A stretch of 35,208 nucleotides of DNA from Sedimentibacter hydroxybenzoicus DSM 7310 (GTDB lineage Bacteria > Bacillota > Clostridia > Tissierellales > Sedimentibacteraceae). A model generated the notes under the pieces. That model was not told the DNA's origin. It made no database searches and saw nothing but the letters and a program-made list of their open reading frames with translations. Shown piece by piece: positions 1-35,208 of this stretch (its first letter is position 1; every line of letters begins with the position of its first letter). The position numbers and the translations under genes were made by a program. The stretch spans positions 1-35,208 of the forward strand of contig NZ_JACBNQ010000030.1 of NCBI RefSeq assembly GCF_013403245.1. The letters run 5' to 3'.

Positions 1-38
1 AGATTGATTTTTCATGTGTCTTTCCTTAATTATTATGA

Positions 39-63
39 AAACCCGCTAATTTTTAGCGGGTTT
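39..63. terminator. Hairpin, possible bidirectional terminator
   Basis: AACCCGCTA pairs with TAGCGGGTT around a short T-rich loop. Only TTT follows on the plus strand, and TTTTC follows on the minus strand, so direction is uncertain. It probably ends a gene lying left of the window. Confidence 0.6.
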
Positions 64-75
64 GTCAATAACCTG

Positions 76-101
76 AGACTGACCATTGCGTCAGTCTTTT
101 T
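76..101 (+). terminator. Rho-independent terminator
   Basis: AGACTGA (76-82) pairs with TCAGTCT (91-97) and is followed by a T run on the plus strand. It lies just behind the 39-63 hairpin, giving tandem termination before the mgtE transcription unit. Confidence 0.65.
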
Positions 102-188
102 CATGATTGTCTTGATTCGCTATTAGTCATAGCAGCACTATAAATCTTTGATTGACTTATATTTAATTTAAAATTCGCATCGTAAGGG

Positions 189-217
189 TTGACTTTGCTG
201 GGATAAACAAATAGAAT
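189..217 (+). promoter_or_regulatory. Sigma-A-type promoter for the leader ORF and mgtE
   Basis: The -35 is TTGACT (189-194), the spacer is exactly 17 bp, and the -10 is TAGAAT (212-217). The predicted transcript start near 224 lies just upstream of the GGAGG ribosome binding site (242-246) of the small ORF. Confidence 0.6.
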
Positions 218-254
218 AATAAGAGGATTAATCAATTATTCGGAGGTGAAAAGA

Positions 255-362
255 ATGGAGTCGGGTAATAGTAGTATGGACTATAGTGGAAAATATTTAA
301 ATTGTAAAGAAGACTCATATACTGTATCAAACTTTATTCTTTTTATACAAAGATTACTTTAG
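255..362 (+). CDS. Small ORF of 35 aa upstream of mgtE, possible leader peptide
   Basis: An ATG follows a near-ideal ribosome binding site (GGAGGTGAAAAGA) and a promoter at 189-217. The ORF encodes 35 residues, starting MESGNSSMDYSGKY and ending in a hydrophobic stretch, FILFIQRLL. I do not recognise the family. It is the first ORF of the transcript that leads to mgtE, 141 bp before the mgtE start, so it could be a regulatory leader peptide or a small membrane protein. The strong start signals support translation, but nothing in the sequence proves function. Confidence 0.5.
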   Translation: MESGNSSMDYSGKYLNCKEDSYTVSNFILFIQRLL

Positions 363-503
363 AATAAATCATTTTATACGTATTTTTCTTTTCAACAATT
401 TCAATTACCATCTATGTCCTTTCCCATTACCAAATAATTTCATAAAAAAATTTAATAATAATATAGAACTATTTATACATAGTTCTATTAATGGAGGGCA
501 GAA
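363..503 (+). other. mgtE 5' leader with start-proximal hairpin
   Basis: This is a 141-nt untranslated stretch. It has a pyrimidine-rich, guanine-poor segment around 395-430. A 9-bp hairpin (ATAGAACTA at 463-471 with TAGTTCTAT at 480-488) ends four bases before the mgtE GGAGG. I see no M-box (ykoK) riboswitch consensus. The hairpin placement would allow control of ribosome access, which is inference. Confidence 0.4.
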
Positions 504-1838
504 ATGAAAGAAATTATTTTAAATCTTCTTGAACAAGGTAAATATGCAGATGCAAAAATCGAAATTATTAAAATGAATGTTGTGGATATTGCACATCTTT
601 TTGAAGAATTAGAGCAACAGAAACTTTTAGTCATATTCAGAATTTTACCTAAGGAAATTGCATCCGGAGTTTTTTCATATATTTCAAATGAGCTTCAAAG
701 ATATATCATTGAATCAATTACAGACAAAGAAATAAAAAACATTTTAGACGAGTTGTTTTTTGATGATACAATCGACTTCTTAGAAGAAATGCCGTCAAAT
801 ATCGTTAAAAAGGTTCTTAAAAACACGGATGAAAGCACAAGAAATCTCATTAATCAATTCCTGAATTATCCGGAATATTCTGCCGGCAGCATAATGACTA
901 TAGAGTATGCTGACTTAAAAAAAGAAATGACGATAGAACAAGCGATTAAACATATTAAGCATACAGGTGTAGATAAAGAAACTATTCATACCTGTTATGT
1001 TATAGATGAATTCAGAAAGCTTGAAGGGGTTGTATCACTAAGGAAATTGATACTTAGTGAAGACAATGTTTTAGTTAAAGACATCATGAAGACAGATGTA
1101 ATATATGTAAATACTCACGATGATCAAGAGAAAATTGCCGCCTTATTTAAAAAATATGACTTGCTTTCGATGCCGGTAGTGGATAATGAAAGAAGGCTGG
1201 TCGGTATTGTTACAATAGATGATATTATTGATATCATTGATCAGGAGAACACGGAAGATTTTGAAAAAATGGCAGCAATGCAGCCTTCTGAAGAAGAATA
1301 CTTAAAAACAAATGCTTTTATTTTAGCGAAAAACAGACTGACATGGTTGATAATTTTAATGATTTCGGCAACATTTACAGGTAAAATAATACGTAACTTT
1401 GATGCAGTATTGCAGTCTGTGGTAATACTTACAGCATTTATCCCGATGCTTATGGATACTGGAGGTAATGCCGGTTCACAATCATCAACTCTTATAATCA
1501 GAGGGTTGGCTTTGGAAGAAATACATCTGAAGGATGTTTTCAAGGTGTTATGGAAAGAATTTCAGGTAAGCTTACTGGTGGGAATAGTTCTGTCAGCATT
1601 GAATTTTATCAGAATTTACTATTTTGAAAAGGTTGATTTGCTTGTATCTGTGACAGTATGTGTCACTTTGCTTTTCACTGTGGTTTTAGCAAAAATTGTT
1701 GGAGGCATGCTTCCTATTTTAGCAAAAAAAATAAAAGTTGACCCCGCTCTTATGGCAGGTCCGTTAATAACAACTATCGTTGATGCCGTAACATTAATAG
1801 TATACTTCTCCATGGCTAAATGGCTTTTAGGCATATAA
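504..1838 (+). CDS. mgtE: Magnesium transporter MgtE
   Basis: MgtE-family Mg2+ channel/transporter of the cytoplasmic membrane, 444 aa, the usual family length. Residues about 1-125 form the N-terminal superhelical domain. About 130-250 form a CBS pair (AGSIMTIEY and VKDIMKTDVIYV mark the two repeats, then MPVVDNERRLVGIVTIDDIID). About 270-444 hold five membrane helices with the conserved signature LMDTGGNAGSQSSTLIIRGLA. In the family, the N and CBS domains sense cytosolic Mg2+ and close the pore. The ATG has GGAGG eight bases upstream. The gene follows a small ORF and precedes kdpDE-like genes, so it sits in an ion-homeostasis block. Confidence 0.95.
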   Translation: MKEIILNLLEQGKYADAKIEIIKMNVVDIAHLFEELEQQKLLVIFRILPKEIASGVFSYISNELQRYIIESITDKEIKNILDELFFDDTIDFLEEMPSNIVKKVLKNTDESTRNLINQFLNYPEYSAGSIMTIEYADLKKEMTIEQAIKHIKHTGVDKETIHTCYVIDEFRKLEGVVSLRKLILSEDNVLVKDIMKTDVIYVNTHDDQEKIAALFKKYDLLSMPVVDNERRLVGIVTIDDIIDIIDQENTEDFEKMAAMQPSEEEYLKTNAFILAKNRLTWLIILMISATFTGKIIRNFDAVLQSVVILTAFIPMLMDTGGNAGSQSSTLIIRGLALEEIHLKDVFKVLWKEFQVSLLVGIVLSALNFIRIYYFEKVDLLVSVTVCVTLLFTVVLAKIVGGMLPILAKKIKVDPALMAGPLITTIVDAVTLIVYFSMAKWLLGI

Positions 1839-1911
1839 ACCATAATGAAAATTTTACAATCTTTAAAAGCCCAATAAGTAGAATTTGCTTTATTTATAGA
1901 GAAATTTCTTA

Positions 1912-1917
1912 TATAAT
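1912..1917 (+). promoter_or_regulatory. Candidate -10 element for the kdpD-like gene
   Basis: TATAAT lies 34 bp before the kdpD-like ATG and 22 bp before its GGAG. No good -35 sits 17 bp upstream; TTGCTT at 1885-1890 is 21 bp away. It is a weak call. Confidence 0.35.
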
Positions 1918-1950
1918 GCAGTAAACTTATTATTAAGATGGAGACCAACT

Positions 1951-3411
1951 ATGAAATTAAGTAAAGAAAAACAAGGATGTATTAATTATATTTCCATAAG
2001 ATATTTTTTTAGCGTTATTTTTGTTTGCCTTATTTCCACACTGCTTTCAATAGCCATGAACGAAGCAGGAATCAGTAAAGAAAACACACTTATGGTGTTT
2101 ATAGTTGGTGTACTGACTGTTACAATCGTAACAAGAGGATATATATACAGTGCTGCCGCTGCAATAATAAATGTCCTTATGTTTAATTTTCTGTTTACTG
2201 AGCCGATACATAGTTTTGAAATCAGTAATACGCAAGACATAATTTTAATTATTTTTTTCTTAACTGCTTCTTTAATTTCAAGTACAATGACCACAAAATT
2301 GCAGCTTCAAACTGAAATATCAAAACGAAATGAAAGAACAGTTAAAATTCTGTATGAAATAACAAAGGATTTTATTAATGTAACCGGAAATGAAAATACA
2401 ATTTTAAAAGGTATAAACTATATAAAAGATTATTTAGGATATGATTGTTATATACTTTTGGACAGTGATGATAAAATTTACAAAGCGGAGGGTATTACTG
2501 ATAATGAAGTAAATAATAAGGAAAATACAATCTCAATTCCAATTAAAGGTATCGGAAAACAAAGGGGTACAGTTCAAATAATTAATGTTATTTCACCTTT
2601 ATCAAATGAGAATTATATGATTGTTCAAACAATAGTTTATCAAATGGCTATTATTTTAGACAGAGAATTTATGTATGATGAGAGACAAAAAATTAAGATG
2701 GATGTTGAGAGGGAGAGATTAAAAAGCACATTGCTCAGAAGTATATCTCATGACATAAGAACGCCTCTCACAAGTATCAAGGGTGCAAGTGAGCTTATAT
2801 TAGACAGCTATGAAAATTTAGATGAAAATTCTATAAAAAAATTGACATCAGATATTTATGATGAATCTACTTGGTTGATTAAAACTGTACAAAATATCCT
2901 TGATATGACGCGTATCAGTGAAGGCAGATTGACAATTGCAAAAAGCTACGAGGCAGTTGACGATATAATTAATCAGGCATTAACACTTGTACAGCATATT
3001 AATACCGACGGAAGAATTAAAGTATCTGTTCCTGAAGAAATAATACTTGTTCCCGTAGATGGCAGATTGATTGTTCAGGTTTTAGTTAACCTTTTGGATA
3101 ATGCCTGTAAGCATGCGGGCGAAGAAGCACAAATTTTTCTAAAGGTATATGCTGAAGATAAATATGTTATTTTTGAAGTATCAGACAATGGAAAGGGAAT
3201 TTATCCGTTAATTCTTGACAACATATTTGATGGATTTGTATCCTATCATAAAAATGATATTGTGGATGGGAGCATGGGAGTTGGTATCGGTCTTACAATC
3301 TGTAAGGAAATTGTGAAAGCTCATGAAGGCACAATTACAGCATCCAACTCAGATAAAGGAGGAGCGAAATTTACTGTTGTTCTTCCTCTGGAGGTTGATT
3401 GTAATGAGTAA
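1951..3411 (+). CDS. kdpD: KdpD-like sensor histidine kinase, short form
   Basis: Membrane sensor kinase of 486 aa. Four closely packed hydrophobic segments at about 17-36, 46-60, 66-84 and 96-112 match the KdpD DUF4118 membrane module. Residues about 130-245 look like a GAF-type linker. The HisKA phosphoacceptor is H267 in SHDIRTPLTS. The ATPase domain shows NLLDNACKHAG (N box), DNGKGI and GVGIGLTIC (G boxes). Full-length KdpD has about 900 residues; the N-terminal KdpD and UspA sensor domains are absent here. It overlaps the response regulator by 8 bp, so the two are translationally coupled. No kdpFABC lies in the window; the nearest potassium genes are the convergent ktr genes. GGAG precedes the ATG by seven bases. 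Confidence 0.88.
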   Translation: MKLSKEKQGCINYISIRYFFSVIFVCLISTLLSIAMNEAGISKENTLMVFIVGVLTVTIVTRGYIYSAAAAIINVLMFNFLFTEPIHSFEISNTQDIILIIFFLTASLISSTMTTKLQLQTEISKRNERTVKILYEITKDFINVTGNENTILKGINYIKDYLGYDCYILLDSDDKIYKAEGITDNEVNNKENTISIPIKGIGKQRGTVQIINVISPLSNENYMIVQTIVYQMAIILDREFMYDERQKIKMDVERERLKSTLLRSISHDIRTPLTSIKGASELILDSYENLDENSIKKLTSDIYDESTWLIKTVQNILDMTRISEGRLTIAKSYEAVDDIINQALTLVQHINTDGRIKVSVPEEIILVPVDGRLIVQVLVNLLDNACKHAGEEAQIFLKVYAEDKYVIFEVSDNGKGIYPLILDNIFDGFVSYHKNDIVDGSMGVGIGLTICKEIVKAHEGTITASNSDKGGAKFTVVLPLEVDCNE

Positions 3412-4090
3412 AATATTAATCATTGAAGATGACAATAGGATTACTAATTTTATGACTATGGCATTAAAGTCTAAAGGATATTCAATAATATCGGCAAGGA
3501 ACGGTAATGACGGCATATTATATTTTTGTACTGAAAATCCGGATATTATACTATTGGATTTAGGTCTCCCGGATATGGATGGAGTTGATATAATTAAACA
3601 GATACGAAATGTATCGGATATTCCAATAATAATTGTTTCAGCCAGAGAACAGGACAATGATAAAATTGCGGCTTTAGATTCAGGTGCAAACGATTATGTT
3701 ACAAAACCATTTTCAATGGGAGAATTACTTGCACGGATCAGAGTTATGGAGAGATTAATAGAAAGAGAAATCGGATATGCACCCGAAAGTGTTTATAAAT
3801 CCGATTATCTTACCGTAGACAGAGAAAAACACAGAGTGTACGTTGATGACAATGAAGTACACCTGACACCAATTGAATTTAAACTGCTTCTGTTACTAAT
3901 TGCTAACCGGGGCAAAGTTATAACCCACAGTCATATTTCCAAAGAAGTCTGGGGATATGGTGAGACAGGTGATGCTAAAAGCATAAGGGTTTTTATGGCA
4001 AGCCTGAGAAGAAAAATTGAAAAGGACAGCTCTAATCCAAGATTTATATTAACAGAAATTGGTGTAGGTTATCGATTTTCAGATATATAA
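3404..4090 (+). CDS. kdpE: KdpE-like OmpR-family response regulator
   Basis: The protein has 228 aa. The receiver domain (1-120) has acidic pocket D9-D10, phosphoacceptor D52 in LLDLGLPDMDG, and the conserved lysine in YVTKPF. The winged-helix trans_reg_C domain (about 130-228) ends in FILTEIGVGYRF, typical of KdpE. I chose the ATG at 3404, with GGAGG at 3390-3394, rather than the longer frame opening at 3323. It matches the family N-terminus (MSKILIIEDD) and gives the usual 8-bp overlap with the kinase gene. Its likely targets, a potassium or magnesium transport operon, are inferred from neighbours only. Confidence 0.92.
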   Translation: MSKILIIEDDNRITNFMTMALKSKGYSIISARNGNDGILYFCTENPDIILLDLGLPDMDGVDIIKQIRNVSDIPIIIVSAREQDNDKIAALDSGANDYVTKPFSMGELLARIRVMERLIEREIGYAPESVYKSDYLTVDREKHRVYVDDNEVHLTPIEFKLLLLLIANRGKVITHSHISKEVWGYGETGDAKSIRVFMASLRRKIEKDSSNPRFILTEIGVGYRFSDI

Positions 4091-4112
4091 AAGATGCCTC
4101 AAAGCATCTTTT
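4089..4112. terminator. Bidirectional terminator between kdpE and ktrA
   Basis: AAAAGATGC (4089-4097) pairs with GCATCTTTT (4104-4112). Its symmetric A/T flanks serve both convergent genes. It overlaps the kdpE stop region and the first bases of the ktrA stop codon (4111-4113). Confidence 0.8.
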
Positions 4113-4761
4113 ATGCATTTTCGGTAATTTTCAGAACATCCTCTGGTTTTCCTATTACTATAACGTGGTCATCCTCCTTAAAAATATAATCTGCTTTTGG
4201 CAGCGTCATAATACTGTCACCGTTTTTTATAAGCAATATATTAATGTGAAACCTTTTTCTTACATTCACTTCCTCAATACTAAAACCTACCCAATTATGC
4301 TTAACAGGTGTTTCGTATAAGGAATATTCACTGTTAATAGAAAAAAAGTCAAGAACATTATTTGAACTGCAACGCACCGCTAACTTCTCCGCCATATCTT
4401 TATCAGGATAAACAACCTCATCAGCACCATTTTTTAACAGAAATTTTGCCTGTATGTCTCTGCTTGCTTTGGAAATAACATATTTTGCACCTAAGTCTTT
4501 TAATAGAGAGGTGATTTCCAAGGAGGATTGAAAAGTATCCCCTATAGTTACAAAGCATATATCAAAATTATTTATACCTAAAGCTCTAAGCACATCTTCC
4601 TTTGTGCAGTCCCCTATCTGAGCATCAGTAATCATAGAAGACATTTCATCAATAATGGCCGCATCCTTATCAACTATCATAACATCATTATTAAGATTAG
4701 ACATTTTAAGCGCTAAGTGACGTCCGAAAGCCCCCATTCCAATAATTAAAAAAGATTTCAT
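4111..4761 (-). CDS. ktrA: Ktr/Trk potassium uptake regulatory subunit (RCK protein)
   Basis: Cytoplasmic RCK protein of 216 aa, the KtrA/TrkA single-RCK size. The N-terminal Rossmann domain starts MKSFLIIGMGAFGRHLA (GxGxxG nucleotide-binding loop), then an acidic residue after beta-2 (IVDKD). The C-terminal TrkA_C domain covers about 135-216 (FSIEEVNVRK, EDDHVIVIGKPEDV). KtrA-type proteins form an octameric ring under the membrane subunit and gate K+ uptake by binding ATP/ADP, and in some species c-di-AMP. It lies 11 bp downstream of ktrB in one operon and is convergent with the kdpE-like gene. Confidence 0.93.
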   Translation of the reverse strand: MKSFLIIGMGAFGRHLALKMSNLNNDVMIVDKDAAIIDEMSSMITDAQIGDCTKEDVLRALGINNFDICFVTIGDTFQSSLEITSLLKDLGAKYVISKASRDIQAKFLLKNGADEVVYPDKDMAEKLAVRCSSNNVLDFFSINSEYSLYETPVKHNWVGFSIEEVNVRKRFHINILLIKNGDSIMTLPKADYIFKEDDHVIVIGKPEDVLKITENA

Positions 4762-4772
4762 TTAAAATTCTC

Positions 4773-6116
4773 CTATCCTATTATTATTTTTTCATGTGGT
4801 CTGCTGAGCAGAGCAGGTTCTTTTTTTTCAGCCACTACAGCTGCAATTGACAGAACTCCTACCTTACCACCATACATCAGTAAAGCTATTATTATTTTTG
4901 ACAAAGCATTAAGCGAAGGCGTTATACCTAAACTTAGTCCAACTGTTCCAAGTGCAGAAAAAACCTCAAACATTATTTCCTTCAAAGGAAATTCTTGTAT
5001 AGTGCTAATTAAAATTATCGCGATAAGTGCTATTGACATATAAATTACAGTTATGGCGCTTGCTTTTTTTAAAGTATCGGTTTCAAGTCTGCGTTTGAAA
5101 ATTGATATATCTGAACTTTGACCGGCTGATGCCCAGGCTCCTGCAAGAAGTGTAATAAAAGTTGTCGTTTTTATACCTCCGGCTGTTGAACCGGGGCTTC
5201 CGCCTATTATCATCAATATAATGGTCAATAAGTTTCCCCCTTCAGACATTTCATTCATATTAATCGTATTGAAGCCTGCAGTTCGCGGAGTTACAGACTG
5301 AAATACGGATGCCAGCATTCTTTCCCCCATGCTCATATCTGCCATGCTATGATCGGCTTCAATTACAAAAAATAACAATGAGCTTGCTAAAATTAATGCA
5401 GTGGTTGTTACAAGTACTATTTTTGTGTGAAGTTGAAGTTTTCTGAAACAAGCATGACTGCTGATTATGTCATCCCATACAACAAATCCAATTCCGCCTG
5501 AAACTATAAGGGTCATTACGGTTGCATTTACAACAAAGTTATTTGAGTAGGCTGTTAAAGAGGAAAATTGCCCATACTTACCCATCAAATCAAAGCCGGC
5601 ATTACAAAATGCGGATACAGAGTGAAATATTCCATAAAATAACCCCTCCTTAAACCCCATTTCCGGATAGAAGTTTAAAGTAAGTATTAATGCTCCCATG
5701 CTCTCAAACAGAAAAGTACCTATGATAATTTTTTTTACAAGCATTACAATGCCGCCTATTTTTAAAGTGTTTGCCGATTCCATCAACAGTCGTCTTTCCT
5801 TTAATCCGATTTTTCTCCTTAAAAACATTGAAAATAAAGTTATAACTGTCATAAAACCAAGACCTCCTATCTGAATCAGCAAAAGAATTATTAATTGACC
5901 GAACAAAGACCAATGAGTAAATGTATCATAAGCTATAAGCCCTGTAACACAGAAAGCAGAGGCCGATGTAAATAACGAATCAATAAACGGGGTGACAATG
6001 CCGGATTTAGATGATATAGGCAAACTTAAGAGCAGCGCTCCCGACAAAATTATTACCAAAGTACCAAATACAATTATTTCCGTATAACTTATTTTAATTT
6101 TTTTTATTATTAGCAT
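4773..6116 (-). CDS. ktrB: Ktr/Trk potassium uptake membrane subunit
   Basis: KtrB/TrkH-family K+ translocating subunit of 447 aa, a usual length for KtrB. It has repeated M1-P-M2 units with the four selectivity-filter glycine regions visible: SAFCVTGLIAYDT, SAFCNAGFDLMG, TPRTAGFNTIN and ALGTVGLSLG. SPGSTAGGIKTTT is the KtrB-specific loop that gates the pore. It is encoded between the RCK-like gene 6118-6597 (one base apart) and ktrA. Its ATG has AGGAG upstream, so it is translated from the same message. It probably couples K+ entry to Na+ or the membrane potential, as known for the family. Confidence 0.93.
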   Translation of the reverse strand: MLIIKKIKISYTEIIVFGTLVIILSGALLLSLPISSKSGIVTPFIDSLFTSASAFCVTGLIAYDTFTHWSLFGQLIILLLIQIGGLGFMTVITLFSMFLRRKIGLKERRLLMESANTLKIGGIVMLVKKIIIGTFLFESMGALILTLNFYPEMGFKEGLFYGIFHSVSAFCNAGFDLMGKYGQFSSLTAYSNNFVVNATVMTLIVSGGIGFVVWDDIISSHACFRKLQLHTKIVLVTTTALILASSLLFFVIEADHSMADMSMGERMLASVFQSVTPRTAGFNTINMNEMSEGGNLLTIILMIIGGSPGSTAGGIKTTTFITLLAGAWASAGQSSDISIFKRRLETDTLKKASAITVIYMSIALIAIILISTIQEFPLKEIMFEVFSALGTVGLSLGITPSLNALSKIIIALLMYGGKVGVLSIAAVVAEKKEPALLSRPHEKIIIG

Positions 6117-6117
6117 A

Positions 6118-6597
6118 TTAACTCCTATTATTGCAAATATTTAACAATTTATATACGATGTCAGAGGCTGTCAAATTGTTTCTGAATAAATAAGGAATAT
6201 TATTTTCTTCGTAAATTCTTTTATTGTATTGTTGATTACAAATAGAAATTACATTATTTATTCCAAATATTTTCATTCCAATTGAGCAAATTGTTAGGTT
6301 GTCTAAGTCTGAACTATGCACAACTATCAAATAATCATATGGATATGGATGACAAAGCTGTACTTTGTCATTCGATATTATTGAGGATACATTATGGTGC
6401 TCCAGTAGTTCTGATAATTCATGGCAAATGTCAATATCTCCGCATATAAGAGCTGTTCTCATGTTGTTAAATGATTTAGTCTGACAAATGTCAACTGTGT
6501 TTTCAGCAGGAAGTTCAACAATCTTAAAAATTTCATCAATAAAATAAAAATTGATGAAAAATACAGCTATAATAGATGCAATAATAATAAAATTCAT
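6118..6597 (-). CDS. Membrane-anchored RCK-like protein, first gene of the ktr operon
   Basis: The protein has 159 aa. One N-terminal transmembrane helix (about 3-20, IIIASIIAVFFINFYFI) precedes a segment that resembles a TrkA-N/RCK fold (ALICGDIDICHELSELLEHHNVSSIISND). The glycine-rich nucleotide loop GxGxxG is replaced by CGDIDI, so nucleotide binding is doubtful. No TrkA_C domain follows. The start is clear: AGGAGG lies four bases before the ATG. It is the first gene of the operon, one base ahead of ktrB. An accessory regulator or assembly factor of the Ktr channel is a reasonable inference. I do not recognise a named family. Confidence 0.75.
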   Translation of the reverse strand: MNFIIIASIIAVFFINFYFIDEIFKIVELPAENTVDICQTKSFNNMRTALICGDIDICHELSELLEHHNVSSIISNDKVQLCHPYPYDYLIVVHSSDLDNLTICSIGMKIFGINNVISICNQQYNKRIYEENNIPYLFRNNLTASDIVYKLLNICNNRS

Positions 6598-6737
6598 TTA
6601 AACCTCCTGATTTTTAGTAGGCTTATTGTAGCATAGTACATATAAAAATGATGTAAAGGTTTATTTATATTCGTTAAGATTTCATTAATATTGGATAATA
6701 ACTTTTGGTTAAAATTAAGTGGACAAATGTTCGATTT

Positions 6738-6746
6738 TGGTATAGT
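6738..6746 (+). promoter_or_regulatory. Extended -10 candidate for rmuC
   Basis: TGGTATAGT is an extended -10; TGGACA at 6720-6725 could be a weak -35 at a short 15-bp spacing. The predicted start near 6753 would exclude translation from upstream in-frame codons. Confidence 0.4.
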
Positions 6747-6768
6747 ATTAAATTGGAGGGAGATGGAC

Positions 6769-7989
6769 ATGGAGATTATAATAATAGCTTTGCTTTTAAT
6801 TTTAGTTGTTTTATGTATTGTAATTTTACTGAAATTATCAAATAGAGGACTTGAAGATCGTATTCTGTCTGAATTAAAAATTAATCTGAGTCAGAATAAT
6901 TTATATTTAGCAGATCAGATATCTAAAAAGATTTCTGATTCCGAACAAAAGCAGCTTAGAGAAATTCTTACTAACAAGCTTGAAACAGTTGAGAAAATGG
7001 AGAAGAATACAAATAAAATGACTGAAGCATTCATGGGTTTCAGCAGTGAAACATCTAAATCATTAAATGAAAACTTCACTTCATTGAATGACAGGATAAG
7101 TAAAGATCTTGATAAAATTAATATGCGTGTAGAAGAAAGATTAAATGAAGGATTTGAAAAAACGAATAAAACATTTGTAAATATTTTGGAGCGTCTTTCG
7201 AAAATTGACGAAGCACAGAAGAAAATTGAAAGCTTGTCAACCGATATAGTTTCATTACAGGATATTCTGACCGATAAAAAAAGCAGAGGTACATTTGGAG
7301 AAGTTCAGCTGAATCATATTTTAACATCAATATTTGGGGAGAATAACGACAAAATATATGAAATACAAAAGAAGCTTCCTAATGATACCGTAGCGGATGC
7401 CGTATTATACATACCGGAGCCTGTGGGGATGATTTGCGTCGATTCCAAGTTTCCTCTCGAAAACTATCAACGAATGATAGATAAGAATATCACCGAACCG
7501 GAAAGAAAACAGCATGAACGTGATTTCAAAGCTAATGTTAAAAAACATATAAATGATATTTCATCAAAGTATATAATATATGGAGAGACATCCGAGCAAG
7601 CAATTATGTTTTTGCCTGCGGAAGCCATCTTTGCGGAAATAAATGCATACCATCAGGATTTGATAGATTATGCAAGCGCAAAAAGAGTGTGGATATCATC
7701 ACCTACAACGCTGCTGTCCGTGCTCTCAACAGTGCAGATAGTTTTAAGAAATATTGAAAGAGAAAAATATGCAAGCATAATTCATGACGAGCTGAACAAA
7801 TTAGGAAGAGAATTCAAGTTGTATAAAGACAGATGGAATTCCCTTGCAAAGGATATAAAAAAGGTCTCTGATGATGTTGATAAAATTCATATAACCTCAA
7901 ACAAGATAGAGAAAAAGTTTGATAAAATATCTAAGGTTGATATGGGCGATTATGAAGAAGAGGATAAAATAGAAACAGCTTTGTCGTAA
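6769..7989 (+). CDS. rmuC: RmuC-family DNA recombination protein
   Basis: RmuC homologue, about 406 aa. One N-terminal membrane helix (MEIIIIALLLILVVLCIVILL) is followed by a long coiled coil (about 30-165). The conserved RmuC nuclease-like domain comes next, with TFGEVQLNHIL, DAVLYIP, DSKFPLENYQRM, MFLPAEAIFAE and VWISSPTTLLSVL. In E. coli, RmuC limits recombination at inverted repeats; its biochemistry is poorly defined. The frame opens at 6691, but GGAGGG at 6755-6760 best serves ATG 6769 (8-base spacing), or ATG 6763 at a poor 2-base spacing. It is divergent from the ktr operon and stands alone. Confidence 0.9.
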   Translation: MEIIIIALLLILVVLCIVILLKLSNRGLEDRILSELKINLSQNNLYLADQISKKISDSEQKQLREILTNKLETVEKMEKNTNKMTEAFMGFSSETSKSLNENFTSLNDRISKDLDKINMRVEERLNEGFEKTNKTFVNILERLSKIDEAQKKIESLSTDIVSLQDILTDKKSRGTFGEVQLNHILTSIFGENNDKIYEIQKKLPNDTVADAVLYIPEPVGMICVDSKFPLENYQRMIDKNITEPERKQHERDFKANVKKHINDISSKYIIYGETSEQAIMFLPAEAIFAEINAYHQDLIDYASAKRVWISSPTTLLSVLSTVQIVLRNIEREKYASIIHDELNKLGREFKLYKDRWNSLAKDIKKVSDDVDKIHITSNKIEKKFDKISKVDMGDYEEEDKIETALS

Positions 7990-8097
7990 AATTCAAAACA
8001 TATAAGAAAGTAAATATTACCAATTACATTAGTAAAGAAAATATAAAAAATCACTTGCTTTTTATTATTAGATATGCTAATATTTTAAAGTGGTTAA

Positions 8098-8180
8098 GCC
8101 GTAGTGATGGAATGGCAGACGTGACGGACTCAAAATCCGTTGGTGGCAACACCGTGGGGGTTCAAGTCCCTTCTACGGCA
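8098..8180 (+). tRNA. tRNA-Leu (anticodon CAA)
   Basis: The acceptor stem is GCCGTAG/CTACGGC with discriminator A (8180). The anticodon loop CTCAAAA between ACGGA and TCCGT gives anticodon CAA, reading TTG. The long class II variable arm (TGGTGGCAACACCG) is that of tRNA-Leu. The T arm has GGGGG-TTCAAGT-CCCTT. CCA is not encoded. The total length is 83 nt. A terminator follows directly. Confidence 0.95.
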
Positions 8181-8187
8181 TAAAAAA

Positions 8188-8225
8188 ACTCTTAAAGATG
8201 CTAATAGCAGATTTAAGAGTTTTTT
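8188..8225 (+). terminator. Terminator of the tRNA-Leu gene
   Basis: ACTCTTAAA (8188-8196) pairs with TTTAAGAGT (8212-8220), then TTTTT. It starts eight bases after the tRNA 3' end. Confidence 0.85.
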
Positions 8226-8369
8226 GTTGTAAATTTTTCATCTGAGGAAAATTTGAATACCTTAGCTTGATGATGAACTTCGGTCGTTTAATGTAAATTT
8301 AAGATAAGTAACATGGTGGCTTTAGGTTGGAATTATATAATAACTTTATCAATTTTAGGAGGGAAATAA

Positions 8370-10097
8370 ATGCTTAAAGTCATGAAAATTTTATTAGTGT
8401 TATTAATTGTTTTGAATATTTTAACGATACCTGTTTTTTCAGCAGAAAAAGAATTGGATGATGAGCTCAGCGGTATGGTAAATGAATTAATTGAAGATGG
8501 TAAAGCAAAAGGTGCGGTATTATCCATAATTGAAGATGATAAAATTATACTTAACAGAGGATTTGGATATGCGGATGAATATAACAATATAGCTGCTGAC
8601 GGTGAATATACGGCATTTCGTATCGGCTCTGTCTCTAAAACCTTTGTGGCTGTTGCTGCGCAAATACTGAATCAGGAAGGGAAATTAGACATGAATACGG
8701 ACATATCTGTATATCTGGAGCCGGATTTCCCAAAGCTTGACTTTCCTGTGACCATGCAGCAGCTTCTTACTCATACGGCAGGCTTTGAAGAGCTGCTGAC
8801 AGGTATAGCTGTTATTAACGTAAGCGATACGGAGCCATTATCCGAGAGTGTTCGTAAATACATGCCTGCACAGGTGTATACGCCGGGAGAAATTTCTTCT
8901 TATTCAAATTACGGTATAGCTCTTGCAGCATATGTAATTGAATCAATTACAGAAGTTGATTTTTCGAAGTTTTGTATGGAAAGAATTTTTTTGCCGTTAG
9001 AAATGAACAACACCACATATGAATATATGCATGATGTTACCTATGTGTCCAAAGCGTATCTGCCTGATGGCAATGAGACTATAGATCCGTATATAAACTT
9101 GTATCCCGAGGGCTCTGCCGTATCTACTGCGAATGATATGGCGAAATATATGATGTGGCTTTTAGACAATGAAGATGACAGAGTGTTAACCAAAGAATAT
9201 AAAAAGGAGCTTTTTGTTGAACAGTTCTCCATGTCTGAAGATTTGGAAGGTGGAGGGTACGTATGGAACAGGAAAGAAAGAAATAATAAAATATATTATG
9301 ACAAAAAGGGAGAAACACAACATTTTTATACACGTATTGCATTATATCCTGAAGCTGACACAGGTATTTTCTTGTCCTTTAATACCTATATACCCGAAAA
9401 TGAAATAAATGCTATTATGAAAAAGGCAACGGATTTATTATACGGTGAATATCGGGAAAATAATACTGATAGTTTTAAAAATAAAATTAACATAGAAGGT
9501 ATCTATGTAAACAATTGGTCAAGCTTTAAGACGCAAGAGAGAATCTTAAGCTATATAATTCCGGGCAAGATTATAAAAGTCAGTGGATCAAAAGGCGAAT
9601 TTTTATTAAACGGTGAAAAGATGAATTTAATAGGTGATGATATGTATTCCTCACCGATGGGTAAGCTGCAATTTGTTGAAAGAAACGGTAAATTATTCAT
9701 TGCCACAGAATCAGCCGTAACATATACACGCATTCATTTTTGGCAGAATAAAACGATACAACTGTTTATTCCTTTGATATTTGCTGCTTTGTCGTTAGTA
9801 AGTTTTATTAAAGGGATAAAAATAAAAAGAGCTGTCTATATATTTGTCCCTCTGATTCAGATTATAGCTTTAGCCGGCATATATTTTTTCTTGTATAGGG
9901 GAATAATCAATTATTCAATTTTGAAGTATTCGTTTTTAATTATGGTATGCGGATGGCTAATTGCAATATCAGGTGCAGCAGGAATTATGAATACTCTGCT
10001 TAAGAAAAAGAATGATAAAACAGATATTATTGATTATGGGTGGAATTTTGCTAATCTGATGTTTACAATATGGTTATTTACATTTAACATAATTTAA
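8370..10097 (+). CDS. Membrane-anchored serine hydrolase (beta-lactamase/class C PBP fold)
   Basis: The protein has 575 aa. A signal peptide or anchor (1-24, ending PVFSA) precedes a Beta-lactamase (PF00144-type) domain at about 30-345. The SxxK motif is S87-V-S-K90 and the YxN motif is Y178-S-N180. LLTHTAGF (about 132-139) is the conserved strand of this fold. The third, HxG-type motif is not clear; GETQHF is the nearest candidate. After about 450 come four predicted membrane helices (IQLFIPLIFAALSLVSF and later ones), so the catalytic domain is outside and the tail is in the membrane. Relatives include D-aminopeptidase/esterase-like and Pab87-like peptidases. The substrate is unknown, and resistance to beta-lactams should not be assumed. 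AGGAGGG precedes the ATG. Confidence 0.85.
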   Translation: MLKVMKILLVLLIVLNILTIPVFSAEKELDDELSGMVNELIEDGKAKGAVLSIIEDDKIILNRGFGYADEYNNIAADGEYTAFRIGSVSKTFVAVAAQILNQEGKLDMNTDISVYLEPDFPKLDFPVTMQQLLTHTAGFEELLTGIAVINVSDTEPLSESVRKYMPAQVYTPGEISSYSNYGIALAAYVIESITEVDFSKFCMERIFLPLEMNNTTYEYMHDVTYVSKAYLPDGNETIDPYINLYPEGSAVSTANDMAKYMMWLLDNEDDRVLTKEYKKELFVEQFSMSEDLEGGGYVWNRKERNNKIYYDKKGETQHFYTRIALYPEADTGIFLSFNTYIPENEINAIMKKATDLLYGEYRENNTDSFKNKINIEGIYVNNWSSFKTQERILSYIIPGKIIKVSGSKGEFLLNGEKMNLIGDDMYSSPMGKLQFVERNGKLFIATESAVTYTRIHFWQNKTIQLFIPLIFAALSLVSFIKGIKIKRAVYIFVPLIQIIALAGIYFFLYRGIINYSILKYSFLIMVCGWLIAISGAAGIMNTLLKKKNDKTDIIDYGWNFANLMFTIWLFTFNII

Positions 10098-10134
10098 AAA
10101 GTTCAATCTGCGTCTTAAGCAGATTGAACTTTTT
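10096..10134. terminator. Bidirectional terminator
   Basis: AAAAAGTTCAATCTGC (10096-10111) pairs perfectly with GCAGATTGAACTTTTT (10119-10134), giving A and T flanks for both strands. It fills the whole gap between the convergent serine hydrolase and MATE genes. Confidence 0.9.
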
Positions 10135-11504
10135 TATCTGAGTGATTCATTAGTTTCTAAAATCCTGTTAATATTTAGCATAAAGGTTATTGTTGTAACA
10201 GAAGCAGCAATAAAATCTGAAATTGGCTCTGCTAAGAATACTGCAAAAACCTTGTTTTCAAAGAAATACGGCAAAATAAAAATTAACGGAATCAGTAAAA
10301 CAATCTTTCTTAATAAAGCTAAAAACATAGATATTTTTGCCTGTCCTAATGCAACGAAAGTTTGTTGGCATGAGTTTTGTGCAGCAATAACCAATGCCGC
10401 AGCTAAATATATTTGTACTGCCCACATGGAAAATTCCTTAAGAGCCGGATCGTTTGTAAAGAGAGATATAAAAGCTCCGGGAAAAGCCATAATTAATATC
10501 CAAATAGATGTTGAGTAAATAAATGCACTTTTAAATAGTAATTTAAATGTGTTTTTAACTCTGTCATTATTCTTTGCTCCATAATTATAACTGATTATTG
10601 GCTGTGCTCCCTGAGTAAGACCTACAATTGGTAAATGTACTACTTGCATAATGCTAGTTAAAATTGTCATTGAACCGACTGCAGTATCTCCGCCGTACTT
10701 TTGCAATGAAGTATTGAAGGCTATGTTTAATAAGCTTTCTGTACTTTGCATAATAAATGGGGATATTCCAAGTAATAAAACAGGAATTAATATTGATTTA
10801 TCACACTTCAAATAGTTTATGCGTATTTTTAGTTTTGATTTTTTTCCGGTCAAAAATTTTAACACCCAAAATGTCGATAATGCTTGCGATAGAACAGTTG
10901 CAGCAGCAGCTCCTTTTACCCCCATATTTAACCCAAACATAAATATCGGGTCAAGAATTATATTAGCAGCTGCACCGATAATGACAGTAATCATGCTGAA
11001 TTTAGCGAATCCCTGTGTAGAAATAAAGCTGTTTAATCCAAGTGTTAATTGTACAAATATTGTACCGCAAACATAAATGTTTAAATATTTTAGACCGTAT
11101 TCTATTGTTTTTTCGCTGGCACCAAAGAAACACAAAAGATTTTCGCCGAAAATTAAGAAGAGGACAGTCAATGTAATTGATATTGCTAATAGAGAAGAAA
11201 AACAATTACCTAGTATCTTTTCTGCTTCATCATAATTATTTTCACCCATTTTAATTGCGGCTCTTGGTGATCCACCCATGCAGATTAAGCTGCTGAATGC
11301 GGAAATAATCATTATAATGGGCATGGTTATACCAACGCCGGTAAGTGCTGAGGGGCCAATTTCCTCCATATGTCCTATATAAATTCTATCGATAATATTG
11401 TATAGCATATTAACTAACTGTGCCGTTATTGCAGGTATTGCCAAGCTGAAAAGCAGCTTACCTACACCTGCGGTTCCTAAGTCGTTATTTATTTCCTTGT
11501 TCAC
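10134..11504 (-). CDS. MATE-family multidrug/cation efflux transporter
   Basis: Membrane transporter of the MATE family, about 456 aa and twelve helices. Motifs include LLFSLAIPAITAQLVNMLYNIIDRIYIGHM in helix 1, GVGITMPIIMIISAF, and GLTQGAQPIISYNYGAKNNDRV at the start of the second half, typical of the NorM/MepA/DinF group. These export cationic drugs or metabolites using Na+ or H+ gradients. The frame is open up to 11579 (TTG), but GTG 11504 has AGAGG seven bases upstream and gives the family's normal N-terminus and length. ATG 11570 is an alternative. The substrate cannot be told from sequence. Confidence 0.9.
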   Translation of the reverse strand: MNKEINNDLGTAGVGKLLFSLAIPAITAQLVNMLYNIIDRIYIGHMEEIGPSALTGVGITMPIIMIISAFSSLICMGGSPRAAIKMGENNYDEAEKILGNCFSSLLAISITLTVLFLIFGENLLCFFGASEKTIEYGLKYLNIYVCGTIFVQLTLGLNSFISTQGFAKFSMITVIIGAAANIILDPIFMFGLNMGVKGAAAATVLSQALSTFWVLKFLTGKKSKLKIRINYLKCDKSILIPVLLLGISPFIMQSTESLLNIAFNTSLQKYGGDTAVGSMTILTSIMQVVHLPIVGLTQGAQPIISYNYGAKNNDRVKNTFKLLFKSAFIYSTSIWILIMAFPGAFISLFTNDPALKEFSMWAVQIYLAAALVIAAQNSCQQTFVALGQAKISMFLALLRKIVLLIPLIFILPYFFENKVFAVFLAEPISDFIAASVTTITFMLNINRILETNESLR

Positions 11505-11613
11505 TTTACTGCCTCTATTTCTGATATAAATATTAAAATAACAAATATTAAGTATATACCCGATTTTCATATTTGACAATAAATTAATTTTGCTTTTTAT
11601 TTACTGCGATATA

Positions 11614-11622
11614 TGCTATAAT
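11614..11622 (+). promoter_or_regulatory. Extended -10 promoter of the rsmI operon
   Basis: TGCTATAAT is an extended -10 with a perfect TATAAT (11617-11622). It lies 41 bp before the rsmI ATG. No consensus -35 is at 17 bp. Confidence 0.5.
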
Positions 11623-11663
11623 TTACTGAAAATACCGTTTAATATTAAGATACAGGAGTTGCT

Positions 11664-12527
11664 ATGAGCAAATTGTACATAGTGCCCACGCCGATAGGCA
11701 ACCTTAAGGACATGACTGAAAGAGCCGTGGAAACATTAAGAGAAAGTGACCTTATTTTAGCTGAGGATACAAGGCATACACAAAAGCTGTTAAATTATTT
11801 TGAAATAAAGACAAATCAAATATCCTACCATAAATTCAATGAAAAGCAAAGAACGGAAGAAATTATCAATGAAATTCTGAAGGAAGACAAGACGGTTTCC
11901 TTAGTAACGGATGCAGGGACACCATGCATATCTGACCCGGGCTTTGAGCTTGTTAAAAGGGCAAGGGAGGAAGATATTGAAATAATAGGATTGTCGGGGG
12001 CATCTGCTCTTACGGTGGCCCTGTCTGTTGCAGGGATAGATACTTATAGATTTGCTTTCTATGGTTTTCTGCCTCGGAAAAAAAGCGAATTAGAAGCTGA
12101 AATCAATAATATATTTAATAATCCCATAAAAACATTTGTGATATATGAGTCGCCTAAAAGAATAATCAAATTAGTTGAAATGTTAAAAGAACGGATGCCT
12201 AATCTAACCATATGCGTTTTAAAGGAACTTACGAAGCTTCATGAAAGCTCATTTTACGGTCATATAGAAGAGGTTTTAGAAGTTCTGAAAAATAATAATG
12301 AGGTTGAAAAAGGCGAGTATGTCGTTGTGGGTTATAACAATGATTATGTTGAAAAAGAAGAAGCATGCGCGAAGATGAGTGTACATGGTGCTATATTCGA
12401 TAAGCTTATTAATAAGAGCTGCTCATTAAAGGAAGCTGTTAATGAGGTTGTGGAAGAAAAATTAGCATCAAAAAATGATGCGTACAAAGCATCGTTAGAA
12501 ATAAAAAAATTTATTGAAAGTTATTGA
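11664..12527 (+). CDS. rsmI: 16S rRNA (cytidine-2'-O) methyltransferase RsmI
   Basis: SAM-dependent tetrapyrrole-methylase-fold enzyme that 2'-O-methylates C1402 of 16S rRNA. It has 287 aa, the normal length. Signature segments: KLYIVPTPIGNLKDMTERAVETL, LILAEDTRHTQKLL, VSLVTDAGTPCISDPGFELV, GLSGASALTVALSVAG, FYGFLPRK and VIYESPKRI. The C-terminal small domain is also present. CAGGAG precedes the ATG. The DUF554 gene starts nine bases after its TGA, suggesting one operon (rsmI-DUF554-nhaC). Confidence 0.96.
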   Translation: MSKLYIVPTPIGNLKDMTERAVETLRESDLILAEDTRHTQKLLNYFEIKTNQISYHKFNEKQRTEEIINEILKEDKTVSLVTDAGTPCISDPGFELVKRAREEDIEIIGLSGASALTVALSVAGIDTYRFAFYGFLPRKKSELEAEINNIFNNPIKTFVIYESPKRIIKLVEMLKERMPNLTICVLKELTKLHESSFYGHIEEVLEVLKNNNEVEKGEYVVVGYNNDYVEKEEACAKMSVHGAIFDKLINKSCSLKEAVNEVVEEKLASKNDAYKASLEIKKFIESY

Positions 12528-12535
12528 GAGGACAT

Positions 12536-13210
12536 ATGTTAGGGACAATTGTAAATGCAGCAGCAGTAATAGTCGGTGGACTGATAGGTATCTTTTTTAA
12601 AAATGTTATTCCCGAAAAGCTTAACGAAGCTCTGTTAAAAGCGTCAGGCTTAGCTGTTATAGCGGTAGGTGTTAAGCTAAGCTTAGTAGGAGAAAATTTG
12701 ACTCTTTTAATTATGTCGGTTATTATAGGTTCCGGTATAGGAGAATTTATTAATATTGAAGGAAAATTGGATAAGTTTGGAGAGTATGTAGAAAGTAAAA
12801 TGAAGAATAAAGGCAGTAACGTTACTCTTGGTTTTGTTACGTGCACACTTATTTATTGTGTTGGTTCTATGTCAATCGTAGGAGCTATACAAAGCGGATT
12901 GACGGGGAATCATGAAATATTATTCTCTAAAGCACTTCTTGACGGCATTATGTCTATTACAATGGCTGTTTCTATGGGAATGGGTGTTGTGTTATCAGGA
13001 TTAAGCGTATTGGTATATCAAGGGACTATAACACTTTTGGCTCAGTTTATGCAATCACTTTTAAGTGATGTTGTTGTTACGGAAATGACGGCCATAGGCG
13101 GTGTTTTAATAATGGCAATTGGGCTCAATTTTCTTGAAATTAAGCGTATTAAGGTTGGCAACATGCTGCCTGCTATATTTTTACCAATATTGTATTACTT
13201 GATTTTTTAA
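12536..13210 (+). CDS. DUF554-family membrane protein
   Basis: Integral membrane protein of 224 aa belonging to DUF554 (YdfK/YqgA type). Features: MLGTIVNAAAVIVGGLIGIFFKNVIPEKL at the N-terminus, then GSGIGEFINIEGKLDKFGE, CVGSMSIVGAIQSGLTG and several helices ending in ILYYLIF. The function of the family is not established. I take ATG 12536 (GAGAGGA just upstream) rather than the TTG at 12524, which overlaps rsmI. Twelve bases separate it from nhaC. It is likely co-transcribed with rsmI and nhaC. Confidence 0.88.
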   Translation: MLGTIVNAAAVIVGGLIGIFFKNVIPEKLNEALLKASGLAVIAVGVKLSLVGENLTLLIMSVIIGSGIGEFINIEGKLDKFGEYVESKMKNKGSNVTLGFVTCTLIYCVGSMSIVGAIQSGLTGNHEILFSKALLDGIMSITMAVSMGMGVVLSGLSVLVYQGTITLLAQFMQSLLSDVVVTEMTAIGGVLIMAIGLNFLEIKRIKVGNMLPAIFLPILYYLIF

Positions 13211-13222
13211 CAGAGGTGAAAT

Positions 13223-14575
13223 TTGGAAACTAAAAAATTAGCACTTAATAATATTTCCTTAATGATAATATGTCTTGGCTTCATAATAGGCTCAATAATT
13301 ATGTCCATACCTTTGTATTACGGGTTTCTTGCGGGGATTGTATTAACGGTAGCTGTTCTTGTAAAGAATGGATATGGATTAAATGATTTAGTTAAAACTA
13401 TTTTCACGGCTGTATATGAAATAAAGAATCTAATAATAGTAATATTGTTTATAGGTGCAACTACCTCTATCTGGATGGCTTCAGGAGTTGTTCCCACAAT
13501 TATGTATTATGGTTTTTCATATATGGAAGGTGTTAATTTTTTGTTTGCCGCTTTTTTAATAATGGTTACCGTATCACTGTTTATGGGAACTGCTATAGGA
13601 ACCATGAGCACGGTCGGTATTTCCCTTAGCGGTATCGGAATGGGTCTTGGGATTCCACAGAGCGTAGTGGTAGGTATGCTTGTGTCGGGTGCATTCATAG
13701 CAGATAAAATTTCGCCATTGTCAGGACTAATTAATTTATTAATGACTACAACCGGTAAAAGCTACAAGGATATATTCAAAACAATGATAGTTACGTTAAT
13801 TCCCACTATAATTATTGCTGCTGCAGTCTATTACATAATAGGATTAAGTTATACAACAGGTGATTATGATAAGCTTATATTGTATAGAGAAGCAATAGCT
13901 GAAGGCTTTAATACATCTCCTTATCTGTTGATATTGCCTGTTATAATATTAGGGTTATCGATAGCGGGATTGAATTCAATAATAACCTTTTCAATAGGAG
14001 TAGGTGTCGGCTCTGTATTAAGCATACTTTTTCAAGGTTCTAATATTAAGACGATAATTATGTCCATATTATTTGGTTACAAGGGGAACACTCCTTCGGC
14101 AGAGCTGAACAAACTTCTTGTTAGCGGAGGAATGGTATCCATGATTGAAGCTATACTCATGGTGATAGGTGCAATAGTACTTGTTCAATTGTTTGAAAAA
14201 GGAAACATACTGCTGCCTATTATGGAGAAGCTTGTTAATGGTATTAACACTAAAGTTACTTTAGTTAGAAGAACAGGACTGTTGAGTACTTTGTTAACCG
14301 TTGCGACATGTGACCAAACAGCCGGCATAATACTTCCGACTAAAATATTAAAAAATAAATATGAAGAATTGGACCTTGACCTTGCAGTCTTGACACGAAC
14401 TATTTCAGATACGGGAATAATTGTGGCGCCATTGATGCCATGGAACATAAATTCATTTTTAATCAAGCCCATTATGGGTATAACCGCGGCACAATATGCA
14501 CCGTTCGCGGTACTGTGCTTTATTTGCCCGGTGGTGAGCGTGACTATGTCATATATGTTATATAGAAAGAAATAA
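13223..14575 (+). CDS. nhaC: NhaC-family Na+/H+ antiporter
   Basis: Membrane antiporter of the NhaC/IT superfamily, 450 aa, eleven to twelve helices. Motifs: FMGTAIGTMSTVGISLSGIG, FIADKISPLSGLINLLMTTTGKSY, and CDQTAGIILPTKILKNKYEE followed by RTISDTGIIVAPLMPWN. Family members exchange Na+ for H+ or organic acids such as malate and lactate, so a metabolite exchanger is possible. The start is TTG at 13223 with AGAGGTGA upstream. It is the last gene of the rsmI operon and a strong terminator follows at 14601-14640. Confidence 0.88.
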   Translation: METKKLALNNISLMIICLGFIIGSIIMSIPLYYGFLAGIVLTVAVLVKNGYGLNDLVKTIFTAVYEIKNLIIVILFIGATTSIWMASGVVPTIMYYGFSYMEGVNFLFAAFLIMVTVSLFMGTAIGTMSTVGISLSGIGMGLGIPQSVVVGMLVSGAFIADKISPLSGLINLLMTTTGKSYKDIFKTMIVTLIPTIIIAAAVYYIIGLSYTTGDYDKLILYREAIAEGFNTSPYLLILPVIILGLSIAGLNSIITFSIGVGVGSVLSILFQGSNIKTIIMSILFGYKGNTPSAELNKLLVSGGMVSMIEAILMVIGAIVLVQLFEKGNILLPIMEKLVNGINTKVTLVRRTGLLSTLLTVATCDQTAGIILPTKILKNKYEELDLDLAVLTRTISDTGIIVAPLMPWNINSFLIKPIMGITAAQYAPFAVLCFICPVVSVTMSYMLYRKK

Positions 14576-14600
14576 TTCTAAAATTTAATAGTATAAAAAT

Positions 14601-14640
14601 AAGGTTGATACTATAAAAAGATAGTTGATACCTTTTTTTT
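14601..14640 (+). terminator. Terminator after nhaC, with internal direct repeats
   Basis: AAGGT/ACCTT and ACTAT/ATAGT helices are separated by a symmetric TGAT/TGAT internal loop and followed by eight T. The same bases form a direct repeat GTTGATAC (14604-14611 and 14624-14631) spaced 20 bp apart. Confidence 0.75.
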
Positions 14641-14645
14641 ATAAA

Positions 14646-14667
14646 CTTAAATATAATTAAATTTAAG
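14646..14667 (+). promoter_or_regulatory. Dyad overlapping a -10 box upstream of the UbiD operon
   Basis: CTTAAAT (14646-14652) and ATTTAAG (14661-14667) form a 7-8-7 dyad. TATAAT (14652-14657) lies inside it, 34 bp before the shdC ATG. No -35 is well placed; TTGATA at 14625-14630 is 21 bp away. It may be a regulated promoter, possibly bound by the LysR regulator at 17529. This is inference in an AT-rich stretch. Confidence 0.4.
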
Positions 14668-14690
14668 ATAATTATAAATGGAGGTATATT

Positions 14691-16133
14691 ATGGCTAAAG
14701 TATACAAAGATTTAAGAGAATTTTTAGAAGTACTTGAGCAAGAAGGACAGCTTATTCGTGTAAAGGAAGAAGTTAATCCTGAGCCGGATATAGCCGCAGC
14801 CGGTCGCGCTGCCGCAAATTTAGGTAAAAATCAGCCGGCAGTATTTTTTGAGAAAATAAAAGGATACAAGTATTCTGTAGTAACGAATGTTCATGGTTCC
14901 TGGCAAAATCATGCTCTTATGCTAGGTCTTGATAAGAATACTTCAACCAAAGACCAATTTTATGAACTAAACAGAAGATGGGACAAGTTCCCTGTACCTC
15001 CCAATGTGGTAAAAAGAGAAGCAGCTCCATGTAAAGAAAATGTTATAGATAAAGATATTAATTTATTCGAAATTCTGCCCTTATACAGAATAAACGAACA
15101 GGATGGCGGATTCTATATATCCAAGGCTTCCGTAGTGACAGCAGATCCGGAATATCCTGATGATTTTAATAAATTGAACGTCGGTACATATCGTATACAG
15201 GTAAAGGATAGAGACAGAGTAGGTATTCAGGCTCTTGCCATGCATGATATTGCGGTACAATTAGAAAAAGCGGAAGCTGAAAACAAACCATTACCTATTG
15301 CAATTACTATCGGAAATAATCCATTGGTAACGTTTATGGCAAGTACACCGGTTGGCTATAATCAAAACGAATATGAATTTGTCGGAGCATTGCAGGATGG
15401 AGTGCCAATGGATATAGTGAAGTCAGATTTGTATGATCATTTATATGTTCCTGCAGGTTCGGAGGTTGTTTTGGAAGGTCATATTATTCCGAGAGTCAGA
15501 ACGGTTGAAGGACCTTTCGGTGAATTCCCGGGGTCATATTCCGGTGCACGCTTGCAATGTGAAGTTAAAATAGATAGAATTACTCATAGGACAAACCCGA
15601 TTTTTGAAAATTTATATTTAGGAATTCCATGGACGGAAATAGATTATTTAATGGCATTGAATACAAGTGTGCCGCTATATAAGCAATTGAAGGAAACAAT
15701 GCCTGAAGTTGTTGCGGTTAATGCTATGTACACACATGGAATCGGTGTTATAATATCAACTAAGGTTCGATATGGGGGATATGCAAAGGGTGTTGCCTTC
15801 AGATTGCTGTCTACACCTCATGGCATGCCATATTCAAAGATAGTTATAGTTGTTGACGAATTCGTTGATCCATTTAACTTGGAACAGGTAATGTGGGCTT
15901 TGACAACAAGGGTTCATCCCGGCAAGGATGTTTCCATAATTGAAAACTGTCCAGGTATGCCTCTTGATCCGTCAACCAATCCTCCGGGCATGCATACAAA
16001 GATGATAATAGATGCTACAACCCCTGTTCCGCCGGAGCCTAATCCTCGCGAAACACAATTGCTGGATCCTCCGGATGGAACAGAAGAATGGGAAGAAAAG
16101 CTGAAAGAATTATTAAAAAATCAAAACAGATAA
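14691..16133 (+). CDS. shdC: UbiD-family hydroxyarylic acid decarboxylase, C subunit (4-hydroxybenzoate/vanillate type)
   Basis: Prenyl-FMN-dependent non-oxidative decarboxylase, 480 aa. From memory it aligns along its whole length with BsdC/VdcC/ShdC: DLREFLEVLEQEGQLIRVKEEV, GSWQNHALMLGL, INLFEILPLYRINEQDGG, AMYTHGIGVIISTKVRYGG, VDEFVDPFNLEQVMWAL. The UbiD catalytic set is visible: R168 (GTYRIQ) with E273 and E278 in EGPFGEFPGSYSG. In the family it removes CO2 from 4-hydroxybenzoate or vanillate to give phenol or guaiacol, and the reaction is reversible. GGAGG lies seven bases before the ATG. It is the first gene of an operon with D, B and an LpdD-like gene. The exact substrate is inferred. 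Confidence 0.92.
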   Translation: MAKVYKDLREFLEVLEQEGQLIRVKEEVNPEPDIAAAGRAAANLGKNQPAVFFEKIKGYKYSVVTNVHGSWQNHALMLGLDKNTSTKDQFYELNRRWDKFPVPPNVVKREAAPCKENVIDKDINLFEILPLYRINEQDGGFYISKASVVTADPEYPDDFNKLNVGTYRIQVKDRDRVGIQALAMHDIAVQLEKAEAENKPLPIAITIGNNPLVTFMASTPVGYNQNEYEFVGALQDGVPMDIVKSDLYDHLYVPAGSEVVLEGHIIPRVRTVEGPFGEFPGSYSGARLQCEVKIDRITHRTNPIFENLYLGIPWTEIDYLMALNTSVPLYKQLKETMPEVVAVNAMYTHGIGVIISTKVRYGGYAKGVAFRLLSTPHGMPYSKIVIVVDEFVDPFNLEQVMWALTTRVHPGKDVSIIENCPGMPLDPSTNPPGMHTKMIIDATTPVPPEPNPRETQLLDPPDGTEEWEEKLKELLKNQNR

Positions 16134-16147
16134 ATTGGAGGTAAATT

Positions 16148-16354
16148 ATGAAATGTCATAGATGTGGCTCGGATAATGTTAGAAAAATGGTAGATTCTCC
16201 TGTGGGAGATGCCTGGGAAGTTTATGTATGTGAAAAATGCTGTTATTCATGGCGTTCAACGGAGAATCCCGTTGTTATGGAGAAATTTAAATTAGATGAT
16301 AATAAAATTGCAAATATGGGCGTAATACCGCCTATACCACCCTTGAAAAAATAG
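16148..16354 (+). CDS. shdD: Hydroxyarylic acid decarboxylase small subunit D
   Basis: Small protein of 68 aa, 14 bp behind shdC with its own GGAGG. It has two CxxC pairs, CHRCGS at the N-terminus and CEKCCYSW near residue 29, which should form a zinc ribbon. SPVGDAWEVYVCEKCCYSWRS matches the BsdD/VdcD family, followed by a proline-rich tail (GVIPPIPPLKK). In Bacillus and Sedimentibacter-type systems B, C and D are all needed for full activity; the exact role of D is not settled. Its presence separates this system from plain UbiD/UbiX pairs. Confidence 0.92.
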   Translation: MKCHRCGSDNVRKMVDSPVGDAWEVYVCEKCCYSWRSTENPVVMEKFKLDDNKIANMGVIPPIPPLKK

Positions 16355-16398
16355 AATTAGTAATAAATAATTAAAAAACATGTAGTTAAGGAGAAGTT

Positions 16399-16968
16399 AT
16401 GAGGCTAGTAATTGGAATTTCCGGAGCAAGCGGAGTTGTTTTAGGATATCATATGCTAAAGGTATTAAGATTTTTTCCTGAATGTGAAACTCACTTGGTT
16501 ATATCTGAAGGTGCAAAGCTTACATTCGGACTTGAAACAGATTTAAAAATCGAAGATGTGGAAAAATTAGCTGATTTTGTATATAGCAACACAAATCTTG
16601 CAGCTTCAATTTCAAGCGGTTCATTTAAAACAGACGGTATGATTGTCATACCCTGCAGTATGAAGACATTGTCAGGTATTGCAACAGGATATGCGGAAAA
16701 TCTGCTTATTCGTGCGGCAGATGTTTGCTTAAAGGAGAACAGAAAAGTTGTATTAGTCCCTCGTGAAATGCCTTTTGGAAAACTACATATAAGAAATATG
16801 AAAGAAGCTTCTGATTTGGGATGTGTAATAATTCCACCATTATTAACCTTTTATAACAATCCTCAAACTATAGAAGAACAGATTAACCACATAATCGGTA
16901 AAATACTCATGCAGTTTGGCCTTGAACATGAGAAATTCAAGGCTTGGGAAGGGACAAAAGATGATTAG
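16399..16968 (+). CDS. shdB: UbiX-family flavin prenyltransferase, subunit B
   Basis: The protein has 189 aa, the UbiX/BsdB/VdcB length. It makes prenylated FMN, the UbiD cofactor, from FMN and dimethylallyl phosphate. Visible motifs: GISGASGVVLGYHMLKVL (FMN-binding GxSGA), ASISSGSFKTDGMIVIPCSMKTLSGIATGYAENLLIRAADVCLKENRKVVLVPREMPF in pieces along 75-135, and IRNMKEASDLGCVIIPP. AAGGAG precedes the ATG. It overlaps the LpdD-like gene by 8 bp. It probably supplies cofactor both to shdC and to the LpdC-type enzyme at 19369, which has no UbiX of its own here. Confidence 0.93.
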   Translation: MRLVIGISGASGVVLGYHMLKVLRFFPECETHLVISEGAKLTFGLETDLKIEDVEKLADFVYSNTNLAASISSGSFKTDGMIVIPCSMKTLSGIATGYAENLLIRAADVCLKENRKVVLVPREMPFGKLHIRNMKEASDLGCVIIPPLLTFYNNPQTIEEQINHIIGKILMQFGLEHEKFKAWEGTKDD

Positions 16969-17338
16969 GAGTTTTAAATTAAGCGAAGGAAAAGGGAAGT
17001 GCACTATTGAAGCAATCATTGTAAATTGCGGAAATGATTTAAGCGTTACAATAGGCGGCGGAGAAAAATATCATATCGGAGCCGTGGCTGTTTCTGTGCC
17101 AAGGCATGAATACAAGGATGGGAAAAAAAGAACCGCATCCACAAGTGTAATTTGTGTTCAAGGGCACAGGGAGGACGAATTAACATATAAGGCTGCAAAA
17201 ATGCTGGCAACGGCTCTTGATTGTACCGTAACAGTCAGTATGGGAGCTCATATAGACAATATAGCACAGGATGAATTCCATGAAATGATCAATAACATAA
17301 ACATACTTTTGGATCGCATTATTGAAAATGCTAAGTAA
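16961..17338 (+). CDS. lpdD: LpdD-like prenylated flavin chaperone
   Basis: The protein has 125 aa from ATG 16961, which overlaps the shdB end by 8 bp and has GGGAAGGG upstream. The open frame extends back to 16916, but that part lies inside shdB. Features: GNDLSVTIGGGEKYHIGAVAVSVPR, then TSVICVQGHREDELTYKAAKML, then a glycine-histidine segment (SMGAHIDNI). These match my memory of the LpdD family, needed for gallate decarboxylase activity in Lactobacillus plantarum and described as a prenyl-FMN chaperone. Its coupling to shdB suggests it hands the cofactor from the UbiX enzyme to apo-decarboxylases. The family call is from remembered motifs, not a search. Confidence 0.75.
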   Translation: MIRSFKLSEGKGKCTIEAIIVNCGNDLSVTIGGGEKYHIGAVAVSVPRHEYKDGKKRTASTSVICVQGHREDELTYKAAKMLATALDCTVTVSMGAHIDNIAQDEFHEMINNINILLDRIIENAK

Positions 17339-17350
17339 AACCTATCCTTG

Positions 17351-17400
17351 TGATGACTTGTCATCAAGCACAAAACCGTTGGTAAATCAACGGTTTTGTG
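17351..17400 (+). terminator. Tandem hairpins ending the shdCDB-lpdD operon
   Basis: TGATGAC-TT-GTCATCA (17351-17366) is a short perfect hairpin. CACAAAACCGTTG (17369-17381) pairs perfectly with CAACGGTTTTGTG (17388-17400). No U run follows the second stem, so termination may be partial or the hairpin may protect the 3' end. Confidence 0.65.
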
Positions 17401-17459
17401 ATATTGCAAACTATTGCGGGTATGACGTACCTCTTTTTATATTGCATAAAATTATATTA

Positions 17460-17468
17460 TGATATAGT
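17460..17468 (+). promoter_or_regulatory. Extended -10 candidate for the lysR gene
   Basis: TGATATAGT is an extended -10 lying 61 bp before the ATG; TTGCAT (17442-17447) is a possible -35 at 15 bp. It is a weak call. The 17401-17528 stretch holds nothing else I can name. Confidence 0.4.
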
Positions 17469-17528
17469 ATTAAATAAGTTAACATAAAGTGAGGATGAAA
17501 AAAATAAGAAAATGAGAGGAAATTAGTT

Positions 17529-18440
17529 ATGGATACGAAAGATTTAAATAGTTTTTTGCAGGTATGTCGTGACGGCAGCATTACAAAGGCAGCTAAGGCA
17601 TTGTATATTACACCTCAAGGTTTAAGTAAAATTATTATAAATCTGGAACAAGAATTAAATATTCCTCTTTTTTACAGGACTGCCAACGGTTTAACTCTGA
17701 CTGAATATGGAGAATTGTTAATGGAAAGAGCGAAACACATAATATCGGAGTTAGACGAAATAAGTAATTATTTTAATAATGTTCAGAATATTACCGGACA
17801 AATAAACTTAGCTTCAGCTTACGGCATTATAGCAGCATTTTCACCAAAATTTTTATTTGACTTCAGACAGAAAGCATCCAATATAAATTTAAAATGGTGG
17901 GAATATTCGGATTTCAGAGCTGAAAATGCAATATGGAATGGAGACGCAGATTGCGGATTGATTAAAGGTCCGATTAACAGTGAGCAATTTGACAGTGTTT
18001 TAATTGCTTCTTATAATCCCATGGTATTGATTCCAAAAGCTCACAGGCTGTTTAATAAAAATAAAATCAGCTTACATGATTTGCGTGATGAAAAAATTAT
18101 AATAGAAAACAGTGAATTTAAAATTCATCATAATTTTATAAATGCTTGTAAAAAAGCAGGCTTTAGCCCCACCATCGTATTTGAAACAACTGAACTTAGC
18201 CTGGCCCATAAATTGTGTCAGCAAGGTTTCGGAATAGCAGTTACGGTCGACTTTGCCGTAGAGGATATGCCGATTGCTGATATTAATGCAATACCATTTG
18301 AAGGTGACGGACCAAAATGGGAAGTTTATTTTGTAACGAAAAAACATATAAACAAGACGCCTACTGTTAAATTCTTTGAAAGTTATATTAAAGAGTACGT
18401 TAGAACCAATATTAAGGATCATTATGTAAGCTCAAATTAA
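17529..18440 (+). CDS. LysR-family transcriptional regulator
   Basis: LysR-type regulator of 303 aa. The N-terminal winged HTH (about 1-60) reads MDTKDLNSFLQVCRDGSITKAAKALYITPQGLSKIIINLE. The effector-binding periplasmic-fold domain follows from about 90 to 295. AGAGG precedes the ATG. It sits between two aromatic acid decarboxylase units and is followed 33 bp later by a merR gene in the same direction. Regulation of the shd operon by an aromatic acid is a reasonable inference, since most such regulators control neighbouring catabolic genes. No clear LysR box can be named in this AT-rich DNA. Confidence 0.92.
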   Translation: MDTKDLNSFLQVCRDGSITKAAKALYITPQGLSKIIINLEQELNIPLFYRTANGLTLTEYGELLMERAKHIISELDEISNYFNNVQNITGQINLASAYGIIAAFSPKFLFDFRQKASNINLKWWEYSDFRAENAIWNGDADCGLIKGPINSEQFDSVLIASYNPMVLIPKAHRLFNKNKISLHDLRDEKIIIENSEFKIHHNFINACKKAGFSPTIVFETTELSLAHKLCQQGFGIAVTVDFAVEDMPIADINAIPFEGDGPKWEVYFVTKKHINKTPTVKFFESYIKEYVRTNIKDHYVSSN

Positions 18441-18473
18441 ATCAGTCGTCTTGATTCGAAGGAGGTAATATTA

Positions 18474-19301
18474 TTGAAGGGTTTATTATCGGTTGGTGAA
18501 ATGGCTAAAATTCACAGCATCTCCAGGCAGACTCTTATTCACTATGATAAAATCGGTCTGTTTAAACCAATAGTTGTTGACGAAAATGGATATCGTTATT
18601 ACAGCTTCAACCAAATTCCTTTTTTAAGAGAAATTTGTTATCTTAAATCCGTAGGCATAAAGCTGAAATATATAAAAAAACACATAGAAAACAGAAACCT
18701 CGATTCATCAATTTCGTTACTGAGATATCATAAAGATTTTTTAGGCAGAGAAATACAAAAAATGCTGACAATACATGATTCAATAGAAAATCGAATTAAA
18801 GCTTATGAAAAAGTTGAAGATAAAAATCAAGAATTATACTTACCCACAATAGAGTATTTTCCTGAGAGAAGAGTGGTATTCCTTCCTTATGAGAACGAAT
18901 TATGTAAGGAAGAGCTTCATATTACAATGATGAAGGCATGGAGTATGCTTGAAATCAATAAAATTCAGCCATCCAACAGGTTTGGTACAATTATTCCGAA
19001 AAACAGTCTTGAAAAAAGCAATATATTTGAAGGAGCCGGTGTTTATATAATTTTAAACATCAATGATGATTCAGAATTAGAAAATGCCGTTACGCTGCCT
19101 GCAGGTAAGTATGCATGCATGTACAAATATGGAATGCCATATCAAAAAGAATATTTATGTTCTCTTATTAAGTGGATAGAAGAGAATGAATACACTATTG
19201 CCGGTGATATAATAGATGAATGCATACTGGACAGTACATTTTACAAAAACAGCACCGACGTTGATTTTTGTCAATTACAAATACCTGTAGAGAAATATTA
19301 A
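18474..19301 (+). CDS. MerR-family transcriptional activator with effector-binding domain
   Basis: The protein has 275 aa with a TTG start preceded by GGAGGTAATATTA. The MerR winged HTH (5-75) shows LLSVGEMAKIHSISRQTLIHYDKIGL and GYRYYSFNQIPFLREI. A dimerising helix (about 80-120) and a C-terminal GyrI/BmrR-like effector domain (about 130-275) follow, so it senses an organic ligand rather than a metal; no metal-binding cysteine cluster is seen. A MerR-type operator-promoter lies nine bases downstream of its stop, in front of the lpdC-type gene, which makes that gene its likely target. It is probably co-transcribed with the lysR gene. Confidence 0.93.
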   Translation: MKGLLSVGEMAKIHSISRQTLIHYDKIGLFKPIVVDENGYRYYSFNQIPFLREICYLKSVGIKLKYIKKHIENRNLDSSISLLRYHKDFLGREIQKMLTIHDSIENRIKAYEKVEDKNQELYLPTIEYFPERRVVFLPYENELCKEELHITMMKAWSMLEINKIQPSNRFGTIIPKNSLEKSNIFEGAGVYIILNINDDSELENAVTLPAGKYACMYKYGMPYQKEYLCSLIKWIEENEYTIAGDIIDECILDSTFYKNSTDVDFCQLQIPVEKY

Positions 19302-19309
19302 TTTTAATA

Positions 19310-19340
19310 TTGACAGTATAGCTGCTATACACATTAATAT
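19310..19340 (+). promoter_or_regulatory. MerR-type promoter with dyad in a 19-bp spacer
   Basis: The -35 is TTGACA (19310-19315) and the -10 is TAATAT (19335-19340), separated by 19 bp. The spacer holds the perfect dyad GTATAGC-T-GCTATAC (19316-19330). Over-long spacers carrying a dyad are the hallmark of promoters activated by MerR proteins. The merR gene ends nine bases upstream. The predicted start near 19347 precedes AGGAGG (19358-19363) and ATG 19369. A TATAAT at 19338-19343 would give a 22-bp spacer and is less likely. Confidence 0.8.
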
Positions 19341-19368
19341 AATGTTAAATGATTTTCAGGAGGCAGTT

Positions 19369-20829
19369 ATGAATAAAGTAACAGATTTAAGGTCTGCAAT
19401 AGAGTTGTTAAAAACTATTCCGGGCCAATTAATTGAGACAAATGAGTCGGTAAATCCTATGGCAGAACTATCCGGTGTATACCGTCATATAGGTGCGGGA
19501 GGAACAGTCATGCGTCCTACGAAAATAGGTCCTGCCATGATATTTAACAATGTTAAAGGACATGAAGATGCAAGAGTTATAATCGGACTATTGGCAAACA
19601 GAGAAAGAGTAGGGATTATGCTTGATACAAAGCCGGAAAAACTAGGTTTTCTGTTGAACGAATCAGTTAAAAATCCTATTGATCCAATCGTTATTTCCAA
19701 TGAATTTGCAAAGTGTCAGGAAGTGGTTCATTATGCGGATGAACCGGGATTTGATATAAGAAAATTAGTTCCTGCACCGACAAATACGGAGGAAGATGCA
19801 GGACCGTATATAACTATGGGCATGTGCTATGCATCTGACATAGAAACAGGAGAATCCGATGTTACAATACATAGATTATGCTTACAAAGCGAGGATGAAA
19901 TTTCTATGTATTTTGTTCCGGGAGCCAGACATTTGGATGTATTTCGCGAAAAAGCAGAAAAAGAGGGAAAACCGCTGCCGATTTCAATCAGTATAGGTGT
20001 GGATCCTGCTGTTGAAATTGCTGCTTGTTTTGAGCCGCCTACTACTCCGTTAGGGTTTAATGAACTCAGTATAGCAGGGGCAATACGAAATAAACCTGTA
20101 GAATTGGTAAATTGCTTAACAATAAATGAAAAAGCAATTGCAAATGCAGAATATGTAATAGAAGGAGAACTGATTCCGGGAAGATATGTAAGAGAAGATC
20201 AAAATACAAATACAGGGAAGGCGATGCCGGAATTTCCGGGATATACCGGTGAAGCAATCGAAAAAACACCGGTTATTAAAGTTAAGGCGGTTACTCACAG
20301 GAGAAATCCTATTATGCAGACTATTATAGGACCGAGTGAAGAGCATGTGAATTTAGCAGGCATACCTACAGAAGCAAGCGTAATCCAAATGATAGAAAAG
20401 GCAATGCCGGGAAGACTGTTAAATGTATACGCGCATTCCTCGGGAGGCGGAAAATATATGGCTGTATTGCAGTTTAAAAAGCTTAAGCAATCGGACGAAG
20501 GCAGGCAAAGACAGGCTGCACTATTGGCATTTTCGGCATTCCCCGAATTAAAGCATATCATAATAGTAAGTGAAGATGTAGATCCTTTTGACACCAATGA
20601 TGTTTTATGGTCAATGAATACAAGATATCAAGGTGATGTAGATACAATATTTATACCGGGTGTCAGGTGTCACCCCTTAGATCCGTCTCAAAGCCCGGAA
20701 TACAATGCTTTATTAAAAGATAAAGGAATGTCCTGCAAAACAATTTTCGATTGTACTGTACCCTTTAATTTAAAAGAAAAATTTGAAAGATCTAAATTTA
20801 TGGATGTTGATATAGAAAGATTTATGTAA
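19369..20829 (+). CDS. lpdC: UbiD-family decarboxylase of the LpdC (gallate/protocatechuate) class
   Basis: The protein has 486 aa. From memory it follows Lactobacillus plantarum LpdC closely: NPMAELSGVYRHIGAGGTV, GPAMIFNNVKG, PTNTEEDAGPYIT, FEPPTTPLGFNELSIAGAIRN, NTNTGKAMPEFPGY, IIGPSEEHVNLAGIPTEAS, QRQAALLAFSAFPELK and DTNDVLWSMNTRYQ. R169 (TIHR) and E288 (MPEFPGY) are conserved. The usual first glutamate of EGPFGEF is replaced by the TGKAM segment, as in LpdC. The enzyme should decarboxylate gallate or 3,4-dihydroxybenzoate. The ATG at 19369 has AGGAGG upstream; the in-frame ATG at 19342 lies at the promoter -10 and is excluded. It is controlled by the MerR-type promoter. Confidence 0.9.
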   Translation: MNKVTDLRSAIELLKTIPGQLIETNESVNPMAELSGVYRHIGAGGTVMRPTKIGPAMIFNNVKGHEDARVIIGLLANRERVGIMLDTKPEKLGFLLNESVKNPIDPIVISNEFAKCQEVVHYADEPGFDIRKLVPAPTNTEEDAGPYITMGMCYASDIETGESDVTIHRLCLQSEDEISMYFVPGARHLDVFREKAEKEGKPLPISISIGVDPAVEIAACFEPPTTPLGFNELSIAGAIRNKPVELVNCLTINEKAIANAEYVIEGELIPGRYVREDQNTNTGKAMPEFPGYTGEAIEKTPVIKVKAVTHRRNPIMQTIIGPSEEHVNLAGIPTEASVIQMIEKAMPGRLLNVYAHSSGGGKYMAVLQFKKLKQSDEGRQRQAALLAFSAFPELKHIIIVSEDVDPFDTNDVLWSMNTRYQGDVDTIFIPGVRCHPLDPSQSPEYNALLKDKGMSCKTIFDCTVPFNLKEKFERSKFMDVDIERFM

Positions 20830-20860
20830 TTTTAATTTTCGTTAATGATTAATAAATAAC

Positions 20861-20890
20861 TTGTTAAATTCTATTTTTATGTGTTATAAT
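20861..20890 (+). promoter_or_regulatory. Promoter of the iclR gene
   Basis: The -35 is TTGTTA (20861-20866), the spacer is 18 bp, and the extended -10 is TGT-TATAAT (20882-20890). The transcript would start near 20897. Confidence 0.65.
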
Positions 20891-20963
20891 ATTTCGGAAT
20901 CCATGAATTTTGTACGGATATTAAATACAATTGGCAGAAAATAAGTATTATTTAGAGGATGAA

Positions 20964-21737
20964 ATGATTAACGATGATGATAAATATTTAATGAGTTCTG
21001 TTAACAATACTTTGGAAATTTTAGATTTACTCAGCTTACATGACGAACTTGGTGTATCTGAAATCAGTAAAGCTACAAATTTCGGAAAAGCGAGCGTATT
21101 CAGAATGTTGTATACGCTTGAAAAAAAAGGTTTTGTTCATAAAACATCTGACTCGAAGTATAAGCTGGGTATTAAATTTGCTCATTTTGGTGCTATTGTT
21201 TTAGAAAAACAAAATATTTTTACTTTGATAAGACCTTTTTTACAAAAACTTAGAGATAAACATAATGAAACAACTCATTTGGGAATATTGGACAGCGACC
21301 TGAATGTCATTTTCATGGTTAAGGAAGCCAGCAATAACACAATACAAATGGCATCAAGAGTCGGATATAAATTACCATTTTATGCAACAGCCATGGGCAA
21401 GGTTTTAGTAGCCAGCAAGCTGAGTGAAGAATTGGAAGAGAGATTAAAAAATTACGATTATAATCAATTCACAGAGCATACAATTACAAATCACGAAAAA
21501 CTTATAGAAATGTTGAAGCTGGTTGAACAGCAGGGATACAGTGAGGATGACGAGGAAAGTGAATATGGATTAGTTTGCTTTGCCGCACCGATAAAGGATT
21601 TGACCGGACAAACTATAGCTGCAATCAGTATATCGGGAACCTATATGAGGATGAATAACAATAAGGAAGAACTTATAAAATCAATAAAGGAAACAGCATA
21701 TGAAGTATCAGCCTCTTTAGGGTATAAGGAAAATTAG
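20964..21737 (+). CDS. IclR-family transcriptional regulator
   Basis: The protein has about 257 aa. The N-terminal winged HTH reads SSVNNTLEILDLLSLHDELGVSEISKATNFGKASVFRMLYTLEKKGFV. The C-terminal IclR effector domain shows THLGILDSDLNVIFMVKEA, LPFYATAMGKVLVASK, GYSEDDEESEYGLVCFAAPI and IAAISISG. ATG 20964 has AGAGG five bases upstream; TTG 20931 is an in-frame alternative with a poor ribosome binding site. IclR proteins bind palindromes near the operons they control and sense carboxylic acids such as pyruvate, glyoxylate or aromatics. The next operon (2-oxoacid oxidoreductase, TRAP) is its probable target, with two palindromes in the intervening DNA. Confidence 0.93.
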   Translation: MINDDDKYLMSSVNNTLEILDLLSLHDELGVSEISKATNFGKASVFRMLYTLEKKGFVHKTSDSKYKLGIKFAHFGAIVLEKQNIFTLIRPFLQKLRDKHNETTHLGILDSDLNVIFMVKEASNNTIQMASRVGYKLPFYATAMGKVLVASKLSEELEERLKNYDYNQFTEHTITNHEKLIEMLKLVEQQGYSEDDEESEYGLVCFAAPIKDLTGQTIAAISISGTYMRMNNNKEELIKSIKETAYEVSASLGYKEN

Positions 21738-21752
21738 ATATTAATAATATAG

Positions 21753-21784
21753 AAAAATGCAGTAATTATTAACTGCATTTTTTT
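21753..21784 (+). terminator. Terminator of the iclR gene
   Basis: AAAAATGCAGT (21753-21763) pairs with ACTGCATTTTT (21772-21782), followed by more T. It separates iclR from the next operon. Confidence 0.88.
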
Positions 21785-21808
21785 ATGCTCATTATGTTAA
21801 ATTGCGCG

Positions 21809-21833
21809 CATTGTTTCTCTAAGAGAAACGATG
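21809..21833. promoter_or_regulatory. Upstream palindrome, candidate activator site
   Basis: Arms CATTGTTTCTCT (21809-21820) and AGAGAAACGATG (21822-21833) surround a single central A, with one mismatch in twelve. The site ends 22 bp before the -35 of the oxidoreductase operon, a position suited to an activator. The GTTTC/GAAAC arms resemble sites of IclR-family proteins such as KdgR, from general knowledge. Confidence 0.6.
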
Positions 21834-21855
21834 TATACTATATCGAAAAAAATTC

Positions 21856-21884
21856 TTGACAATTGTATTCACCATATTTATAAT
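21856..21884 (+). promoter_or_regulatory. Consensus promoter of the 2-oxoacid oxidoreductase operon
   Basis: TTGACA (21856-21861), a 17-bp spacer, and TATAAT (21879-21884) form a full sigma-A consensus. The start is predicted near 21891, about 80 bp before the first ATG. Confidence 0.85.
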
Positions 21885-21890
21885 ATTAAT

Positions 21891-21908
21891 TATAAAAACG
21901 TTTTTATA
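21891..21908. promoter_or_regulatory. Perfect palindrome at the predicted transcription start, candidate repressor operator
   Basis: TATAAAAACGTTTTTATA is an exact 18-bp palindrome centred on CG, covering about +1 to +18. A protein bound here would block the consensus promoter. The CG-centred form is like LacI/CcpA operators, but the flanking G and C of a cre site are missing. Confidence 0.6.
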
Positions 21909-21971
21909 TTATTAACTTAAATTTTTTGATTTGCATTTTATAAAAAATGGGAAAGAAGGGACAAAGCAAAT

Positions 21972-22523
21972 ATGATTAGTATTAAATTTTATGGGTTAGG
22001 AGGACAAGGTGTTGTAACAGCAGGAAAAATATTTTCTGAAGCAATATCATTGTATGAAGATAAATATGCAATTACTGTACCTGCCTATGGTCATGAAAGA
22101 CGTGGTGCACCTGTAAATACGAGTATCATTGTAGATGAAAAGCCTGTGCTTATAAACTCTTTTGTTTATCATCCGGATATTGTATTAGTAATGGATAGCA
22201 CTATTATTGACAAAGATATAGATATTTCCCAAGGTATACATGAGAATAGTATTTTAGTTTTGAATACTGAAGATGTAAATGTGGTTAATACATACAAAAA
22301 GTATAACTTTAAAGAAATTTATTACGTAGATGGTACACAAATCGCCTTAAATAATATAGGCAGAGGTATACCAAACGGATCTATGTTAGGAGCTATAGCA
22401 GGGACAGGCCTTTTAACCATAGAATCAATTGAAAAAGCAATTATAGAATCATTTGGAGAAAAGGCGGGTGAAAAAAATGCAAAAGCAGCAAGAGAAGCAT
22501 TCGAAAGAGTTAAAAAAATGTAG
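21972..22523 (+). CDS. 2-oxoacid:ferredoxin oxidoreductase, gamma subunit
   Basis: Gamma (PorC-type) subunit of 183 aa. The Rossmann-like start IKFYGLGGQGVVTAGKIFSEAI is typical, followed by YGHERRGAPVNTSIIVDEKPV and a C-terminal GMLGAIAGTGL-like segment (NGSMLGAIAGTGLLTIESIEKAI). The complex oxidatively decarboxylates a 2-oxo acid with CoA, giving acyl-CoA, CO2 and reduced ferredoxin. It is the first gene behind the consensus promoter at 21856. It overlaps the delta gene by about 47 bp. The order gamma-delta-alpha-beta is that of pyruvate and 2-oxoisovalerate enzymes; the substrate is not fixed by sequence alone. Confidence 0.92.
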   Translation: MISIKFYGLGGQGVVTAGKIFSEAISLYEDKYAITVPAYGHERRGAPVNTSIIVDEKPVLINSFVYHPDIVLVMDSTIIDKDIDISQGIHENSILVLNTEDVNVVNTYKKYNFKEIYYVDGTQIALNNIGRGIPNGSMLGAIAGTGLLTIESIEKAIIESFGEKAGEKNAKAAREAFERVKKM

Positions 22524-22782
22524 AGTTCTTGGACCTGTTGCCACAATCTTTGCAAGTTCAACCACGGGAAGCTGGAGGCTGGAAAGACCTGTTATAGATT
22601 ACGAAAAATGCATAAAATGCGGAACGTGCGAAAGATTTTGTCCTACAAACGTTATAGATGTTTATAAAGACAGAGCAGAATGTGTGGTAATAAATTATGA
22701 TTATTGTAAAGGCTGTGGCATTTGTGTTAATGAATGTCCTTCTAAATGTATGAAAATGATACCGGAAAGAGGTGAAGAATAA
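22477..22782 (+). CDS. 2-oxoacid:ferredoxin oxidoreductase, delta (ferredoxin) subunit
   Basis: Two-cluster ferredoxin subunit (PorD type) of 101 aa. CIKCGTCERFCP and CKGCGICVNECP bind two [4Fe-4S] clusters that carry electrons from the catalytic site to soluble ferredoxin. The N-terminus has the PorD-specific stretch STTGSWRLERPVIDYEKC. I take ATG 22477, preceded by GCGGGTGA, inside the gamma gene; TTG 22453 is an in-frame alternative. The stop overlaps the alpha start as TAATG. Confidence 0.9.
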   Translation: MQKQQEKHSKELKKCRVLGPVATIFASSTTGSWRLERPVIDYEKCIKCGTCERFCPTNVIDVYKDRAECVVINYDYCKGCGICVNECPSKCMKMIPERGEE

Positions 22783-23987
22783 TGGTTTTTAAAATGCTTG
22801 ACGGAAATGAAGCAGCAGTAGAGGCCATGAAGCTTGCCAGAGTTCAAGTGATTTCCGCATATCCCATAACTCCGCAAAGCTCTATTTCGGAAAAATTGTC
22901 GGATTTGGTGGCTGCAGGAGAATTAAAAGCTGAATATGTACGTGTTGAATCTGAACACACTGCGTTGTCTGTTGCAACGACGGCAGGTTTAACAGGAGTG
23001 AGAGCGGCAACGGCAACTGCTTCTAACGGATTGGCTTTAATGCATGAAATTTTAAGTATGACTTCTGGAAACAGAGTGCCGATTGTAATGCCAGTTGTTA
23101 ACAGGGGTGTGGCTGCTCCTTGGACGTTATGGTGTGAGCACGGAGATGCTATGGCGCAAAGAGATATGGGATGGCTGCAATTTTATTGCCAGAATGTTCA
23201 GGAAGTATTGGACCTTACATTACTTGCATATAGGGTTGCTGAAGATGAAAGAGTATTAACGCCGGCAATGGTTTGCTTAGATGGTTTCTTCTTATCACAT
23301 TCAATGCAAAAGACACAAGTTCCTGAACAAAGGTTAGTTGATGATTTTATCGGACCATATATAAGAAAAAATACATATATAGATCCTGATGACCCAATGT
23401 TTTGCTGTGATTTAACCGGCTCTGATGAATTTACCGAAATGAGATACCAGCAAAAATATGCAATGGATAATTCTATTGATGTTATAGAAGAAATAGAAAA
23501 CGAATTCGAAATAAGATTCGGAAGGAAGCTGCATATTGTAGAAGGATATAAAACTGAGGATGCTGATGTTGTATTAGTTGCACTGGGCTCAATGTGCGGA
23601 ACTGCAAAATATGTAGTGGATAAAATGAGACAAGAGGGTAAAAAAGTCGGATTAGCGAAAGTAACAGTATTCAGACCGTTCCCGGTTAAACAGTTAAAAG
23701 AAGTTCTGAAAGGTAAAAAGGTAATCGGAGTTTTTGACAGAAGTGCCGGATTGGGCGGACAAGGCGGTCCTGTCTGGAGCGAAACTTCTGCACTGATGAT
23801 GAATGAAAATTGTGATATCAGGAATTATGTCGGAGGTCTTGGCGGGAGAGACGTAACGATTGATAATATTGAAAAGATATATAATGAACTTTTAGAGATT
23901 AAAGAAGGAAAAAGAACAGTACATACAGAATGGATTGACCTTAAAGAAAATCCAATGGAATTAAGGCAGGTGACTAAAAATGTTTGA
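22782..23987 (+). CDS. 2-oxoacid:ferredoxin oxidoreductase, alpha subunit
   Basis: Alpha (PorA-type) subunit of 401 aa, holding the pyrimidine-binding thiamine domain and the C-terminal transketolase domain. Motifs: GNEAAVEAMKLARVQVISAYPITPQSSISEKL, VRVESEHTALSVATTAG, ATASNGLALMHEIL and WCEHGDAMAQRDMGWLQFYCQNVQE. Domain II is marked by VVLVALGSMCGTAKYV and GVFDRSAGLGGQGGPVWSE. GGTGAAGAATA precedes the ATG; the stop overlaps the beta gene by 8 bp. The family includes pyruvate, branched-chain 2-oxoacid and phenylglyoxylate enzymes. The overall build is PorA/VorA-like. Confidence 0.93.
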   Translation: MVFKMLDGNEAAVEAMKLARVQVISAYPITPQSSISEKLSDLVAAGELKAEYVRVESEHTALSVATTAGLTGVRAATATASNGLALMHEILSMTSGNRVPIVMPVVNRGVAAPWTLWCEHGDAMAQRDMGWLQFYCQNVQEVLDLTLLAYRVAEDERVLTPAMVCLDGFFLSHSMQKTQVPEQRLVDDFIGPYIRKNTYIDPDDPMFCCDLTGSDEFTEMRYQQKYAMDNSIDVIEEIENEFEIRFGRKLHIVEGYKTEDADVVLVALGSMCGTAKYVVDKMRQEGKKVGLAKVTVFRPFPVKQLKEVLKGKKVIGVFDRSAGLGGQGGPVWSETSALMMNENCDIRNYVGGLGGRDVTIDNIEKIYNELLEIKEGKRTVHTEWIDLKENPMELRQVTKNV

Positions 23988-24885
23988 TATACAGCACAAA
24001 TCTAAGGGGTTAGTATCTCATGGAGTTAGCGCATGTGCCGGCTGCGGTTTGGAGTTGATAATGAGAAATGTAATGTCAGTACTGGGTGAAGATACAGTAA
24101 TATTGATACCACCGGGATGTTCGGCATTATTTTCCGGATATGGAAATGAATCAGGGTTGAAAATAGCAGGGTTTCAGGGTAATCTGGAGAATACGGCAGC
24201 ATGTGCGGCAGGTGTGAGAGCCGCTTTAAATGCTCAGGGAAATTATCACACTACAGTATTGGCATTTGCTGGCGATGGAGGAACTGTTGACATTGGCTTA
24301 CAAGCATTATCAGGTGTTTTGGAGAGAAGAGACAGAATAATGTATATATGCTATGACAATGAAGCTTATATGAATACAGGGATACAAGGAAGCAGTTCTA
24401 CCCCTTTCTTTGCGAGCACTACAACTACACCCTCGGGAAAACCTACAAGCAGAAAAAATTTAATGGAAATTGCTATAGCACATGATATTCCCTATGCAGC
24501 GACAGCTTCCATACATAATTTAAATGATTTTAAGAAAAAGCTTAAAAAAGCCATGGAAACAGACGGACCATCATTGATTCACATTCAAACCCCATGCCCT
24601 ACGGGTTGGAGATACGATCCCGGCAAATCGGTGGAATTAGCTAGATTAGCAGTTCAAACAGGAAGCTGGATTCTCTTTGAATATGAAGACGGTCGCGTAA
24701 CCATAAACAGCAAGCTTAAAGATTTAAAACCTATTACTGATTACATAGAAATACAAGGAAGATTTAAACATTTGACGGAAGAACAAAAAGCTGAACTTCA
24801 GGATTATACAGAGAAATATTATCACAGATATATTAAGAAGCTTGAAAATATGAACATTGAAACTGAGGAGCATGCGACTGCTTAA
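23980..24885 (+). CDS. 2-oxoacid:ferredoxin oxidoreductase, beta (TPP-binding) subunit
   Basis: Beta (PorB-type) subunit of 301 aa, binding the diphosphate of thiamine. GHG-type start HGVSACAGCGLELIMRNVMSVLG carries two cluster-binding cysteines (CAGC). The TPP motif is FAGDGGTVDIGLQALSGVLERRDRIMYICYDNEAYMNTG, of the GDG-x(n)-NN-like type. TPCPTGWRYDP is the PorB C-terminal segment. It overlaps the alpha gene and is the fourth gene of the operon. The dehydrogenase-type gene starts 35 bp downstream. Confidence 0.93.
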   Translation: MFDIQHKSKGLVSHGVSACAGCGLELIMRNVMSVLGEDTVILIPPGCSALFSGYGNESGLKIAGFQGNLENTAACAAGVRAALNAQGNYHTTVLAFAGDGGTVDIGLQALSGVLERRDRIMYICYDNEAYMNTGIQGSSSTPFFASTTTTPSGKPTSRKNLMEIAIAHDIPYAATASIHNLNDFKKKLKKAMETDGPSLIHIQTPCPTGWRYDPGKSVELARLAVQTGSWILFEYEDGRVTINSKLKDLKPITDYIEIQGRFKHLTEEQKAELQDYTEKYYHRYIKKLENMNIETEEHATA

Positions 24886-24920
24886 TGTTGGAAGTTTTCT
24901 GCAAGGGAGGAGAGTGAACA

Positions 24921-25850
24921 TTGAAAACTTTAATTTTAGGTGCAGGGGCTATGGGATGCTTGTATGGAGGTCTCTTAAAAGAGAGAGGTAATGATGTAAT
25001 CTTAGTTGACGTATCAAAGCCACAGGTGGATGAAATTAATAAAAACGGATTAGCATTAGAAACAGCCGAAGGAAAAAGGAATATAAAAATTAAAGCTAAA
25101 TTTGCACAAGAAGTAACTGAACAACCGGATTTGATAATTTTATTTACTAAAACAATTCACTCTAAGTCAGCTTTGTCATCTTTAAAAGCAATAATAGGAC
25201 CTGAAACAATGGTCCTATCATTGCAAAATGGTTTAGGAAACGATGAGGTAATTAAGGAATTTGTGCCGACAGACAGAATAATTATCGGAACGACAAATTT
25301 TCCGAGCGATTTGCTTAAACCGGGAAATGTAAGGTCATTAGGAAAAGGAACTACAAAAATTATGAGCTGTAACGGAGAAGTTACAGAAAAATTAAAACAG
25401 GTCGAAATGATGTTAAGTGATGCAGGCTTCAATTGTATCATAACAGAGGATGTATTTGTTTCAATTTGGGAAAAGGTTGCTTTTAATGCAGCTTGTAATG
25501 CATTGACGGCAGCTTCAAGGTTAAAACTTGGTGATGTGGGAAAAACAGATGAGGGTAAGGAGCTTGCCCGTTCGATAGCTAGGGAAGTAGTTTCGGTTGC
25601 AAATGCAAGAAATATTCATGCAAATGCGGAAAACGTTATAAAGCTTATTGAATTGGATTTTGTCGAGCATGCTGAGCATATGCCTTCAATGATGCAGGAT
25701 GTTCTTGGAAACAGGACAACAGAAATTGATTTTATAAATGGTGCTGTTGTAAGAGAGGCAGAAAAGTTAGGTATTAGTGTACCGGTAACGAACGTTCTTT
25801 ACAAACTTGTAAGCATGATTCAAAAAAATTATGAAAATTTAATTAAATAA
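24921..25850 (+). CDS. Ketopantoate reductase-family (ApbA/PanE) dehydrogenase
   Basis: The protein has 309 aa. The N-terminal Rossmann domain starts MKTLILGAGAMGCLYGGLL (GxGxxG), and FTKTIHSKSALSSL and LSLQNGLGNDEVI are ApbA signatures. The C-terminal domain has WEKVAFNAACNALTAASRL, with the catalytic lysine region, and HMPSMMQDVLGNRTTEIDFINGAVV. Characterised members reduce ketopantoate to pantoate with NADPH. Here it lies inside a 2-oxoacid degradation operon with no panB or panC, so it more likely interconverts another 2-hydroxy and 2-oxo acid. The start is TTG with GGAGGAGAGTGAACA upstream. dctP follows 13 bp later. Confidence 0.88.
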   Translation: MKTLILGAGAMGCLYGGLLKERGNDVILVDVSKPQVDEINKNGLALETAEGKRNIKIKAKFAQEVTEQPDLIILFTKTIHSKSALSSLKAIIGPETMVLSLQNGLGNDEVIKEFVPTDRIIIGTTNFPSDLLKPGNVRSLGKGTTKIMSCNGEVTEKLKQVEMMLSDAGFNCIITEDVFVSIWEKVAFNAACNALTAASRLKLGDVGKTDEGKELARSIAREVVSVANARNIHANAENVIKLIELDFVEHAEHMPSMMQDVLGNRTTEIDFINGAVVREAEKLGISVPVTNVLYKLVSMIQKNYENLIK

Positions 25851-25863
25851 TTCGGAGGATATT

Positions 25864-26913
25864 ATGAAATTTAAAACTGCAACATTATCAATAATTCTTG
25901 TAATATTAATGGTTTTAGGAACAGCATGCGGCGGTGGAGGAAATGCTTCTCAACCTGCAAATAACAATAACCAGGCATCGAATAATCAACCAAGCAGCGG
26001 CAAAGCAACCGTAATAAAGCTTGCTCATATGTCACCGGAATTACCGGATGATGCATATCATATGTTCGCATTAAGATATAAAGAGGCTATAGAATCAAAA
26101 ACAAACGGAAGATTTGAAGTTGAGCTTTATCCTGCAGGCGTATTAGGAAAAGACAGGGAATTAGCAGAGGGATTACAATATGGAACAGTGGATTTAGCAG
26201 TAATTACATCTTCTCCAATGGGTAATTTCGTACCTGCATTCCAAACATTGGATTTACCTTTCTTATTTGACAACTGGGAACACGTATACAGATTTTTAGA
26301 ATCAGATGCAGCGGAAGAATTGTATAAAGAAACCGAAAGTGCGGGAATCATAACGTTCGGACTTATTGCAAGGGGACCGAGAAGTGTAACTAACTCCGGC
26401 AAGGCCATTGAATCGGTTGAAGGACTGAAAGGCATGAAAATAAGAGTTATAGAAAGCTCTATATTTGTTGATACATTCACAGCTTTGGGAGCTGCTCCTC
26501 AGGCGATGTCATGGGGTGAAGTATTTACTGCTTTACAACAGGGTACTATAGACGGACATGAAAACTCAATAGCTACAATCAATAACGAACGTGTTTATGA
26601 AGTACAGGATAATGTTTCTTTAACGGAACACATCTTTGCATTCACTACGGCACATGCGTCAAAAATGTTCTGGGATACATTAAGTGCTGAAGATCAAAAA
26701 TTATTTAAGGAAACTGCAAAAGAAATAACTATACAGATTTCTAAAGAACAAGAGAAAGCGGAAGAAGATTTCTTAGGAAGATTAAAAGCAGCAGGAATGA
26801 ACATATATGAAATAGACAGAGCTCCTATGAGAGAGATGGTTAATTCAGTTTATGAAAAGTTTGCAAAATCAAATACTGATAAATACTTTAAAGCTATAGA
26901 AGAATTAAAATAG
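25864..26913 (+). CDS. dctP: TRAP transporter substrate-binding lipoprotein (DctP family)
   Basis: Extracytoplasmic binding protein of 349 aa. The signal peptide ends in LGTAC (C22), a lipobox, followed by a Gly/Asn/Gln-rich linker. The DctP domain shows KLAHMSPELPDDAYHMFALRYKEAIESKTNGRFEVELYPAGVLG, RELAEGLQYGTVDLAV, DLPFLFDNWEHVYRFL, LKGMKIRVIESSIFVDTFTALGA and EVFTALQQGTIDGHENSI. R191-like arginine in MKIRV would bind the carboxylate of the ligand. Ligands of the family are organic acids. GGAGG precedes the ATG. It is followed by a strong hairpin, then the two membrane subunits. Confidence 0.94.
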   Translation: MKFKTATLSIILVILMVLGTACGGGGNASQPANNNNQASNNQPSSGKATVIKLAHMSPELPDDAYHMFALRYKEAIESKTNGRFEVELYPAGVLGKDRELAEGLQYGTVDLAVITSSPMGNFVPAFQTLDLPFLFDNWEHVYRFLESDAAEELYKETESAGIITFGLIARGPRSVTNSGKAIESVEGLKGMKIRVIESSIFVDTFTALGAAPQAMSWGEVFTALQQGTIDGHENSIATINNERVYEVQDNVSLTEHIFAFTTAHASKMFWDTLSAEDQKLFKETAKEITIQISKEQEKAEEDFLGRLKAAGMNIYEIDRAPMREMVNSVYEKFAKSNTDKYFKAIEELK

Positions 26914-26929
26914 CAAACATTACATCTAA

Positions 26930-26962
26930 GTTAAGCTAAGATATTTAATATCTTAGCTTAAC
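26930..26962 (+). promoter_or_regulatory. Strong intercistronic hairpin between dctP and dctQ
   Basis: GTTAAGCTAAGATAT (26930-26944) and ATATCTTAGCTTAAC (26948-26962) form a perfect 15-bp stem with a 3-base loop and no U run. It may protect the dctP message or attenuate the permease genes, giving more binding protein than transporter. Confidence 0.8.
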
Positions 26963-26987
26963 AAATAAACGGTAACAAGGAGGAACT

Positions 26988-27476
26988 ATGAAAATCATTC
27001 TTTCTGTCAGCAATCTTTTGGATAGTGTTATAAAAAAAATAATTTCAGTTTTATTGATGATAATGACAGTAGTTTTATTCAGTCAGATAATAGCAAGATA
27101 TGTAATGGGAACCGGCTTATCCTGGAGTGAAGAATTAGTCAGATATATGTGCGTATGGATAATTTTTTTAGGTGCAACCTGTGCTACAAAAGATGGCAGC
27201 CAAATTTCGGTGACAGCTCTTGATGAAATGTTAAGAGGTATTCCGAAAAAAATACTCTCCATTATACAAATGATTTTTGCTGTTGTTTATGGAGTTTTGT
27301 TAAGCTGGATTGGTTTTGGCGCTTTAGAATTTGCAAAGTTTCAAAAATCACCAAACATGGGAGTTTCCATGGGATTGGTTTATAGTGTTATTCCGATAGC
27401 GATGATAATAATGTTGATTCATTTGGTAACTATATTTTTACAAAAAAATATAGCTGCTGAAGAAGCTCATGAGTAA
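26988..27476 (+). CDS. dctQ: TRAP transporter small permease (DctQ family)
   Basis: Small membrane subunit of 162 aa with four helices, the usual DctQ form. Typical segments: IIARYVMGTGLSWSEELVRYMCVWIIFLGATCATKDGSQISVTALDEML in pieces across about 30-80, and a last helix near 135-152. It pairs with the DctM channel subunit. AAGGAGG lies six bases before the ATG. DctM begins 16 bp downstream. Confidence 0.93.
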   Translation: MKIILSVSNLLDSVIKKIISVLLMIMTVVLFSQIIARYVMGTGLSWSEELVRYMCVWIIFLGATCATKDGSQISVTALDEMLRGIPKKILSIIQMIFAVVYGVLLSWIGFGALEFAKFQKSPNMGVSMGLVYSVIPIAMIIMLIHLVTIFLQKNIAAEEAHE

Positions 27477-27492
27477 TTAAGGAGGTATGTAA

Positions 27493-28794
27493 ATGTCTAC
27501 AGGTATGTTTTTTGCTTTGACAGGCGGGTTGCTAATTGTAGGTGTACCTATTGCAATTACTGTGGGGCTGTCTTCAATTATATATATATTAGCAGAAGGT
27601 ATCAAGGTGCAAATAGTTGTTCAAAGGTTATTTGCGGGTGTTGATGTTACTGCATTGCTTGCAATTCCTTTCTTTATATTGGCCGGTGATTTAATGGGTA
27701 AGGGAGGAATAGGCTACCGTCTTGTAAGATTGGCCAACAGAGCTGTTGGTAACATAACAGGCGGGCTTGCTATTGTTGCAATTATAGTTAGTATGTTTTT
27801 TGCGGCAATTTCCGGAAGCGGGGTTGCAACAGCAGCGGCAATAGGCGGAATTATGATTCCGGGAATGGTAGCTGCAAAATATGATAAATCTTTTTCAGCT
27901 GCGGTTATAGCAAGTGCGGCACCGATAGGTGTTATTATCCCGCCAAGCATATCATTCGTTCAATACGGTGTTTTAACCGGCACCTCAATATCGGATTTAT
28001 ATAAAGCGGGTTTTCCTGCCGGCTTTATTGTAGGCGGCGCTCTTATGCTAACGGCTTATCTGATAAGCAAGAAAAACGGATACAAGGGAGCCGACAGATT
28101 GGAAAATACTCATGCTAAATCTGAAGCAGCAGTAGCGGCAGACAATAAATATTCTTCAAAGGATATAATAGAAGTTTTATGGGCTTTGGGTACTCCGTTT
28201 ATAATAGTTGGGGGAGTTTTCGGCGGACTGTTCACTCCTACGGAATCAGCCGTTGTAGCAGTTGTTTATGCACTTTTAGTTGGTTTGTTTGTTTTTAAAG
28301 AATTAAATTTTAAAAATTTACCTGAAATATTCATGAATTCGGCGTTGGGCTCAGCAAGGATAATGTTTATTATAGCTAATGCCACATTATTCTCATGGGT
28401 AATGGCTTATGAAAGAATTCCGCAAATTATAATGGAATCTATGCTTGCTTTGTCTGACAGCAAATTTGTATTGTTATTAATTATTAACTTTATATTATTA
28501 ATAGCGGGTTGCTTTATGGAAACAGGTTCAATTATCCTTATTGCAACACCATTATTACTTCCGATAATGCAATTCTTAAACATTGATTTAGTTCATTTTG
28601 GAATTATTATGACTGTTAATACGGCGATAGGATTAACTACACCACCGTTTGGAGTGTGCTTATTTACAACGGCCAATGTCGCCAAGTTAAGTGTACAAGC
28701 CGTCGCGAGCAAGGTATGGTGGTTCTTGTTAGCTATGATAATAGCATTGATGATTATAACTTATGTGCCACAAGCGATTTTATTCTTGGTGTAA
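27493..28794 (+). CDS. dctM: TRAP transporter large permease (DctM family)
   Basis: Large membrane subunit of 433 aa, twelve to thirteen helices, driving Na+-coupled uptake. Motifs: FFILAGDLMGKGGIGYRLVRLANRAVGNITGGL, FFAAISGSGVATAAAIGGIMIPGM, AAPIGVIIPPSISFVQYG, TPTESAVVAVVYAL and GLTTPPFGVCLF. GGAGG precedes the ATG by eight bases. It completes the P-Q-M transporter encoded just behind the oxidoreductase and dehydrogenase genes. Confidence 0.95.
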   Translation: MSTGMFFALTGGLLIVGVPIAITVGLSSIIYILAEGIKVQIVVQRLFAGVDVTALLAIPFFILAGDLMGKGGIGYRLVRLANRAVGNITGGLAIVAIIVSMFFAAISGSGVATAAAIGGIMIPGMVAAKYDKSFSAAVIASAAPIGVIIPPSISFVQYGVLTGTSISDLYKAGFPAGFIVGGALMLTAYLISKKNGYKGADRLENTHAKSEAAVAADNKYSSKDIIEVLWALGTPFIIVGGVFGGLFTPTESAVVAVVYALLVGLFVFKELNFKNLPEIFMNSALGSARIMFIIANATLFSWVMAYERIPQIIMESMLALSDSKFVLLLIINFILLIAGCFMETGSIILIATPLLLPIMQFLNIDLVHFGIIMTVNTAIGLTTPPFGVCLFTTANVAKLSVQAVASKVWWFLLAMIIALMIITYVPQAILFLV

Positions 28795-28848
28795 TATAAC
28801 TTAATTAAGATGTCTCCACCTCTTATAGTCAGCGGTTGTGCTTAATTT

Positions 28849-28878
28849 TTTCAGTGGGAGTTTAATCTTCCACTGAAA
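28849..28878 (+). promoter_or_regulatory. Hairpin between dctM and ptb
   Basis: TTTCAGTGG (28849-28857) pairs with CCACTGAAA (28870-28878). No U run follows on either strand. It could be a processing site or a weak terminator. The remaining gap, 28879-28994, shows no clear promoter. Confidence 0.5.
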
Positions 28879-28994
28879 CCGTTGAATAATGGGCGAAGAC
28901 AGTATTGAATGGATAGTAGAGAATTAATTGTTCCCTGCTATTTTAACAAAAATATTGAAATAGTATATATTTAATTGTGTAAGGAGGTATTTGA

Positions 28995-29888
28995 TTGATT
29001 AAAAATTTTGAACATTTATTGAAATTGGCAAAACAAAAGGAATCAAAGAAAGTTGCAGTAGTTGCTGCAGACGATTTAGAAGTATTAGAAGTTATTTCAA
29101 AAGCTGAAGAGTTAAATTTAGCAGAATTTATATTAATAGGCGATATGAATAAAATGAAAAAAATCATAGAAGAAAATTCATTAAATATAAAATCGGAACT
29201 AGCGGACGAAAAGGATCATAAAAAAGCTGCTGATTTGGCGGTAGATCTGATAGTGCAAGGTAAAGCCGGTTCTTTAATGAAAGGAATGCTTCACTCTTCC
29301 GTCTTTTTAAAAGCTATATTAAATAAGGAAAAAGGCTTAAATACAGGCAGACATATTACTCAAATTTCAGTTTTAGAAAAAGAAAATAAAGATGGATTGC
29401 TGTTTATTACAGATTGTGCCATAACAGTTAATCCTGATTTGCTAGGTAAAAAAGAGGTTCTCGAAAATGCTGTTGATTTGGCTCACAAGCTTGGAAATGA
29501 AATGCCTAAGGTTGCCGTATTGGCATCTCTTGAAGTTGTAAATCCTGATATGCAGGATACCATAGATGCGGCAGTATTAAGCAAAATGGCTGACAGGGGA
29601 CAAATCAAAGGTTGTATAGTAGACGGACCGTTTGCATTTGACAACGCTGTTTCCTCAGAGGCAGCTAAACAAAAAGGTATAGTCGGTCCCGTTGCGGGCA
29701 ATTCGGATATAATAGTTGTTCCCAATTTAACCGTAGGTAACACCTTAACTAAATCAATAACCTACATAGCTAAGAAAACTGTTATAGCTGCTACGGTTGG
29801 TGCGGCAATTCCCGTAGTATTTACATCAAGGACCGAATCCTTGGAAGGAAAGCTTCTTTCTATTGCATTGGCAGCATATACTTCGTAA
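28995..29888 (+). CDS. ptb: Phosphate butyryltransferase-type acyl-CoA phosphotransferase
   Basis: The protein has 297 aa, in the PTA/PTB family. It converts an acyl-CoA and phosphate to acyl phosphate and CoA. Motifs: KGMLHSSVFLKAILNKEKGLNTGRHITQIS, ITDCAITVNPDL, RGQIKGCIVDGPFAFDNAVS, VAGNSDIIVVPNLTVGNTLTKSI. TTG is the start, with AAGGAGGTATTTGA upstream. It is followed 22 bp later by buk, the usual ptb-buk pair. In context the acyl-CoA would come from the 2-oxoacid oxidoreductase, so the natural substrate may be isobutyryl-, isovaleryl- or a related CoA rather than butyryl-CoA. Confidence 0.92.
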   Translation: MIKNFEHLLKLAKQKESKKVAVVAADDLEVLEVISKAEELNLAEFILIGDMNKMKKIIEENSLNIKSELADEKDHKKAADLAVDLIVQGKAGSLMKGMLHSSVFLKAILNKEKGLNTGRHITQISVLEKENKDGLLFITDCAITVNPDLLGKKEVLENAVDLAHKLGNEMPKVAVLASLEVVNPDMQDTIDAAVLSKMADRGQIKGCIVDGPFAFDNAVSSEAAKQKGIVGPVAGNSDIIVVPNLTVGNTLTKSITYIAKKTVIAATVGAAIPVVFTSRTESLEGKLLSIALAAYTS

Positions 29889-29910
29889 TTATTATAAAAA
29901 GAGGTGACTT

Positions 29911-30996
29911 ATGTACAAGATATTAGTTTTAAATTTGGGTTCGACATCCACTAAAATTGCTTATTATGAAGATGAAGCATGCATAATAAAAACAAATATA
30001 GAACATCCTGCTGAAGAAATTAAGCAATTTAATCATTTTATGGAACAAAATAAATATCGTGAAAATTATATTAAAAAATTCATGTCTGAAAATAATGTTG
30101 ATATAAGTGAATTAGATGTTATAGTAAGCAGGGGTGGACATACAAAACCGTTGGAAGGCGGGGTTTACAGAGTATGCGAAGAAATGCTTGAACAGCAGGC
30201 AAGCGGATTGTATGGACAGCATCCTTGCGATTTAGGGAGTAAAATCGCATATGGAATGTGCGAAAGGATAAAGGCTATACCACTCGTGGTTGATCCACCC
30301 ATAACCGATGAGTTTGAACCGTTGGCAAGATTGTCAGGACATCCTCTCATTGAAAGAAGAAGCAGCTTTCATGCTTTGAGTCATAAAGCTACGGCAAAAA
30401 GATATGCAAGAGAAAACGGATTGAAATATGATGAATTAAACTTAATTGTTGTTCACTTAGGCGGGGGAGTATCCGTTGCTCCACATGGTAAAGGAAGAAT
30501 GATTGATGGAGATAATGGACTAGAAGGCGATGGAGCTTATTCAACAAATCGTACGGGAGCTCTGCCGGTAGGGGATTTAGTTAAATTGTGTTTTTCCGGT
30601 GAATATTCATATGAACAAGTCAAAAAGATGATTAACGGAAATGGCGGATTAATGGCATACCTTGGAGAAAGTGATGTTAAAACAATTGAAAGCAATGCAA
30701 AGCACGACGAAAAAGCTGCTTTGTATTTAGACGGAATGGTTTACCAGGTATGCAAAAACATTGGTTCATGTGCAACTGTATTATATGGTAAAGTAGATGC
30801 AATATTAGTAACAGGCGGCATAGCATATTCAAGCAGTATAGTACAGAAAATTAAAGACAGATGTGAATTCATTGCCCCTGTTGTGGTATATCCGGGTGAA
30901 AATGAAATGGAATCATTGGCTAGAGGTGCGTTTGGAGGGCTTAAAGGTGATGAACCCATAAGAAATTTCAATGAATCAACAACAGTAACGGCTTAA
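29911..30996 (+). CDS. buk: Butyrate kinase-type acid kinase
   Basis: Acetate/butyrate kinase family (ASKHA fold), 361 aa, full length. It makes ATP from acyl phosphate. Motifs: ILVLNLGSTSTKIAYYED (phosphate 1), SRGGHTKPLEGGVYRV, ERRSSFHALSHKATAKRYA, LIVVHLGGGVSVAPHGKGRMID (phosphate 2) and ILVTGGIAYSS (adenosine). GAGGTGA precedes the ATG. It lies directly behind ptb. A truncated paralogue follows. Confidence 0.95.
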   Translation: MYKILVLNLGSTSTKIAYYEDEACIIKTNIEHPAEEIKQFNHFMEQNKYRENYIKKFMSENNVDISELDVIVSRGGHTKPLEGGVYRVCEEMLEQQASGLYGQHPCDLGSKIAYGMCERIKAIPLVVDPPITDEFEPLARLSGHPLIERRSSFHALSHKATAKRYARENGLKYDELNLIVVHLGGGVSVAPHGKGRMIDGDNGLEGDGAYSTNRTGALPVGDLVKLCFSGEYSYEQVKKMINGNGGLMAYLGESDVKTIESNAKHDEKAALYLDGMVYQVCKNIGSCATVLYGKVDAILVTGGIAYSSSIVQKIKDRCEFIAPVVVYPGENEMESLARGAFGGLKGDEPIRNFNESTTVTA

Positions 30997-31026
30997 CGTC
31001 AAGCTAATAAATATATATTAATATAA

Positions 31027-31058
31027 ATAAGCGGCAATTATCTAATATTGCTGCTTAT
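31027..31058 (+). terminator. Hairpin after buk, weak terminator
   Basis: ATAAGCGGCAAT (31027-31038) pairs with ATTGCTGCTTAT (31047-31058), with one G-T pair. It is followed by ATTTTA, a poor U run. Confidence 0.55.
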
Positions 31059-31122
31059 ATTTTACCTACAGTATAAGCGACTGACATCAAATAAGATGAA
31101 AAACTAAGAAAGGGTGAAGCTC

Positions 31123-31539
31123 TTGTCTAAAAGAATACTTGTATTAAATTTGGGCTCAACATCGACTAAAATTGCTATTTTTGAAAATACAATTCCGATT
31201 ATTAAAGAGTCTATATTGCATGAAGTTGAAACAATAAAACAATTTAAACATACGATGGATCAAAAAAACTTCAGGAAGAATATTATTCTTAATTATTTAG
31301 CTCATAAGAGTATAAATATAGAAAATTTTGATTGTATTATCGCCCGGGGAGGTAACTGCAAACCTTTATCGAGCGGTATTTATAAAATAACAGAGGAAAT
31401 GCTTGATGATATTAAAAGTGAAAGAACAGGAGTGCATCCTGTTTCTTATAGGAGAAGAGATGGAAAAGTCATATTAATAAAATACTTAGAGAAAGGCTCT
31501 GACCGTCATTCAACGGTTCCGGCGGAAGATTGCGTTTAA
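31123..31539 (+). pseudogene. Truncated second butyrate kinase
   Basis: A 138-residue frame whose first 110 or so residues are a clear paralogue of the preceding butyrate kinase: KRILVLNLGSTSTKIAIFEN, IKQFKHTMDQ, CIIARGGNCKPLSSGIYKITEEML and GVHPVS. After that the similarity stops abruptly, and about 28 unrelated residues (starting YRRRDGK, ending STVPAEDCV) run to a TAA. The phosphate-2, adenosine and catalytic regions, about 240 residues, are missing, so kinase activity is not expected. TTG 31123 behind AAAGGGTGA gives the normal N-terminus. I cannot recognise the missing part in 31540-31794 in any frame. Confidence 0.8.
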
Positions 31540-31758
31540 GTTATATTTTGTTATACAACAAGCATCATTATGACACATTATTTATAATTATAGATTGATT
31601 TATGAAGTTAAGTTTTTATGCATAACACTTTATTATATTAAGCTAAATATTGTTAAAGATTTGTAAAAACGAAATAAATTTTCGATATTGAAAGTAATAT
31701 AAGGGTGATATATAATAAAAAAGGTCGATATATATTGTAACACATATATTGAAATACG

Positions 31759-31767
31759 TGATATAAT
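31759..31767 (+). promoter_or_regulatory. Extended -10 promoter of pckG
   Basis: TGATATAAT is an extended -10 (TATAAT at 31762-31767), 27 bp before the ATG. TTGTAA (31735-31740) is a poor -35 at 21 bp. The rest of 31540-31758 is AT-rich and shows nothing I can name. Confidence 0.5.
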
Positions 31768-31794
31768 ATAACATAAATAATTCAGGGGTGACAT

Positions 31795-33588
31795 ATGCAA
31801 AATTTAACTTCAAACTTAAATGTTTTAAAGTGGACGGATGAGATTATTGCACTTACAAAACCTTCTAAGGTAATGTGGATTGACGGCAGTGAAGAGCAGC
31901 TGAATATGCTTCGCGAAGAAGCTTGCGGCACAGGAGAGTTAATTAAGTTAAATCATGAAAAATATCCGGGATGTTATTATCATCGTTCCCAAAAAGATGA
32001 TGTGGCAAGAATGGAAGATAAAACATATATATGTACAAGTAATAAAGATGACGCAGGTCCTACAAACAATTGGAAGAACCCGGAAGATGCTTATAAATTG
32101 GGAAGAGAAATTTTTGACGGCTCAATGTATGGAAGAACAATGTACATTATCCCATATTCTATGGGACCCATGGGCTCGCCATTTTCAAAAATCGGCTTTG
32201 AAATAACCGATTCCATATATGTGGTAGTGAGTATGAACATAATGACGAGAATAGGCAAAAAAGTATTGGATGTCCTTGGTGATTCAAATGATTTTGTAAG
32301 AGGATTACATGGGAAATGCAATTTAGATATAGATAAGAGATACATATTCCACTTTCCTGAGGATAATACTATTTGGTCGTGTAACTCAGCGTATGGCGGA
32401 AATGTATTGTTGGGGAAAAAATGCTTTGCACTTAGGATTGCTTCATATCAAGGTTTAAAAGAAGGCTGGATGGCAGAACATATGCTTATACTCGGTATCG
32501 AAAATCCAAAGGGAGAAGTTAAATATATAGCTGCAGCATTTCCGTCTGCATGTGGAAAGACAAATCTGGCAATGCTTATACCACCGGAATTATACAGGAA
32601 AAAGGGATATAAGGTATGGACCGTAGGTGATGATATTGCATGGCTGAGAATAAAAGAAGACGGAAGATTGTGGGCAATCAACCCTGAGGCAGGATTCTTC
32701 GGAGTTGCTCCGGGAACTAATAATAAATCAAATCCCAATGCATTAATGGCAACGAAGAAAAATGCTATTTTTACGAATGTTGCTTACAATTTAGATGATG
32801 ATACGGTATGGTGGGAAAGATTGGACAATAATCCGCCTGAAAATGCGCTTGACTGGCAAGGCAATCCATGGAATGGAAAGAAATCAAAAGAAAAAGGTGC
32901 TCATCCTAATTCAAGATTTACAGCACCTGCTAAAAATTGTCCATGTATTTCTAAGGAATGGGAATCACCTGAGGGAGTTCCCATATCAGCAATAATATTT
33001 GGAGGAAGACGAGCAAGAACAGCACCGTTAGTATATCAATCAAGAAGCTGGCAGCACGGAGTATTCGTTGGCTCTACGCTTGCTTCTGAAACAACTGCTG
33101 CAGCTTCGGGAAAAGTTGGCGTAGTAAGAAGAGATCCTATGGCTATGCTTCCTTTTATCGGATACAATGCAGGAGACTATTTCGGACACTGGCTTGAAAT
33201 GGGCAGAAAAGCAAGTAATCCGCCTGAGATATTCCACGTAAACTGGTTTAGAACTAATGACTCAGGTGAATTTATATGGCCTGGGTTCGGAGATAATTTC
33301 AGGGTATTGGAATGGATAATTGACAGATGCGAAAATAAATCGGGAGCTGAAGAGGCTGTAATTGGATATATCCCTCGTTTAGAAGATATTAACACACAAG
33401 GACTTGATATAACTGAAGATACATTAAAGGATTTATTGACTATCGACAGTTCTTCATGGATGGAAGATGTTAAAAATATAGAGGAATTTTATGCTAAAAT
33501 AGGCAGTAGAATCCCTGCTGAATTATATAACGAATTAAATAAATTAAAGTCGAATCTTTCTAAAATAAAAGTAGAATCAATAGCATAG
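31795..33588 (+). CDS. pckG: Phosphoenolpyruvate carboxykinase, GTP type
   Basis: The protein has 597 aa, the size of GTP-dependent PEPCK; the ATP enzyme is shorter and unrelated in most motifs. It interconverts oxaloacetate and PEP with GTP/GDP. FPSACGKTNLAML (249-261) contains the kinase-1a loop and the reactive cysteine C253, a mark of the GTP class. Other segments: YIIPYSMGPMGSPFSKIGFEITDS, WTVGDDIAWLRIKEDGRLWAINPEAGFFGVAPGTN in pieces, PISAIIFGGRRARTAPLVYQ, and FIGYNAGDYFGHWLEMG. GGGGTGA precedes the ATG. It is a single-gene unit by position. In a fermenter it may run toward PEP formation or toward oxaloacetate for anaplerosis. Confidence 0.95.
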   Translation: MQNLTSNLNVLKWTDEIIALTKPSKVMWIDGSEEQLNMLREEACGTGELIKLNHEKYPGCYYHRSQKDDVARMEDKTYICTSNKDDAGPTNNWKNPEDAYKLGREIFDGSMYGRTMYIIPYSMGPMGSPFSKIGFEITDSIYVVVSMNIMTRIGKKVLDVLGDSNDFVRGLHGKCNLDIDKRYIFHFPEDNTIWSCNSAYGGNVLLGKKCFALRIASYQGLKEGWMAEHMLILGIENPKGEVKYIAAAFPSACGKTNLAMLIPPELYRKKGYKVWTVGDDIAWLRIKEDGRLWAINPEAGFFGVAPGTNNKSNPNALMATKKNAIFTNVAYNLDDDTVWWERLDNNPPENALDWQGNPWNGKKSKEKGAHPNSRFTAPAKNCPCISKEWESPEGVPISAIIFGGRRARTAPLVYQSRSWQHGVFVGSTLASETTAAASGKVGVVRRDPMAMLPFIGYNAGDYFGHWLEMGRKASNPPEIFHVNWFRTNDSGEFIWPGFGDNFRVLEWIIDRCENKSGAEEAVIGYIPRLEDINTQGLDITEDTLKDLLTIDSSSWMEDVKNIEEFYAKIGSRIPAELYNELNKLKSNLSKIKVESIA

Positions 33589-33644
33589 ATAGGCGACATA
33601 TGACACGTGATACAGTCACACATAAAAAAAATTAAAAAAAAGTA

Positions 33645-33673
33645 TTGACAAGTTTATATTTATAGATTAAGAT
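33645..33673 (+). promoter_or_regulatory. Promoter of the T-box transcript
   Basis: TTGACA (33645-33650), a 17-bp spacer, and TAAGAT (33668-33673). The start near 33680 leaves a leader of about 350 nt before the transporter gene. Confidence 0.75.
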
Positions 33674-33708
33674 GTGTATTAATATTTAAGATTAATATTT
33701 AATGCATC

Positions 33709-33960
33709 GAAGCAGAGAAAAGTATTTCAGAGGTTTACAGAGAATTGGCGGTGCTGAGAGCCAATGACTGAGGAATATAATATACACTGCTGAGCAGGTT
33801 TGTTGAAATTAAAGTAGGCAAACACGTTAACCTACGTTACAGGGTTAGAGGTTGTTAGACCTTGATGAGCGATGATATTTATATATCATAATATGGGTGG
33901 TACCGCGGAAACTTTCGTCCCAATAAACACATTTGTGTTTATTGGGATTTCTTATTTTTT
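33709..33960 (+). promoter_or_regulatory. T-box riboswitch, specifier probably UAC (tyrosine)
   Basis: Stem I has base AGCAG (33711-33715) with CTGCT (33787-33791) and a distal stem ATTGGC/GCCAAT with a loop carrying GGTG (GNUG motif, 33750-33753). The specifier position, one A before the closing stem, reads TAC (33783-33785). The T-box sequence TGGGTGGTACCGCGG is at 33894-33908. Uncharged tRNA should stabilise the antiterminator and switch on the transporter. The TAC reading is by hand folding; ACA or ATA are less likely alternatives. No TGG lies in the specifier region. Confidence 0.9.
33919..33960 (+). terminator. T-box terminator
   Basis: CCCAATAAACAC (33919-33930) pairs with GTGTTTATTGGG (33935-33946), followed by ATTTCTTATTTTTT. 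Its left arm follows the T-box sequence, as expected for the terminator/antiterminator switch. Confidence 0.9.
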
Positions 33961-34030
33961 TGCTAAATAAACTTTTGGCCAAAGTTAATTTATAGATAAA
34001 AAAATTTATTAAAATTCAAAGGAGTTTATT

Positions 34031-35023
34031 ATGAAATTAAACAAATTAGCAGCAATAATATTGTTGATACCAATGATTTTATCCGGATGCGCACAAGGTG
34101 CAGCCGATACACCAAATACACCAGATAAGGATTCGGAAAAATTTGTTATAGGTATTTCACAGATGATGGAGCATCCAGCTCTTGACGCATCAAGGCAGGG
34201 CTTTATAGACGGACTTAAAGAACAAGGTGTAAATGTTGAGTTTCTAGATCAGAATGCACAGGGAGACACAAACAATGCACTCATGATTGCGCAGAAATTT
34301 GTCAGAGACGATGTGGATTTAATATTTGCAATTGCCACTCCGCCGGCACAGGCAGCAAAGCAGGCAATCAGCGGAACGGATATACCTATGCTTTTTACGG
34401 CAGTAGCGGATCCTGTGTTTTCTCAGTTAGTGCCTGACTTTAATGTTACGGAAGAGAATATCACAGGTACTTCAAATGCCGCACCTATAAAGGAGAATTT
34501 AGAATTGTTTAAAGAGTTAAAAGAAGATATTAAGAATATCGGTATAATTTACAGCATAGGTGAATCAAATTCTGAAATACAGGTTATTAAATCGAAAGAA
34601 ATAGCTGAGGAAATCGGACTGAATATAGAGACAGTTGGTATCACATCCGTAAATGATATACCCCAGGCAATAGATACTATTTCTAAAAAGGTAGAAGGCT
34701 TATATTTAGTTACCGATAACATGGTTGCAGCATCAATTCCGCTTGTAGCAACTCTTTGTCAGGAAAATGGATTGCTGACGGTTGCGGCAGATGCTTCTCA
34801 GGTTCAGGGAGGAATATTGCTGGCAAGAGGTATAAGCTACCATGAATTAGGAAAAGAAACAGCGATTATGGCTAAGCAGATATTGGTCGATAAGAAAGAT
34901 GTATCAGAAATTCCTGTACGAACATTGGATAAATTAGATAAGAAGGTTAATGTCAAGACTATGGAAGCATTAGGACTTACAAGGGACCTGAAGGTATTCG
35001 AGGGAGCAGAATTTATAGATTAA
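34031..35023 (+). CDS. trpX: ABC transporter substrate-binding lipoprotein (TrpX type, ABC_sub_bind)
   Basis: The protein has 330 aa. The signal peptide ends in the lipobox LSGC (C20). The mature part is the ABC_sub_bind (PF04392-type) fold: KFVIGISQMMEHPALDASRQGFIDGLKEQG, NALMIAQKFVRDDVDLIFAIATPPAQAA, LFTAVADPVFSQLV, NIGIIYSIGESNSEIQV and GLYLVTDNMVAASIP. AAAGGAG precedes the ATG. It is controlled by the T-box upstream. Members next to T-boxes are predicted importers of aromatic amino acids (trpXYZ). With a UAC specifier, tyrosine is the likelier ligand here. The gene name reflects family, not proven substrate. Confidence 0.88.
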   Translation: MKLNKLAAIILLIPMILSGCAQGAADTPNTPDKDSEKFVIGISQMMEHPALDASRQGFIDGLKEQGVNVEFLDQNAQGDTNNALMIAQKFVRDDVDLIFAIATPPAQAAKQAISGTDIPMLFTAVADPVFSQLVPDFNVTEENITGTSNAAPIKENLELFKELKEDIKNIGIIYSIGESNSEIQVIKSKEIAEEIGLNIETVGITSVNDIPQAIDTISKKVEGLYLVTDNMVAASIPLVATLCQENGLLTVAADASQVQGGILLARGISYHELGKETAIMAKQILVDKKDVSEIPVRTLDKLDKKVNVKTMEALGLTRDLKVFEGAEFID

Positions 35024-35033
35024 TAGATTGGCG

Positions 35034-35061
35034 ATGGATTAGCAATGGATTAGCAATGGAT
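35034..35061 (+). repeat. Short tandem repeat, 11-bp unit
   Basis: ATGGATTAGCA occurs twice in tandem (35034-35044, 35045-35055), followed by a partial third copy, ATGGAT. It lies just behind the trpX-type gene stop. Confidence 0.8.
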
Positions 35062-35070
35062 AGGGAGAAC

Positions 35071-35125
35071 CTTCGAGCTGCAGCTCTCAGGATGACAATT
35101 ACGATTTTGTTATTCTGAGCACAGC
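35071..35125. repeat. Palindromic intergenic repeat element
   Basis: GAGCTGCAGCTC (35075-35086) is a perfect palindrome. TCAGGATGACAA (35087-35098) then pairs with TTGTTATTCTGA (35107-35118) through two G-U pairs. The CTTCG...CTCAGGATGACA wording resembles dispersed intergenic repeats seen in many clostridial genomes, from memory. It sits between two genes of one transporter operon. Confidence 0.6.
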
Positions 35126-35148
35126 AAAGATTAGAAAGGAAGAAAAAC

Positions 35149-35208
35149 ATGAACTCATTAATAATGACATCAATGGAGCAGGGACTGATATTTGCAGTCC
35201 TTGCCATA
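35149..35208 (+). CDS. ABC transporter permease (TrpY type), 5' end only
   Basis: The frame opens with ATG behind AGAAAGGAAGAAAAAC and is cut by the window end after 20 codons (MNSLIMTSMEQGLIFAVLAI). A short start followed by EQGLIFAVLAI is the usual beginning of the BPD_transp_2-type permease that follows TrpX-like binding proteins (compare LEQGLLWAILALG). The position supports this. Confidence 0.7.
   Translation, partial: MNSLIMTSMEQGLIFAVLAI

Follow-up and report, generated by a model that had tools for sequence, protein, structure and literature searches.

A predicted 2-hydroxy acid fermentation operon, possibly for aromatic substrates, behind the hydroxybenzoate decarboxylases of Sedimentibacter hydroxybenzoicus

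The anaerobic mandelate/phenylglyoxylate route of aromatic degraders relies on phenylglyoxylate:acceptor oxidoreductase (PadEFGHI). Doerner and Schink, in 1991, reportedly described a homoacetogen that ferments mandelate to benzoate and acetate; we know of no genes for that fermentation. UbiD enzymes of the VdcC/AroY class remove the carboxyl group from a phenolic ring. The Pad genes are named in PMC4148979, and VdcC is the crystallised hydroxybenzoate/vanillate decarboxylase of Sedimentibacter hydroxybenzoicus (7AE4; PMC8379154), whose VdcCD has published assays on 4-hydroxybenzoate and vanillate.

We analysed a 35,208-nucleotide stretch of the S. hydroxybenzoicus DSM 7310 genome (the window). 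A sequence-only reading had listed a one-strand gene set comprising a four-subunit 2-oxoacid:ferredoxin oxidoreductase (KOR), an ApbA/PanE-family dehydrogenase, a TRAP importer, ptb and buk; each of these is an open frame on the + strand and matches its family, and the start given by that reading, 21856, proved to be the first base of an exact promoter consensus.

21809..21833, no strand: palindrome CATTGTTTCTCTAAGAGAAACGATG, possible regulator-binding site (core match count)
21856..21884, + strand: sigma-70 promoter, TTGACA-17-TATAAT (12/12 consensus match)
21972..22523, + strand: KOR gamma (TIGR02175, 162 bits, cutoff 81)
22453..22782, + strand: KOR delta, 2[4Fe-4S] ferredoxin type (TIGR02179, 91 bits, cutoff 60, scanned from 22552)
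22782..23987, + strand: KOR alpha (POR_N 227, PFOR_II 103 bits)
23980..24885, + strand: KOR beta, TPP (TPP_enzyme_C, 86 bits)
24921..25850, + strand: ApbA/PanE-family dehydrogenase (TIGR00745, 270 bits, cutoff 141; PF02558, PF08546)
25864..26913, + strand: TRAP solute-binding lipoprotein, DctP type (dctP, 209 bits, cutoff 175)
26988..27476, + strand: TRAP small permease, Q (YiaM model only, 57.5 bits, cutoff 260)
27493..28794, + strand: TRAP large permease, M (TIGR00786, dctM, 401 bits, cutoff 268)
28995..29888, + strand: Ptb-type phosphotransacylase (TIGR02706, 339 bits, cutoff 410.5; PF01515 above cutoff)
29911..30996, + strand: Buk-type carboxylate kinase, butyrate kinase model (TIGR02707, 443 bits, cutoff 289)
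31027..31058, + strand: intrinsic terminator-like stem of 12 pairs, 3' of buk (terminator scan)

The exact promoter match and the stem behind buk bound the operon at its 5' and 3' ends. Between the IclR gene and the operon lies a second stem (21753-21782), which the scan listed on the - strand; on the + strand the same stem is followed by seven T. Neither promoter-like sites (86 in the region versus 74.0 in shuffles, sd 10.2) nor terminator-like sites (11 versus 9.9, sd 3.2) were in excess, so we place weight only on the exact promoter match and on the positions of the sites. The core of the palindrome matched once in the window against 0.02 expected, making it a possible regulator-binding candidate. 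The true start of KOR delta is probably ATG 22477; the resulting start, MQKQQEKH, recurs in two other loci (L148 and L149).

Absent from the sequence-only reading was the setting of the operon, which has two decarboxylases of the hydroxybenzoate type and an IclR regulator upstream of it.

14691..16133, + strand: UbiD1 = VdcC, prFMN-dependent hydroxyarylic acid decarboxylase large subunit (PDB 7ae4; NF041204, 757 bits, cutoff 650)
16148..16354, + strand: VdcD, zinc-ribbon activator subunit, 68 aa (open reading frame; homologues behind UbiD1)
16399..16968, + strand: UbiX flavin prenyltransferase, which makes prFMN (TIGR00421, 225 bits, cutoff 109)
16961..17338, + strand: LpdD-like / PAC_bac small protein (PF21758, 117 bits)
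17529..18440, + strand: LysR-family regulator (PF00126, PF03466)
18474..19301, + strand: MerR-type regulator (PF13411)
19342..20829, + strand: UbiD2, AroY-type 3,4-dihydroxybenzoate (protocatechuate) decarboxylase (best PDB 5o3n, E = 1.6e-197)
20931..21737, + strand: IclR-family regulator (KdgR, BhcR and PcaR-type models, all below cutoff)

UbiD1 is identical at 480/480 residues to 7ae4, deposited as ShVdcCD of S. hydroxybenzoicus (PMC8379154), and is directly followed by VdcD. It lies 5.8 kb upstream of the operon, with the LysR, MerR, UbiD2 and IclR genes in between. The LpdD-like frame opens at TTG 16916, its first ATG being 16961, and such proteins are frequent UbiD/UbiX companions in many UbiD loci. 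UbiD2 is accompanied by UbiX, LpdD and MerR in other genomes, and MerR-type genes 33-59% identical to that of the window stand near UbiD2 in many loci. The IclR-family gene is the probable regulator of the operon; IclR genes 38-50% identical to it adjoin KOR in five other loci (L149, L150, L160, L163 and L165).

Conserved synteny had been proposed as a check, and it held up in other families, where KOR lies by TRAP and/or ApbA together with ptb/buk or an ADP-forming-type ligase. Relatives of KOR beta came from 5 other genomes among 391 of the class (E<=1e-80) and 7 others among 249 of the phylum (E<=1e-90). Ptb and/or Buk accompany KOR in L122, L149, L150, L159, L165, L148 (Ptb at the contig end) and L160 (a Buk fragment). 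In three further loci, two of them from one genus (L161, L162 and L163), a ligase with CoA-binding, Succ_CoA_lig and ATP-grasp domains replaces ptb-buk, the domains in L162 being assigned via near-identity to L161. The cassette appears to exist in two bioenergetic versions, one with Ptb-Buk and one with a predicted ADP-forming acyl-CoA ligase.

Decarboxylase genes, intact or decayed, occur at 5/12 other KOR loci. Four (L122, L161, L162 and L163, spanning three genera, three families and two KOR clades) carry intact UbiD1 and VdcD in the KOR run, with VdcD homologues 46-50% identical directly behind UbiD1, and none of these genomes has a match at least 65% identical to UbiD1 apart from the KOR-linked copy. 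The fifth, L160, holds remnants of an AroY-type UbiD2 and UbiX behind KOR-Buk. UbiD1 is rare (4/391 class genomes, own included), and was present in 2/6 KOR-positive versus 2/385 other class genomes (P = 0.0012 with the window, 0.038 without). Against an aromatic reading, seven of the 12 KOR loci had no decarboxylase in the stretch examined (one, L148, being a 4.4 kb contig), and a search of their genomes for UbiD1 alone gave no match above 34% identity at E<=1e-50. Likewise, no KOR was found near UbiD2 in 77/79 UbiD2 loci. One of the 79, from Blautia (L069), has a KOR-ApbA-LpdD-like run on one strand 5-10 kb before UbiX and UbiD2, its KOR being of another type than that of the window; the two loci most like it (L061 and L089) lack its KOR and ApbA within 3 kb upstream.

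The operon is very probably a module that ferments a 2-hydroxy or 2-oxo acid to an acid plus ATP. The previously proposed reaction order, from 2-hydroxy acid through 2-oxo acid, acyl-CoA and acyl phosphate to acid and ATP, is backed by the recurring neighbourhoods, by the ligase standing in for ptb-buk at three loci and by the parallel set of TRAP, KOR, 2-hydroxyacid dehydrogenase, ptb and buk at another locus of this genome (L205). The substrates suggested with it, pantoate and branched acids, are less well supported, and the decarboxylase linkage points to aryl acids. We lean towards an aryl 2-hydroxy acid of the hydroxymandelate type as substrate, and the explanation we favour, by a modest degree, is that the operon serves to ferment an aromatic 2-hydroxy acid. 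Since the UbiD class decarboxylates phenolic rings and is linked to KOR, we infer a route from hydroxymandelate to phenol, catechol or guaiacol. TRAP would import a mandelate-type acid (4-hydroxymandelate, 3,4-dihydroxymandelate or vanillylmandelate); the ApbA-family enzyme, with NAD+, would oxidise it to the arylglyoxylate; KOR would convert this to hydroxybenzoyl-CoA, CO2 and reduced ferredoxin; and Ptb and Buk would yield hydroxybenzoyl phosphate, then hydroxybenzoate and ATP. With prFMN from UbiX, VdcCD or the AroY-type enzyme, whose genes lie 1-7 kb upstream, may then release phenol, guaiacol or catechol. That this decarboxylation belongs to the pathway is an extrapolation for S. hydroxybenzoicus, where the decarboxylases stand outside the gene run. 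We give roughly even chances to the whole forming an undescribed fermentation of hydroxymandelates to hydroxybenzoate and ATP via hydroxybenzoyl phosphate, and on to phenol, guaiacol or catechol, with 3,4-dihydroxymandelate and the catecholamine end product vanillylmandelate as example substrates.

The adjacent gamma, delta, alpha and beta genes match the PorABCD/VorABCD families. KOR alpha scored highest on pyruvate synthase models (486 bits on PorA_Arch, cutoff 550) and lower on PadG (356 bits, cutoff 700), which, with PadI at 245/700 bits, speaks against a phenylglyoxylate dehydrogenase of the PadEFGHI type. This preference counts against an aromatic substrate, as does a KOR elsewhere in the genome that is more PadG-like (485 versus 356 bits) and has its own TRAP, Ptb and Buk (L203). 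The main alternative, which we regard as unlikely, is a branched-chain fermentation of 2-hydroxyisovalerate, 2-hydroxyisocaproate or 2-hydroxy-3-methylvalerate to isobutyrate, isovalerate or 2-methylbutyrate plus ATP, the decarboxylase neighbours being coincidental. KOR beta scored 351 bits on the 3-methyl-2-oxobutanoate model versus 341 on PorB, both below the cutoff of 405; the Ptb and Buk families are named for short-chain acids; Sedimentibacter ferments amino acids (PMC13064008); and no decarboxylase is seen at seven of the 12 KOR loci. On VorB (cutoff 399), however, KOR alpha reached only 122 bits. Two KORs encoded elsewhere in the genome exceed that cutoff, L204 with 547 and L205 with 453 bits, although the VorB label is no proof of substrate, as the Blautia KOR, by ApbA and a UbiD cluster, passes too (409 bits). 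The best scores of Ptb on its butyryl models, the butyryl-specific one included, fell below the cutoffs, and a branched substrate leaves the decarboxylases at five KOR loci unexplained. Among the four other KOR-Ptb-Buk sets in the genome, L204 and L205, each with Ptb and Buk, would fit branched-chain acids better than the window operon.

The ApbA/PanE-family enzyme is probably an NAD-dependent D-2-hydroxyacid dehydrogenase, judging from its sequence. Asp30 ends beta-2, as in 3wfi and 8wl1, and suggests NAD rather than NADP. The fourth best structure sequence was 3wfi (6.3e-48), which we take to be a D-mandelate dehydrogenase. Enterococcus D-mandelate dehydrogenase, which belongs to a family related to ketopantoate reductase, shows high activity on both benzoylformate and 2-ketoisovalerate (PMC4230899); the former speaks for the aromatic case and the latter for the branched one. 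That the gene is a housekeeping ketopantoate reductase, here by chance, has the family name in its favour and the absence of pan genes, in the stretch examined, beside the genome's two further ApbA genes (both on contig C4, L140). We consider this barely credible given Asp30, those two further genes, all equivalog ketopantoate reductase models below cutoff with no panB in the window, and three other genera that have ApbA beside KOR, two of them together with TRAP (L122; L159, L161/L162). A fourth ApbA match in the genome (contig C67) is a glycerol-3-phosphate dehydrogenase.

Pantoate catabolism, in which TRAP would import pantoate, ApbA form ketopantoate, a PanB encoded elsewhere cleave it and KOR-Ptb-Buk ferment 2-oxoisovalerate, draws on the ApbA family, on two PanB genes in the genome and on TRAP-ApbA-PanB clusters in relatives (L124, L125, L127, L130-L133), which are probably pantoate catabolic. 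These separate clusters disfavour pantoate for the window operon. No PanB was recognised among the window's frames; the ApbA forms one group with four KOR-linked copies (support 1.0), from which 12 PanB-linked proteins are separate; and one PanB of the genome already has its own TRAP operon with 2-oxoacid dehydrogenase genes (L168). We judge this reading very improbable.

TRAP P, Q and M together span 25864-28794. The binding protein is closer to KOR-linked than to PanB-linked copies, and its residue 170 is Arg in 6/6 KOR-linked proteins (window included) versus Asn in 7/8 PanB-linked ones, although homologues bind pantoate or erythronate (PMC11668362). A benzoate derivative, 4-chlorobenzoate, is known to be taken up by a TRAP transporter (PMC4996985). 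In our reading, R173, R194 and N234 are the probable carboxylate residues and W217 an aromatic residue of the site. N234 is lost in L149 and L150 and W217 is Ala in L159, L161 and L162; with such variation, a single ligand for all KOR-linked loci is unlikely. Among the sequence-closest proteins are binders of glucuronate and galacturonate (4x8r, 4n8y), which, with the pyruvate-like KOR alpha, would suit another 2-hydroxy or 2-oxo acid (sugar acid, lactate, oxalate or glyoxylate type) under the same cassette logic. We hold this quite unlikely: no sugar-acid dehydratase or aldolase was recognised among the window's frames, and the decarboxylase linkage is left unexplained.

If the aromatic fermentation is correct, the hydroxybenzoate decarboxylases of S. 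hydroxybenzoicus gain a physiological partner, and the energy-less hydroxybenzoate decarboxylases of anaerobes are explained, the energy coming one step earlier. Aroyl phosphates would join the ATP-yielding fermentation intermediates, the TRAP-KOR-ATP cassette would be recognisable in genomes, and acids derived from plants or catecholamines would be one origin of phenol, catechol or guaiacol in sediments and guts.

The enzyme families are all known; their combination seems new. With the PadEFGHI route the proposed pathway shares a KOR-family enzyme that converts a ring-borne 2-oxo acid to an aroyl-CoA, yet there the aroyl-CoA goes to benzoyl-CoA reductase, whereas here ATP would be made and the acid then decarboxylated, and KOR alpha falls short of the PadG cutoff. 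The homoacetogenic mandelate fermentation would run through the same reactions as far as the aromatic acid, without decarboxylation. The TRAP-ApbA-PanB clusters likewise hold TRAP and ApbA close together, with PanB, and in some cases C1 enzymes, in place of KOR-Ptb-Buk, and with ApbA of a separate group. The available text of PMC8379154 presents VdcBCD/ShdBCD, whose VdcC is identical to that in the window, as a decarboxylase on its own and mentions no energy-yielding operon. Stickland-type oxidative branches with KOR-Ptb-Buk also turn a 2-oxo acid into an acid plus ATP; to these, the window operon, like L205, adds a dedicated TRAP importer and a 2-hydroxyacid dehydrogenase.

The sequence-only reading had described a fermentation module in the window, and its gene set held up as observed: ten genes, all with family matches, run on a single strand over 9.1 kb. 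They encode the four subunits of a ferredoxin-dependent 2-oxoacid oxidoreductase (KOR), an ApbA/PanE-family dehydrogenase (ApbA), a TRAP importer, and Ptb and Buk. The run and its signals are as follows.

21809-21833, 25-base palindrome immediately upstream of the promoter
21856-21884, promoter at the start of the run, exact TTGACA-17-TATAAT
21972-30996, plus strand, in order KOR gamma, delta, alpha and beta, ApbA, TRAP P, Q and M, ptb, buk
31027-31058, terminator-like stem of 12 pairs at the end of the run

As consensus sites were not enriched in the region overall, we credited the promoter solely for its perfect match and its place. The interval separating the operon from the IclR gene holds a further stem, and the widest intergenic gap of the run (200 bases, upstream of ptb) contains a promoter-like site (10/12). 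When the longest inverted repeats (no more than five per region) of five other upstream regions were compared, the palindrome was not among them; L150, a KOR locus of another genome, has a less exact repeat with TTCTTATAGAGAAAC there. Past the terminator, a truncated buk paralogue (31114-31539), with about 104 N-terminal residues followed by unrelated residues, is a decayed duplicate. A T-box leader (33698-33925, 133 bits) lies upstream of a gene at 34031 for a TrpX-like ABC binding protein (234 bits, missing the model cutoff of 390); together they probably represent amino-acid uptake under tRNA control.

Searches with KOR beta found five other loci at E<=1e-80 among 391 genomes of the class and seven others at E<=1e-90 among 249 genomes of the phylum. 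No further loci were found in the orders of two of the genomes, G490 (151 genomes) and G270 (6 genomes). We read all 12 other loci for gene content.

L149 and L150 (one family): IclR, TRAP, KOR, Buk, Ptb, DASS-like carrier
L159: KOR, ApbA, TRAP, Buk, Ptb
L122: M20-type amidohydrolase, ApbA, Buk, UbiD1, VdcD, LpdD-like, UbiX, KOR, Ptb
L161 and L162 (one genus): TRAP, ApbA, KOR, acyl-CoA ligase, UbiD1, VdcD, LpdD-like
L163: IclR, KOR, acyl-CoA ligase, UbiD1, VdcD, DASS carrier
L148: KOR, Ptb, then the contig end
L165: IclR, KOR, DASS-like carrier, Buk, Ptb
L160: IclR, KOR pieces, Buk fragment, UbiX pieces
L151: KOR beside a condensation-domain protein, an aminotransferase and a protein of 443 residues that has no Pfam match
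L164: KOR, genes read as hydrolase- and ABC-like, Ptb at a distance of 5 kb

The noted gene set thus recurs across these loci, though never in quite identical order. With the DASS model, the L163 carrier scored above the cutoff and the L150 carrier below it; the L149 and L165 carriers were assigned by reading. In L161 and L163 the ligase, which has CoA-binding, Succ_CoA_lig and ATP-grasp domains and falls under every equivalog cutoff of ADP-forming acyl-CoA ligases, is taken to be a stand-in for Ptb-Buk. In L160 (8639-10346) the Buk fragment is in frame with 26 residues of an AroY-like UbiD, with UbiX pieces after, and the locus would be either a decayed or a misassembled KOR-Buk-UbiD-UbiX locus. 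The KOR of L151, of the same type as the window's, may provide an aryl building block for a natural product.

A link to hydroxybenzoate decarboxylases emerged from these neighbourhoods. Intact VdcC (UbiD1) and VdcD, its zinc-ribbon subunit, stand in the same run as KOR in 4 of the 12 loci. These four come from three families and fall into two distinct clades of KOR; a fifth locus of the 12 holds remnants of an AroY-type enzyme. Among the 13 KOR-bearing genomes, surveyed for UbiD1 alone, only G000, G490, G899, G973 and G766 carry a UbiD1-type gene with 65% identity or more, once per genome and always with KOR (spacing in the window, 5.8 kb). UbiD1 is rare in the class sample (4/391 genomes, window included), and two of its loci there, L180 and L181, have UbiX and no KOR within about 20 kb. 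It occurred in 2/6 KOR-positive versus 2/385 other genomes of this sample (P = 0.0012); without the window this co-occurrence was weak (P = 0.038). A larger table, in which the class and phylum samples are pooled and one genus is represented by two genomes, gave 5/13 versus 2/385 (P = 3e-7); by genus and without the window, with the same mixture, the figures were 3/11 versus 2/385 genomes (P = 0.00016).

UbiD enzymes of the VdcC class remove the carboxyl group on a phenolic ring (PMC8379154). If the UbiD substrate is the acid freed by Buk or the ligase, the CoA ester would have been hydroxybenzoyl-CoA, which would make hydroxyphenylglyoxylate the substrate of KOR and hydroxymandelate that of the dehydrogenase. 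We infer a chain in which every link narrows the next: the dehydrogenase would oxidize hydroxymandelate to hydroxyphenylglyoxylate, KOR would convert this to hydroxybenzoyl-CoA, and Buk or the ligase would release the acid for UbiD.

The second decarboxylase is the AroY-type UbiD2. A scan of genome contigs with UbiD2 as query gave 79 loci, with UbiX, LpdD-like, MerR or LysR genes as companions. UbiD2 is mostly an independent module, because the KOR search found none around 77 of the 79 and the other two, L069 and L102, read as follows. In L102, UbiD2 is preceded at a distance of 7-8 kb by a KOR of 39-43% identity; one regulator gene and two large genes separate them. In L069 (3-11473, Blautia sp. 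An249), KOR, ApbA and LpdD-like genes form an unbroken run, with UbiX and an AroY-type UbiD2 5-7 kb on, on the same strand. With 409 bits against a cutoff of 399, this KOR is of the VorB type, and its pairing with UbiD2 would thus be independent of the window's; L061 and L089, the closest sister loci of L069, retain the UbiD2 part, and the 3 kb covered upstream of it contain neither KOR nor ApbA. As a parallel to the window, L069 is a hint only. L076 and L102 each have two UbiD2-type genes 2-4 kb apart.

The dehydrogenase sets the window apart from PanB-linked loci. An order-wide search (249 genomes) gave 31 ApbA matches besides the window's, none above 42% identity to it, and five came from 24 further genomes within the genus, again none above 42%; no KOR lay near the order-wide matches (12 in stretches of up to 20 kb and 17 in loci of a few kb, of the 31). 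The class search gave six others, all of which were retrieved. In a scan of the retrieved ApbA loci other than L123 and L135, KOR-linked ApbA proteins (L122, L159, L161, L162) shared 46-54% identity with that of the window. The 12 PanB-linked proteins, defined by PanB lying in the surrounding sequence (at most 20 kb), all showed 37-42% and fall outside the KOR-linked group (FastTree, support 1.0).

TRAP, ApbA and PanB share one stretch in seven genomes (L124, L125, L127, L130, L131, L132, L133), with PanB Pfam-confirmed in L124, L125, L130 and L133, folD-type genes in L125 and L130, and formate-THF ligase in L127 and L131. IlvD is also present in L133. These clusters probably encode a pantoate-degrading fermentation, in which PanB would work in reverse and C1 units would give formate and ATP. 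L126 and L128 combine ApbA and PanB (in L126 by BLAST only) with an S58 peptidase, plus an SSF symporter in L128, and appear suited to the uptake and degradation of pantothenate; by reading, they also hold M20-like hydrolases and a gene resembling aminotransferases. Elsewhere in the window's own genome, L168 (1263-10822) carries in one run an SDR dehydrogenase, TRAP, 2-oxoacid dehydrogenase E1 and E2, PanB and an E3-like gene, and is a second, different pantoate-type catabolic operon. Pantoate, proposed earlier as a substrate, is unlikely for the window, since PanB is absent from it and its ApbA belongs to the KOR-linked group.

The solved structures nearest to the window ApbA (8wl1, 8wl4, 8wl3 and 3wfi) share its Asp30, which closes the second strand; an aspartate in this position favours NAD. 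We take 3wfi to be the Enterococcus D-mandelate dehydrogenase of Miyanaga 2013. PMC4230899, which gives the title of the Miyanaga paper, credits the Enterococcus enzyme with high activity on benzoylformate and 2-ketoisovalerate. Judged by family, mandelate and branched acids would fit equally. AlphaFold without an alignment gave a mean pLDDT of 34.2 for ApbA and 33.5 for the TRAP binding protein.

By alignment and reading, the binding protein keeps R173, R194, N234 and W217, whose equivalents in homologous proteins hold the ligand carboxylate (PMC11668362); R173 matches Arg152 of that source by reading, with Arg in 15/15 rows. At residue 170, the window protein and 5/5 KOR-linked proteins have Arg, and 7/8 PanB-linked ones have Asn. 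L149 and L150 have lost N234, and in L159, L161 and L162 Ala replaces W217; the ligand may therefore differ among KOR-linked importers. The best sequence neighbours with ligands bind sugar acids, pantoate or erythronate (PMC11668362). In the tree, the window protein falls among KOR-linked proteins with weak support (0.68).

The window KOR alpha subunit scored below the cutoffs for pyruvate synthase (486 bits, cutoff 550), phenylglyoxylate dehydrogenase (356, cutoff 700) and VorB (122, cutoff 399). Its genome holds ten POR_N matches, six PTA/PTB-family genes and four further KOR-Ptb-Buk sets (L202-L205). The alpha subunit of L202 exceeds the cutoff of the 2-oxoacid:acceptor model NF006412 (548 versus 411), and the KOR of L204 is VorB-type (547). 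L203 (6182-15065), with Ptb, Buk, a KOR alpha best on PadG (485, below cutoff) and a divergent TRAP system, is a candidate phenylglyoxylate module; plain phenylglyoxylate may be its substrate, and to that extent L203 counts against the hydroxymandelate reading of the window. L205 (1-10174) has TRAP, a VorB-type KOR (453), a D-2-hydroxyacid dehydrogenase of the 2HADH family rather than ApbA, Ptb and Buk, and is an independent gene set with the window's logic in other gene families. It also encodes a DUF6282 protein and, in addition to Buk, a divergent Buk-like protein.

L205 supports the proposed scheme, from 2-hydroxy acid through 2-oxo acid and acyl-CoA to acid plus ATP, which we regard as well supported, and offers a more natural home for branched-chain substrates. 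The substrates first suggested, pantoate/ketopantoate and 2-hydroxyisovalerate or a related branched acid, are probably not right; hydroxymandelate-type acids are the best but unproven proposal. The gene set is not described in the literature searched (open-licence PMC papers only); mandelate fermentation was reportedly the subject of work in 1991.
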